A stretch of 64,000 nt of DNA, taken from assembly GCA_037576195.1 (NCBI GenBank), contig CM075101.1, positions 43,276,001 to 43,340,000 on the forward strand, written 5' to 3'. The stretch comes from Phytoseiulus persimilis (taxonomy: Eukaryota; Arthropoda; Arachnida; Mesostigmata; Phytoseiidae). Every line of letters starts with the position of its first letter. Positions within the stretch are counted from its first letter, which is position 1. The notes beneath the pieces are model-generated. The model was not told the DNA's origin, made no database searches, and was given only the letters and a program-made list of their open reading frames with translations. Positions 1-64,000 of this stretch are shown piece by piece. The translations under genes were made by a program, and so were the position numbers.

Positions 1-1009
1 ACACATCACAGCAGACACTCCCTGACCGGGCCTCACGACAACCTCCTCCGGCTTCTCAAAGCGCTGCTCGCGCAGTAAAACACAACTACGACTCATGACC
101 GAATAACAAAAAAGTCGCCTGTCCACTGGTCGACAGACAAAATTGTTGAGCGAGACCCTGCTCGCCTCGCCGCTGTCCCGCACGACTCCTCCGCCCATCG
201 AGGGTGCGAATGTCGCTGAGTCCGTCTTCAACCCCACGGGTCCTCTGGACCGTGTCTCCACCTTACTGCTCACGGCCTCCGCCGAGAGCGTGAGTCTCCG
301 AGACACCTCGGTGGTGCCACTGCTCGAATCCACGGCGCTCTCTCCGCCTGACACCGTCACACCTACAAAAGAGCGGCGCTTTCACCAAACGGCTCCCATA
401 AACTCGGAAGATCCCCTGTTCAAATTGATGGTATCGCTTCCACTCACCAACGGTGAATCCGACGACAAACAGGACTGCTGGGATGACTAGAAGCAAACTC
501 CATCGGCACCAAACACAGATGCCCATCTCGGACCAAGACTCCGAGCCCGGGCGCGCGACACTGCACTCCCGACGATTCCCGAAAAAGTCGACGGATGTCG
601 ACCGCCGTCCGTAGCGGGCGCTTCCTCCCCGATGCTCTCGATCGATGAAGCCTCTGGTTTCCCTTGCCAAACGTTCCATTCCGGCACTGGAGGATGTTCC
701 GCGCTCCAAATCGCTACGCCGGTCTGCACGGCGCCCCTCCTCCGGGTCGAAAAGACCCAACAACCAGCTCCACATGTCAAGAAGATTGGTCTCTTCCCCC
801 ACGGCGGGTCGGGGGCCCTGGCTACTCTGGGTCCTTCCGTGGGCTGGCGACTCCTCTGCTGCACCTCTCGAGGCTTCCTCCTGGGGACGTCCTGGCGTAC
901 GCGATCCGCTGACTGAAGACTCCGCTTGACTCGGAGACTGCCTTGAGCGCCGTGTCAGTCCTGATCCACTCGAACGACTCGATGTGCGACTACCCGAGCG
1001 AAGAAGCAT
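1..1009 (-). CDS. Antisense two-exon gene of Copia-A, copy 1: predicted type II membrane protein (C-terminus off window)
   Basis: I do not recognise a family. The ATG at 1009 opens a frame starting M-L-L-R-S-G, then an Arg/Ser/Pro-rich segment, then a hydrophobic helix (about residues 165-187). A consensus donor (TTG|GTGAGTG, intron from 447) follows the helix, and an acceptor (TTTTGTAG) ends the intron at 363, making it 85 bp and phase 1. Spliced, the frame stays open to the window edge and enters a Cys domain with F-V-C-R, C-Y-S and C-V motifs. Copies 2 and 3 share this design, including the intron position and phase. A TATA-like GGATAAAAGG lies at 1066-1057, just upstream. With no signal peptide and a helix near the middle, a type II membrane topology is inferred. 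Splicing is predicted, not shown. The unspliced frame to 263 is a shadow. Confidence 0.65.
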
Positions 1010-1056
1010 ATTCAAACAAGTTCAAAACGAACTGCACTCCGAACTTTCTCCGCACG

Positions 1057-1066
1057 CCTTTTATCC
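1057..1066 (-). promoter_or_regulatory. TATA-like box of the Copia-A antisense gene
   Basis: The minus strand reads GGATAAAAGG about 50 bases before the antisense start codon. Copy 3 keeps an equivalent box (GGATAAAAAGG near 56145). In the complete element this stretch is deleted (junction near 26329), which would leave its antisense gene without this promoter. Promoter activity is inferred from sequence and position only. Confidence 0.4.
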
Positions 1067-1636
1067 TATCCGCCTAGGGCGAAATCAACCGACTTTTTCC
1101 CTCATTCTCGCAACTTGGATCAACGACTCTCGGCAACCAAACTAGAATATTGAGTGAAAACATCGAAAACTCTACGGATTTTCATCTTAATTGAAAGAAA
1201 TCATTACTTCCCTGTGAGAGGGGAAAATGGTACAAATCTTGAGACACATGGATCATGATTTCCAGGTCAAATCACCAAGAAAAAGGTCAAATTTCACACT
1301 TCCTCAACTTTTATTCAAATGCCCCCCAACTGGCTCCACCCATAGCACGCTCTCCGGAGAAACTACGTCGAACTTCCTAACTGCGCATGCAGTCTCGATG
1401 AAAAACGAACGGTTGTAGCGTCTACCGACTACCGCGAATATTTGGATCCACGAACAATTCAAACTGAAATAATCACTGTAAAGGAATCACTCGATTTTCT
1501 CAAGAAAAAATTCGAGCTCGACCGATTCCTCAATCTTCATAGCCAGAGGGGATATTCAATGTTTGATCACATCACGGAACTATTCTGCGAATACTTTTTC
1601 AGCTGCGAGCTCTTCGGACTCGACAGCCAGAGGGGA

Positions 1637-2099
1637 TGTTGGAGATCAGAATCTGAAGCCCGTCGGGCTCAGATCTCGCACGCGTCTGAGAGCATGACAC
1701 ACTCAGATGACTCACAGTACTCCCAAGTCACGACGTCTGGGAAATGCAACGAAATCGGGGTTCCAACCCCGACAGCAGATGTAAGGGACTGATACAGACA
1801 GTCCACATAAAACCAAGAGTACGGAGTCGGGTTTACAAACCCTCCGACCTACAAACTAGACCATCTGTCAACTTATGTTAAGATGTGACTCATCTGGTGT
1901 CTGGACTCTAGACCAATCATGGGAGAACCACGCTCCCCTTCTAGGTATATAAGGACCCTCTTTTTTCGAATAAACTTCACTGTGGTACAGAGCCTTCTAC
2001 TCTACACGTCTCTTGCGTTGTCACTCTTGTTGTCAACTGAGCTAGTGTTCCACACCTTCGATCCTCTACCTTCAAACCTTACGACTTCCAGTCCTATCA
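1637..2099 (+). repeat. Copia-A LTR, copy 1
   Basis: The LTR begins TGTTGGAGATC and ends CCTATCA, 463 bp. It carries the same TATATAAG box and AATAAA signal as the LTRs of the complete element at 18714 and 26890, with a few substitutions and small indels. It is preceded by the purine run expected for a 3' LTR. Confidence 0.9.
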
Positions 2100-2845
2100 A
2101 TACCCAAGCTGCACGACACTCCGTAAGTTAGGAGCTCTCGTTTCCACCAATTCTTCATCTCGTCGGCCATTTCATTGCTTGCATTCCAGCGATTGAACTG
2201 AGCTTAGCTTTCGCTAAAGCAGCGGGCGACTACGATCAAAACATCGGCCTCTCTGACCGCCCGCGGTAGAGACTTGAGTAGAATGCATCCATCCATCTGG
2301 ACAGTCCGTCTGTTGTGGGGCACTATCACCTAGGGGCCCCTAGGGCATTTGGTTCTTTTATGTTAGTCGGCTGGCGAGTTGATACTGGCCGCAGCAGACG
2401 AAAGCGGTCCGCTGCCTTGAGGCGACACACTCCGCTAGCATCGCGGTAGGCGAGGGAGCGGAACGATGCCAGCGAACTGACAGCCAGCAGACCCGGAGAA
2501 GTGCGGGGAATTGGGTTGAGTAAGGTCCCTGGCGAGCGAAGCGATGCTGATGAGGTTAGTTTAGGTTCCTGGCGAGCAGACCGACAGCAAGCAGACGCGG
2601 AGCAGTGTCGGGGATTGAGTAGGTAAGGGCCCTGGCAAGCGGACCCGGAAAAATGCGGGGGATTGGGTGAGGTTGGTTAGGTTCCTGGCAAGCGAGCGAA
2701 GCGATGCGAGCAGACTGACAGCAAGCAGACCCGGAGCAGTGTCGGGGATTGTCCTCTCCCCACCTCCTCTCCCTACCGTCAACTCCCCGAATCGGCGTGT
2801 TGGGAAAAAGCTTGTTTACATTTTAAGCCGCCTAAAAGAAAAATA
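2100..2845. other. No gene seen; contains a dispersed GC-rich repeat
   Basis: No coding region recognised. 2430-2760 holds imperfect tandem copies of a roughly 80-100-base motif (GGTTCCTGGCGAGCGAAGCGATG… then a run containing GCAGACCCGGAGCAGTG). The same motif occurs inverted at 15060-15300 and as a short piece near 34797. 2751-2790 (TCCTCTCCCCACCTCC…) recurs near 58795. Confidence 0.5.
2430..2760 (+). repeat. Dispersed CGAGCG-rich repeat cluster
   Basis: At least three diverged units each contain CTGGCGAGC, then AGCAGAC, then a GTCGGGGATTG-like end, partly with GGTTAGGTT between. The inverted relative at 15060-15300 shows this is a family, not a local accident. Short ORFs here on both strands follow from the repeat and are not genes. 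Confidence 0.55.
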
Positions 2846-3043
2846 CACTAGGACTCCGTTTAACGCGGTGGATACGTTCCCGAGCGCAGAGCGCTGAGCG
2901 GAACCGCGTTGAACGGGGTCGCTCTAACACGGCCGGTATAGGGATAGGGGTTAGAAGGCGTGTAAATGGTCTCTTTAGAGCTTCTAGCAGCTTTGAAATC
3001 AGATGAAGATATCGATCGATCTATATAGAGGTATGAGGTTGGT

Positions 3044-6000
3044 TCAGAACGAGCATTTATTAAATTTGAGGTTGGATGAGATTACCGGGTGATGTGGGTG
3101 TACAGTATACATCACATCGTTATCCGTGGGGTAGATCTCGGTTCTTTGTGAGGAAACGATCCAAAGTTGATTGCTCCTTCTGTCTTTGACGCTCCTCGAG
3201 GAGGATACGATAGCAGGAGATGGCATCCAAGACACCCTATTTGCCTTCAGACTCTTTTCACCATCTGGATCGTCTTCAACGAGTTTATTCAAGCCCTCTA
3301 TGATCTTCGTCAAACTATGCTCCAGAATTCCGGTCTCCAAATCCGGCTTTTCCTCTTCCTTGGGAATGGTCGGCCTCTCGGTCTGATTCGAAAGTTCTAC
3401 GATCTCGACAAGAGATAGACCCTCGCTGGCCGTCGTAAGAAGCTCCTCGATGTCTTCTGCGTTCACGTTATCAAGCCCCGTTTTCATTTCCAGCTGGACG
3501 AGCTCGTCTACATCAACCGATGCTTCTCCGGTTCGACTTTCCTCGTTGAGATCGGGCCAAATCTTCTTCCAGACGCCCGTCATACAGATCTGCGAAACTT
3601 CTTTCCACGCGTCGTCGACGGCTCTCACCGCGTCCATGATAGAGTAGGATTTCCAGAACTCTCGGATCGACTGTTTGTCTTTGCCGTCGGTTTCCTTGAT
3701 GAGTCTACGGAAAGTTGACCTCAGATAGTAGGCCTTGAAGTTCGATATCACTCCTTGGTCCATTGGCTGAATCAAAGACGTCGTGTTCGGTGGAAGAAAA
3801 ATTATTTTCACGGGAATGCAGGCTTCGAGATCCGACAAGTGAACCGGATGACTCGGAGCGTTATCAATAAGGAGGAGGGCTTTGGGTTCCAAATCTTTCG
3901 ATTCGCAGTAGCGTTTCACGGTCGGGCAAAACTGATTCAAGAACCAATCTTGGAAGATGGTTCCCGTCATCCATGACTTCTTATTAGTGGTCCAGATCAC
4001 GGGCACACTGGATTTGGGGATTCCTGTCATAGCTCTCGGGTTCTCGGAATGATAAATGAGCAAAGGTTCCAACTTCAAGTCCCCCGTAACATTGCCTCCG
4101 AGGAGCAGTGTGAATCGGTCCTTGGCAGCTTTGTGACCAGGAGCGCGTTTCTGCTCGCGTGAGAGGAATGTCCGCCTAGGCATCCGTTTCCAATAAAGGC
4201 CAGTCTCGTCCACATTGAAATTGAGCTCTGGAGGATAATTTCTCACTTGCACTATGGACTTCAGTGTTGCTGGAAAGGCTGAGGCTGCTTCGACGTCCGC
4301 GCTGGCACCCTCAGCCGAGAGCTGCAGATTGTGAAGGTTTCTCCTCACCTTGAACCGGCTGAACCAACCGTTACTCCCCTTGAAGGTTTCTTCAGTGTCC
4401 CCTGTCTCTTCTTGAAGATGTTCGAATATCGATTTCACCTTTTGAACTATTGGGTGGATGCAAAAGTTCTGGGCCCCTAATTTCAATCGCTCATAACTCC
4501 GCTCCCAGGAGGCGCAGGAGGATAATAAAATAAACGAAATGTGCGGAATTCAGTCAGCTTTCAAATGAAATCAACGCAATGATCGTCCAAAAGCATCGTG
4601 CTTACAGGAGCGATTTTACTGAAAGGGTCGAAATTCGGGAAATCGCGATTTCGCAGTTCCGGCGAAACTAAGATTATAACCCCCTATTTTCTCTTCAGAA
4701 TCATGAAGTTCGTCGAGAAATGAGCGGTTTCAAAAAAATAATTGAGCATTGCGGCCACGGCAAAGCGGAGATATCGGCTCCCAAAGATTCGACTTTTTTG
4801 TGATTTTTTGGTGACCTTTTTTCCGCCGATCGAACGGTCTCATGGATGGGATGCGCTGGAATTTTCCTGGAAACGCTCAGGAGCGTCTTGAAATTGTTTT
4901 CTCAATACTTTTCGTCGTTGTTCGCCTTGCAAGAAGGGACCTTAGAATAAGAGTCGGATTGTCGGAATCACTTTAGTCTCTCCAGCGACGGCAACCAAGT
5001 CGTCGTCACTCAGTTCGACAGGTCGGCCTGATCGTGGCTCATCGTTGAGGAACTCGTAGAGCATTGCGCTCCGGGTCAGTTGATCTCGGTTGGCCATTCC
5101 GGGATGATGGCTAGAGTTTCTGAAACTTCCACGAACCTCACGGGAAACAGAAAAGATTCGGTGCTGCAATGAGCGCGTTGGAAGAACCTGTTGGTCGTCG
5201 CACGAGTGGAACGATACTGAAAATGGAATCCCAATCTCTCTCGTCTCCAGCGTCGGTTCTCGTAGCCTAACATTCGAGAACGTGACATTTTGTGAGAAAG
5301 CCAGCAAGTTCTCTCGGAGCAGTCCAACTCATTGTCTCGGAGGGAAGACATGCCGATCACTCTGTGTTGAGAAAACATTTTCAAGAGGCTCCCGAGCGTT
5401 TCCGGGGTAGTTCCACCGTATCCCATCCATGAGACCGTTCAATTGGCGGAAAAAAGATCACCAAAAAATCACAAAAAAGTCGAATCTTCGGGAGCCGATA
5501 TCTCCGCTTTGCCGTGGCCGAAATGCTAAATTTTTTTTGAAACCGTTTATTTTTCGACGAACTTTATGATTCTGAAGAGAAAATAGGGGGTCATAATCTT
5601 AGTTTCGCCGGAACTGCAAAATCGCGATTTTCCGAATTTCGACCCTTTCAGTAAAATCGCTCCTGTGAGTACGGTGTTTTTGGACGATCATTGCGGTTGA
5701 TTTCATCTGAAAGCTGACTGAATTCCGCACGTTTCGTATATTTTATTATCTCTCTGCGCTTCCTAGGAGCGGAGTTATGAGCGATTGAAATTAGGGGCCC
5801 AGAACCAACCAATATGATGCTTGGCTCAGAGGTATGTTACGCTCAGCCTCATCGTCGATCCAGATAGAAAGTAATTTTTCCATCCGTTCTATCGTCGCAC
5901 TCCTTGACCGAGTTATCTTCATGGACGAATCTAAACTGGTTGTTTGAACTGAGCGCATGATTTTTTCTCTGTTGCTGAGAATCGTTCTAATTGTAGACGT

Positions 6001-6132
6001 TGGAATCTTCTCTGAATCACTGACGTCAACTTGACGCATACCAGCGTCTAATTTCCTGAGGATCGCACCTTTGGCGTCCAGGGTAATGGCTTTCCTTGTC
6101 ATTCTCGGTCGTTTTGCACCGCTCCCTTCCAT
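3044..6132 (-). pseudogene. Tigger/pogo transposase, split by an insertion
   Basis: The N-terminal part (6132 to about 5806) has the helix-turn-helix region of pogo/CENP-B-like transposases. The C-terminal part (about 4465-3044) has the rest: a second HTH segment with GSNGWFSRFK, then the DDE_1 catalytic core. The three acidic residues are visible in N-V-D-E-T-G, L-L-I-D-N-A-P-S-H and P-M-D-Q-G. The two halves are separated by a 1.3-kb foldback insertion, which also supplies the spurious first residues of the downstream ORF. The protein would bind the terminal repeats and cut and paste the element at TA. Apart from the insertion, both halves are open, suggesting moderate age. Confidence 0.85.
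4466..5805. mobile_element. Foldback MITE inside the Tigger transposase
   Basis: The arms, about 385 bp each (4466-4853 and 5418-5805), are inverted copies with roughly 90% identity by eye. The outer ends read GTTCTGGGCCCC and GGGGCCCAGAAC. The centre (4854-5417) has short ORFs with no recognised domain. I could not find a convincing target duplication, so the superfamily is undetermined. Confidence 0.75.
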
Positions 6133-6624
6133 CGTGAGATGATTTCAGTGCCCAATCTTCGGAGGTTCCCGGGCTCGATGTTTAAACGGAAGACCCCCGC
6201 CTTGAAACTCCACCACGCTACCGCCAGCAGCGGAATTATTTTCGGATTCGAGACTGGAGTGCCGCTCTTTCGGGAGATAAAAGAATGGTAGGAAGCTGTC
6301 AGGGACTAGGGAAATATCTACGGTGGACAACATCATCTGATTTCCCGCAATACCTCGAGCTCGTGGAGATAAGGAGTCATTGCCGGCGCTGCCCTCCGCC
6401 GTTTAAGCGATGCAGCAGCGCCTTTCCACAGAAGCGGCAACCTTCCTCCCTGCACCGCTTCGAGAACGGAGAGACTTCGTCTTCTTTGTATTCCATTCAT
6501 GAACAATCTACTCTATATGCTTGGAAGCAAAGCGCTCATCTCGTTTTAACGCTCCGCGTGGTCAGAGGTCGACCAGGAAAAAAAACAGCGTTATAGCGAA
6601 ACCGCGTTAAACGGGGTTCTAGTG

Positions 6625-6764
6625 TTTCGGACATTTTTCTGTCTGGCGTCAGCCGGGTTATTCCGAGTTTCTACACGCTGAATTGGTCGCAGAGGGGAGG
6701 GGAGGTGGGGAGAGGGGCCGCTTCATAGCAAGACAACGCGACCACATGGGAACGGTTGGCTCGA
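6625..6764. other. Spacer between Tigger and LINE
   Basis: A short stretch with a G-rich run near 6695. No gene or RNA recognised. Confidence 0.4.
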
Positions 6765-6842
6765 TTATGGTTTATGGTTTATGGTTTTATTTGGATCTGT
6801 GTGTGTACATAGCATAATATATAAGCACATCAGCCTTTCACT

Positions 6843-8028
6843 TCAGGTGCGAGCAAGCTCAGCGGATCCTATGTTCTCACGCTCCCATTTCTCGAGGAGT
6901 CGTTTTGTTGCTTCCACGGCGAATCGATTCATCTCACTGTTCAGTCCCAAGTTGGTTAGGAGGTCCTCCGTCGTGTGGTGTGCATCGTTACATTGGAATA
7001 TCACATGTCCTAGTGTTTCCTCGCTGATGCCACATCTGCTGCAAGTCGGTTCCGGGTTGGCGGAGAAACGGGACCGATACTCCTTCGTAGGGAGACCTCC
7101 AGCTCTGGCAAGTGCCAGGAGTGCGGACCCCCTACTATTGTCGTATATGTGAACGGCAGCTGTTCTCGACTCCTTGTGCATTCGGTACAATTCGAGTGAA
7201 GATTTACTAGCCATCCCGTTTACCCAGTCGTTGTCCTGTGTGGCTTTGATCTTTTCGTTCAGTAAACGATTATAGATGCCGAGGAGTGCTCATCCAGTCT
7301 CATCTCGTTCTATTTGCAATGTGTCGCATCTGAACTTGACTTTGAGCTCTTCCACCCGTGCACAGGCTTTTGTATCAATGTTTTGCGCTTTCAGCATGTC
7401 CAGTATCATTCTCCGCCAGCGAGTGGCTGCCATGCAACTGATTCGAGCAAAATACTTGAGTTTACTCTTGGCCTCCCGCGCTTCGAAGGATGACCAGTTG
7501 AGTTCGGACTCAAGGAATTCGTTGGCAACATTCCACCCTGTGATGCCGAGTGCCCATCGCGCTGCGCGCCGTTGGGTCTTCTCTAACTCGTCGCTTGTCT
7601 TCTTAGTCATCACCGTGACTGAATTAGCATAAGTTAGTTTGGGAACAGCCACTGCTTTCCAGAATGTCTTCGACAGCTCAAATTTGCTAGAGCTCCAGAG
7701 TACCTGAGCGTGCATCTGGTTCAGGGCTTTTTTGGACGCGTTGATCCAAATATCTTCCTGTTTCTTGAGATAGTTTGTTCCATCACATAATGTTATTCCC
7801 AAGTATTTGTATTCCTCAGCCACCGGTATCGGCTCACCTTGAACTTTCAGTCCTGTGCAGTCGCCAACCTGGTGCCGAGAAAAGATCAAGATGGCACTCT
7901 TCTTTCGATTGAAATGCAGTTTCATTTCATCCCCAAATTTAGATGCGACCTGTAGGAGCTTTTGAATGTCTGCGGCGTTTCTTGCCATGAGCACTAGATC
8001 ATCGGCGAAGAGCAGACCTGGTACATTG
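6843..8028 (-). pseudogene. LINE reverse transcriptase C-terminal half, frameshifted
   Basis: The catalytic F-A-D-D motif lies at the right end (8000-8028, minus). Downstream come the conserved palm/thumb blocks N-R-K-K-S, Y-K-Y-L-G-I and R-R-A-A-R-W. A frameshift near 7290 separates this from the C-terminal tail (7289-6843). The tail carries a zinc-type motif, C-S-R-C then H-V-I-F-Q-C, common in LINE ORF2 ends. The piece upstream of the active site lies beyond the inserted LTR element, at 9803-9905. The protein would copy its RNA onto nicked chromosomal DNA; this copy cannot. Confidence 0.82.
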
Positions 8029-8240
8029 TGTCAGGGCCAGAAAGAATCACGCGCGCATCACCCCGTTTTGAGGAGCCCGCCACGGCGGCAGTGGAGAGGA
8101 GTTATATTGGAATAAAAGATGGAAAGAAGTGTGTGTGTGCGACACAACACGAGTACGAGGCAAGAACTCCGGTGTCCTTCTTGTCTAGCCGAAGGGCAGA
8201 AACTTCCCATTCCTCACGTACCCAAAGACAGTGCCTTACA
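8029..8240 (+). repeat. 5' LTR of gag-only element
   Basis: Runs from TGTCAGGGCC to GTGCCTTACA with TG…CA ends. Identical by eye to 9587-9798. Confidence 0.9.
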
Positions 8241-8399
8241 TCAGAAGTGGGGTGCCGTGAGTTTCAGTCGGATTTGTCTCAGAGAAAAACACAGGAAGCT
8301 CGGCGGTTGTTGCTGCGAGGAGTTTGTGTGAGAAGAAGATCCTGCGAATTCGAGGTCGATCGAAGCCGGAGCCTTGGTCGGAGACCCGTGCTGCAAAGA

Positions 8400-9533
8400 A
8401 TGGCTGAAGACAAGAAGAGGATTGCGGAGTTGCTCGAAGTGTTGGCGATACGGTTGAAATCTGACGAAGATGGCGATGGACCACCACTCCCGGGAGCGGT
8501 TTCATCGAGCCATGGTTACGCGAGGCGCTGCTTGGACACCTCATCATCCGTTGACGAATTCAAAGGCGAGTCTGGTATAGTTGCAGAACAGTGGCTTAAG
8601 CAGTTCGAATATGCTAGGAAAGCTGGTAAATGGGATCAGGATAACACGATGGCGGTTCTGTTCAATAAATTGAGGGGTCCGGCCAGATCGTGGCACCTCA
8701 CCCACAACGAGGATGTCGACGATTTTGACGAATTTCGCAAGAGGTTCAAGGAAAACTTTGTCCCAAGACGACGACAGGGAGCCTTGATCGATGAATTGCA
8801 GCGTTGCATTCAGAACCCCGGTGAAGATCTGCAAGAATACGCGCGCAAGAAGGAAGCCCTGGCCATGCAGCTGGAGATGGACTGGGAAGACCGCAAGGAT
8901 CAGATTATTCGCGGGCTGGCTCCAGAATATCTTTCACTGGCGCAGGTGATACGCAGTCGTAGTCATCAGAACGTCAGCGAGCTGATCGTCGACCTTAAGG
9001 AAAGTGTCGCGCTACAGAAGATACTCAACAAACGAGAGGGAGTACCGACAAGATCCACTCCGAGTCCGCGGGGGAAATGTTTCCGTTGTAAGCAGGTCGG
9101 ACACATGAAAATTGACTGCCCGAACAGGCAAAGTAGCGTGAGACCAGAAGTGCAGTCGTCGAGTCAATCTCGAGACGACCGGCAGAATTTGATCCAGAGG
9201 CGGCCGGCGTTCAGTTACAACTATTCTTCGCAGCGTAGTCAGACAGCAGCTGAGAGTTCCGGTGGGTCGCCGCGATCAGAGCCACGAGAGAGTGACGTCA
9301 GGCCGCGATCATGCTTTATCTGTGGAGAACCGGGGCATTTTGCAAAGCATTGTACTAGAAGAAGCGTGAACCTCGCAGAACAGGTTGGAACTTCGATTTC
9401 GACATCCAGAGAAAGAGGCATCAAAAGAGTCAAGATCGACGGTAAAGATTGGACCGCCAAGGTAGACACCGAAGCGGAGGTCAGCGATCGTGATGCCGCG
9501 ATATTCGGTGAAGGTTCTGATCTCAAGGCTTAG
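8400..9533 (+). CDS. Gag protein with two zinc knuckles
   Basis: The ATG at 8400 opens 377 codons. Residues about 60-190 resemble the retrotransposon gag capsid domain (W-L-K-Q-F, then F-N-K-L-R-G-P-A, then E-F-R-K-R-F-K). Two CCHC knuckles follow: C-F-R-C-x4-H-x4-C near residue 225 and C-F-I-C-x4-H-x4-C near residue 305. The protein should package its RNA in cytoplasmic particles. The frame then enters the start of an aspartic protease, where the expected D-T-G-A reads D-T-E-A, and stops. The GTG-initiated extension back into the LTR is not used here because the first good ATG follows the LTR. Confidence 0.85.
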   Translation: MAEDKKRIAELLEVLAIRLKSDEDGDGPPLPGAVSSSHGYARRCLDTSSSVDEFKGESGIVAEQWLKQFEYARKAGKWDQDNTMAVLFNKLRGPARSWHLTHNEDVDDFDEFRKRFKENFVPRRRQGALIDELQRCIQNPGEDLQEYARKKEALAMQLEMDWEDRKDQIIRGLAPEYLSLAQVIRSRSHQNVSELIVDLKESVALQKILNKREGVPTRSTPSPRGKCFRCKQVGHMKIDCPNRQSSVRPEVQSSSQSRDDRQNLIQRRPAFSYNYSSQRSQTAAESSGGSPRSEPRESDVRPRSCFICGEPGHFAKHCTRRSVNLAEQVGTSISTSRERGIKRVKIDGKDWTAKVDTEAEVSDRDAAIFGEGSDLKA

Positions 9534-9586
9534 GGCAGGTCTATCAGTTCGTTGATGTGGTCATCAACAACGTCAGAATGGTCGAA

Positions 9587-9798
9587 TGTCAGGGCCAGAA
9601 AGAATCACGCGCGCATCACCCCGTTTTGAGGAGCCCGCCACGGCGGCAGTGGAGAGGAGTTATATTGGAATAAAAGATGGAAAGAAGTGTGTGTGTGCGA
9701 CACAACACGAGTACGAGGCAAGAACTCCGGTGTCCTTCTTGTCTAGCCGAAGGGCAGAAACTTCCCATTCCTCACGTACCCAAAGACAGTGCCTTACA
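9587..9798 (+). repeat. 3' LTR of gag-only element
   Basis: Same 212 bp as the 5' LTR, ending GCCTTACA, followed by the ATTG duplication. An ORF starting in this LTR and running to 10209 is a shadow. Confidence 0.9.
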
Positions 9799-9802
9799 AT
9801 TG

Positions 9803-9905
9803 GTGTACCTCTTTTCAGTTACGTTCCAGAAGTCGCCCTTCCTCCAAATTTCAAAACCGATCCCGGTTTTTATCTTCAGCAAAGACGATTAGGAGAGCTG
9901 AATTC
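9803..9905 (-). pseudogene. LINE reverse transcriptase fragment upstream of the active site
   Basis: On the minus strand this segment reads in the same frame as the F-A-D-D block across the LTR element. It contains G-F-E-I-W-R-K-G, a block usually just before the active site in LINE RTs. An in-frame stop occurs further upstream (near 9895), so decay predates or accompanies the insertion. Confidence 0.6.
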
Positions 9906-10589
9906 GGGCTACATGAAGCGCGCGCAATCGATTGTCCCTTTTGATTCCAACCGCATGGCCAGGCGATGTATCCATGCTTTCTCGCAAGAGTACGCCGCCT
10001 ACTCGCGACAAGGGGGAAAAATGAATGGAAACTTACGCTTTGCGACACTATTGTCACCAACGACGGCGACGGGGCTCGTGTTGCCAAGAGACATAGGCAT
10101 AGGAGACCTTCTCGCGGGGGAAGCGAACTCCGGCGGCCTCGCCTGCCTGGCGCAGTCCTGGATGAGTCGAGCTCGCCGAATGCCCAGCTCGCGCAGCTTC
10201 CGAAACTGATAGTTAATGATCCGATGACGGATTCACTAGCGACCGAGTTGAAGCTTTGATATAACTCGACGCAAGAGACTGCTTCTTCGTTCTATAAAGT
10301 CCAATTCGAGACGCAGGAAATAGCTCGCTAGCAAGCGGCGGAAATCGCGACCCCACTCGCACATAGCGCACGGCAATCAGTGGGAAAACTGCCGATGAAA
10401 TATGGCCGATGAGGGCGGAGACTCTGATTTGAATTTGGAAAGAGTTTTGCGCAGTCTCCGTGGAGCTGAGCCGTTGAGTTTTTCTTCTTGACGAGTTCTA
10501 CCGTTACTTAGCTTCCAAAGGCTATCTCGATTCGTTCCCTCCTGTCGCTGTTCAAGATGTCTCAGTTTCCACTTTCGGACCATACCTAC
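9906..10589. other. No gene recognised
   Basis: Short ORFs on both strands with no family resemblance. May include more decayed LINE and the 5' flank of the Merlin relic. Confidence 0.3.
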
Positions 10590-11510
10590 GCGCTCCGAGC
10601 GAGCGAATCGGGGACTTCAGCGATCGAAGTCGCACTCTCAGGTGTCACTCTCTTCACATTACCAAAGACTGAGGTCGAGGCCGTTTCCTTCCTCCAAGAA
10701 AGAGCCCAAGTGCTGCCGAGGACATCCGGTGAAGGTACTCGTCGAAGCTCATCGCCTGAGCTGGTTCTGTGCTCCATGTGATACGAGACTTGGTGTGCGA
10801 ACGGGAAGTTGGCTCGGAAATACACGGCTGCCTTTGTTGACCATTGTGCGTTTCATTTATGCTTGGTCAACTGAACTCTCCTCGATCTCCTGGTGCAAGG
10901 AGGAACTCGGAACGGAACATTCTTCAGTCTCAGCATGGAATGAAGCTCTCCGCGAAGTGTGCTTCGAATACATACAACAAAGACCTCGCACCAAACTCGG
11001 GGGTCCTGGTAGCATCGTAGAGATCGACGAAACTCTTTTCACGAAACGTAAGAACCACGCAGGCCGCATCCTGCCCCAGCAATGGGTCTTCGGTGGTCTC
11101 TGTAGGGAAACGGAGGAGTGTTCATGCTCGCGGTTCCGGACAGGACGGCCAGTACGCTGTTCCGAGCAATCCAGGACAACATCGAAGTCGGCTCGATCAT
11201 TTACAGTGACAGCTGGGCAGGCTACAAGACAGCCGAGTTGGAACGAGCAGGCTTCACTCATTTGATGATCAACCATGAGAAGAACTTCGTGGACCCAACA
11301 ACGAAAGCACACACCCAGAATGTGGAGCGTCTGTGGGGTTCCGCCAAATGGAGAAACAAAAGACATCGAGGCACCTCCCGTTCCCATCTTGCTTCTTTCC
11401 TCGTCGAATTCGCCTGGCGAAAGCAAGCGGTTGGCAAGGCGTTCTGCGCAATTCTTGCCGCCATTGCTTCCATAAATCCCCCTCGCTCGCGACGCTCTCC
11501 CAGCCAGTAA
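10590..11510 (+). pseudogene. Merlin (ISXO2-like) transposase, two frameshifts
   Basis: Three consecutive frames make one Merlin-type transposase. Its start (about 10650-10715) matches the second copy at 14972-14553. After a frameshift near 10715 come a zinc-like C-A-P-C segment and the G-S-W-L…L-P-L-L block. The catalytic domain starts with V-E-I-D-E-T. A second frameshift near 11118 precedes Y-S-D-S-W-A-G-Y (second Asp), and then N-V-E-R-L-W-G (the usual final acidic position). Merlin transposases cut and paste DNA with 8-9-bp target duplications. I did not find its terminal repeats. Confidence 0.8.
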
Positions 11511-12172
11511 CTCGGCACCACGGCGCCTCGGCTGACATGCGCCTGTCGCCTAACAGCTCAGAACCTCACCTGGACCCGATAAGGAGGGCGAGCAGACCAC
11601 AGGAGCGCGCAAATTCTCGGATATTGAGGGTTCTGAGAACCTATCGCGCTCATTCATACACGGGAGCGCGGTTGAGTGCTCTTAACACGAAGCTCAGCCA
11701 GGGAAGAATCTCGCGGAGATCTTTGAACGAAACACTCTGGAGAACAATACTCGGAACAGCTGTTTGTGAACGGAATGAATGGTGGGCAGGGGTGTATATT
11801 GCAGAACAGCGCAATCGCGTTCTGAGTAGAGCCCGGCTGTCCATCCTAGACACTGCGGTGGCACGAATTCAGGGGATGTTCAGAGCAGCGATATATTGAC
11901 AGAATAGGTCAATGGTTCGTCAAAATTCAACAGCGAGATCGACAGAGTCGTGTGGAGGGCCAAAACTTCGAGCACTGAACTGCGTGAGATCTGAAGACCC
12001 CAGTTTCTCTGAAATATTCCTGGCTCACAGAGCCATATTCGTATAATCTGTAGGCATTCATCACAGCGGGGCTTTCAAAGAGTTCATTGAGCCGAGGGAA
12101 GCGACGCAAATTCATCCAGGAATGTACCCGGACTGCGTGTCCTGCGTGCTGATGGGACGTCTGCAGATGATC
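11511..12172. other. No gene recognised
   Basis: An open frame continues to about 11899 in one register without recognisable domains. It may be the Merlin 3' flank or unrelated DNA. Confidence 0.3.
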
Positions 12173-12589
12173 ACTTTTAATGCACACAGAAGCGTTGCCC
12201 AGAGGCAGACTTCGGCCCCTCGAAATTTCCTTCCCATGCTGCGAGAGTCGTGCTCGACGAAGAACACAGTGCGATCGGAATACTCCGATTCCATGGGCAA
12301 CCCGAATGACGATTGCTTGGAAACGGTGCTCGATTACTTGACTCAGGAGATGGAGGACAAGAGATACTGTCAACTCAATCGCGATGAATGGCACCTGACG
12401 AATGTACAGGGTATACCGCTGCAACAAAATAGTTCAGACTGTGGCATGTTTGCCCTCGAATTCACTGATTACGCGGTCTTGGATGCGGACATCGATTTCT
12501 CCCGGGAAGATATGCCCTATTTCCGGCGCAATATGATTTTCGAGATCTTGGAGTCGGCCATCATCCCTGCAAGAGACGGAACAGTATGA
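12173..12589 (+). pseudogene. Ulp1/SENP-like cysteine protease fragment A
   Basis: The C-terminal catalytic part of a C48 (SUMO protease) domain can be read. Y-S-D-S-M-G carries the catalytic Asp. Q-N-S-S-D-C-G-M-F carries the oxyanion Gln region and the nucleophile Cys. The tail has D-M-P-Y-F-R-R and ends at a stop at 12589. The His-containing strand upstream may be the N-A-H-R-S-V-A segment, but the usual Trp after His is missing. These enzymes cleave SUMO from proteins. No N-terminal part is visible. Fragment B at 17362 is a relative. It may be a processed host gene copy or transposon cargo. Confidence 0.65.
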
Positions 12590-14552
12590 GTCCTTCCGCG
12601 ATCGAGTGTTCACGACGAAGAAACACCGCCTCAAGTCGACCAATCCTCAAGAGCACGTGAGTACCGATACCGTGGATTTCTCTATCCTTAATCGACTGGG
12701 AACGAGGCCCGGAGTGATTCACTTGTCGTTCGAACGATGCTGGAATAGTTAATGGAGTTCCAGATCTGTCACGCCGTGGAAGACCACAGCTGCAGAGAGT
12801 TCGTACCCGACGTTTTTGCCGTTGTTCCTTGAGAGTGATTGAGTGACCCGATTCGAGGTAACCTCGGAGCTTGATGAAGTGCGTCTCGTCACAGGATCGG
12901 AGCGTGAGCGTTTCGCCGAAGGAATAGGATACGACGGAGAAAATGACAATAGGCGAAAGAAGGCTAGTTTGAGAGATGAGGAATGAATGGGAAGCAACTC
13001 GAGAATGCTTCCCCTCAGCCGAAGTCCGGAAGAGAACCACGAAGACTGGCCTCCCTATGCAATATCAGTCGACCGAGGTCGTTCAAATTGTCCAATACCG
13101 AGCGGATCGACAATCCGTACGCACCCCCCTCGTGTAGAGCTGTTCCGAGAATAGACTCGAAACATCTGTAGATCCGACAGCATGTCCGATCTAGAGAGCT
13201 CAGGCGAACGCCGAAACCAAGACTTTTGAGTTCGACAAGCGTTCGAGGCGAGGGCTTCGTATATAGACTAAGGCTCGTGATGCGCTGCGATTTCAGAAAC
13301 TAAAGTTATGAGAGTTGACACACCCTCGAAACAACTTCCATGGCAAAAAGAAGCCACTCTCCAATAGAATCGTCGACTATTTTTCGGCGAACGATAACCT
13401 TGAACAAACCGTTGTCAGACACAATGTCAGAACAGATGAAGAAACGCGACTCTGTGGGTCTTCTTCGACACGAAATATAAATACGACCATGTAGAGTTGA
13501 ACAATTCGCTCGTGATCATTTTTTCCTCGGAACAGGTCAAAAGCGCAACCGCAGAATCGGAATAGGAATGGTAATACGTCGACAGTTCCTTGAGACTCTT
13601 CCCGATCGCGACTCCGACTCCCTCCCCTGAAACTGTTCCGAACTCGTGAACTTCAATCGCTGATGAGCCGGAATCGGTACTCATCTATCACGCATCTCGA
13701 TGATGATTTCATATCGCACGGAGCGAGGGGTCGTTGACAAACTCCGAGAAACGTCGCCTACGCGAATAGTGCCCTGGAATCTCGAGGGACGAAATCCGTC
13801 ACCCGATTAGAAACTCATATCATAACGGATCCGGGACTCGCCAAAGTCACAGCGAGACAGAACTCGGGGGAGCTCTTATCCGGTCTCGATTCTGCCCCGT
13901 TCTCTCTATAACACTCGAGCGTCATGCTCCCCAGTTAGGGCAGCCTGTGAACTCACGTCAGCAAAAACGTGGCTGTGCGTTCACACACTGACGATTAGAG
14001 AACAGATGCTACGCTCGGTCAGTATCAAGTGGCAATGGTTCAGGTATCCCTCAACGCAGGGGAGATACATGTACTCCCGACTCGACTCGGAGGACCAGGC
14101 AAGCACTCGAAGCGAGGGATTATTTCAGGAACGTCGATCACAGTTTCCGTGGAACCACCCGCAGATTGAAATACATAAGGAAGGTGGCGAACTGCTAGAA
14201 TCGGAAATACTCACCGTGAGAATTGCTTTTTGGTTCTGAATGGATGACGCTACAATGCTTTCGACTCAACAAAAAGTTTCCAATAACCGGAAGCATTTTG
14301 CAATTGCCCGATTCAGAACGAGACAGTGAGAAGGAATACGTTGCCGAATCTGAATTCCTTTTTCGATCAGATGATTCTCCGTGCGCGAATAGTGATCATG
14401 ATTGGCCTGAATATCCAGGACGCAAAACAAAGAAATTCACGCAGAATTTTCTCTCGAGACCTCCGAAAACCCACTGGGATAGACTGAGTCTAGAATCGAG
14501 AAAAAAAACTCCGCTGTTGCTGCGCGCTGTAATCCCCCACGCCCGCCCTGTC
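12590..14552. other. No gene recognised
   Basis: Only short ORFs (for example 13427-13684 minus, 14006-14239 plus) without recognisable domains. No tRNA or rRNA signature seen. Confidence 0.3.
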
Positions 14553-14972
14553 TCAGAAAACGATTTCTACGATGTGACCTGGGCCGCCGATCCTGCCTCG
14601 GTCTTCACGTCGAAGATGATGGAAGCAGAGCTCGCGCAAGGATGCGCTCCATTGATGGTGGGCATCGGCCTGCATTCCTAACTGTGTCGAGCACCAGTCC
14701 ACAGATGTCATCTCTTTCGCCCAGGCATGCAGGAAACGCACAATCTTCAAGAATGGCAAGCGGGTTCCCTCCAACCAACTGCCCACTCGCAATCCCAGTT
14801 TTTTCCGACACACATCACACCACCAGAATGTACGATCACTGTAGCACTTCAGAGGAAGTTCGTGTTCCTCGCTGCATTTCGGCTTCCTCGCAAGAATGGC
14901 TTTTTCTTGGAGGAAAGCTATAGCAGCGGCTTCAGAATGAGGTAAATTGAAGATTGACATGATGAGACGCAT
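14553..14972 (-). pseudogene. Merlin transposase N-terminal part, second copy
   Basis: The frame contains the same blocks as the first Merlin relic: a start segment with A-F-L-Q-E-K-A, a C-D-V-C-R-K-K-L-G zinc-like segment, G-S-W-L-E-G-T-R-L-P, and the beginning of the catalytic domain (H-I-V-E-I). It breaks off exactly where the first catalytic Asp should be. The frame is open over its whole length, so it looks less decayed than the plus-strand copy but is truncated. Confidence 0.8.
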
Positions 14973-15059
14973 ACGAGGAAACTCTCAGAAAGAAAAACAT
15001 CTCAAGTGCGTAGTAGTTATAGCATATTCCGGTTTATTTCAAATTTAAAATTGGCGGCG

Positions 15060-15320
15060 GCAGCGGTGCAGTTCGGTCATAAACTGCTGCTGGTGCTGCT
15101 TACTGTCAGTCTGCTCGCATCGCTTCGCTCGCTCGGCGAGCGACGCTCGCCAGAAACCTAACCTCACCCAATTCCCCGCACTGCGATCAGGCCACTTGCT
15201 GTCAGTCTGCTCGCATCGCTCCGCTCGCTCGCCAGAAACCTAACCTCACCCAATCCCCCCGCATGGCCATCAGTCTGTTTGCTTGGCTCCGCGCGCTCGC
15301 CAGTTCGAGCCCCTTGACTC
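15060..15320 (-). repeat. Dispersed CGAGCG-rich repeat, inverted relative of 2430-2760
   Basis: Three imperfect units read CTCGCCAGAAACCTAACCTCACC… with CAGTCTGCTCGCATCGCT between them, the reverse complement of the motif at 2430-2760. Unit length is about 80 bases. Confidence 0.55.
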
Positions 15321-17361
15321 GCTCTCCGCGACGCCAGCGGGCCGCTTTCGTCTGCTACGGCTAGCAGTAACTCTCTACCCGCCTAACCGACAAGAGCCCT
15401 TTTATCTTAGGCGGGCGTATTCTGATCGTGTGTTTGTTGTTTCTAACTCGCAGATTCGAGAGAGAGGGGATACCGGGGCAGCGCGCGGTTTTTCGAAACT
15501 AAGGGAGCAGGGAGTACATATTATCGCCCTCGAGCGGTATGTTTGCGAGATATCAGAGGAGGATAGCGAGATATGAGTCGGGCCGTGGACCGACAGTGTG
15601 GTTGAAAATCGGAGACTGGGAGAATAGACTGTGACGAACAGTTCACAACTTCCAGGTACACACTGGAGCGAGGCCTGGCTGCCCGAGAGAGCGAAGAGCC
15701 ATGCACTTGCTCCCAACAGCAAAAGGGAGTTGGACGACGTGGGGCGGAGTGCTATTTCGGGAAGGTGACTCATGGACGTCCGGTGGTCAGCGACATTTTC
15801 CGCTCCCTCACGAGTACGGGGCTTCAATAGGGAACTGGACTCTCAAAGAGAGAATACCAATCAGAAGGAAAACGTTTCCATCACATATCGACTCTGTTTG
15901 ATGATATCTTGCAAGTGTCCGAAGTCTGCGTCGACAAGCTATTCTGACTCCAAATGAAGCCCACCCGAGAGACGTTTCAGCTGAAGCGGGCGAGGATCAC
16001 ATGGGATTGACAGCAGTTTTCGCTCTCGTAGATACACTCGACGGACACCTGGATATTAGATCCGGGATTCATGTGCGGGAAACCTTTCTTCTCGTCGCGC
16101 TTGACGCCTTAACCCACCTTGTCTACCCTCCGTTGTCCGTTCCTCCTCGGATGCATAGTCTCGATGATGGTCGATTGGATAGCAGAGAAGGAAACAGGGT
16201 GGTTTGTCAGGTTCTTTGCGAGAGGAGGTTTCTACGATCAAGGTAATCCGAGAGGAAGTCATTCCGCAACACAAAGAAGAGCGGACCCATTCTTGTTATT
16301 CTATGGTTCGGAGAGGCAAATAAATCAATACAGCTAATCCCTCGTATTTTTCAACATTCGTTTCCGAGAGCGTTCGGGGTATTCATCCGCTGTGCAAGTG
16401 CACGCAATCCCGTACATTGCCACTGTGTTCACACATTACACGTTTCATTTGCACAAGCTGCGGTCGCGAAGATCTGCCGGACATCAGTGGCTTCCCTTCA
16501 TTTCTAGTGTTTGCATCTCGGTGTTGAGTCGAGCTACCCCGGGGAACTGGTGCGTCACTCATTCTCTCGACTATTAGGTGAGATCCCGTGGTGTGGACTT
16601 CCTTTAAGAGTTCTGAGGAATCACTTCCGTGGTTCCCGAGTCGGAATGCTCATGTTCGTTATTCATTTATGCTCTTCCCGAACGCCTGTAACTGACATTC
16701 GTATGCCTCCGGAACCGATGTTGCAGTTCACGCATCCGAACTCGTTTCTTCACAGCATTCCCGCTCCATCGATTCCCATCGAAGGCAAGGAAAGTGCTCT
16801 GGGTTCCCGTGCAGTGTTTATCCCAAACTCGACCAATTCTACGGTAGATCACAGAATTTCTGTGCTCCCTTCTCTCCGCATCATGGCACGACCCTTTTGA
16901 TCAACTTGGGTTGAAAATAGTGCTATGTCATCCTCCGAACCCGTTTCCCTTCCACGGATGACGGTTTCAGTTTTGGCAGTTCTCGACGGGGTCTCGAGTG
17001 CTGGCCCGATCCTGGAACAGCTCTCCCATGCCGAATCGCTGCATTCCGGAACGAGGGATTTGCAAGGAAGAATAATTCGAAAGTTGACTGAACCCTACCC
17101 TGTACACTGCGAACGGAAAATGAAGTATGAGGAGAAAAACCGAAGGGATCTTCATCCAGAACGCGTATCTCATCGCATTTCGGAGTATGACGCCGAAAGT
17201 GACATCTCAGGAAAAGTCAAGATGAACCGATTTGGAGAGTAGGTGAACCCACGATGACCGGTTCTGAGAACAGCTCGGATTAGGTCTATGATCATGGCAC
17301 AGACGTGAAATATCCTGAGATTTGAGATCTCAAGATATCTTGAGGTCTTGACCTCAGTTAC
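15321..17361. other. No gene recognised
   Basis: Short ORFs in both directions only. No domain, RNA gene or clear repeat was identified. Confidence 0.3.
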
Positions 17362-17661
17362 ATGGATTCCCTTGGCAGAACGAACGTTGAGTGCCTTGAG
17401 ACGCTGACGCATTACTTGGAGGACGAGATGTGGGACAAGAAACGCTCCAGATTCAATTTTCATGAATGGCTCTTCCTCCCTCTAAGCCCGGATCTGCCCC
17501 GACAAGAAAACGGATCAGACTGCGGGGTTTTCATGTTGAAGTACGCGGATTGTGCTGCTCGTTATGCCAACTTCGACTTCAACCAGAAGGACATGCCAGA
17601 GTTTCGGCGACGAATGATGCTCGAAATCCTGCGCTCTGAAATCCTTTCGACACATTACTGA
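17362..17661 (+). pseudogene. Ulp1/SENP-like cysteine protease fragment B
   Basis: The frame begins at M-D-S-L-G, the catalytic Asp block of C48 proteases. It continues through C-L-E-T-L…Y-L-E-D-E-M and the nucleophile block Q-E-N-G-S-D-C-G-V-F. It ends with D-M-P-E-F-R-R-R-M and a stop. It aligns with fragment A over its whole length but is clearly diverged, so it is a paralogue rather than a recent duplicate. The His-bearing strand and everything before it are missing. Confidence 0.65.
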
Positions 17662-18386
17662 GCGTGTGATCGTGGAGACTCTCCCGTCCCTTCCGCACTC
17701 GTCCCGCTCAACCCCCAAAACGGCCCTTCTCAGGGCCACTCAATTGTACAAGATCTGTACCTCAGCAGTTGTGGATCGAAGAATCCACAGGATGTAGATA
17801 GAAGAGTAAGCTTTCCACCATGAGGGACTGCTCCTCCTCGCAGCTCCTCCATCTATAAACATCCAAGACAGGTAATAGCAGCAGATCAATAGCTCAGCGA
17901 TCGTAGATTCAGGTACCCGGTGAATATGGGCGGAACCGTCATCTTTCCCCCACGACGAACTATCCTTGAAAAAAGGGTCACGATTTCCAAACTACCTGAG
18001 GAACAGGAATGCTCAGCATCTTTATGACGCTGGGAAATCTACATTTTCCCTGAGAGCGTTCTGCGTACTGTTCGATCATTCCCACTTCATGTAGCTTCCG
18101 ATACGTGACTGCAGTTTAACGAGTGTATGGATCGAGAAACTGATGAACGGGGTCTCCGGACGCATTCGAGGTGGATGATCGTTCGTCATTCCCGACGGCC
18201 TCACATGAGTATTCGACGCCACAGGGGAAATGGATGTCCCATTCCGCGAATCCGGTATGAGGTTTAGGAAATTCCCTCGCTCCTCTTCCGTTCCTCCCAG
18301 AAATATGAGCGAACCGCGATCCCTGCCGAGACCGAGCCTGAGCCTTGAGGTGTACATCTCAATCCGTTCTCGTAAGCGCAAGAGAG
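17662..18386. other. No gene recognised; left flank of truncated Copia-B
   Basis: A 101-codon minus frame (18381-18076) follows the Copia-B envelope-like stop in another register but has no recognisable features. No Copia-B 3' LTR (its ends would read TGTAGGA/TCCTACA) is present, so Copia-B is probably truncated here. Confidence 0.35.
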
Positions 18387-18708
18387 TCAGCCATTCGGCT
18401 TTGTCTCGATTCGCTCAGATGCGCGCTCAAAAGTGGCACGAAGCTCCGCCCCCAAGCATCCTCCCCCTCGAATCCGTCTGTAAGGCGCCATCTTGAATAC
18501 GATCACTTGGCTGCCCTCCGCCGGGGGTATAGGAACTTTGCCCGCAGCTCTCTGCTTATACAATCTCCACAAAGAAATTCCTCCCTTAGTTGGTAAGTCG
18601 TAGGAGATGCATGGCGTTTCTTCGCTCGACTGCATCTCGCAAGCTTCTTGTTCCAAGCATAGGGTTGTGAACATACCTCCAATGGTTCGTATCATATTGC
18701 AAGGTAAA
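18387..18708 (-). pseudogene. Copia-B envelope-like gene, distal part
   Basis: This segment continues the frame begun at 27465 after the Copia-A insertion, completing 145 codons plus stop. It holds five further cysteines in a layout like the Copia-A envelope-like protein: two C/AC blocks, a Ser-Glu stretch and Cys, L-P, G, a Trp, then V-P-I-P-P matching V-L-P-P. After that point (near 18520) similarity ends and no membrane helix is seen, so the 3' part was probably lost with the element's end. Confidence 0.6.
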
Positions 18709-18713
18709 CTTTC

Positions 18714-19173
18714 TGTTGGAGATCAGAATCTGAAGCCTGTCGGGCTCAGATCTCGCACGCGTCTGAGAGCATGACACACTCAGATGACTCACAGTACTCC
18801 CAAGTCACGACGTCTGGGAAATGCAACGAAATCGGGGTTCCAACCCCGACAGCAGATGTAAGGGACTGATACAGACAGTCCACATAAAACCAAGAGTACG
18901 GAGTCGGGTTTACAACCCCTCCGACCTACAAACTAGACCATCTGTCAACTTATGTTAAGATGTGACTCATCTGGTGTCTGGACTCTAGACCAATCGTGGG
19001 AGAGCTACGCTCCCCTTCTAGGTATATAAGGACCCTCTTTTCGAATAAACTTCACTGTGGTACAGAGCCTTCTACTCTACACGTCTCTTGCGTTGTCACT
19101 CTTGTTGTCAACTGAGCTAGTGTTCCACACCTTCGACCTCTACCTTCAAGCCCTACGACTTCCAGTCCTATCA
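18714..19173 (+). repeat. Copia-A 5' LTR
   Basis: TGTTGGAGATC to CCTATCA. Promoter TATATAAG at 19023-19030 and poly(A) signal AATAAA at 19044-19049. A hydrophobic GTG-started ORF in U5, seen in every LTR copy, lacks an ATG and is not called as a gene. Confidence 0.95.
19023..19049 (+). promoter_or_regulatory. LTR TATA box and poly(A) signal
   Basis: TATATAAG followed 13 bases later by AATAAA within the LTR. The same pair is kept in the copies near 1945, 27199, 38968 (minus) and 58655, although copy 3 has its TATA changed to a TTATAAGG-like form. The short spacing suggests a very short R region. Confidence 0.7.
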
Positions 19174-19314
19174 CGTTATCAGCCACGTATTCGCTACGTG
19201 ACGACACAGCGTGACTTCGCGATCGACTACTGTCGGGTAAGCTGACCTCTACCTACTCACCTAGCTACAGCTCAGCTAATACAGTTGCAGTCAGGTATAT
19301 TTTTTTTTCGGCCC

Positions 19315-22300
19315 ATGCAAAGTGCTCCAGAGACCGAAGCTTCGTTTAATCTTGACGATTACGAGCTCCTAGAGTCTCCTGAAGAGAGAGTGATGGCTGA
19401 CTCCTCTTCCGCAAGCGGATCTGGTTCAAAATCCAATCATGCATGCAGCATCACATTGGCTGATGACGGCAGAAACTGGCTCGCGTGGTCTTCACTGGTC
19501 ACCGTGGTCCTGCAGAACAGCGGTGACGCCTACAAAGTTGTTTCTGGCGATCTTGTCATAACAGCGACCGGCTATGAAGCTGCGAACGCTATGGCCAAAA
19601 CAATCATCCTTAACTCAATCTCCCCCGTTCTGATAGCCACGTACTTCAGCATTTCTACCCAAGATCTCAATGCGAAAGATCTCTATGAGGCACTGAAGAA
19701 GCGTTTTGCTCAAACAAGCGGTATTGCTCAAGACATAGCTCTTAGCTCGTTCTATAACTTCCGCTACAATTCTTCGAAATCTACGACGAAGAATATAGAT
19801 AATTTCCAACAAATTATGCAGCGCATCGCGCTTGCTGGCACGAAGGTGGACGAGAAACAGGCATGCCAGCGTCTCTTGCAAAGCTTGCCCTCGTCCTGGG
19901 AAGGTCTTCGTTTGTTCTGGAGTGTTAAAACCGGAACCGATCAGACTCTCTCCAACCTTTACGTTCTTCTCCGTGAAGAAGCAATGCGACGTGAAAACTC
20001 CTCCCAGGCGGATCCGACCGCCTTGTTCTCTCGTCTCTCTATTCGCTCAAATAGACGACCCAACTTCAACAATCGTCCTCAATACGATAATCGTCGTAAT
20101 CAGAACTCCTCTTACCGACCTCAATCACGTCCTTCGAATACTTTTCAACGCGCTTCCCGCTTCAATTCCAACTCGTACAACTCCAACTCCAATGCTCGCT
20201 ACCAGAACTCGAATCAAAACCGAAGAGTCGCCTCCAATCCAACTCAGGCTCCACCCGCTAATGCTTGGCGATCCAGCCAACCTCCTCGACCTCGTGTTTC
20301 GACCCAACCCCCACGCTCTCGCCAGCCACCTCTGAATCAGAGGCGCACTTCTCGCCCAACAGCCTATAATGCTGAGACAATCGATCCCTTCGGATCTGAT
20401 GTCGAGGCTCACATTGCCTCTGCTGCGCATAACAATCTTGATTCCTCAGTATGGTTAATCGATTCTGGGGCAACCCACAACATTTGCAATGATTTGGATC
20501 TTTTCCGAAATTATCTCGCATATTCTTGTCCCCGTACTGTGAAAGTCGGCGGTCACCAACAACTTCAAGCGTTTGGTGAAGGCGAGATCTTGCTTGTTGT
20601 GAACGGCTCCAATGGAGAAACTCTTTTACATCTCCATGAGGTTCTCTATGTGCCCGAAATGAGGCGAAACCTCGTGTCGATGGCCTGTCTGATGAATGAC
20701 AATTGGTCAATCACTGCCACTAAGACCACCCTTCGCTTGAACCGAGACTTAGCTACTCTCAGGGTTCGAGTGAACGACGGCCTTTTTGCCCTCCGAGCTA
20801 CAGCTGTGACGGTTCCCATATCTGCCGAATGCTTGCTTTCTTCGTCACAATCAGTCACTCTGCAGAGTGCTCATGAAACACTTGGACACGTTAATAAACG
20901 CCAAGTTCAGCAATTTTTAGCTCGAGAGGGGATTCCCTTCAAAAGGGACCAGATCACCTGCACTGCCTGTATTGAAGGAAAACTGAATCGGGCGACGTAT
21001 CGCTCGAAACCCGATTCAGCTGTACCGCGGTCCCTGGGATACATTTCCACCGATCTGTGTGGTCCTATGTCAACTCCTGGTCTCAAAGGAGAACGTTACT
21101 TTATGAATATGAAAGACACCATGTCTCGTTTCAATCGAATCTTCTTGCTCAAAACCAAAGATCAAGCTCCCGCTCTCATCTAGCAATTCCTCACTTGGTT
21201 TCACACTCAAACCGGTACTCAAGTCAAGCAACTCTTCTGTGACCACGGCCTAGAATTCAATAATGCTCAAGTCAAAGCTTCTCTAGCTTCAATCGGCGCA
21301 GAGCTCGTCATGAGCCATGTTGCCTGTTCTCCCCAGAACGGCCGCGCTGAACGTCAAAATCAAACTATCACTAAACTCGCTAGAACCATGCTCCTTGATT
21401 CAAAACTTCCGAAATTCTTGTGGCCAGAAGCTTGCAGATGTGCCGTTTTCATTCTCAATATCGTAGACGTTTGTCCCCAAACAAACAAGTCTCCGTATGA
21501 AACAATTTACAAAGTGAAACCAAAGATCTCTCATCTACGCCCTTTCGGCTCCCCCTGCTTCATCTACAACGAAGGAGAAACTGACAAATGGACACACCGC
21601 GGCATCCCCGCGTTTCTGATCGGTTACACCGACCGTGTTGACGGCTTTCGTGTGTATCTCCCAGGTTCTCCTCCCTCAATTAGGGAAACCAAAGACGTCA
21701 GGTTCTTGGGGAAGGCACCAAAGAGTGCAGCGCATGTCCCCGGTCTGGGAACCGCCGATGAAGCCACTGATTTTATGGACGCGCATGATTCCTCCGATTG
21801 CGATAGCATCGTTGAGGACCGGCATCCTGACGAGGAGCCCTTTCCGCCTGGAGCATTTGACTCGGCTGACGAAAGTGATTCTGCAGCTACGCGCTCGATC
21901 ACGATACCCCCAATGGAGCCAATGAAAATGAACCTTCGACGCCGTACGAATCTTCGTAAGCCAAAGCGCTACGAAACAGAGGTGCAGCTAGCAGCGCCCT
22001 CTTCACCTGAGCCACAGACTCTTGCACAGGTACTTGCCAGTCCAGAAGCAGAGTACTGGAAAGAAGCAATGGCTGAGGAAATGGCCGCACTTAAAGCTCA
22101 TGGTGTTTGGACATTGGTCGACCCACCACAGAACAAGAAACCCGTAACTTGTCGCTGGGTCTTCCGCAGGAAAACCAATGCTGAAAATGAAATAGACCGA
22201 TACCGTGCACGTCTCGTTGTTCGCGGTTATAATCAAATTCCCGGTCAAGAATTTCAGGAGCTCTTTAGCCCTGTTGCCAGGCTGGACACTGTCCGCGTTT

Positions 22301-23571
22301 TGCTTGCTACGAGTGCATCAATGCATCTAAAACTTCGTCAGTTTGACGTCACTACCGCCTTCCTCTATGGCGATCTCCAGGAACAAATCTGGATGACTCA
22401 ACCCCCCGGATGGTCAGATGACACCGGCAGGGTATGCCTGTTGCACAAAAGTCTATACGGGCTCAAACAAGCTCCGCGATGCTGGAATCAAAAATTGGCA
22501 GATGTTCTACGGAATCTCAACTTCACTCAAAGCCAAGCCGATCACTGCCTATTCTACTGGCACGGCTCAAATGGCGAACTTCTAATGCTAGCAGTGTACG
22601 TCGATGATGGGCTAATCGCCTCGACGCATGAACACTTGATTACCGACACACTTGCCAAGCTGGGAAAATCATTCAAACTCAAGACTTCTCCTCTGAGTCT
22701 TTTCCTTGGCATTCAGATTCATATCGATTCCGATCACAATATCTGGCTCAACCAGTACAAGTACATCAAAAACATCCTGAAAAGGTTCAATCTTGAGGAC
22801 TGTCGTCCCGTCTCAATTCCCGCAGACTCGGGAATATACGACATTGAGCCTACAACTGAAACTCGCGCAGAAGATCGACCTTATCGCCAACTTCTTGGCG
22901 CTCTCATGTTCTTATCTATCTGTACGCGCCCAGATGTCTGTTTCTCCGTGGGTTTCCTAGCTCGCTTCCTTGAGAATTATTCAGAACAACACTGGCAGGC
23001 AGCACTGAAGATCCTGCGTTACTTGCAGGCGACACCCAACCTGTCAATTGTTTACTCCGGAAGCTCGTCCACTCCGCTAGCTGAAACGCTTAAGCTTTAC
23101 TCGGACGCCGATTTCGCTGCTTGTAAACAGACCCGACGCTCGGTAAGTGGCTCACTTGTCACACTTGCCGGCGGTCCAGTCCTGTGGTCTTCCCAACAGC
23201 AACGATCAGTCTCACTGTCCTCCACCGAGAGCGAGTTCATAGCGGTCACTGACTGCTCAAAGTCTGCTCTCTGGCTTCGAACACTCTTCCAAGAATTACG
23301 AATCACTATTCGTCCAGTGATCTTCGTGGACAACATTGGAGCGATAAAGCTCATAGAGAATCCAGTCTTCCACAAACGCACGAAACACATTTCCACGAGA
23401 TTCTTCTTCATTCGTCAACTACACGAACGTAAACAAGTCGAATATCGATATATTCCGACGACAGAGAATCTCAGTGACGGTCTGACTAAACCACTTCACA
23501 AACCAATCTTCGAGCGTCTTCGAACACTGATCGGCTTGCAACCATGGCCGCTACCACAATCTTGCTCATAG
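19315..23571 (+). CDS. Copia-A gag-pol polyprotein, one in-frame stop in integrase
   Basis: The first ATG is at 19315. Gag (about 1-330) is of the copia type and Asn/Arg/Gln-rich at its end, with no CCHC knuckle seen. Protease has W-L-I-D-S-G-A-T-H near residue 380. A pre-integrase H/C zinc region (H-E-T-L-G-H…C-T-A-C) and integrase (S-T-D-L-C-G-P; C-D-H-G-L-E-F; N-G-R-A-E-R) follow. RT has Y-V-D-D-G near residue 1094. RNase H (S-D-A-D-F, S-S-T-E-S-E-F, V-D-N) closes the protein. The only break is TAG at 21181-21183, between the first and second integrase Asp; the frame continues directly to 23571. It is most likely a single nonsense mutation in an otherwise young copy. Confidence 0.92.
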
Positions 23572-24041
23572 TGTTCACGCTCTACGTTCTCTCTGTCCAA
23601 TCCGCGTCTCCGAACTATTTTCGCTTCGAAGACTGCGATGACTCCTGTGTTTCATTAAACATCAGCTGTACAATTAGCAAGAAACCAACCGGTTTCCAAT
23701 GCGCCTGTACACGCTCAGCATCGGCATGCTACAATGAGGCATCCGAGTCCGTGGTCTGTCTGAGGCCTCTTCTCCCTGCTGTGGGTGGCGAACAAATTTG
23801 GAAAGAATTCCGGGATCAACACTACCCCGTCCTTCCCCCTGTCATCATTGACAACAGGTTTCTGCACTATGCTTTCGCAAGTGCAGGCGCTATACTCGCA
23901 TTGGCCGTCTTTCTCGGAACCACGGTCCTTTGCATGATCTACGATAAGCGTAGAAACTATCATTCATTTGCGAACCCATCGCCAAACCCGGCAGTTGATG
24001 GCCCCTACATGCCAACCACGGAGCTCGTCTCTCAACCCTAA
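23544..24041 (+). CDS. Copia-A Cys-rich membrane protein, envelope-like position
   Basis: 165 codons, overlapping the last 28 bases of pol in another frame and starting in a strong context (ACCATGG). Residues 1-20 look like a signal peptide. The ectodomain has seven cysteines (31, 35, 42, 53, 55, 62, 72) and one N-glycosylation sequon (Asn39). A hydrophobic helix at about 109-132 is followed by D-K-R-R and a short tail, giving a type I membrane protein. Its position after pol is where env genes sit. It is far smaller than known fusion proteins and I see no fusion peptide or furin site, so an envelope role is only positional inference. A decayed copy lies at 52858-53323, and a homologue sits in Copia-B. 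Confidence 0.85.
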   Translation: MAATTILLIVFTLYVLSVQSASPNYFRFEDCDDSCVSLNISCTISKKPTGFQCACTRSASACYNEASESVVCLRPLLPAVGGEQIWKEFRDQHYPVLPPVIIDNRFLHYAFASAGAILALAVFLGTTVLCMIYDKRRNYHSFANPSPNPAVDGPYMPTTELVSQP

Positions 24042-24425
24042 TTTCATTTATCCGATGCACTTCATTCCTATTTTACCCATTCGGTCCTAGCATGCAACTT
24101 AGGTAGCACAAACAACTCGAAATGCTCAATTCAATTCTCCCATAGCCAAACTGCCGTGAATCTGCGACGTATCCGAGAGAGGCACCTAGCTGTGCTGTGC
24201 GTGGTTCATACGCATCTCTTCTCTCTCTGTTTCTCAGAGCACTTCTTCGGCCTCTATTCACTTCTTCCACTTCTCTCGCATGATTCTCCTTCGGCATGGC
24301 CTAATATCACGGTATTAACCTGATGTACACCTCCAGGTCCCTCGTGTTTTTCCTTGGTTCCTTGGACGCAGTTTGCCCCAACCGCCAGTATCCCATCGCT
24401 TGGTTTACCCCCCAATCCCTGCACT
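24042..24425 (+). other. Leader between the membrane-protein gene and ORF3
   Basis: 384 bases with no ORF of note. It is kept in copy 3 (53326 onward), where a 475-bp element has inserted. It could hold a splice acceptor for ORF3, but I cannot single one out. Confidence 0.35.
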
Positions 24426-25310
24426 ATGCCCAAACAGTCACCTTTCTGGATTCACGTACTGGAACTCCAGGATCTGCATCGTGTTCCACGCGATGTTGCT
24501 CAGAAGGCGTCAGATCGCCTTTGGCCTCAAATGGATGAACAATCCCGATTTTACTACAGACAGGCAGTCGCGCCTGAATTCAACGAGAAAGCGAAACTTC
24601 TCCACACCGCGGCACGCCGCGCTAGACTGACGGCCCCTGCACTCGCATCGGCAGAATATGCCGAAACACTAATCGTCGAGTGCGCAACAAATCAAAAGAA
24701 AATTTCGGATCTAGAAAACACTGTCGAATGCCTGCGACAAAAATCGCAAAGCTCCTCGGCAAAAATCTCCACAGACCCTGCGCCTGAGGACACTCGGCCC
24801 GCATCGGCAGACCACCTAAATGCAGATCCAGACTATCTGGACGAAGAGGTCTACAGCCCGTCAATCCCAACTGGTGCGGATGACCCTGTCGAATCAGAAG
24901 AAGCTCGTCAACTTGAGCTCGCTGAGACAGAGATCCGCATGCTCAAACAAAAGATCTACGATCTACACGCTGAATCAGAGGCTAAACAGCGCCTCTATGA
25001 TCGAGACAGAGGAAACTGGCATGACGGACGCGCATTCTATCAAAAGAAAATTGCTCGTCTCGAAAACGAACTAGAAGAATCAACAGCCTCAAAATACTTG
25101 TGTGATCACACTGATCACATTGAGCAACTCGAAACTCTCAACAGAAAGCAATCCGAAAGTAATTCCAAAGATCGACAACACCTACTCGATCTCCTTAACG
25201 AAAATTACGAGTTGAAAACACAGCTACTGAAAACGAAAATTGAGCTGAAACGCGCTCAACCAATCGACTGGCCGGAATCCAGTTCTAGCAGTCACAGTGG
25301 TTCCATCTGA
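24426..25310 (+). CDS. Copia-A ORF3: HMG-box-like domain plus coiled coil
   Basis: 294 codons from the ATG at 24426; a 24-codon extension upstream needs a TTG start and is not used. Residues about 4-60 have the look of an HMG-type box: S-P-F at the start, a Trp in R-L-W-P-Q-M, then F-Y-Y-R-Q-A. Heptad-rich helices follow at about 95-130 and 170-280, separated by an acidic linker rich in Pro, Asp and Glu. The end is Ser-rich. An HMG-like box would bind or bend DNA, or RNA as proposed for Maelstrom-type boxes. That role here is inference. A decayed copy is at 54207-55006. It converges with the antisense gene. Confidence 0.75.
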   Translation: MPKQSPFWIHVLELQDLHRVPRDVAQKASDRLWPQMDEQSRFYYRQAVAPEFNEKAKLLHTAARRARLTAPALASAEYAETLIVECATNQKKISDLENTVECLRQKSQSSSAKISTDPAPEDTRPASADHLNADPDYLDEEVYSPSIPTGADDPVESEEARQLELAETEIRMLKQKIYDLHAESEAKQRLYDRDRGNWHDGRAFYQKKIARLENELEESTASKYLCDHTDHIEQLETLNRKQSESNSKDRQHLLDLLNENYELKTQLLKTKIELKRAQPIDWPESSSSSHSGSI

Positions 25311-25457
25311 ACCTCTTCAACGATGTAATGCATGCCAGGTACCCTCAATCATCAACAATAACCATATCAAACTCCTAAGTTACCTCAGACATATGCATGA
25401 ACGTTATATCCTAAGTTAATAAACACAATGCAAGCTTAGAAAAACATCTCTCGTTTA

Positions 25458-26417
25458 TTACACTCGTTCTGTCTCCACAAACGACTCAAACCCACGACAG
25501 AGAGGCAGCGGGATGCGTCCGCTCCTCTTTGCCTGCACCGCGGCCGGTTTCACGGCCCGGCCTGCTCGCAGTGCAACGCACTGCCTCCGCTGCGGAGAAT
25601 AGCAGACCAGACACCGGTCCACTAATCGGCAGACAAAGCCTTCAAGGGAGACCCTCTCGGCCTCCTCAGCGTCCGGCTCGGCTCCCTCCCCCTCAGGCGT
25701 CCTGACTGACGGGGCGTCGTCTCCTGTGACCCACCGGGCCGAACTGGTGGTCACCCTCTCGACAGCCAGCGAGAACCTCGTCGAGGTCTCGTCTTGGCCC
25801 GACCCTCTCGTGGCCACCGCATGGCCGCCCGTCTGTTCCAGGCCTGGAAAGATGAGATGACGTTAAATCAGGCCTCTACAGACACTGACAAAATACGGAA
25901 AATCGACCGCTCAACACTTACCGATTACGGCCGCGCCCACGGCAAGGGCAACAAAACTGATGATCGCCGCGGCGATCATCCTCATTCGGGAGCAGCCGCT
26001 CCCACGGGTGCCCCTTGGCATCCCGTCACTGCTGAGGCCGAGGACGCTGCGGAGACCCCAGCTCCCGGAGCCTGTGCTCCGCTCTGTGGACTGGCGGGCC
26101 CGCTCCCGCGGTCGCCATGGGGAGACACGGCCGACCGATTCGCCACTCGATGATCGGCCCTCCCTCGCCAAGCGATCGGCGCGGAGAGCCTCTGACGCTC
26201 TCCAAGTGGCCTCCGCGGCCGCTGCCGCCGGGCTCTCGCCGATCTCCAGGTCCACCTCCTCCTGGGAGCTCAACCAGGCACCCATCCTATCTTCGGTTGT
26301 TCCTCGAGTCGTTCGGTCTTCCGAGCTGGGGGGCGAAATCAACCGACTTTTTCCCTCATTCTCGCAACTTGGATCAACGACTCTCAACAACCAAACTAGA
26401 ATATTGAGTGAAAACAT
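25458..26417 (-). CDS. Antisense two-exon gene of Copia-A, copy 2 (N-terminus altered)
   Basis: Exon 1 ends at 25922 after a hydrophobic Ala/Val/Ile-rich helix. The intron runs 25921-25844 (78 bp, donor GTAAGT, acceptor TTTCCAG, phase 1). Exon 2 runs 25843-25458 and ends in a stop that overlaps AATAAA. Exon 2 matches copies 1 and 3 in V-S-L-x2-F-x-C-R, C-Y-S and C-V, plus K-P and P-L-C-R-G near the end. The start has been lost: a deletion at about 26329 removed the TATA-like box and ATG region, so the frame now opens in flanking DNA (26417, not a trusted start). The function is unknown; a membrane protein with a Cys domain on the far side is inferred. Confidence 0.65.
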
Positions 26418-26889
26418 CGAAAACTCTACGGATTTTCATCTTTATTGAAAGAAATCATTACTTCCCTGTGAGAGGGGAAAATGGTACAAATCTTGAGACA
26501 CATGGATCATGATTTCCAGGTCAAATCACCAAGAAAAAGGTCATATTTCACACTTCCTCAACTTTTATTTAAATGCCCCCCAACTGGCTCCACCCATAAC
26601 ACGCTCTCCGGAGAAACTACGTCGAACTTCCTAACTGCGCATGCAGTCTCGATGAAAAACGAACGGTTGTAGCGTCTACCAACTACCGCGCATATTCGGA
26701 TTCACGAACAATTCAAACTGAAATAATCACTGTAAAGGAATCCCTCGATTTTCTCAAGAAAAATTCGAACTCGACCGATTCCTCAATCTTCATAGCCAGA
26801 GGGGATATTCAATGTTTAATCACATCACGGAACTATCCAGCGAATACTTTTTCAGCTGCGAGATCTTCGGACTCGACAGCCAGAGGGGA
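26331..26889 (+). other. Conserved 3' non-coding region of Copia-A
   Basis: Near-identical in all three copies (1078-1636, here, 56163-56721). It contains two GCCAGAGGGGAT motifs, about 60 bases apart; the second abuts the LTR and is the likely polypurine tract. A 63-codon ATG frame (26481-26672; also 1227 and 56314) exists in each copy, but near-identical DNA gives it no independent support. Confidence 0.6.
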
Positions 26890-27349
26890 TGTTGGAGATC
26901 AGAATCTGAAGCCTGTCGGGCTCAGATCTCGCACGCGTCTGAGAGCATGACACACTCAGATGACTCACAGTACTCCCAAGTCACGACGTCTGGGAAATGC
27001 AACGAAATCGGGGTTCCAACCCCGACAGCAGATGTAAGGGACTGATACAGACAGTCCACATAAAACCAAGAGTACGGAGTCGGGTTTACAACCCCTCCGA
27101 CCTACAAACTAGACCATCTGTCAACTTATGTTAAGATGTGACTCATCTGGTGTCTGGACTCTAGACCAATCGTGGGAGAGCTACGCTCCCCTTCTAGGTA
27201 TATAAGGACCCTCTTTTCGAATAAACTTCACTGTGGTACAGAGCCTTCTACTCTACACGTCTCTTGCGTTGTCACTCTTGTTGTCAACTGAGCTAGTGTT
27301 CCACACCTTCGACCTCTACCTTCAAGCCCTACGACTTCCAGTCCTATCA
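26890..27349 (+). repeat. Copia-A 3' LTR
   Basis: 460 bp, same as the 5' LTR by eye. Followed by the CTTTC duplication and then Copia-B sequence. Confidence 0.95.
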
Positions 27350-27465
27350 CTTTCATTCATGCACTTTTCACCACAGTCCGTGTAAGTAAAGAATTGGGTG
27401 CTTGGGGTTATCAATGTGGTGATTGCTAAGAGTATCATCGCTGTCTGACCTTTCATTTCTGCCAT
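27350..27465 (-). pseudogene. Copia-B envelope-like gene, proximal part
   Basis: The ATG at 27465 overlaps the pol stop (27455-27453), the same arrangement as in Copia-A. Residues 5-25 form a signal-peptide-like hydrophobic stretch. Cysteines stand at residues 31 and 35, the same numbers as in the Copia-A protein, and Asn37 is in a sequon. Copia-A inserted within codon 39. The frame resumes at 18708 after the insertion, with the third cysteine at residue 42, again matching. It was therefore still open when Copia-A landed. Confidence 0.7.
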
Positions 27466-30400
27466 ACCTCCAATCCTGACAGAGCCCTCTGTTTCAGGAA
27501 GACTCCCTTGTTGCACGGTTTCGTTAACCAGTCGCTTTTCTGTTCCGTTGTTGGTACGTACTCTATGTTGATTTGACCTTTGAGTATACGTCCTTTAAGT
27601 GAAAGTATTTTAGTTCGATATGCCTTGAGCGACGTTAGCTCTGGACTTGTTTTATCAGATTGATTGCTGACATGTTGTCAATCTGAATTGTGTGCTTTTC
27701 TTGAATACCTAGCTCTCCTAAGAGCTTCGTCATCCAGAGAGAGGCTTTTGAGGTCTCTGACGCAGCGATGAATTCTGATTCGCATGAGCTGCTAGCTACA
27801 TTGGATTGTTTGGTTGTGTGCCAAACCACTGGTCCAGACTGTCTCAGAATTAGAGTTCCGGACGTAGATTTTCTGTCTTCGATGTCTGATCCGAAGTCAG
27901 CATCGGAATACACCTGAGTTCCGGTTGAGTCGTCGCTTCTGTACGTGATCCCGAGCGACGGACAGGACCTCAAGTATCTCAAGATTCTGAGAGCGGCATC
28001 CATTCGCTCTTGAGTACATTTGTCCAGGTATCTGCTGAGATATGATGTTGCATAACAAATATCTACCCTACATCCTGTTGCTAAGAACATTATTGAACCA
28101 ATAAGGCGGCGGTATTCCTCAAGGCTATTTGGTCCATCGCTTTTGATTGAATATATCGATGGATCACATGGTGTTGTAGCAGGTCTGCAATTTTGCATGT
28201 TGAATCTCTTTAGTACTTCTTCGACATATTTAGTCTGATGTATGTGGACGTTGAAATTCTCGTCTCTTTCGACTTGAAGACCTAAGAAGTATGACATGAC
28301 CTTCCATGTGATTTTGAAATGTTTCTTCAGAGAGTCGAGGAAGCTCATTGCTAATTCCTCTGTTGCTGTTGCCAGCATGCCGTCGTCGACGTAAATGCAA
28401 ACCAAAACTCGGTCCTTGCCGTTCTGGTAGAAGATGCACGGGTCCGTTTTGCATTGATTGAGTCCCATCTCAATCAGAATTTTCGTTAATTTCTTGTTGA
28501 ACAAGTGACTACTTTGCTTCAACCGGTAGACAGCCCGCTGTAGTCTGAGAACCTCATCTGGTTGAATTCCTTTCAACCCGTCAGGGATTTTGATATAGAT
28601 CTCAACTTCCAATTCAGCCGTTAGGAACGCAGTTCCCACGTCGAATCGGTGCAAATGTAGTTTCTCCTGAGCGGAGATGCTGAGTACTGTTCTCAGACCT
28701 TCAGAACGAGCCACGGGGCTGTACACATTGTCGGCAGAGTAATCTTGACCCTCGCGTTGTCGGAATCCTTTGATTACCAGACGTGCCTTGTACCTTGTCG
28801 ATTTGTTCTGTGGATCCTCTTTCCTTTTGAAGACCCACTTTGACTCTATTGCTCTGCGTCCGGTGGGCAGATCTGCAACCCTCCAGACGGAAAGCTGGTC
28901 CATTGCGTCGAGTTCTTCTTTGATGGCATCCGCCCATAGTTTTTGTTCTGGACTGCTCATAGCTTCATGGTAGGATGATGGCTCACAGTAATTGGTCTCA
29001 TCCTGTTGAGCTTTTCTCTTGTCGCTTGGATGACCCTTCGCTGCATGAGCGTTTGCTTCGGCCCTGAATCTGTATGGGAGACGGATGTTTGACCTGGGCC
29101 TCAGCCTCATTCCGTCCTCTGGTTCATCATCCGAGCCGCTTTGTTCAAGATCGTCTCTCTATCTAAGCGGACGTTGGATGGTTGACCTGGGTCTGAGCAT
29201 TCTGGGATCCTCAGTGTTTTCATCCGAATTACTTTGTTCGGATAATTGCTCATTATCTTCTTCATGCTCTGATGCGTTTTCCTGTGGTTCATCCTCGTTA
29301 TCTTCAATGCGAGGCTGTTGAACTTCAGGTTGCTCAACTTCTGGAGCTCTTGCATCCTCAAGAGCTGAAGGCTTCAGAAAGGTAACATCTCTGCTTTTCA
29401 AAACAGTGAACGTTCCTGGTATCCAAACTCTGAAACCCATTGCATGTGGCATGTAGCCAACCAATCTCCCTTCGATGCCTCTGGCATCAAGTTTTTCTTG
29501 ATTTACGTTCTTGTCGTGAACCGAGCACTTTGTGCCGAAGGGATGCAAAGTTTTGATGTACCCCGCCTTCTTCTTGTAGAAGATTTCATAAGGCGTGAGG
29601 TTAGTTTCCTTGTGGACTGACACTGTGTTCAAAATCTGAACAACGAAATTGGCTGCTTCGGCCCAAAGATACTTCTTCTCACCAAGACCGGCTCCAATCA
29701 GTACTGCTCTCGTCATGTCGAGTACTACCCAGAATGGCCCTTTCAGATTGGCCATTCTGTCGGGGATTTCGCGGGCAGGAGAATGTCTGTTCCGCTACGA
29801 TGTTCTCTAGCATTTTCTTGACATGTCTATTTTTGAATTCTGTGCCTTCATCGGAATGGAATCTCTGAACGTCTCTTCCCATGATATTCTTGAACCATTT
29901 TAGGTAGACTTCGACGCAGTCGGCCGTTTCGTCTTTTGTTTGCAAGAAGAATATCCTCTCGAACTTCGAATACTCCTCAGTGATTAGCAAGAAGTATCTT
30001 GCTCTTCCGATGGATTCGGCGGAAGGATTGCACAGATCTGCAGTGACCGTTCCAGGCTCTTTTGCTTTGGCCTCAACTGGCCTGCTATGGTATGAGATTC
30101 TGGTCTGCTTTGCCGCTACACAGGTCTTGCATTGGTCAAGATCATCTGTGTATCCTATTCCTTGTAGGTCCAAGAACTTCCTGATATAGTTCTTGTTGAT
30201 GTGGGCGAATACCTCATGCAGACTCCTCAAACTGGCCTTTTGTTTTTCTCCCATTGTATTTGTGCCTGTCACATTGAGACCTTGGCAATCTGATGGGATT
30301 TCATCATCTCTCGACTCAGTATCGTGATCAGTGATACTATTCTGGTCATTCTGAGAGGATTTCGCGATTCTTAATCGATACAAGCCTTTTTCCTTAGGCA

Positions 30401-32546
30401 CATGGATCCTTATTTCATTTTTCTGTATCGTGAGCTCATTTTCTCTGAACGTTACGTCAAACTTATTACTTGTCAGCTGACTCACGGATATGAGAATTTT
30501 TCTCATTCCAGGGACATATAGTACGTTTTTCAACTCGAGATCAATTGTTCCGTGTTCCGTTCTGACAGCTAAGCTGATTGTGCCTTGTCCGAAAACCAGC
30601 AGACTTTGGCGGCTACCAAGCCTAACTTCCCGGGTGTCAGATTCTTTCGAGAAACTCGTGAACCATATCTTGGAGTTCGTTATCGTATGGGTCGCGCCGC
30701 TATCGACAAGGAACTGGTCCGCCTTGAACTTGGTTTCGTTAGAATAAGCCATAAGGGCTTCGGCGATGTTGGCTCTAGGAGGTTGTTGCCTGTTGTATCT
30801 TTGAGGACCAAAATTCCTTCTCGGTTTGCGACATTGACTTTTGTAGTGTCCCTTTCCCCCGCAATTGTAGCATCTAACATTGCTCCTGTTTGGCCTAGAG
30901 GGATTACTCTGGCTCTGATGCTGCTGCTGCTCTCCGCTCCCATGTTGGGGCTTGGCAGTGTAAGGCCTTTGCGGGCGCCTTTGGAATCTCCTGCGCTGGA
31001 ATCCTCGATTCCCAACTCTCATCTTGGAGAAAAGCGCAGTCGCTTGATTGAGTTCCTTGTCAGGCCGCTGACGTACGGCCTCAGCCCTGATTATTTCCAT
31101 CAGGCTGGAAATATCCTTGTCTCCGTCGGATCTTGCCGACAAACCCATCCTTAAGGGTTCCCAAGACGGCGGGAGAGCGTTCAAAAGCTGCTCCGTCTGA
31201 ACTTTCATGTCTATGGTTATTCCTGATTCTGCCAGATCAGTTTGGAGATTTCTGAATGTCTCCAGACTTTCGTCAACGGTCTTGTTCTTCGCGAATTTGA
31301 ACGTCATGAGTTGAGTTATTGCTGTGCCTTGGCGAAGGGCGGCTATAGAACTAAATTTTTCTAGAACTTTGGTCCAAGTTTGCGATGGAGTTATTGTTTC
31401 GGTTGCACCGTAGAATAGATGGACTATCAGCTTGTCATTAATCGGAGAGAATAATTGAATTCTCCCTTTCTTGACAGCTGCCTCATATCTCTTTTGAAGT
31501 TTCTTCTGGTCTTCATCCAATTCAGTCTTTGGGGCCTTTGGCGATGGTGGAGTTAACTGGCCTTTGATAACCAACCAGACATCTTCGTCTTGTTTCAGGT
31601 ACAGGGTGGTCATCGTAAGTCGGGAACTTTCTTACCCTCTCTTCTTTTGCTCATAGCTCGGTGAAAAATGGTCGGATTCTGGGAAATTTTTTTGCGTTCG
31701 ATAGCTGGAAGGACGGCGCGTCTTTTTCTCGTCGAATTTCGTGAATCGGTAAGAAATTGAATTTTCTAAATCGGCCTAAAAATTGCAATTTTTTTTTTCA
31801 ACTTTTCTCAAAAAACTGATCGACAAACTTCTAAAGTCAACCGATCGAATTCGAAAGTGCTTGAGTCGAGGCAGGATAGGATGCTGCTCAAACGCCCGGC
31901 AACTCCAGATTTCCGAAAATCCCGCCGAAAAAAAAGTTGTCAGATCGACCCGGCAACTCCATAGTCGGGTAGTCTGGACCAATCTAAGAACTTTTTGCCA
32001 TCGGAAAAATTTTCGAATTCGGCATCCCTGAGGAGCTACGGGCCTTAATGTAAAGAGTACGCGATCTCGTCAGGTGGTCGATCCTGACGTCGAGGTTGAA
32101 ACGATCTTTCGTCCTTCTCACAGATCCTGAGCTAGAAATCTGGAGTTGCCGGGCGTTTGAGCAGCATCCTATCCTGCCTCGACTCAAGCACTTTCGAATT
32201 CGATCGGTTGACTTTAGAAGTTTGTCGATCAGTTTTTTGAGAAAAGTTGGAAAAAAAATTGCAATTTTAAGGCCGATTTAAAGAATCCGATTTTTTACCG
32301 ATTCACGAAATTCGACGAGAAAAAGACGCGCCGTCCTTCCAGCTATCGAACGCAAAACGATTTTCCAGAATCCGACCATTTTTCACCGAGTTATGAGCAA
32401 AAGAAGAGAAAGTAAGAAAGTTCCCGACTTACGATGACCACCCTGTATATTGGCATAAAATTACGCCATGAGACAAAATTCTTGCCGTACAAACTCAGGA
32501 CGACTGGGCATGTGGGAAACTTTGTTCTGTCTTCATCCGAGGCCAT
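27453..32546 (-). pseudogene. Copia-B gag-pol, frameshifted and split by a MITE
   Basis: The true start is the ATG at 32546, beyond the MITE; removing the MITE and one TA keeps the frame. Gag has the copia-type capsid and a CCHC knuckle (C-Y-N-C-x4-H-x4-C). Protease shows F-L-V-D-S-G-A-T-H. Integrase shows T-A-D-L-C, F-H-S-D-E-G and N-G-Q-S-E-R. RT shows Y-V-D-D-G, and RNase H S-D-A-D-F. Frameshifts occur near 29745, 29165 and 27640. Around 29100-29190 a short duplicated block (L-R-P-R-S-x-I-x-x-P) appears twice. It is clearly a different lineage from Copia-A, which lacks the knuckle. Confidence 0.85.
31602..32445. mobile_element. 844-bp Tc1/mariner-type MITE in Copia-B gag
   Basis: Ends CAGGGTGGTCATCG and its inverse, flanked by TA on both sides (31600-31601, 32446-32447). 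The inverted arms are about 312 bp (31602-31915 and 32135-32445) and nearly identical. The 220-bp centre has no coding potential. TA flanks and a CAGGGTG end are typical of Tc1/mariner relatives. A diverged copy lies at 61007-61500. Confidence 0.88.
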
Positions 32547-32628
32547 TGTCCTGGTATCTTATAGCTACCTCTAGCTTTTCTAAGTTTGACTTACTTCGTT
32601 CAGGTCGTGGAGCGTCGTGCTGATAACG

Positions 32629-32826
32629 TGTAGGAGATTTCCACTATCACTTTGAATAAAGACTCTCGGGATCTATGAAGAACCTTGCACCAGTAGTTTT
32701 ATTCTGTGAAGACTTTGCTTTTATATGCTTTCAGTGGAGAGGGTTCAGGGAGCTTTACACTGACGCTCACAGTGTAGGCTTGCCACTATGACAGGGCTAC
32801 GGGAAAAATATTTAACAGTTCCTACA
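32629..32826 (-). repeat. Copia-B 5' LTR
   Basis: 198 bp on the minus strand, from TGTAGGAACTG to GAAATCTCCTACA, with perfect 7-bp inverted ends. It contains a CATATAAAAG box and AATAAA-type signals. CGTTATCAGC follows immediately, as in Copia-A. Confidence 0.85.
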
Positions 32827-32839
32827 CCCCTCCGCCGGG

Positions 32840-32960
32840 TCTAGGACATTCTTTCGAAAAACATGGAGGCTCAGGGGAGAGAGGAGCAGCAGACGGAACA
32901 CAGCCTAAGGGCGCTGCATTTGAAATTTTGAAAGCTCTTGAAAGCCATTCGTTGAGGAAG
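32840..32960. repeat. Arm of a diverged inverted repeat (partner 34605-34735)
   Basis: ATTCTTTCGAAAAACATGG occurs here and, inverted, at 34707-34725. Similarity continues about 100 bases on one side (GGCGC…TTGAAAGCTCTTGA against GGCGC…TTGAAGGCTCTTGA). The 1.65 kb between the arms has no recognised gene. Confidence 0.6.
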
Positions 32961-35824
32961 CCGACGCAGGACCCTATGTACTTGGAAGCTTAATGTGGCA
33001 CACATGTCTGGACAGGCTGTATCATTGAGTTATCGACTGACTGACTAGCTATCCATCATGTTTTGTCATCCCGCCTTGGCTCTACACATGAGAGATCGTC
33101 TCAGCAGCGTTATCGACTAGGTAGGGAAGCAGCGACAGCTCGCTCACTAAGTTCGAGTGGGAGATGGAGAGTTGGCTCCGGTCGACGTTCGACTCCTGCG
33201 AAGCCATTGATTCCGAGAAGGGTTATAACCCACAAGATATGAGATTCCAATATCTACACCTGTACCTAGGCGAGGGCCCTCGGGCGTACGTATCGACATG
33301 GTATTCATATGTCGTTCCATCAACAACCAACAGTCGAACGACACGGGGATTAATTCGCTTACGTTTATAATGCTTGTCTGAAGATTCACTCAAAAGTCCA
33401 TATACGGTGGTCGCTAGGTTGGGGCGATTGAGGAAAAGCGTTGGCCAAACTTTTCTCCGAGCTTTCAAGTATAACACCTGACGCGCAGCGAATTCCGTCG
33501 GAATCTTTCCGGCGTCTTCCGAGGCACGATTCAACCCAAAGAGAAGAGGGGGAAAGAGAAATGAGACCGGATTGAAGGGTGTTCTACTCGTTTGTTTCAA
33601 GCTCATCGAGTCGGCAATGCTGCCGCGTTGGGGATTCGAGTAAGTTCTCCAGGACGAAATCTACAGATATAATAGTTTGCTTCCGCAATCAATAATTCAA
33701 TTGCTCTGGCCATTCATTTATTCGAGGTTGAATATACACGAATGATGGCCGTGCCCCAATTCTCAACGTCGCGACTGAGTGACTGAATATTTCCAACGAA
33801 AAATGCACAGGTGCCTCAGCACATTCGCGTCAGCTTGAACTCGAAGCAAATTGGTACCCGCTCGAGGATTGTTTCCGCTCAAATCCGACGTCCGCCAAAA
33901 TCGGCTCGTCGCTCGAATTGGACCTCGGCTCAAATCAAGCTGTCGCTCAAATTCAACTCCCGCTCGAATTCGACTCTCGCTCAAATACGACCACTGCTCA
34001 AATCTGCTTCCGCTCAATTCACTGGGAACCGCCTTGGGCGAGTGATGGAGTTTTTCACTAGATAGTCGGTAGAACTCTGAAACATCTGCAACTGATAGGG
34101 AGATAACGGCAAATCAACAAACGTGTGTACTACGGATGGATACAGTTCCCCACTGTACCATGTTCCTTTATTCTTATATATACTCATCCCTGGAGAGGGA
34201 TACCGGTAAACGTCTAACGATGGAACACGGCAGTGTTCCGGTTCAAGTCAAACACCTGACTCGAGTGGGACGCTATACCGAAGACACAGCTTCGTGTATG
34301 CGTACTTCCTCAATCGCAAGACATGCTTCAGCCACGAGCCTATACGATGTATTCTATCAGCGAGGTAATCGAATTCCAGTTCCATTGCGAGTCTGGACCT
34401 CGATCTGACTCCACGGAAGACAAGATCGCGAGCAGTATGTAGTATGTGATGGTGGAGAATCAAGATTCGTGTGAGTTCTCACTAGTCGACAGTTGAGCAG
34501 TACTCGAGAAGAATGAAGCGACCTGTGAATCCAAATTATTCAGGGCCTTGGTTTCGTTGGCTTAAACAGTGCAGCAAATACTCTTCTGACCGATTGCCTG
34601 ATTCCGTCCCGAGCGGCTCTCAAGAGCCTTCAACATTTTGAATAGCGCGCCGTTCGGCTGTTTACCTCTGGGCTGCCCTCCTATCTTTCTCCCTCCCCTG
34701 CGTCGCCATGTTTTTCGAAAGAATGACCGTGTCCCCCCTCCGCCACTGTCGAGTCGGGCATTGCGAGATGGAGAGGCGCGCGATTTGAACGGGCGAGCGA
34801 GCGAAGCGATGCGAGCTGACCAGAGCTGTGCGCCGCGCCGTGGATTCGTCGGCGCGCCGTGCCGCCGAGGCTTGGGGTCCGCCGCCTGCCGCCGCCTGCC
34901 GCCGCCATTTTGACAGAGCGGGGCGCCTCGGCGCGTCACTCCGCGCCGCTTCTGCCACCGTTAGCCTGGGAGAGCGCGTGAATGGATTTCTAAATTCAGA
35001 TTGCAGAGTGAATTCTTCCTGATGAATTCGGACTCGGAATCATGCGGGAAAACCATGGACAACGGAGGAAATCATTTGTCGATCAAATTGATGAATAATC
35101 CGCACCTTTCGAGAGAGCGTCATGACTTTGTGCGAAGGTTGAGCGAGAGTCTCCGTGGCCTTTCTGAGCGCCCGCTCTGGCTTTCGCAACACTTTTTGGC
35201 GAGAAAAACGAACTATCCTAGCACCGCGTGATAGACTCGTGGTCGGGACAGGACGACGCATGGGATTTCCAAGAAGTATCCTCGAGATGCAACCCAAGCG
35301 GCGAATCAAGTAACGGCGGAACATTTTCAATCTCTCTAATTCATCTCCGGTCTAATCAACTCCAATGAGAAGTTTTGGTGGAACCATTTGCCATTCATCA
35401 TTCGGCGGAAAGTTGCTCGTCAGAGAATCCACTGATAGTGATTCCTGGCCAATGTCCCGCTGGAACAATAAAAAAAGGATAAACGATGCTTTCAACGCGT
35501 TCTACTTGACTTCATAACGTCAACAGCTGCCTTCGTGATGGCGAAGCTCGCGCTCACAAGGGAGCGGATTCTACTTTTGCCGAACTCAGTCCTTCGAAAA
35601 GTTACCGCCAACTTACTGCAATCGAGTAATCACCATGCCTGCAAGGCCGAGGAGCCTTATCGCGGTCAGGGAACGAGAGGCGGGAAGGTGGGCCATGAGA
35701 ATGGCACACCCACCGTATCAGAGTAGTTTAACGAGGGAGAACTAGGTTGGACCCATCCAGATGGCCCAGAATGGCACTCACGGCCACCGAGATAACAAAC
35801 ACGAAAGTGAAGGCCATGGAGAGA
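32961..35824. other. No gene recognised; contains a 17-bp minisatellite
   Basis: ORFs up to 127 codons (33606-33223 minus) have no recognisable domain. 34790-34920 is a very GC-rich stretch with CGAGCGAAGCGATGCGAGC and GCCGCCTGCC repeats. No RNA gene seen. Confidence 0.35.
33842..34030. repeat. Diverged 17-bp minisatellite, about 10 units
   Basis: Units follow CTCAAATTCGACTCTCG with variation at most positions except the CTC(A/G)AAT core. Nearly constant 17-base spacing over about 190 bases. ORFs here in two frames follow from the repeat. Confidence 0.7.
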
Positions 35825-38084
35825 CTCAAAAAGGGTCTCGGCACTTTTGGCCTTGGGTCAGGGATTCGAATGAGATATATTGTTGTGGATACCCCATCCC
35901 AAGAGAACACTTTCTGCCCAGTCGGCGGGCTACTAGCTGCCTTGGTTTTTTTTTCATAGTATGAAACATCTTCTGGACCGATGAAAATCGAGCGAGATTG
36001 GGAAACTTGAAATGCTCATATCTCCGTTATCTGAAGGAGTTCAGAGCTCATAAAGTGGGTTTTGGAAAGCTCGTGAATCCAGCTTTCTGATGCGTCCGTA
36101 AGAGTTTTTCCACGATCAATTTTAATACCTTAAAAATGACCATCTCCAAAGTGAATGTTTCTAACCCACTTCCTGGAGGTTGACCACTTTCTAGTTTGTG
36201 TCATATTATGCCCCCCTTCAGTGCGAGCACAATGCGATAGATAGATCAAAAAAATATTTGGGGGACCAAGGTGAAAAAACTGAAAAACTGTCGTTGGTCA
36301 CTCTGGATCCATCGAGTTTCATGCTCAAACTCCAGAATATTTGATGGTGGAAGGCCCCGAGCCAGGGGAAATCATATTCTGAGCCGTGGAGTACACGGAA
36401 TCAGCCGCTCAGACACCCAAAAGTTTGGTCAGATCGATCCCGGAATCACCTGTCCAGACCCCAAAAGTATGGTCAGATTGGCCCCGGAATCACCTTCCAG
36501 CTTTTGAAAAGTATGGTCAGATCGGTCCCGGAATCACTCCCCCATAGTCAGAAAAGTATGGTCAGATCGGTCCCGGAATCACCCCTCCAGACTTGTAAGA
36601 AGTATGGTCAGATTGGTCGATCCCGAACAAACTCCAAAATAATCTGACCGTGTCAAGCCCAAAGCAAGAAAGAATCATGTTATGAGCCGAGACACTCTCG
36701 GAGAAATCGACCTCGAGCAAAAAAAGAGAACACGTTCGGTGGTCTCGAGCGGTTCCGTTTATTCTCGCTCCTCAAGTGTTGGTTCCCTCGTCTTCTGACT
36801 CTGTATCGTCTCCAGATGGCATGAAGAGATCCGTTAGCTCTGGTGCCGGCAGCCGAATTCGCGGCTCATGCCTGGCGAAAGACAGGTAGTAGATGCACGC
36901 GGCCACATGCGAACAGCAGCCCACTGTCCGTGCCCCATTAGGACAGTCACACCAGTATCTCCGAATGCCGTCGAGTTGATGCAGGTTTGGTTCGTAATCG
37001 ATGAATACATGGTAGCTTTTTCTGCTGCTGGGTCCACAATGGCGCGACCTGATTTCTAGACGAACGATATCGGGTGTTTCTTTGACAAACCTCAGTAGGG
37101 CATTATTGTCGGGTGTCAAGAGTTCCGCCAAGTACGAGCATGCCAGCTTGAGTTGGAACGGTCCTGAAGTCAACAGGAGTATATCCTCACGCGTCAGGCC
37201 CGGGAAGTCGGTTAGGTCGGTGGCCTTGATCTGTTGGAGTCGTGAGTTCCGAGTCCTCCATCCTCCGGCTTCTTTCTTGCTCTGGGCCTGACACGGTCAG
37301 ATTATTTTGGAGTTTGTTCGGGATCGACCAATCTGACCATACTTTTTACAAGTCTGGAGGGGTGATTCCGGGACCGATCTGACCATACTTTTCTGACTAT
37401 GGGGGAGTGATTCCGGGACCGATCTGACCATACTTTTGGGGTCTGGACAGGTGATTCCGGGATCGATCTGACCAAACTTTTGGGTGTCTGAGCGGCTGAT
37501 TCCGTGTACTCCACGGCTCAGAATATGATTTTCCCTGGCTCGGGGCCTTCCACCATCAAATATTCTGGAGTTTGAGCATGAAACTCGATGGATCCAGGGT
37601 GACCAACGACAGTTTTTTAGTTTTTTCACCTTGGTCCCCCAAATATTTTTTTGATCTATCTATCGCATTGTGCTCGCACTGAAGGGGGGCATAATATGAC
37701 ACAAACTAGAAAGTGGTCAACCTCCAGGAAGTGGGTTAGAAACATTCACTTTGAAGATGGTCATTTTTAAGGTATTAAAATTGATCGTGGAAAAACTCTG
37801 ACGGACGCATCAGAAAGCTGGATTCACGAGCTTTCCAAAACCCACTTTATGAGCTCTGAACTCCTTCAGATAACGGAGATATGAGCATTTTAAGTTTCCA
37901 AATCTCGCTCGATTTTCATCGGTCCAGAAGATGTTTCATACTATAAAAAAAAAACCAAGGCAGCTAGTAGCCCGCCGACTGGGCAGAAAGTGTTCTCTTG
38001 GGATGGGGTATCCACAACAATATATCTCGTTCGAATCCCTGACCCAAGGCCAAAAGTGCCGAAGAACTGCCGAGACCCTTTGAG
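35825..38084. mobile_element. Foldback element with ~0.8-kb arms around a SWIM gene fragment
   Basis: The left arm, about 35825-36673, and right arm, about 37270-38084, are inverted copies, nearly identical in most parts. The outer ends read TCAAA(AA)GGGTCTCGGC. Each arm contains three to four units of a roughly 50-base motif with GTATGGTCAGATCGGTCCC, related to the minisatellite at 56943-58262. No clear target duplication was found, so the superfamily is undetermined. Confidence 0.75.
36772..37269 (-). pseudogene. SWIM zinc-finger protein fragment enclosed by inverted arms
   Basis: The frame is open from 37269 (arm boundary) to a stop at 36772. The only clear domain is a SWIM finger, C-D-C-P-N-G-A-R-T-V-G-C-C-S-H, in the second half, preceded by R-Y-W and followed by a helix. 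SWIM fingers of this form occur near the C-terminus of some transposase-derived or host proteins. An acidic tail ends the frame. There is no start, since the ATG-less frame runs into the arm, so this is a captured or leftover C-terminal fragment. Confidence 0.65.
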
Positions 38085-38390
38085 AACCCAAGATGACCTT
38101 GAAGATTTCGGGCTGACCAGGGATGCATCGGGCGCACCAATAAGAAATATTTTCCGCAACGAGCTCGAAACGAGGGTGCGGGATATGTTGGACTTCTTGT
38201 CAATACAATCGAGCTTCGAACACGGCTCTGTTTGTGCTGGGGTTAGATGGCCATCGGTTCCGAGATCTATATATACCTTTGCTTTCTTGGGAGAGGGCGA
38301 GCCTCTTTGAATTCGGAATTAACTAACGGTAACGCTCAGATTCCAAAACGCTCTCTAGGTTCCAAAACGCTAGGTTTCGCCAGTTGCCCT

Positions 38391-38744
38391 TGTACAACCG
38401 TCGTCATTCATTGTGTCAACGATGACTTTCGCCTTCTGGGTGTGCCCTTGAAAACTGATTGTTTTCTGGGACCCCATACGGGGCCCACTATACTAGAGGA
38501 AATCCGTCGTACCCTTAGGGACTCCAGTCTTGATGAGCGACTGATGTTCTCGGCAGTCTCGGATTGTGCGAGTAACATGGTGCGTAGCTTCCGTGAATAC
38601 ATCCATATACGCTGTGCGGGCCACAGAATACACCGCGCGTTGACCGCGGATCTCCACAAAACGGCCGTAGGCACCAGAGTGCTCCAGCTCCGCGCACATT
38701 TGATGAAGGTATACCGACACCTGATTTACAAGCAAGCGGCCTGA
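38391..38744 (+). pseudogene. hAT transposase fragment
   Basis: The frame carries hAT RNase H-fold blocks: S-D-C-A-S-N-M-V (catalytic Asp region) and I-R-C-A-G-H-R-I-H-R-A-L, corresponding to the usual C-x2-H block. An L-G-V-P-L…H-T-G segment comes before them. It stops at 38744, just before a Copia-A fragment. Both ends are missing. The upstream ORF extension to 38247 overlaps the foldback flank and is not supported. Confidence 0.65.
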
Positions 38745-38786
38745 CCGCTGCGGCGGTCAGGCAACTGGCGGAAGAAAAAGCGCAAG

Positions 38787-39279
38787 ACGCTGTGTCGTCA
38801 CGTAGCGAATACGTGGCTGATAACGTGATAGGACTGGAAGTCGTAGGGTTTGAAGGCAGAGGATCGAAGGTGTGGAACACTAGCTCAGTTGACAACAAGA
38901 GTGACAACGCAAGAGACGTGTAGAGTAGAAGGCTCTGTACCACAGTGAAGTTTATTCGAAAAAGAGGGTCCTTATATACCTAGAAGGGGAGCGTAGCTCT
39001 CCCATGATTGGTCTAGAGTCCAGACACCAGATGAGTCACATCTTAACATCAGTTGACAGATGGTCTAGTTTGTAGGTCGGAGGGGTTGTGAACCCGACTC
39101 CATACTCTCGGTTTTATGTGGACTGTCTGTATCAGTCCCTTACATTTGCTGTCGGGGTTGGAACTCCGATTTCGTTGCATTTCCCAGACGTCGTGACTTG
39201 GGAGTACTGTGAGTAATCTGAGTGTGTCATGCTCTCAGACGCGTGCGAGATCTGAGCCCGACAGGCTTCAGATTCTGAT
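38787..39279 (-). repeat. Copia-A 5' LTR and leader, truncated
   Basis: 38826-39279 is the LTR on the minus strand, lacking its first dozen or so bases. 38787-38825 is the start of the internal region, including CGTTATCAGC. It abuts Gypsy-C at 39280 with no duplication visible, so it is a broken remnant rather than a solo LTR. Confidence 0.85.
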
Positions 39280-40723
39280 GGTGGTTGGTGTTCAATTCGA
39301 GTTTCGCTTCTGTGCCTGGGATGCATCCGATGCCAGGTTTCATAAGGCTTGGGAATGTTCTCAGTAGTTTCTGAGCGGCTGCTTTGTAGGAAGTATCTTG
39401 GAGCAGGTTGCATCGGTTGGATGTAGGTTGGACTAGTAGGGAGTTGATGTGGAGAGGCAGCTCACGAAGCCATGCTCTCCCGATCAACGCAGGGAATGTC
39501 GGACCTTCCATCAGGCACAATCGAAGTTTTTTTTCGCACCCACCGTACGACACGAGTATTTCCGCGTATGAGTGGGGTTGAAATTTTTGACCAGTTGCTG
39601 TGCTCAGTTGCAGGTCGTTCTTCTTCAGCTCGTGACGTGGCGATATTCGACGGAAGTCATCGAGTTTCATTGTGGAGATTTCGCTTCCCGTATCGACTTC
39701 CATCGCAACATTCCGACCTCCTATGGAAACTGTAGCGAATAACGGAGTCTTCAACCCAATTCTGTACAGCTGGTGTTCTTCCAGGTAGTTTTGGGTTGAT
39801 CGCGATTTTCGGCAGACTGATTGGAGATTACCAACTAAGCCGCGGGCGTTGCATGTGGAAGATATGTGTGAGCAGTTGTTTGCCAAGTGAGCGGGACTGC
39901 CACATCTATAGCACTTTTGAACTACCTTTTGCGAGCTGCTTCTAGTGGATGACTGCAGTTGCGCAGATGATGCGGCTCTAATGGGCCTCTTGTTCCGCTG
40001 GAATGAGCTCGAGCTATCCTGAGTAGTGTGTATTGGAAATCGCTTTCGGGGTTACGAGTTGACTCTGAAGACAGCAGCGTCTTCCGTCGCCGGAGTTATT
40101 CCCATGAGGTTCGTTGTGGCTCGCTGCACCATCAACACAGTTGCGGCAAAGCTTTCGACATCCTCCAACGTTTTGAAGTTCGCGTCGTTTTCCGTCTTCA
40201 TCAGCAAGTTATGGACAATGGTTCTGTCGCTAAGACCCTCGATGAATTGTTCAATCAATCTTTCCCCCAGTTGCTCACCAGAGAAGTTGCAGTGGATAGC
40301 GGCGTGACGTACGCGGTTTTCGTAGTCCGCGAATGATTCGCCAGAATTTTGCTTCACTTTGCGGAATTGACTGCGCTCAGAGAACTTGTTCTCCTTTGGT
40401 TCGAAGATCAGTTTCAATGTTTTCACAATTTCCGCGTAATCGATGTCCTCAACATCTTTTTGGGGTTTGAGACGATCATGAAGTCTTCTATAACCCTCGG
40501 CTCCCAAAAACGCGAGAATGGCACGTTTCTTTCTCACATCCTCCGAAACTCCTTGAAGTTCTAGGTGATTTTCGAGACGATCAACCCATTGAGAAAGGGT
40601 TTCATTTTGCGGTTTGAGTTCTTGGAAAATTGGTATACCGGGTCCCGTGGTTGCAGCAGTGGTTTTTTCGTTGTAGGTTCGCACGTTGTAGGATTTCACT
40701 TCGAAGTATTTTCGTTCCAACAC
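39280..40723 (-). pseudogene. Gypsy-C gag and protease, truncated
   Basis: 40723-40052 is a gag capsid-like frame (L-S-Q-W-V-D-R-L…F-I-E-G-L). I see no ATG at its start; the frame opens with GTG after an upstream stop, so the original start may be mutated. After a stop, another frame carries a CCHC knuckle (C-Y-R-C-G-S-P-A-H-L-A-N-N-C, about 39930-39890). Next comes the protease (M-E-V-D-T-G-S-E) and the N-terminus of RT. The last residues in the ORF past 39279 are Copia LTR sequence. The gag-pol frame change may be natural or a mutation. Confidence 0.75.
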
Positions 40724-40776
40724 GAAAGTGTAGAATCACGGTAACCGGGTGGATCCTTTTCGATCTTCGTCGCCAA

Positions 40777-40911
40777 TGTTAGTACTTTATATGGGTTCAA
40801 GGGAGGAGACGCTGTCATCCGAGAAGCCGGCAACTACTGACTGCCTTTTGCTTGAATTATTGTAAGCGCGAGCACTACGTCTGCTAGCGCGGGATATTCA
40901 AGTACCTAACA
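40777..40911 (-). repeat. Gypsy-C 5' LTR
   Basis: On the minus strand, from TGTTAGGTACTTG to AAAGTACTAACA, 135 bp, with matching inverted ends and a CATATAAAG box close to its end. The partner LTR is not in the window. Confidence 0.7.
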
Positions 40912-40958
40912 CTTGCACAGGCACTTGCGAGCCCAAAAGCAGAGTACTGGAAAGAAGC
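40912..40958 (+). pseudogene. Copia-A pol fragment (47 bp)
   Basis: CTTGCACAGGCACTTGCGAG… matches 22021-22065 of Copia-A with few mismatches, a piece just before RT. It is sandwiched between Gypsy-C and Gypsy-D. It may belong to the same decayed Copia-A copy whose 3' half starts at 52851. Confidence 0.7.
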
Positions 40959-40997
40959 TGGAAAAGAGAGGGCCTCCAACATGCCCTCTCTTTTCCT
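40957..40997. other. Perfect 14-bp hairpin at the Gypsy-D 3' end
   Basis: GGAAAAGAGAGGGC, nine-base loop, then GCCCTCTCTTTTCC. On the minus strand the first arm is a polypurine tract followed by TGTTGG, the LTR-like start. Confidence 0.6.
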
Positions 40998-41233
40998 GAT
41001 CTATCAACCAACTAAAATCGATCCACTATGGAAACTGTGAACATTGCCGAGAACTCCCCGCCCGCCTCTGGGCTGTCCTGTGACGGTCGCAGTGCTCCCA
41101 CACACAAACTTGGAATTGTATCCTTAGCTTGATCGCTATTACTCTGCCATTACTATGTAAAGTATTGTCTCCTGTCATCGCTTCCCTAGAATCACAACAT
41201 GTCTTTTTTTTTCCTCTATTTTTTCCGCGCGTG

Positions 41234-42299
41234 CTACATCGTTTTTCGCAAAAACTTTCTATTTCGTTCTAACACACTTCCTTCGGCGGTTTCGACCGCG
41301 TACCGCCGACCGCTGATCACTTCGATTATCTTTCCCTTCTTCCATTCCTTGCGATGACCATCGGGTTGAATCCGCACATTTGCTCCCATTTGCAGTGGAG
41401 GCAGGGCTCTCGCACCGTGATCGTGACATGCTCTCGCTTGTCGGCGCCGCGTCTGTATTGCTTCTTCGACTCCAAGGGGGAGCCTCTGTTTCAGCGCTTC
41501 GCCGCGAAGCGGCAGAGAGGCTCGCGTTTTCCTACAATGGAGCTTTTCTGCCGGAGAGAGTCCATCGATTTGGGGCGTGTTTCGCCATTCGAGCAGTGCC
41601 AGTTCTAAGTCCTCGCCCGCCGCCTCTGATTTCTTCAGAATTCGTTTTGCGATCTTCACTGCTGATTCCGATTTTCCGTTACCTTCATGATGGTGCGGCT
41701 CTGACATCTCGAGTTTGATGTTCCAGTCCTGGCAGAAACGTCTGAACTCCGCACTTTGGTATCGTGGGTCGCTGTCCGTTCTCAGCTGCTTTGGTTGTCC
41801 GGAACACGCAAAGAGTTTCTTGCAGACGTTTGTGACCTTCGTGGTCGTCGACGATGCCCCGAGCAAGGTCACGTCGAAGAAATCACTGTACCCGTCCACC
41901 GTGACGAGGTACTTTCGACCTTTCCAATCGAACAGATCCTGGTGAACGATTTCGAAGGGATGGCGGAGGATCTCTGCTGGGATCAGTGGTTCTCGACGTT
42001 GCCTGATGCTGTAGGTCTGGCATGCGTCGCAGTTTTCCACTATGACTTTTATGTCGTTGTTTACCCCCGGCCAGAACACCGTGCCTCTGATCCGGCGCAG
42101 CATCGCATCCAATGCAAGGTGCGACCTGTGTACATGCCTGAGAAACTCCGATCTGAGTGCTTGGGGAATGAAGCATGCCTCGTTGTGAAACACGAGTCCG
42201 TCCTCCTGGACGAGCTCGCCGCTGAACGGTTTGAAGACCGAGACCTCTGGGTCTGTCCAATCGCTCGTTTTGATGGCTTGGAGAAGCTTGCCCGCAGTG
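41234..42299 (-). pseudogene. Gypsy-D integrase part of pol
   Basis: Continues the polyprotein interrupted at 49871. Zinc region H-x3-H…C-x2-C (H-V-H-R-S-H-L-A…C-D-A-C). The catalytic triad is V-H-Q-D-L-F, R-T-D-S-D-P and N-G-K-S-E-S. The C-terminal part is basic, ending at a stop at 41234. It is open throughout, so the gene was intact when BEL inserted. It inserts element DNA into chromosomes. The ATG at 42193 is internal to pol and not a real start. Confidence 0.85.
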
Positions 42300-42604
42300 T
42301 GTTACGAATGCTTAAAGTGGCATCGTAGGTATCAATGATTTCTAATAAAGAGTCCCGGCTCCGAACCTCTTCTCGCTCGGCTCTCTCGCTGGAATGCCGT
42401 TGGGTTCCTCCTCTCCCGTCCGTGGAAGCCGACGGAGAGCCCGACGTGCATCTCAGACACACACAGTCGAACTGTCGAGACCATCGCGTCTCCCGCCCAG
42501 CCGACCGAGAAAGCAGGTTTGGAGTTGGCTCGCTACCTTCTCACACTCCGGCTTTTCCTTGTGTGTTCTAGTCTACCGTACCTGGTCCCTGCCGGTCGGT
42601 AACA
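42300..42604 (+). repeat. BEL 5' LTR
   Basis: TGTTACGAATGC to GGTCGGTAACA. AATAAAGAG lies near its start. Followed by TTGGTGTCAGACTG, the likely primer-binding site. Confidence 0.93.
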
Positions 42605-43035
42605 TTGGTGTCAGACTGTAAGAGCCGCGCCCCGTCGCCGCTTCATCCTGCATCCCGATCAACGAATCGGCAAGTCACGACTCGTGCCCGCGTCCCAGCG
42701 GCGCAAAATCTTCGAAGTAATCCCAGCAGCAGGGCCATCCCGCACGATCCAGTGCGCGTCCCCTCCTCACAACGTCGACCCAGACGTATTCTTCGCCGGA
42801 AAGTTATCACACTCCGCGCTCCAACCCGGTCAACGTACCGCAACCATCTCGCGCGCGCCCCGCCGCGAGCTCAAAAGCTGAGTAGACTCATTTCGCACCG
42901 GGATCTAAGCTCGATCAGGCCCCGCCACAACCCTGATCAATCGCCCGTGCCCAGCGACCGAACCTGGTCGACTTTTTTGTCTACAGCCGGAATTCTCCTA
43001 ACGTCGTTCGCAACCCAGTCTAAGTCAAATCCGCA

Positions 43036-46000
43036 ATGGATGACAAAGGGGACAGCGATAAAGGTGACGAAACATTCACGGCAGCCATTGCCGAAAGCTC
43101 AGAAAGTAACCAGATCTTTCTTGAGAGGCAAACGCTGACCCTTAGGCGCAGCCGATTTACAAGAATCGCCTCCAGCGCCGAAGTTCTTGACGAGCAGACG
43201 GAACATTCCCTCGCACAGCTCAAAATCGCACAACGCTTGGCACATTCGCTCGACAAAGCGTTTGCGGAATTGACCGAAGCGTTCACCCGTCTCACTGCGT
43301 CCCCGGCCATCATGGCCGACAGGAAGAAGATCCAGGCAGAATTTGCCAAACACGAGCAGTACTCCGAGAAAATGGACACAGTCGCGGAGAGCCTGCAAAG
43401 AAGAATCGACGAGCTGAAGGAGTTCCTCGGCATTCAGTCGACTCCAGGTAACACCCTCCAGCAGGAGACCTCACAAAATCAGTTCCAGATGGACCCCGAG
43501 ACCCAACTCGACGAGCAGTGTCTTCAGAACGCCGCGGAGGAACCCAGCCCGACCTACTCCGAGGCCACTCAACAATACAGCGGACCCGGAGCAGACTCCT
43601 ATATAGACATCGCCCCAGGTTCGAGCCCCGGAGTGCCAGCCACGTCCAGTCCCAATCCCGAGGTACCACAACAGGCGTTCCCACAACCAATCTACGTGGC
43701 ACGCGACCCTGCGGCCTCCGTCCCCAGGTTCAACGGCGACCCGGTGCGCTGGGACGAGTTTTGGCACCTTTTCCAGTACTACGTCGACTCCAAACCATTG
43801 GAAGTGACGGAGAAGTGCCGAATCCTCAAGAACGCACTCGTCGGTAAAGCGGCAAGACCAGTTTACCACCTCAAAATTTGTGCCGAAAACTACGAGTTGA
43901 TGAAGGAAATCGCGCAGAAAGAGTTCCAGGACAACACCCAAGCCCGACGGACCCACGTGAGGAAGATCCACGACCTGTGCCGATCAAAGGACCTTCACAG
44001 AGACGATAAGTTGCTCGATTTCGTTACCTCCCTCAAGCAGCACATGCAGTCTCTGGTAATGTTAGGATTCGATTACGCATCGCTTACGGCGACCTTATCA
44101 CCCACCGTTCTCGAGGCGCTCCCCAGGAGCTACGTCAAAAAATTCAACGCCGCCTGGTGTGAGCAGCTCGCGCGGGGAGATCACTGCGAATTAGAACTGT
44201 TGATGAATTTTCTAGAACGCGAGGCCGACCTGATCAAGAAATGTGAAAGGTTAGGCAGAAACTACGAGGGTCAAAGCCATCAGCAAAACCGTAGAGGTCA
44301 GAATTCAAAAAACGGCCACAATTCGCGTCCAGACGAACAGAAACCGGAATACAATCAGAGATCGCAGTACTCTTTCGCCGGCGGCGTCGGATCGGTTGAC
44401 CACTCCTGCATTTTTTGCGCAAAAGATCATGCCAGCTCAAAGTGTTCAAAGAGAATGTCAAACGAGGAGAGACGACGAACGGCGGAATCGAAAAACGCGT
44501 GCTTGAGGTGCCTTCGACGCAATCACTCAGCCCAAAAATGCCGAGCGCGCGTCCCCAATTGCTCAGTCTGCAACGGCAGGCATTCGAGCTTAGTGTGCTC
44601 CCGGCAAAGAGAGCAACGGCCCGCGGATGAAGTGGTGGTGGCGTCCCCCTGCCTCCCGCTGCCCTCCGGAGACGCCGCGAAGAGCGCCTTCCTCCAGACG
44701 GGCTATGTGTGGGTCAGTGCGGGCAAAAACCGCAAAACCATCTGCAGAGCCATCCTCGATCCGGGTAGCCAAGTTTCCATAGTCTCAGACAGGATAGTAC
44801 AATTGCTGAGGTTGAGCCCGGTAGAGCAAAGACTCACCAGTTTCCACGGAGTAGCCGGAAGTGTGTCGGACGGCCAAAAACTAAGCTTAGTCGAATTCAA
44901 AATCAGGAGTCGGTTCTCTCGCGCCGCGATTTCAGCGCGTTGCCTCGCAGTACCCAAGGTGATCGAGGGCATCCTGCCCAGGGCCGTACTGAGCGAGCCA
45001 ATGCCGGAGCTGGCGGACGAGAGACTCGACTCATTCCCAGATGAGATAGACCTTCTCCTCGGCGCCGACGTACTTCCATACGTCTACCGCGGCACATACA
45101 AAAAAATGGGCAGTCTCTTGGCGCAGCCAACCATCTTCGGATGGTTCCTATGGGGTAGCGACGGTCTGAATCAATTCGGCAACTCGGTTGTCACGTCGTT
45201 GGGTGTCATCAAGTCAGTGCGCGAAAGCAGTCAGTCATCGAGCCTAACGAACAAGCCAAAAGACAGCGCGGAATCATTGGAGTTTCTATGGGAGAACGAG
45301 CTGCTCGGAATCGAGCGGGCGGAATCCGACGACGACGCGGCATCAGCGGAAAAAATGGACAGCTTCTTTAGACAAACGGTGAAACGCACCGAAGCAGGCC
45401 GCTACATCGTGTCACTCCCTTTCAAGGCCAACTTGAACACGCTGGGAGACAACCAGAAACTACATACTCCAGATTAATTCAATTCATTAAACAAGCAACC
45501 AAGTCCCCTAAGCTTCTAGCGGCGGTCGACGCCGAGATCAAAAAATATATCGACGCTGGCTACGCCCAGATCGCGCCACCCAGGCAACCAGGCGAGCAAG
45601 CGCATTACCTCTCAATCCTCGCAGTCGCCAAAAAAGCATTCGCAGACTCGCCAGAATTCAAGGTGCGAGTCGTCAAAGACGGCGGCTCGAGAAGCATGGA
45701 CGAGGCGTCACTCAACGACTGCATGGAGCAAGGGCCTTCCCTCCTTCCCTGCATCATCAAGGTGTTGACCAATTTCAGGAGAAAACCTATTGTGCTCAAC
45801 ACAGACATCAAAGCTGCGTTTATGCAGTTTCTCGTCACAAAGCCACATCGCACGTACATGCGATTCTACTGGCCTCTGGGCATCGCGGAAAATCCGAACG
45901 CTCCAATCAAAGAGTTTTGGTCCACAGTTCTGGATTTCGGAATCGTTGCAGCTCCTTGGCTATCCTGTGCAGGCATCCGATACCATCTCGACAGCGAGAT

Positions 46001-48662
46001 CGCCAGCCAGCCAGAGCACGCCCCGGTCTTAGCGGAAGTCAGAGACTCTGTTTACATGGACGACGTTTCAGTCGGAAGTGACAGCGTCGCTGAAGCAAAA
46101 AAAACCGTCGCGCTGCTAGTCGACACGTTCAAGCGAGGACACTTTCCGCTAGCCAAATGGGCAACGAATAACGAAGAAGTAGCAGATTTCATAGCAAAAT
46201 TCACCAACACGCCTAGAGCGGATGTGATGTGCGGCCTAACCGACATCAAGTTTCTCGGCGTTCCTTGGGATCAAGTGACAGACCGGCTCCACATTCAACC
46301 GGACGCGGTCAAAGACGCCCTGGTGTCGGGTCCACCTACCAAAAGAAAGTTGCTGAAAGGCCTCAGCGCGCTGTTCGATCCACTAGGGATCATAGCTCCA
46401 ATAGCTATTAATTTCAAAATTCTCTGTCAGGCAGCATGGCAAGCAAAGCTCGGTTGGGACACAGTGTGGACCGGAGAGTTAGTAGAGCGGTACGCGTCGG
46501 CGGCAGCGAACCTCGACTTTGTGAAGAACATTCGAGTCGAACGCTGTCTATGCAACAGCACATCTCCCGATACAATCCGAGAACTTCACATATTCGCCGA
46601 CGCTTCATTGGCGGCCTACGCGTGCTGTGCGTACCTACGCGAGTACGCGGAAGGCAACCCCAAATCGGTCTCAGTCCGTTTCCTTTTCGCCAAAGCCAGG
46701 GTGGCACCCCTGAAAGACAAGCACACAATACACCGCCTCGAGTTAATCGCAGCGGTCCTGAGCGCGAAAATCGCTAGGAAACTCATCGACATCATCCCAG
46801 AGAAGCTACATCGCGTACACTATTACTCCGACAACTCCGCGACTCTGCATTGGATTCGAGATCCAAAACCGGATCGCTGGAAAACATTTGTCGCGAATAG
46901 AGTCAAACAAATCAGAGAGCTTTCAGACCCCCAGGATTGGTTCTACGTGAGAACAGCCGAAAACCCCGCTGATCTCGCGTCGCGCGGATCAGCTCTCGAC
47001 AAGGAAAATTTACAACAGTTCTGGCTCAGGGGCCCACCTTGGCTGGAAGCTCTCGAGCAACCGGAGACGCATGATCTAAACAAATCCGACCTGAACGACT
47101 GCGCAGCTGAACGTAAGGTGGATTCGATCATGTCGTTGGTTGTAAAAACATCTTTCAGGCCTCTCTTCTGGAAGGATTTGTCTTCATGGACCAAAGCACT
47201 CAGAGTCACCGCGTACGTACTCCGGTTCCCAGACGCAGCCAGAGGTCGTAAACACCATTCGACAACAGCAATCAGCGCGGACGAACTGAAGACAGCCGAA
47301 TCACAACTTCTCAAGAATATACAAAGTTGTCACTTCCAGTCAGAGCTCGCAAATCAAGGCGAGAAGATCCCGAGAGCAAGCCCGCTCCACCAGCTCCGGC
47401 TGTTCGTCGCTGAAGACGGATTCCTCCGCTGCCGCTCAAGGATGGAGAAGTCGCCAAGCATGAGCTTCGACGAAAAATTCCCAATCCTCCTGCCGCACGA
47501 CGAGCATCTGGTCGCTTTGCTGGTACACCACATCCACGCCTCTGAGTGCCTTCACACGGGCGGGATCGCCAACGTGCTGCACCACCTCCGGGCAAGGTTC
47601 TTTGTGCTACGCGCAAGGGCCTTGTGCCGCTCGGTCGTGCACAGCTGCAAGACATGCGTAAGATACAACGCTCGGCCGGCATCCCTCCCAGTACCACCTC
47701 TCCCATCCTTCCGCGTGGAGGAATCAGCACCTTTCACGGCCACCGGCATAGACTTCCTCGGACCGATTTGGATCAAGAGGAACGAAGAGAAGGTGAAATC
47801 ATACGTATTGCTCTTCACATGCGCGGTCACTCGAGCGATCCGGCTCGAGCTTGTGGCAGATATGTCTGCCGAGGAGTTTCTCCTGGCACTACGCCGTTTT
47901 TTGAGCCGCAACCCAGCGCTCCAGAGGTTAATTTCAGATAACGCAAGAACCTTCAAACGGGCCGAAAGGGAGCTCGATCTTCTGTTCAAGCACGCCCGTC
48001 AGGCGGAAGTTGGCGATTTCCTGGCCCGAAGGAAGATAACATGGCAGTACGGCACGGAGAAGGCAGCCTGGTCGAACGGATTCTTTGAGCGTTGCGTGCA
48101 AATGGTTAAGCGACCATTGAGGAAAGTCCTTGGCACCCACGCGCTTCGGTTCCGGGAATTGGAGACAGTCTTGACCGAGATTGAGAAGGTCGTCAACGAC
48201 AGGCCTATTTCGGCAATCATCTCGGACGCGAACGAACCCAGAGCCCTCTCCCCAGCAAACCTTCTGTACGGTTACAATTCACAGGCAGGACTACCGGACA
48301 CGAAGCAAATCATCAAAGAAGCAGAGGCTGCGACGGCGATCGTCTTCTCCGAGAGGTGGCGTCGGCAGCAAGCCACGCTCCGCGGATTCTGGAAAACATT
48401 TCACGTCGAGTACCTCCAACATCTGCGATCCAACCACTTCGCCACCCCGGCGCGCGATCGCCCACTCAGAGCCGGCGACGTGTGCCTCCTGCACTCAGCC
48501 GACTCCTCCAGAGCCTACTGGCCGCTTTGCGTGGTGGAGTCCCTTCACGGCGGGGAGGGAACCGATCGTCGCCAACGATCGTGTTGGATCCGCACCACCG
48601 AGGGCAAGCGCTTGCGCCGTCCCATTCAGCTGCTGTACCCGCTAGAAGTGCGCAACTACTAA
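43036..48662 (+). CDS. BEL/Pao gag-pol polyprotein, one frameshift
   Basis: The ATG at 43036 starts 813 codons: a helical N-terminus, the DUF1759-type gag (F-N-G-D-P-V-R-W-D-E-F), zinc knuckles (C-I-F-C…, C-L-R-C-x4-H-x4-C) and a DUF1758-type protease (L-D-P-G-S-Q). The frame stops at 45477. A -1 shift at about 45456-45470 carries on to 48662. There RT (Y-M-D-D), RNase H (F-A-D-A-S), an HHCC zinc finger and integrase (G-I-D-F-L-G; I-S-D-N-A; N-G-F-F-E-R) follow, ending in the C-terminal DUF5641-like region. The break lies inside the RT N-terminus, not at a gag-pol border, so a mutation is more likely than programmed frameshifting. Confidence 0.92.
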
Positions 48663-49565
48663 TCATATTTTTCGATATTTAGTCGGCCCTCCGGGACGGG
48701 CAGTGCCGCGTCGCCATCATCGGGCCTAGGTATACCTAAGATAAATAAAAAAAATAAATGAGGCCCGCACCTCAGGCCTGACGGAGGTCGGTGTCAAACC
48801 GACCGACCGTCAGCCGCAGGGCGGCCTCAAAACCGGCCAGCCATATTTCAGGCTGGGCGGATCGTCGGCTGAGCCGACTCAAGGCGAGGTATTTGGCCCG
48901 CTCCTCAGCGGCGAGCGTCAGCCAAGCTGACCCTGCGAGCGCACGGGCCTCCTCCGCCGAGAGCCCGGCCACCTCCGGGTTGTGAACCCGCAGCCACAGC
49001 AGAAGCACCCCCGTGGGGGAACTGGCGAAAGATCGACTGCGTCGAGTGGAGCGGTCCATCGCGTAATGAAAAATAATCGTCGTACCCTTTCGATCCCTGG
49101 AGTTCAGGCGGGAGAAAGAGTGCAGATATTCAGGTCACTTCGGCACATCCGGCTCACATCGAATGCGTTCGATCGGGCGTTTGCGTTCCGGATTCGTTCT
49201 CGACTCTCGGGAGCTGAAGCTAAAGTCGCGTCGTCTCTTCTCGTGAAATGCGCTCGTCCATAGGTAGGCTGCAGGGAGGTAACCGGAAAAGAGCTTCTTT
49301 CAGTGCTTGGTGGAACGCCCCGCTCCCCGGACGCCCGGTTCCCGGCTGACGTCCTCACCACGGACACGCCGCCCCCTCCCCCGTGCCGGAACGGAAAAGC
49401 GTTTGCGACGCGCCGAGTCCCCGACGGTCGCGCAGAGTCCGCACCATCCGCATGTTCCCGCCATTGCACGAGCCCATTATTATGTACTCCGAGGTAGCGA
49501 TCTGCGATCGCTCTCACCCCCCTCGGCCCTGGTTGTCATTTCGAGCGTACACGCTCCCGGGGGAA
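48663..49565. other. BEL 3' region between pol and LTR
   Basis: GC-rich, with AATAAA-type runs at 48740-48757. The only notable frame is antisense (48772-49059). A further minus frame at 49517-49104 lacks recognised domains. Confidence 0.5.
48772..49059 (-). CDS. Antisense HMG-box-like ORF in BEL element
   Basis: 95 codons, ATG to TGA, on the strand opposite to pol. Residues about 13-65 fit an HMG box: S-P-T-G then a hydrophobic L-L-L-W-L run, H-N-P-E-V, an A-G-S-A-W core Trp, and E-E-R-A-K-Y. HMG boxes bind and bend DNA. The region is GC-rich, where long spurious frames are common, so the call rests on the domain pattern. It is unlikely to be the complement of any BEL protein, as it lies after the pol stop. 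Confidence 0.45.
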   Translation of the reverse strand: MDRSTRRSRSFASSPTGVLLLWLRVHNPEVAGLSAEEARALAGSAWLTLAAEERAKYLALSRLSRRSAQPEIWLAGFEAALRLTVGRFDTDLRQA

Positions 49566-49870
49566 TGTTACGAATGCTTAAAGTGGCATCGTAGGTATCA
49601 ATGATTTCTAATAAAGAGTCCCGGCTCCGAACCTCTTCTCGCTCGGCTCTCTCGCTGGAATGCCGTTGGGTTCCTCCTCTCCCGTCCGTGGAAGCCGACG
49701 GAGAGCCCGACGTGCATCTCAGACACACACAGTCGAACTGTCGAGACCATCGCGTCTCCCGCCCAGCCGACCGAGAAAGCAGGTTTGGAGTTGGCTCGCT
49801 ACCTTCTCACACTCCGGCTTTTCCTTGTGTGTTCTAGTCTACCGTACCTGGTCCCTGCCGGTCGGTAACA
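49566..49870 (+). repeat. BEL 3' LTR
   Basis: Same 305 bp as the 5' LTR; followed by the CAGTG duplication and Gypsy-D pol. Confidence 0.93.
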
Positions 49871-52637
49871 CAGTGGAGTCCGTCCTCATGACCTCTCGGA
49901 TGCGTTCCATTGTTCGATCCGAGACTCTGCCGTTTCCCTCATTTTTTGTTTCCTCGAGTTCCAATCGGAGAACTATTTGTCGCTCCTGTGACTCCGGCCC
50001 CGCAGTTCGCAGTGGTGCTCTGCCAAGGGCGTCTGCGATGATGTTCCTAGAGCCTGCGATGTACTCAACTTTGATGTCATAGCGCTGCAAGGCCAACCTC
50101 ATACGCTGGAGTCTTCTTGGACAGTCTTCGAGCGGTTTTTCAAAGATTCTAGCCAACGGCTTGTGATCAGAGAGGATTCGGATGTCTGGTTTGCCGAACA
50201 AGAGATGATCGAATTTCGTGCATGCTGAAACAATAGCCAAGCACTCTTTTTCCAGAGCAGCGTACCCTTGCTCCGCTGAGGTCAAGGTGTGGGAATGGTA
50301 CGCTATGGCCTTATTGTCCTGAAGCAGCACTGCCCCGACCCCTCGGTCCGCAGCGTCGGTCATAATCGTTGTTTCCTTGCTCGGATCGTAGATAGCCAGC
50401 ATTGACGCCTCCGCAAGCAACCCTTTGATTTCGTCGAAGGCCTTTTGCTGCGATTCCATCCACACGAAATGATTCGTTTTCTTGATGACTTCTCTGAGTG
50501 GGAGAGAGATAGTGGCGAAATTTGGGAGGAAGGCGAGCAAATAATTTGCCATGCCGAGGAATCGCATGACTGCCTTGACGTCCCTCGGTGCCTCCATCTC
50601 CAAAATCGCCCTCACTTTCTCCGGATCTGGTCTTACTCCCTCATCTGATATGATGTGTCCCAGGTAGCGGACGGAACTTTTGCCTAGCTGCAGTTTCTTC
50701 TCATTGAGCCTGATTCCTATAGCTCTTGCGCGTTGGAAAAGGGCCTCCAGGTTCCGATCGTGATCCTTTCTTGCTTCTTCCTCGGTGTCTCCAACGCCGA
50801 AGACGATGGCGTCGTCCGCAACCACCAACACGTTCCGTAGACCATCGTAGGCTTGAGCTTGCCGCAACTGGAATTCTTCCGGGCTTGAGGAGATTCCTTG
50901 TGGGGTTCTTAAGTACTTGAATCGGCCTATCGGTGTCCAGAAGCACGTTGCATCTGTTGAGTCGGGATGCAACCGCATCTGGTAAAACCCATCTTTAGCG
51001 TCGACTATGCTTAAGATTTTCGCTTTTGCCAATAATGGAAGGTAGTCATCCAGCGTTGGCATTGGGTAGCGGGGCCGGATGATCGCCTTGTTCAGGTGCA
51101 TTGGATCCAATGTTATTCTGATTGTTCCGTCGCTTTTGGGTACCGCCACAAGATTCGATATCCACGGAGTGGGCTTCGTCACTCGCTCGATTATTCCGTC
51201 CCTTTCTAACTGTCGGATCTTCTGAATGAGCGCCTCCCGGATGGCCACTGGAGTTTTCCTTGGTGGTTGTTGTCTAGGTGGGATGGTGGGATCTAATTCC
51301 AATTTGACCTCCTCCGCAAATTCGCCAAGGCCGCGGAAGATATCCGAGTACTCGTTCAGCAGCATTTCATACCCCAGCGCATTGCACTCGTCGACTTTGA
51401 GAGTGCGTTCGACGCTGTTGTGGAAGTCGACCGCCCCGATTCTCTCGGCCCATACACCCGATAGTAGTGTGTCTAGCCGCTGCTCAACAACTATGAACGG
51501 CAGCCTGAGAGATCTTCCGTCGAATCTGCAGGTCACGACGCATGATCCGATCGAGTGTACAATTGAATTGTCGTACGTTTTGATTCTGGTTCTCCGTTGC
51601 GTGTCGAGGTCACTTGCTGCTCCCAGATTCTTCATTCTTGCGTAGGTGGATTTACTCAAACAGTTACAAGTCGCGCCGGTGTCCACCTGGGCGACCAATT
51701 CCCCGTTGTTTTTCGTGTTGAGCTTCACGAAGTATCTGCTTTTCACTTTTCCATCATCACTTTCCGCTCGGAACGAGTATTCCTCTTCACTGCTGATCTG
51801 TTGATCGTCTGTTAGCTGATGAGCACTCTCTGTTGAACGGCACACACTCTCGAAGTGATTCTTCTTATTGCATTTGCTGCATGTGTGGCCGTATGCTGGA
51901 CACTTCCTGACAGCGTGCTTTCCCCCACAGAAACGGCAGTTTTGAATGCTTTCTTGCTTCTTCTTGTTTGCTTGTTGCGATGGTTTCTGGCTCCTTATCG
52001 CCATTGCTTTTTCTTCATTGCTTCTCTTGTCCATTTCTTCTAAACTCTTCTTGTTGTCTTCGTACAGTCTGAGTTTTGCCAACACGCTTTCGAGGTTAAG
52101 CTCCGTTGGCTCTCTGAAGATTGATGCTCGTGCTTCGTTGGAGTTCGTTCCAACAACCAACTGATCTCGAATCATTGAGTTGGCAATTGACGCATCGAAC
52201 CGACAGCTCTTCGCCAGCTTGATGACGCGGCCAAAGAAATCGTTCACCGTTTCACCTATCGTCTGGACTGTCTTGAAAAACAGATACCGGCGGTGAATCT
52301 GATTCTCGTGGCGTGCGAATCTCTGGTCGAGCACTGCTAACGTTTGCGTCAGGCTTCGGCACGGCGTCAATCCCGTCTCACTTGCCGAGTCATTCTGCAG
52401 CAGAGTCCCCGCTTGTAGGTCCCGCAGCAGCTCTCTATTATCCTGACCCAAGGCCACTCGGAAACATGCAATCTGGATTTCCGGAGTTTTCGAGTAGATG
52501 CTTTCCAACAGACAGTAGTCTGCCCAGCTTTCCTTGAATGTTCGCCATCGATCGTAGTTGTCCTCACCGGTGACTACTTCCAACGGCGCCGGTCGGTACC
52601 GGTATCTTGCCTCGGATCTTTCGTTGTTTTCCATCAT
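49871..52637 (-). pseudogene. Gypsy-D gag, protease, RT and RNase H
   Basis: Starts at the tandem ATGs at 52637. Gag comes first, then two zinc motifs (C-R-F-C-x4-A-x-R-K-C, degenerate, and C-S-K-C-x4-H-x4-C). Protease A-Q-V-D-T-G-A-T follows. RT runs from P-P-R-K-T-P-V through D-A-K-D-G-F-Y to V-A-D-D. RNase H (M-T-D-A-A) comes next, before the BEL insertion. Gag and pol form a single open frame. The ORF extension to 49839 is BEL LTR. Everything is open up to the insertion, so BEL probably killed a working copy or a recently working one. Confidence 0.88.
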
Positions 52638-52739
52638 TCGTCTGTTCACTACTCACTGACTGTTGCCGCTTATTGGCTGTTCGATCAACTGTCTTCCTCT
52701 TTGGTTCACTTCAAGACTGTGACTGCGCCATGTTATTCA

Positions 52740-52850
52740 TGTTAGGTATCATCACACCTTTCGTGGAGCTGTCTCAAGACTAACTGTTTTATTTACAAGA
52801 AACCGAAACCACCCAGCCAATCGAATCCAAGCGCGCACGGAGCCCCCAAC
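52740..52850 (-). repeat. Gypsy-D 5' LTR (short)
   Basis: On the minus strand, from TGTTGGGGGCTCC to GATACCTAACA, 111 bp with AATAAA inside. Followed after a few bases by TGGCGCAGTC, a typical Gypsy primer-binding sequence. The length is unusually short and part of U3 may be missing, as I see no TATA box. Confidence 0.6.
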
Positions 52851-52857
52851 ATTCATA

Positions 52858-53323
52858 GCGTTCACGCTCTACGTTCTCTCTGTCCAATCCGCGTCTCCGA
52901 ACTATTTTTGCTTCGAAGACTGCGATGACGCCTGTGTTTCATTGAACATCAGCTGTACAATTAGCAAGAAACCAACCTGTTTCCAATGTGCCTGTACACG
53001 CTCAGCATCGGCATGCTACGAAGAGGCATCCGAGTCCGTGGTCTGTCTGAGGCCTCTTCTTCCTGCTGTGGCTGGCGAATAAATTTGGAGAGAATTCCGG
53101 CATCAACACTATCCCGTCCTTCCCCCTGTCATCATTGACAACAGGTTTCTGCACTATGCTTTTGCAAGCGCAGGCGCTATACTCGCATTGGCCGTTTTTT
53201 TCTGGGAATCACGGTCCTTTGCATGATCTACGATAAGCGTAGAAACTATTATTCATTTGCAAATCCATCGCCGAACCCAGCAGTTGATGGTCCCTACATG
53301 CCAACCACGGAGCTCGTTTCTCA
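52858..53323 (+). pseudogene. Copia-A membrane-protein gene, copy 3
   Basis: Aligns with 23570-24041. The start codon is missing (cut by the Gypsy-D junction), an in-frame TAA has arisen near 53080, and a small indel disrupts the membrane helix region near 53200. The cysteine-rich ectodomain is otherwise still recognisable. Confidence 0.8.
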
Positions 53324-53581
53324 ACCCGAGGTCATTAATCCGATGCACTTCAATCCTATTTCACCCATTCGGTCCTAGCATGCAACTCAGGTAGCACAAA
53401 CAACTCGGAATGCTCAACTCAATGCTCCCATGGCCCTCCAAACTGCCGTGAATCTGCGAGGTATACGAAAGAGGCACCTAGCTGTGCTGTGCGTGGTTCA
53501 TACGCATCTTTTCTCTCTCTGTTTCTCAGAGCACTTCTTCGGCCTCTATTCACTTCTTCCACTTCTCTCGCATGATTCTCC

Positions 53582-54056
53582 GGTTCTATTTCGTTCGGCG
53601 CCCGGCGAGTTAAGCTAGCGAGCATCAACACGCCACCAGGGTTCGCCTACCGAAAGACTCAGCGGAGCTTAGCCATCATGCATGCCCGATAATTTTTTTC
53701 CATCGGAGCTCGCACTGACGCCGTCGCAACGCCTAATGAGCCTACGCAAGGGTTCTCTTCGCGACTCATCGGCGTACCCTTGCGAGTTGGCCTGGGTACA
53801 GTGCCTGGCCGTGCAGTTGCAATCAGAATAGACAAAGGATTGCTCGCGGCTCATGCAGCTCCGCGGTCGTCGTCGACCATCCCCCCCCCCCCCCCCCCTC
53901 CCCCCGAAGCCTTGCGACGCCTGTCGTAGGCCAGTGACTACTCCACTTTATTCCATTCCCATACTATACGACTCAGCTCCCGTACTCGTTTTCGCTGGCG
54001 ATCGAGCCCGCCGTCCCTGTAATTTGATTCCGGGCATCCCCAAACGAAAAAGCACC
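53582..54056. mobile_element. 475-bp MITE with 8-bp target duplication
   Basis: Relative to the complete Copia-A (24280-24300), this block is extra DNA flanked by GATTCTCC on both sides (53574-53581, 54057-54064). Its ends are imperfect inverted repeats: GGTTCTATTTCGTTCGG against GGTGCTTTTTCGTTTGG. An 8-bp duplication fits hAT, P or Merlin elements; a GG start favours Merlin slightly. It contains a long C run (53880-53908). Confidence 0.75.
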
Positions 54057-54206
54057 GATTCTCCTTCGGCATGGCATAATATCACGGTATTAACCTGATG
54101 TACACCTCCAGGTTCCTCGTGTTTTTCCTTGGTTCCTTGGACGCAGTTCGCCCCGACCGCCCCATCCCATCGCTTGGTTGCCCCCCAATCCCTACTACCC
54201 TGCACT

Positions 54207-55006
54207 ATGCCCAAACAGTCACCGTTCTGGATTCACGGATTTGCATCGTGTTCCACGCGATGTCGCTCAGAAGGCGTCAGACCGCCTTGGGCCCCAAATG
54301 GATGAACAATCCCGATTCTACTACATACAGGTAGCCGCGCCTTAATTCAACGAAAAAGCGGAACTGCTCCACACCGCGGCACGCCGCGCTAGACTAACGG
54401 GCCCTGCGCTAGGATCGGCAGAATATGCCGAAACACTAATCGCAAAGCTCCTCAGAAGAAATCTCCACAGAACCTGCGCCTGGAAACACTCGGCCTGCGT
54501 CGGCGGGCCACCTACATGCGAATCCAGACTATCTAGACGAAGAAGTCTACAGCCCGTCAATCCCGACTGGTGCGGATGACCCTGTCGTATCAGAAGAAGC
54601 TCGTCAACTTGAGCTCGCTGGGACAGAGATCCGCATGCTCAAGCAAAAGATCTGCGATCTACGAGCTGAATCAGAGGCTAAACAGCACCTCTATGAACGA
54701 GACGGAGAAAACTGGCATGACGGACGCGCATTCTATCAAAAGAAAATTGCTCGCCTCGAACACACACTAGGGGAATCAACAGCCTCCAAATAGTTGTGTG
54801 ATCACACTGATCACATTGAGCAACTCGAAACCCTCAACAGAAAACAGTCCGAAAGTTATTCCAAAGATCGACAACAATTACTCGATCTCCTCAACGAGAA
54901 TTACGAGCTGAACACACAACTACTCAAGACGAAAATTGAGCTGAAACGCGCTCAACCAATCGACTGGCCGGAGTCCAGTTCCAGCAGTCACAGTGGTTCT
55001 GTCTGA
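54207..55006 (+). pseudogene. Copia-A ORF3, copy 3
   Basis: Aligns with 24426-25310 from the same MPKQSPFW start. Small deletions remove part of the HMG-like box and of the first coiled coil, and several stops are present (for example TAG near 54791). The C-terminal coiled coil and Ser-rich end are well kept. Confidence 0.8.
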
Positions 55007-55171
55007 ACCTCTTCAACTATGTAAAGCATGCTAGGTACCCCCAGTCATAAACAATAGCTATATTCAAAATCCTAAGTTACTCAGACACATGCATGAACGC
55101 CATATCTTCAAATAATACACACAACACAAATCCCGGATTGGAATTTCTTTTTGGTTTATTCTCGACTTGGA

Positions 55172-56102
55172 CTAAAACTCAACAAAAATATCGTAACCCC
55201 GACATATCGGAAGCCCCACCGGACCTCCCCGTTTCGCGATAACGGTGTCCGGCTTGACGTTCCGCCCCTCCGCCAACACAACACACCGTCGTTGCACTGG
55301 GCTGTAACATGTCAGCGACGGGCCGCTCAATCGACAGGCGAAACCGTCCAGGCTGACCCCTCTCAATCCCTCCTGGGCTCTCTTCTTCGCCGTCCGGCGT
55401 TTTCGGATGGCCCACGGCGATGCTCGGTCCCCATGCTGCCCTGGTCGCCACCGTGCTCTCCTCTGAGACCAACACTCTCCGAGTGACCTCGGCGCTCCCT
55501 GAATGACTGCCGGCGGCCGGCATCATGTCGCCCCGTACGGCAAGTCCTACGAAGAAAACAACCTCAATTATCTCGCTATCGAAATCATGCCAAAAATCAT
55601 CCAAAAATGATAAAAATTAAGAGCTCACCTGTAATCGCGGCCACAATGACGGCGACTCGGCAGATGATGCACGAGCACATCTCCCAGAGGTCATTCAGAC
55701 CTCCCCAGCTACTGCCGGACAGCCGACTGCTTCGCGGCCCTGGCGACAGCGACCGCTGCTGCGGGTCTCCGAGAGGGATCCTCTCGCGGGCCAGTCTGGC
55801 CGCGCGATCAATGGCCTCCAGCGCTCCGGCGTCTCCTCTCTCGGCGTACTGCTCCGAACGGAGCCGAGCTCGGCGTCGCTGGCGTCCTCCGCCGTGCTAA
55901 GGATGTCGCCCATTGTGAACGTGGACGTCGCCGCCTCGGTGAAATCTCTCTGAGCTGGCTCCGACTGGACTCGCTCCTGCTCTCCGCTGGTTCCGACGCG
56001 GACCCCGGGCAGCCGTCGGGTGCGGATGGATTGCTGAATCGCCGTCTCGGTTCTTCTCACCAGGGGCACTCCTCGAGTCTGGAGCCCTGAGCGGAGATGC
56101 AT
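55172..56102 (-). pseudogene. Antisense two-exon gene of Copia-A, copy 3
   Basis: The ATG at 56102 gives M-H-L-R-S-G, like copy 1. Exon 1 ends at 55629 after a helix rich in Val, Ile, Ala and Cys. The intron runs 55628-55547 (82 bp, donor GTGAGC, acceptor TTCTTCGTAG, phase 1). Exon 2 keeps V-S-L-D-G-F-x-C-R, C-Y-S and P-I-C-R-G before its stop. One frameshift near 55730 (exon 1) and one near 55375 (exon 2) break it. AATAAA follows near 55158 (minus). Outside the Cys domain its protein differs strongly from copies 1 and 2. Confidence 0.65.
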
Positions 56103-56942
56103 ACTAAACAAACTCAAAACAAACTGTACTAATTCCGCCCGCCTTTTTATCCTATCCGCCTAGGGCGAAATCAATCGACTTTTTCCCTCATTCTCGCAAC
56201 TTGGATCAACGACTCTCGGCAACCAAACTAGGAATCTTGAGTGAAACCATCAGAAACTCCACGGATTTTCATCTTCATTGAAAGAAATCATTACTTCCCT
56301 GTGAGAGGGGAAAATGGTACAAATATTGAGACGCATGGATCATGATTTCCAGGTCAAATCACCAAGAAAAAGGTCATATTTCACACTTCCTCAACTTCTA
56401 TTCAAATGCCCCCCAACTGGCTCCACCCATAATACGCTCTCCAGAGAAACTACGTCGAACTTCCTAACTGCGCATGCAGTCTCGATGAAAAACGAACGGT
56501 TGTAGCGTCTACCGACTACCGCGAATATTTGGATTCACGAACAATCCAAACTGAAATAATCACTGTAAAGGAATCACTCGACCTTCTCAAGAAAATTCGA
56601 ACTCGACCGATCCCTCAATCTTCATAGCCAGAGGGGATATTCAATGTTTAATCACATTACGGAACTATCCTGCGAATACTTTTTCAGCTGCGAGATCTTC
56701 GGACTCGACAGCCAGAGGGGATGTTAGAGATCAGAATCTGAAGCCTGTCGGGCTCAGATCTCGCACGCGTCTGAGAGCATGACACACTCAGATGACTCAC
56801 AGTACTCCCAAGTCACGACTAGGGGTCGCAGAACCGGGTATGATACCCGGTTCCGGACCCGGGTATCGGACCCGGGTACCCGGTTCCAGACGCGGGTACG
56901 GACCCGGGTAAATGAGGCGGGTTCTACGATGGCCGGGACCAA

Positions 56943-57630
56943 TCTGGCCATTACTTTCCAACTCTGGAGGGGTGATTCCGAGACCGATCTGAGCATTACT
57001 TCCCAACTCTGGAGGGGTGATTCCGAGACCAATCTGAGCATTACTTCCCAACTCTGGAGGAGTGATTCCGAGACCAATCTGAGCATTACTTCCCAACTCT
57101 GGAGGAGTGATTCCGAGACCAATCTGAGCATTACTTCCCAACTCTGGAGGGGTGATTCCGAGACCGATCTGAGCATTACTTCCCAACTCTGGAGGAGTGA
57201 TTCCGAGACCAATCTGAGCATTACTTCCCAACTCTGGAGGAGTGATTCCGAGACCAATCTGAGCATTACTTCCCAACTCTGGAGGAGTGATTCCGAGACC
57301 AATCTGAGCATTACTTCCCAACTCTGGAGGAGTGATTCCGAGACCAATCTGAGCATTACTTCCCAACTCTGGAGGAGTGATTCCGAGACCAATCTGAGCA
57401 TTACTTCCCAACTCTGGAGGAGTGATTCCGAGACCGATCTGAGCATTACTTCCCAACTCTGGAGGAGTGATTCCGAGACCAATCTGAGCATTACTTCCCA
57501 ACTCTGGAGGGGTAATTCCGAGACCAATCTGAGCATTACTTCCCAACTCTGGAGGAGTGATTCCGAGACCAATCTGAGCATTACTTCCCAACTCTGGAGG
57601 GGTGATTCCGGGACCAATCTGAGCATTACA
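56943..57630. repeat. 45-bp minisatellite, left arm, about 15 units
   Basis: The unit contains CAACTCTGGAGG, TGATTCCGAGACC and TCTGAGCATTACT. Units differ at two or three fixed positions (G/A after GGAGG, C/T in the GACC(A/G)ATC part). Because 45 is a multiple of three, long ORFs stay open in several frames; they are not genes. Confidence 0.92.
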
Positions 57631-57762
57631 TCAGAAACTGGAAGGCGAGCCTCTTTCGGAACTGAATGAGCGATGGAGATTTTCTAAGCATCGCTCGATC
57701 GACTGCTTGGCTTTATTCGGAGTATATGAATACATAAGTGGCATTCGTCTGCTTCCGAATCG

Positions 57763-58270
57763 GTAATGCTCAGATCGGTCTCGGAATCACCCCTCCAGAG
57801 TTGTAAAGTAATGCTCAGATCGGTCTCGGAATCACTCCTCCAGAGTTGGGAAGTAATGCTCAGATTGGTCTCGGAATCACCCCTCCAGAGTTGGGAAGTA
57901 ATGCTCAGATTGGTCTCGGAATCACTCCTCCAGAGTTGGGAAGTAATGCTCAGATCGGTCTCGGAATCACTCCTCCAGAGTTGGGAAGTAATGCTCAGAT
58001 TGGTCTCGGAATCACCCCTCCAGAGTTGGGAAGTAATGCTCAGATTGGTCTCGGAATCACTCCTCCAGAGTTGGGAAGTAATGCTCAGATCGGTCTCGGA
58101 ATCACCCCTCCAGAGTTGGGAAGTAATGCTCAGATTGGTCTCGGAATCACTCCTCCAGAGTTGGGAAGTAATGCTCAGATCGGTCTCGGAATCACCCCTC
58201 AAGAGTTGGGAAGTAATGCTCAGATCGGTCTCGGAATCACCCCTCCAGAGTTGGAAAGTAATGGCCAGAT
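57763..58270. repeat. 45-bp minisatellite, right arm, about 11 units, inverted
   Basis: Reverse complement of the left-arm unit with the same variant positions. The arms have different unit numbers, so they have expanded or shrunk independently. Confidence 0.92.
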
Positions 58271-58778
58271 TGGTCCCGGCCATCGTAGAACCCGCCTCAT
58301 TTACCCGGGTCCGTACCCGCGTCTGGAACCGGGTACCCGAAGTCGGGTAATCGGGTACCCGGGTCCGATACCCGGGTCCGGAACCGGGTACGGACCCGGT
58401 TCCTGATACCCGGGTATTTGCGACCCCTAGTCACGACGTCTGAGAAATGGAACGAAATCGGGGTTCCAACCCCGACAGCAGATGTAAGGGACTGATACAG
58501 ACAGTCCACATGAAATCAAGAGTACGGAGTCGGGTTCACAACCCCTCCGACCTACAAACTAGACCATCTGTCAACTTATGTTAAGATGTGACTCATCTAG
58601 TGTCTGGACTCTAGACCAATCATGGGAGAGCTACGCTCCCCTTCTAGCTTTATAAGGACCCTTTTTTCCGAATAAACTTCACTGTGGTACAGAGCCTTCT
58701 ACTCTACACGTCTCTTGCGTTGTCACTCTTGTTGTCAACTGAGCTAGTGTTCCACACCTACTACTCCTATTCCTATCA

Positions 58779-61006
58779 TGTTTCGATCTCAGTCCTCTCC
58801 CCACCTCCTCTCCCAACCGTCAACTCGCCATTTCGGCACTGTTCTGACTTTGTTGTTTTTTCGCGCAACCCGCCCAAAGCAAAAATACCGGATGATCTAG
58901 ACCCCTCCCGAGGGGGGTGTGCGTTTTTTGGCCCGTTTGTTTACAGGAACGGATGCATTCTGCTCCGCTCTCTGAGCGCGGGCGGTTGAAGGACCAAGCG
59001 AAATCCCGTAGGTTCTGGAGGGATATGCCGCCGTGTCAGCGGGGGGAAGTCACCGAGCACGGAATTGATTCTGAGCTCGAGAATCAAGAGAGCACGACTG
59101 TCAAGTCAGAGCTTATAATCGAGCCCGCGATAGGCGGAAAGGGTGTGTGCAAGAGGTCGAGATAACGCGTCATCAAATCTCGATATAGTCAGCTCTGCTC
59201 CTTTGTCCCGTTGAACTGGACCTGATTTTCGAAAGGAATCCGGTGCCTTCATTCGCAGTGCAGCAGCGGGAATCGAACTGTAGGCTGCAGTTCACAGCAC
59301 TGGCGAAGCAAGATGGGGACAGCATATCGCTCAGTCCGGGCGTCGCGACGTGATTCTGGAATCCCTCGGGTGGGCCCTCAAGGTGACGGGATCTCCTTCT
59401 AGCGGACTTGGTATCGGATTCTTCGCCATGAGGGGCATCAGATCAGGGGATTTCCGCCATTAGGGGCACCAGATTGAAGTTCCGCTCCGGGCATCACTGA
59501 GGGTCGCTACGCTACTAGTTCACAGGTCACGGCCGTGATCTACAATCGATCCCGCGCGCTATGAACCGAGAATACTCGGACCAGCAGACCTTCTGGCCCC
59601 ATATTCCGAGGATCTGTGCATCTCTACTATCCAATCCTTGCACACGAGCTTCTGACTGATGGTTACTTTGGGGAGCCCCCGTCGGAGACCCTACAGATTA
59701 TGAGAGCTCCAAAAATGGATGACGCAGAGAAGCCCCGCAAAGGGCTCTCTGCGTCGTTCGCGTCTTATTTCCCCTCTCGCGTTCAAGCTCGGGTTCTCAA
59801 TGAGCCACAGCATCGCGGCGAGCATGGTTGCGAATACCGTGACCGGATTCCAGAACCACGTCGCGATGCCCGGGCTGGGCGATATGCTGCCCCAGACACC
59901 AGGTTCAAACCTTGATGCCCGGGGCGGACAGGGGAGGAGCCCGCCGTCTCAGCGGGGCGGTTGATCGGCTACCAGCTGACCTGCGGCAGCTGCTCGAGCG
60001 CGATGATCGAATTGATTCAAGCATTGAATTGAGTCATCCGAAGAACACATTCTCGTGCGGCATTCGAAACGGCTGGAAATTAGACTGAACCCGGAAATGT
60101 ATGATTCCCGTCAGGACGAGAGAGGTTAGATTAGGTTTGATAGATGGCTCGACTCCGAATATTTGGGGTTGTACACATCCAGCAGTGTCGATGAGCCATC
60201 TAGAGTAAGGGAGCTCCATGGCGCTCTCCCGAACGAGAATCGCAGGTCAACCAAGAACAAAAAAGGAGTGGTCTTACCGGGCGGTGAAGATTCGCCGCGG
60301 AGTTCTCTGAAGATGGTGTTTGGTAGCTTGAGGCGAATTCGAGGATGTCAGCTGGTTCGGAGAAACCCTTCAATCATAAATTGACCAAATTTTTGTCGTT
60401 CCGAAGTTTTTTCATGTCCGCTGACAACCCCTCATGAGCTGAGAGCACAATTTGTTCGGAAGCCCATCCGCAGCTACGGGAGAAACCGCCTGCGACGCGG
60501 ATCGATCTTCAATTGTTGAGCGGTACAGTCTGAAGGGAACTCTGGAGTATTGAACGGCGTGTAAACACATGCGACGTTCGCAACTTCGGTGTTTCTGAAG
60601 TGTGTGAATAAACGTAAGTTCAAAACTTCTGAGGGAACTCATTTCGCACATTGCGCATGCGGAGATGGACCGGCTGATGGACCCGAGAAGGGTCTTTCTG
60701 AGCTGGCGTTGCGGGGCTGATGGCCCTGGGGAGGCCTTTTTTTCACTGGCCGAGCAGGGATCGATCTGACCATACTTTCCGAGGGCCATGGATTCCATCA
60801 TCGACTTGACCACATTTCTGGGGGTCCGTGAAGGTTTGAAGTTCGACGGACTTCATGGCGGTTCCGTCCCCGGATACCCCGTCGCCATGGAACCATTGGT
60901 CGGGCTTCATGAGCGTTTCGCGCAAGAGCGCTCAGACGTTTCTTTTCTCTTTTCTCTCGGTCTTTTCGTATTTTTCTTGTATTTTTTCCCTACATTTTTG
61001 AACAGA
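58779..61006. other. No gene recognised
   Basis: Short ORFs only. 58795-58835 repeats 2751-2790. 60750-60780 carries one relic unit (GATCGATCTGACCATACTTTC) of the motif found in the SWIM foldback element. Confidence 0.35.
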
Positions 61007-61500
61007 GTCCTCATCGGGAGTCGGGAACTTTTTTACTCTCTCTTGTTTTGCTCATGACTCGATTAAAAGTTATCCGATCCTGGATTTTCTTTTCGCGTTC
61101 GATAGAGGGAAGGATGGCGCATCCCTTTTCTTCGATTTTCGTGATTCGTTGAGGAATAGAATTCTGTGAATCGGATGAAAGATTGACATTTTTCATCTAA
61201 CTTTTCTAAAGAAACTAGTCGACAAACTTCCGAAGTCGACCGATCAAATTCGGAAGTGCCAAGGTCGACGCAGGATAGGATGCTGCTCGAACGCCTGGCA
61301 ACTCCGGATTCCTGGCTCAGGATCTGTAAGGAGAACGAACGATCGTTCCAACCTTGACCTCAAGATCGACATCACTCCCAAGGAAAGCCGAATTCGAAAA
61401 TTTCCCAAGTGCAAAAAGTTCTCAGATTGGTCCGAACTACCTGACCATGGAGTTGTCGGGTCGATCCGAAAACTTTTTCTTCCTCCTGAAAATCCCACGT
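61007..61500. mobile_element. Diverged copy of the 844-bp MITE
   Basis: AGTCGGGAAC…CTCTCTT…TTTTGCTCAT and later GCAGGATAGGATGCTGCTC match 31622-31890. The following part matches its centre in inverted order. Ends are eroded and no TA pair can be assigned. Confidence 0.65.
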
Positions 61501-61650
61501 TTCTAATCATGACGTGGGTGCCGGCGCTGCGGCATGCTTCCGGCGAATACCGCTCTCTGATCTCGAGCAACGGTTCTCGTCTGCCACAACCGGCGCGGCA
61601 GGCATCTCGAAAGGAAAATATCTCCGCGTCACCGCATTCAAGCATGGAAT

Positions 61651-61880
61651 TTACTCGATCCAGCCTCCTCCGGCTTCGATTACTTGCTCCAGTCTTTGTA
61701 TGAATCGACAGCGGGCTTCTCTCGGGATGTTAGCAAAGCCCTCGTTGATCGCTTCAGTGAGAGACACCCTGTTCGTGTGGCGTCGTTTATTGGACTCTCC
61801 TTCGACCGACATACAAGGTAGCGTTAAGGATAGACGGCGCCCCTTCAATGGACGGCGATCTCTGATAATCAGGCGGATCT
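61651..61880 (-). pseudogene. Possible Tc1/mariner transposase C-terminal fragment
   Basis: The last part of a minus frame has the spacing of Tc1-type transposase ends: T-E-A-I-N-E-G-F…I-P-R-E-A-R then R-L-E-Q-V-I-E-A-G-G-G. No catalytic residues are visible upstream. Only the end pattern supports it. Confidence 0.35.
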
Positions 61881-62199
61881 CGGACACCTGAAAACATAAC
61901 CGGGCATCAACCAATAGATGGGCGATCTCTAACAGGCAGGCGGGTCTGGAACATCCGAAAAAATGAAGGGACCGCCCTGACGTTCGAGAATTTATGGTAA
62001 GCATTGATTGAGGTTGACAAACATTGGTTCTAAGCAGGGAACGAACAAGAAGAAAACGCCATTAGATTCTGATCGACAACAAGGTCGTGAGATCTCATGA
62101 TCGGAGAATTGACTGCAGATGACATTGCCTTCTCCTGAATTTTGTTGCTTCTTTTAGTTTAGCTCATCGCTCTTTGATTCTTCAGGCCTTTCGAAGAAC
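61881..62199. other. No gene recognised
   Basis: A stretch between the possible Tc1 fragment and the minisatellite. Nothing identified. Confidence 0.3.
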
Positions 62200-62481
62200 T
62201 TTAGCTCATATCAGAGTGCATTCGGGACATTTAAGCTCATATCAGAGCGCATTCAGGACATTTCAGCTCATAACAGAGCGCAATCATGACATTTCAGCTT
62301 ATTTATGAGCGCATTCAGGACATTCCAGCTCATAACAGAGCGCAATCAGGACATTCCAGCTCATAACAGAGCGCAATCAGGACATTTCAGCTTATTTATG
62401 AGCGCATTCAGGACATTCCAGCTCATAACAGAGCGCAATCAGGACATTTCAGCTTATTTATGAGCGCATTCAGGACATTTT
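62200..62481. repeat. 31-bp minisatellite, 9 units, two alternating types
   Basis: The unit is GGACATTYCAGCT… plus AGCGCAATCA or AGCGCATTCA. One type has CATAACAGAG and the other TATTTATGAG, and they alternate in the second half, giving a 62-bp higher-order unit. Confidence 0.88.
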
Positions 62482-63492
62482 ACATTCTCGCACATCTTCC
62501 GGTGCTTCCAAATCAGGGCCCTTCCGGCGGCTTGCATCCGGGCGTCGAAGCATGGTCTCGCATTATTCGACTTCCCATAACTTCGAATACCCATTGCGGC
62601 TCGGGCCGCAATGAGTCCATTACCGCGTTCTCCAGAAGGTGCGAACCACTCGGCGACTTGGAGTCGGTGAAAGAGCCATTTAAGGTCAGAGAGTTAGGAC
62701 TTCAGGACTCGTGATGTTCAGGGGAATATTTCGACAAAAATGTTCCTTCGAGTTCTGACTCAGTTCTGAGATCTCGACACATCGAGGTCAGTATCGAGAG
62801 TTCGGAGCTCACAGGAACATTCCTTTCGGAATGTTTCCCGCAGAATCAGTGGATCCGGAAACGAAACTTCCAGCCTTCGTGCTTCGCCGCACGGCGAGCG
62901 GCACCAATTTCTTCCGACTGAGTCCACAGTTCCTTTCAGAGGAGCCCTGCGGGACCTCGGTAACATCCCAGGCTCGCTTGGGTAAAAGTAAAGTCAGGAG
63001 AGTCGGTTCTCACTCTCCCGGAAATACGACCGAATGAGAGCTATCGCGGATGTCTTACGTAGTGCAGCCTCAATGATCAGTCTCGAGAAATTCACTCTTA
63101 CAAGGAGTGTGCACTATCTGTCCCACGCCGATTTTTATGATACATACATGGGCATGTAGGGTGCGTCGGGGGTAACATAGTGGCGTATGGGACTTTTCCC
63201 CATACGGCCCTGGGGCCTAGAAAAATGAAGATGAAATTCGTGAAATCATCTATTTTCATCATCATCACATCTCTTGGCCCCACTCTGAAGTTACCTTCTC
63301 ATGGTTTTTCGGTCTCGAAACGGGTCAGAATCGAAAGTTCATTCCCAGGCGTATGCGTCATCGGGAGACGTCATTTGGAAAAATAATCGAGGACCGATTT
63401 AGTATTCTTCTAGTTACAGCCTAAAAGACGGAACGGATGGTATGAGGTGGAGCAAAAGTAGCTTTATGGATGGATTCAGTGAGAGTTCCGGA
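62482..63492. other. No gene recognised
   Basis: No supported coding or RNA gene. Short ORFs only. Confidence 0.3.
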
Positions 63493-64000
63493 TCAAGCAA
63501 AACCTGAGTGGTAATGATAATCCACGAAGAAACATCTTACACAGAGGATCCGCTCACAATATGCACATTTGATGAACGGGAAATATGAACATTCGGAACT
63601 GGAACATGGTTCAGCGAACGAGAACAGCTTTTCCGATAGGCTCGGAAACGGTATTGCTGGCACCAGGAAGCCCGCTTCACGCCAGCCGCAGAGCCACATC
63701 GGTCGGAAGGACGGGTGCTGAAACTGGTTGTAGATCAGCGAGTGCAGTTTCAAGACGTCGTTTCGCTGGTTCACACGATAGTCATAGTAGGCGCATCGTG
63801 CCGTCAATCGTTTCGCGAAGTACTTCCACTGCATGAAGCAGTAGATATCCAGGGGCTGGATCAGACTCGTTGCGCCCTTCGGGAAGATCTTGAGCATGAT
63901 CTCTTTGTGAGGAAGGCTATACAATTGGGAATCTGAATGACCGCCCCAAGAATCCACGTAGAGCACGCATCTGGGAGAAGGCAGACGGTTGACGACATCG
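63493..64000 (-). CDS. DDE transposase C-terminal part, runs off the window
   Basis: The minus frame is open from the window edge to a stop at 63493. V-L-Y-V-D-S-W-G-G-H has the second catalytic Asp block and F-P-K-G-A-T-S-L-I-Q-P-L-D the third, as in pogo-like DDE_1 transposases. After about 90 residues come C-x2-C pairs (C-A-Y-C, C-V-R-C), a possible C-terminal zinc finger that ordinary Tigger lacks. It is distinct from the Tigger at 3044. The ATG at 63966 is internal. No frame breaks within the visible part. Confidence 0.7.
   Translation of the reverse strand, partial: DVVNRLPSPRCVLYVDSWGGHSDSQLYSLPHKEIMLKIFPKGATSLIQPLDIYCFMQWKYFAKRLTARCAYYDYRVNQRNDVLKLHSLIYNQFQHPSFRPMWLCGWREAGFLVPAIPFPSLSEKLFSFAEPCSSSECSYFPFIKCAYCERILCVRCFFVDYHYHSGFA

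What the first reader, a model, noticed from the sequence alone, without database searches (positions are those of the whole stretch)
25458..26417. Antisense, spliced membrane-protein gene conserved in three copies of a Copia retrotransposon
All three Copia-A copies (1-1009, 25458-26417, 55172-56102) have, on the strand opposite to gag-pol, a gene with the same plan. An Arg/Ser-rich first exon (beginning M-x-L-R-S-G where preserved) leads to a membrane helix. A 78-85-bp phase-1 intron with good GT-AG borders comes right after the helix, then a Cys domain with shared motifs. In copies 1 and 2 splicing joins open frames. AATAAA follows the stop where it can be seen (copies 2 and 3), and a TATA-like box precedes two copies. 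I know of antisense genes in some retroviruses but not of a spliced antisense membrane-protein gene in an animal Copia element.
Basis: partly seen in the sequence, partly recalled or inferred. Interest (0 to 1): 0.88.

Follow-up and report, generated by a model that had tools for sequence, protein, structure and literature searches.

The report
Swappable antisense surface-protein gene in Copia
Copia jumping genes in this animal genome carry, on the strand opposite to their other genes, an intron-containing gene that looks like a cell-surface protein and that exists in at least five very different versions swapped between otherwise similar elements, much as viruses swap their coat proteins.

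Summary
All three window copies carry an antisense gene: Arg/Ser-rich first exon, membrane helix, short phase-1 intron, Cys-rich second exon. The genome adds three things. (1) The frame is under purifying selection: omega is lowest in the predicted frame in 17 of 19 within-type pairs, p<0.05 in 17 of 19. (2) The window copies carry three different types (B, A, E) of at least five. Exon 2 of the other types is only 35-43% identical to type A, yet the flanks of ten copies compared are 91-99% identical to copy 2. The cassette edges coincide with the gene, and types are scattered over the flank tree (15 changes, minimum 4). (3) More distant Copia families carry an antisense gene of the same plan beside sense ORF3: 54 of 105 ORF3 matches have one within 2.5 kb, 54 of 54 on the opposite strand. 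Copy 2 is a complete young element (LTRs 461/461) but lacks antisense promoter and start; copy 3 is frameshifted. No relative of the antisense protein was found. Best reading: the variable half of a sense/antisense surface module, possibly envelope-like. Expression, splicing and function are untested.

The parts
18714..27350 (+). Copia-A copy 2, complete element (LTRs 18714-19174 and 26890-27350, 461 bp each; 5-bp target duplication CTTTC at 18709-18713 and 27351-27355)
   Evidence: (461/461 LTR identity, TSD read from the sequence)
19285..23571 (+). gag-pol region (open frames 19285-21183 and 21310-23571; Retrotran_gag_2, Pol_BBD, SH3_retrovirus, RVT_2)
23544..24041 (+). ORF3: 165-aa sense protein, hydrophobic N-terminus (signal-like), Cys-rich part, membrane helix, Pro/Tyr tail; neighbour and likely partner of the antisense gene
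24354..25310 (+). ORF4: 318-aa sense protein, coiled-coil-like (by eye)
25922..26330 (-). antisense exon 1, type A, copy 2 (homologous part; start and promoter deleted in this copy)
25844..25921 (-). antisense intron of copy 2, 78 nt, phase 1, G|GTAAGT...CAG|G
25458..25843 (-). antisense exon 2, type A, copy 2: stalk and C-x8-C-x7-C...C domain, stop TAA; AATAAA at 25454-25459
25429..26330 (-). cassette interval that does not align with type-B copy L039, between shared backbone ending at 25428 and resuming at 26331
26331..26889 (.). 3' backbone flank (antisense 5' side) used for the tree
448..1009 (-). copy 1, antisense exon 1, type B (MLLRSG...)
363..447 (-). copy 1 antisense intron, 85 nt
1..362 (-). 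copy 1 antisense exon 2, type B; runs off the window and is open to its stop in L016
1029..1065 (-). copy 1 antisense core-promoter-like stretch: GATAAAA with CAGTT about 30 nt downstream (spacing counted by eye)
55629..56102 (-). copy 3 antisense exon 1, type E (MHLRSG...), frameshifted
55547..55628 (-). copy 3 antisense intron, 82 nt
55172..55546 (-). copy 3 antisense exon 2, type E, frameshifted

Best explanation
The locus is a real antisense gene of a Copia LTR retrotransposon. Its own promoter lies inside the element just 5' (antisense) of the start codon (inferred from a TATA-like plus CAGTT pair). The transcript runs against gag-pol, loses one short phase-1 intron (76-113 nt; 62 in one degraded copy) placed right after the membrane helix (inferred from comparison), and ends tail-to-tail with the sense genes. 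The product is a type II membrane protein (topology inferred): Arg/Ser-rich cytoplasmic part, one helix, a stalk and a small all-beta domain with four conserved cysteines. The intron can persist because it is an intron only in the antisense RNA, so the sense genomic RNA that is reverse transcribed is not expected to lose it (inference). The gene goes with sense ORF3, another membrane protein, in a module shared by several Copia families. Within Copia-A it is an exchangeable cassette: at least five old types are kept while recombination (probably template switching in reverse transcription) moves them between similar backbones. Most likely role, inferred: a surface or particle protein for attachment or transfer between cells, its diversity kept by frequency-dependent selection such as partner specificity, interference between elements or host recognition.
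For: Selection: of 19 within-type pairs the predicted frame has the lowest omega of six frames in 17 and p<0.05 in 17; both exons of A-D, exon 1 of E. Introns: 33 of 34 distinct copies, five types; frames open on both sides in A, B and D copies. Types: exon 1 31-37%, exon 2 35-43% identity to type A; exon-2 dS of A against other types about 1.5-3.1 or saturated, against 0.041 in ORF4 for copy 2 versus L039. Edges: copy 2 (A) versus L039 (B) 97.4% over 1127 nt, nothing for 902 nt, 98.8% over 570 nt. Exchange: L039 (B) is closer to copy 2 in ORF4 (98.9%) than same-type L072 (97.3%); types need 15 changes on the flank tree, minimum 4, shuffled mean 16.8; AU rejects one clade for A, B, C, D. Age: A-, B- and D-like genes also sit on backbones 76-87% identical in the flank. 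Module: 54 of 105 non-Copia-A ORF3 matches have an antisense match within 2.5 kb, 54 of 54 on the opposite strand, 46 of 54 at 86-136 nt. Family L079: same plan and Cys spacing; L079 and L080 lie in Copia elements by a same-strand RT match just upstream, 44% and 41% identical. Folded domain: pLDDT 77-92 for residues 61-127.
Against: No RNA or protein data: transcription, splicing and topology are inferred. The attachment/transfer role has no direct support: no relative of the antisense protein in the protein database, PDB, Pfam, PHROGs, BFVD or viral contigs. Profile comparison of Copia-A exon 2 with the other families' Cys domain is not significant (probability 0.8%, E 0.072), so that homology rests on Cys spacing, position, orientation and gene plan. 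In the third family (L080/L081) splice sites are unsettled. 51 of 105 ORF3 matches had no antisense match and 40 of 94 antisense matches no ORF3 nearby. In one search the mirror frame, which shares third positions, also has p<0.05 in 12 of 19 pairs, and pairs share reference copies. The flank tree is weak (6 of 26 inner branches starred); AU does not reject one clade for E (p 0.10). No copy of type C or E that I read has both exons open. Mosaics inside the cassette were not tested. Balancing selection was not tested.
Confidence: 0.5

Rival explanations
1. Same gene, but its product acts inside the producing cell: a membrane accessory protein that excludes competing elements or counters a host defence; the types are competing specificities.
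For: Fits type diversity, exchange and membrane helix equally well. HIV-1 ASP shows that antisense membrane proteins without a settled role exist (PMC10186651, passages).
Against: The neighbouring sense ORF3 with its own Cys-rich part and the Ser/Thr-rich stretch and Cys end in two other families suit a surface-exposed partner better; nothing was measured.
Confidence: 0.25
2. The antisense strand matters as RNA: promoter or antisense transcript regulates the element (interference, dsRNA, small RNA), coding being a relic.
For: Antisense RNAs with regulatory roles are known in retroelements (PMC7264820 and PMC10186651, passages).
Against: Frame-specific purifying selection, conserved cysteines, helix and splice sites are not needed by an RNA.
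Confidence: 0.08
3. A host gene family was captured several times, giving the types; no long-term maintenance in the element is needed.
For: Types are deeply diverged at synonymous sites and the gene has an intron like a cellular gene.
Against: Representative copies of all five types share start motif, intron place and phase, Cys spacing, upstream stretch and edges, which points to one ancestral element gene; genes of the same plan sit at one place beside ORF3 in other families. Not excluded: the 40 of 94 antisense matches without ORF3 nearby were not examined for context, and some of them are second pieces of paired genes.
Confidence: 0.07
4. Chance: GC-rich DNA gives open frames, and splice sites were picked to fit.
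For: Other frames in this GC-rich stretch are also open (for example 25960-26448 +).
Against: Apart from the mirror frame those frames do not show low omega with significance; the intron recurs in 33 of 34 distinct copies; a gene of the same plan occurs in other families.
Confidence: 0.03

Closest known systems
Antisense aORFs of plant Ty3/Gypsy elements (Retand, Grande gene23, RIRE2)
   Same: Conserved antisense coding gene between pol and 3' LTR; Grande's has its own promoter (PMC7264820 and PMC11963269, passages).
   Different: Plant Gypsy, not animal Copia; products nuclear (Grande) or TRP28, predicted DNA-binding; no membrane helix of the antisense products is mentioned in the passages, the word intron occurs in neither paper, and no exchangeable types are described in what I saw.
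HTLV-1 HBZ and HIV-1 ASP
   Same: Antisense retroviral genes; HBZ has a spliced form, ASP is a membrane protein found on the viral envelope (PMC10186651, passages).
   Different: HBZ is a nuclear bZIP protein; ASP has two predicted helices and its splicing is not mentioned in the passages; both use 3' LTR promoters, whereas here the promoter-like stretch lies inside the element and the protein has one helix and a Cys domain.
sORF2/FAST-like proteins of insect LTR retrotransposons (MDG1 group)
   Same: Short membrane protein of an envelope-less retrotransposon, reported to serve cell-to-cell transfer (PMC11952523, abstract and sections 7, 8, 10).
   Different: Metaviridae, 63-107 aa, all candidates in sense orientation, transcripts unspliced; no Cys domain mentioned in the sections read.
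Retroviral env subgroups and envelope recombination (avian leukosis virus subgroups A-E)
   Same: Variable surface gene exchanged among similar backbones (PMC10536682, PMC6630264: search listing and abstract starts only; subgroup pattern recalled).
   Different: Sense env with known receptors; here antisense, apparently spliced, in Copia, receptor and function unknown.
Additional ORF3s of bdelloid LTR retrotransposons
   Same: Modular additional genes including membrane proteins (PMC5408684, passages).
   Different: Other LTR lineages; in the passages antisense is used once, of small RNAs, and no antisense gene is described.

Membership tests
Ty1/Copia LTR retrotransposon (Pseudoviridae) | Copia-type gag and RT, LTRs with target duplication | tested here: met
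   Retrotran_gag_2, SH3_retrovirus and RVT_2 in order; LTRs and TSD
[quoted passage not shown]
Retand-type antisense gene | TRP28 domain | tested here: not met
   No Pfam family at its cut-off in the exons scanned: exon 1 of A, B, C and exon 2 of A-E; exon 1 of D and E not scanned
Retroviral or errantiviral Env | Detectable homology to a known fusion glycoprotein, or its fold | tested here: inconclusive
sORF2/FAST-like protein | Sense orientation, 63-107 aa, ectodomain of about 30 residues | tested here: not met
   Antisense; exon 2 alone about 123-129 residues
Spliced antisense mRNA | Reads across the intron | not testable with these tools
   No RNA data held

The most novel reading that the evidence does not exclude
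These Copia elements are retrovirus-like agents with a two-protein surface: a conserved sense protein (ORF3) and a hypervariable antisense type II protein whose discrete types act like serotypes or interference groups, swapped between elements by recombination and kept for long periods by balancing selection; antisense coding lets an intron survive retrotransposition.
Probability: 0.3. Interest if true: 0.93.

Novelty: new variant of a known kind. Interest (0 to 1): 0.85.

Why it matters
Animal Copia elements are usually treated as envelope-less and confined to one cell (general knowledge). A conserved antisense, intron-bearing membrane gene, beside a sense membrane gene in several families and present as old interchangeable types, would mean that such elements have a surface biology under diversifying pressure, as viral coat proteins do. 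It also offers a natural case of a retroelement keeping an intron by coding on the antisense strand, and a set of similar elements that differ mainly in one gene, which makes the question of what retrotransposon membrane proteins recognise testable.

Tried and rejected

Considered and rejected: fast replacement in place as the only source of the types, because synonymous sites are near saturation between types while the backbone is not. Not tested: mosaics within the cassette; a sixth type suggested by L068 (about 36-37% to type A, broken). The ORF3 model (ticket) was not finished. The middle's output was cut; I use visible rows only. In the pairing I entered 36 of the 75 rows and 58 of the 73 rows, leaving out small pieces, weak rows and repeats; some entered rows are second pieces of one gene. 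The flank tree used 29 of 32 blast rows; three fragments were dropped.

Papers: what I saw is named with each. Searches on these themes showed in their listings no report of a spliced antisense membrane gene in an animal Copia element; two searches were on host and env. Most subscription papers are not in that library.

Full report
Setting. The window is G000:C1:43276001-43340000 of an unnamed 181-Mb genome in 127 contigs, four of them 28-55 Mb among those seen. No host name is available; BEL/Pao-like frames and an arthropod-like initiator (both recalled) suggest an arthropod, which is inference.

The element. Window copy 2 is a complete Copia element, 18714-27350, with 461-bp LTRs identical at 461 of 461 positions and a CTTTC target duplication, so it inserted recently. 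It carries Copia-type gag and pol, a 165-aa sense protein ORF3 (signal-like N-terminus, Cys-rich part, helix, Pro/Tyr tail), a 318-aa sense ORF4, and the antisense gene between ORF4 and the 3' LTR.

The antisense gene. In representative copies of five types, exon 1 starts M-x-L-R-S-G, is rich in Arg and Ser and ends in a hydrophobic helix (best 19-residue hydropathy 2.28-2.73). A donor follows directly, and exon 2 continues in frame after a short intron. A scan with type-specific patterns that demand donor and acceptor matched 33 of 34 distinct copies (35 loci given; L008 and L062 are one copy); the type-B pattern also allowed CAA, which L058 shows, and L051 gave no match. Intron lengths are 78-99 (A), 85-86 (B), 98 and once 62 (C), 112-113 (D) and 76-91 (E), so lengths within a type differ by non-multiples of three. 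Upstream, copies of all five types show GATAAAA or AATAAAA and, about 30 nt on, CAGTT, then the start codon (spacing by eye). Exceptions: A_L049 has other DNA inserted there, C_L040 reads CAGGT, and copy 3 has a shorter spacing. AATAAA follows the stop in the three A copies, C_L040, D_L043, D_L044 and E_L048; it was not seen within 90 nt in B_L041, B_L042, C_L059 and D_L074, and the E_L055 row used a position that is not a stop.

Selection. For 19 within-type pairs omega was computed in all six frames: both exons for types A-D, exon 1 only for E. The predicted frame is lowest in 17; in A2 L072/L049 and B2 L042/L058 the mirror frame, which shares third positions, is slightly lower, and that mirror frame has p<0.05 in 12 of 19. 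Fisher p for the predicted frame is below 0.05 in 17 (misses: B2 L042/L058 p 0.1, D1 L043/L044 p 0.2). Omega runs 0.18-0.57. Pairs share reference copies and are not independent; stop codons in broken copies were left out.

Discrete types in one element. The flank 26405-26889 has 43 matching stretches in the genome (30 made into loci) and ORF4 has 101; the tool calls such counts lower bounds. Blasting copies against each other shows shared backbone on both sides and no alignment between most type pairs inside, apart from short stretches near the ends and a 56-nt D/E match. Copy 2 (A) and L039 (B) are 97.4% identical to window position 25428 and 98.8% from 26331, with 902 nt between. The edges lie just past ORF4 on one side and at the antisense upstream stretch on the other; L072 (A) and L039 (B) share sequence to within about 16 nt of the A start codon. 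Exon-1 identity to type A is 31-37% and exon 2 35-43%. Synonymous divergence in exon 2 between A and the other types is about 1.5-3.1 or saturated, B against E as low as 1.1, against 0.041 in ORF4 between copy 2 and L039 (visible rows). So the types are old, not the product of fast replacement alone.

Exchange. On a tree of the flank (29 of 32 blast rows; three fragments under 350 nt dropped) the five types need 15 changes, minimum 4; shuffled labels need 16.8 on average and 24 of 200 shuffles are as low. AU rejects one clade for A (p 2.8e-9), B (3e-39), C (0.0086) and D (5.7e-10), not for E (0.10). Only 6 of 26 inner branches are starred; those alone force 3, 4, 2, 2 and 2 changes for A-E. 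The near-identical group L009(A), L010(B), L011(A), L018(B) points to recent exchange. Genes that match A, B and D best also sit on more diverged backbones (flank 76-77% for L066/L067, 87% for L034, 81% for L035); they are themselves diverged (for example 65-67% in exon 2 for L066/L067). So the types appear to have outlived backbone divergence.

A module of several Copia families. ORF3 has 150 scored matches: 45 rows at 81-100% and 105 at 23-39%. L079, directly downstream of one of the latter, holds on the antisense strand an exon 1 ending in a helix, G|GTATGT, an intron of about 80 nt ending CTCCTACAG (read by eye), and an exon 2 in frame with a Ser/Thr-rich stretch and a C-terminal Cys domain. 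Its Cys spacing C-x8-C-x7-C...C equals that of types A-E, and in a seven-sequence alignment only those four cysteines are invariant. The exon-2 frame of L079 has 75 matches, many with open frames of about 326 codons. L080/L081, a third family, has a 460-codon Ser/Thr-rich frame with the same Cys spacing and an upstream helix-bearing frame; its splice sites are not settled; its Cys domain has 73 matches. A Copia RT match lies on the same strand just upstream of ORF3 in both (C2:6783002-6783715, 44%; C4:864846-865568, 41%, 150 of 456 candidates scored), so both are Copia elements well apart from Copia-A. Of 105 ORF3 matches outside Copia-A, 54 have an antisense match within 2.5 kb downstream, 54 of 54 on the opposite strand, 46 of 54 at 86-136 nt between match ends; 51 have none, and 40 of the 94 antisense rows entered are unpaired (94 of 148 rows were entered). 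Against this, hhalign of the two Cys profiles is not significant (E 0.072), so family-level homology rests on plan, position and spacing.

Structure. AlphaFold2 on type-A exon 2 with three other window pieces gives residues 61-127 as an all-beta domain (block pLDDT 77-92), the first 60 residues at 46-52. Fold searches give no significant match; the weak list is mostly small OB-fold-like barrels (name recalled), which shows no function.

State of the window copies. Copy 1 (type B) is open in both exons, the second completed outside the window. Copy 2 (type A) lacks about 109 bp carrying promoter and start. Copy 3 (type E) is frameshifted in both exons. Among copies read, both exons are open in A (L005, L006, L072, L049), B (L041, L042, copy 1) and D (L043); for C and E each exon is open only in different copies.

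How it most likely works: see Best explanation. Shown: coding frame under constraint, intron conservation, types, exchange, opposite-strand pairing with ORF3. Inferred: transcription, splicing, type II topology, surface role, balancing selection.

Known relatives. Antisense genes are known in plant Gypsy elements and retroviruses, and a membrane protein that carries retrotransposons between cells is reported in Metaviridae, where all candidates are in sense orientation. I found no report combining antisense, spliced and membrane protein in an animal Copia, nor exchangeable types of such a gene, in the listings of the searches named in Tried and rejected.

Noticed in passing
window 23544-24041; table: ORF3, a sense membrane protein, is widespread in Copia families of this genome (150 scored matches) and has three relatives in unnamed public records at 34-52% identity.
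   Followed up: partly
L046 (C2:7017500-7024200), L059/L060 (C3:16536700-16553000): Tandem arrays of ORF4 units, period about 1.72 kb in L046 (three units, each with a type-C exon 2) and about 1.3 kb in L059/L060.
   Followed up: no
L062 (C3:23748xxx) and L063 (C3:23811xxx): Type-A exon 2 runs in frame past its usual end into a further Cys-containing stretch and another hydrophobic segment, in two places.
   Followed up: no
L068 (C2:6188xxx): A broken antisense gene about 36-37% identical to type A in both exons, perhaps a sixth type.
   Followed up: no
window 42300-42599 and 49566-49865: A 300-nt direct repeat at 100% identity flanks open frames 43036-48662 that look BEL/Pao-like by eye: probably a young element.
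   Followed up: no
window 56798-58369: Two inverted arrays of a 45-bp repeat, 98% complementary over 577 nt, appear to interrupt the 3' LTR of Copia-A copy 3.
   Followed up: no
window 27635-31613: A second, minus-strand Copia element (RT match) whose pol frame ends early, next to the 3' LTR of copy 2.
   Followed up: no
L026/L049 (C3:30124800-30128100): An open frame of about 190 codons, mariner-like by eye, lies between the flank and a type-A antisense gene.
   Followed up: no
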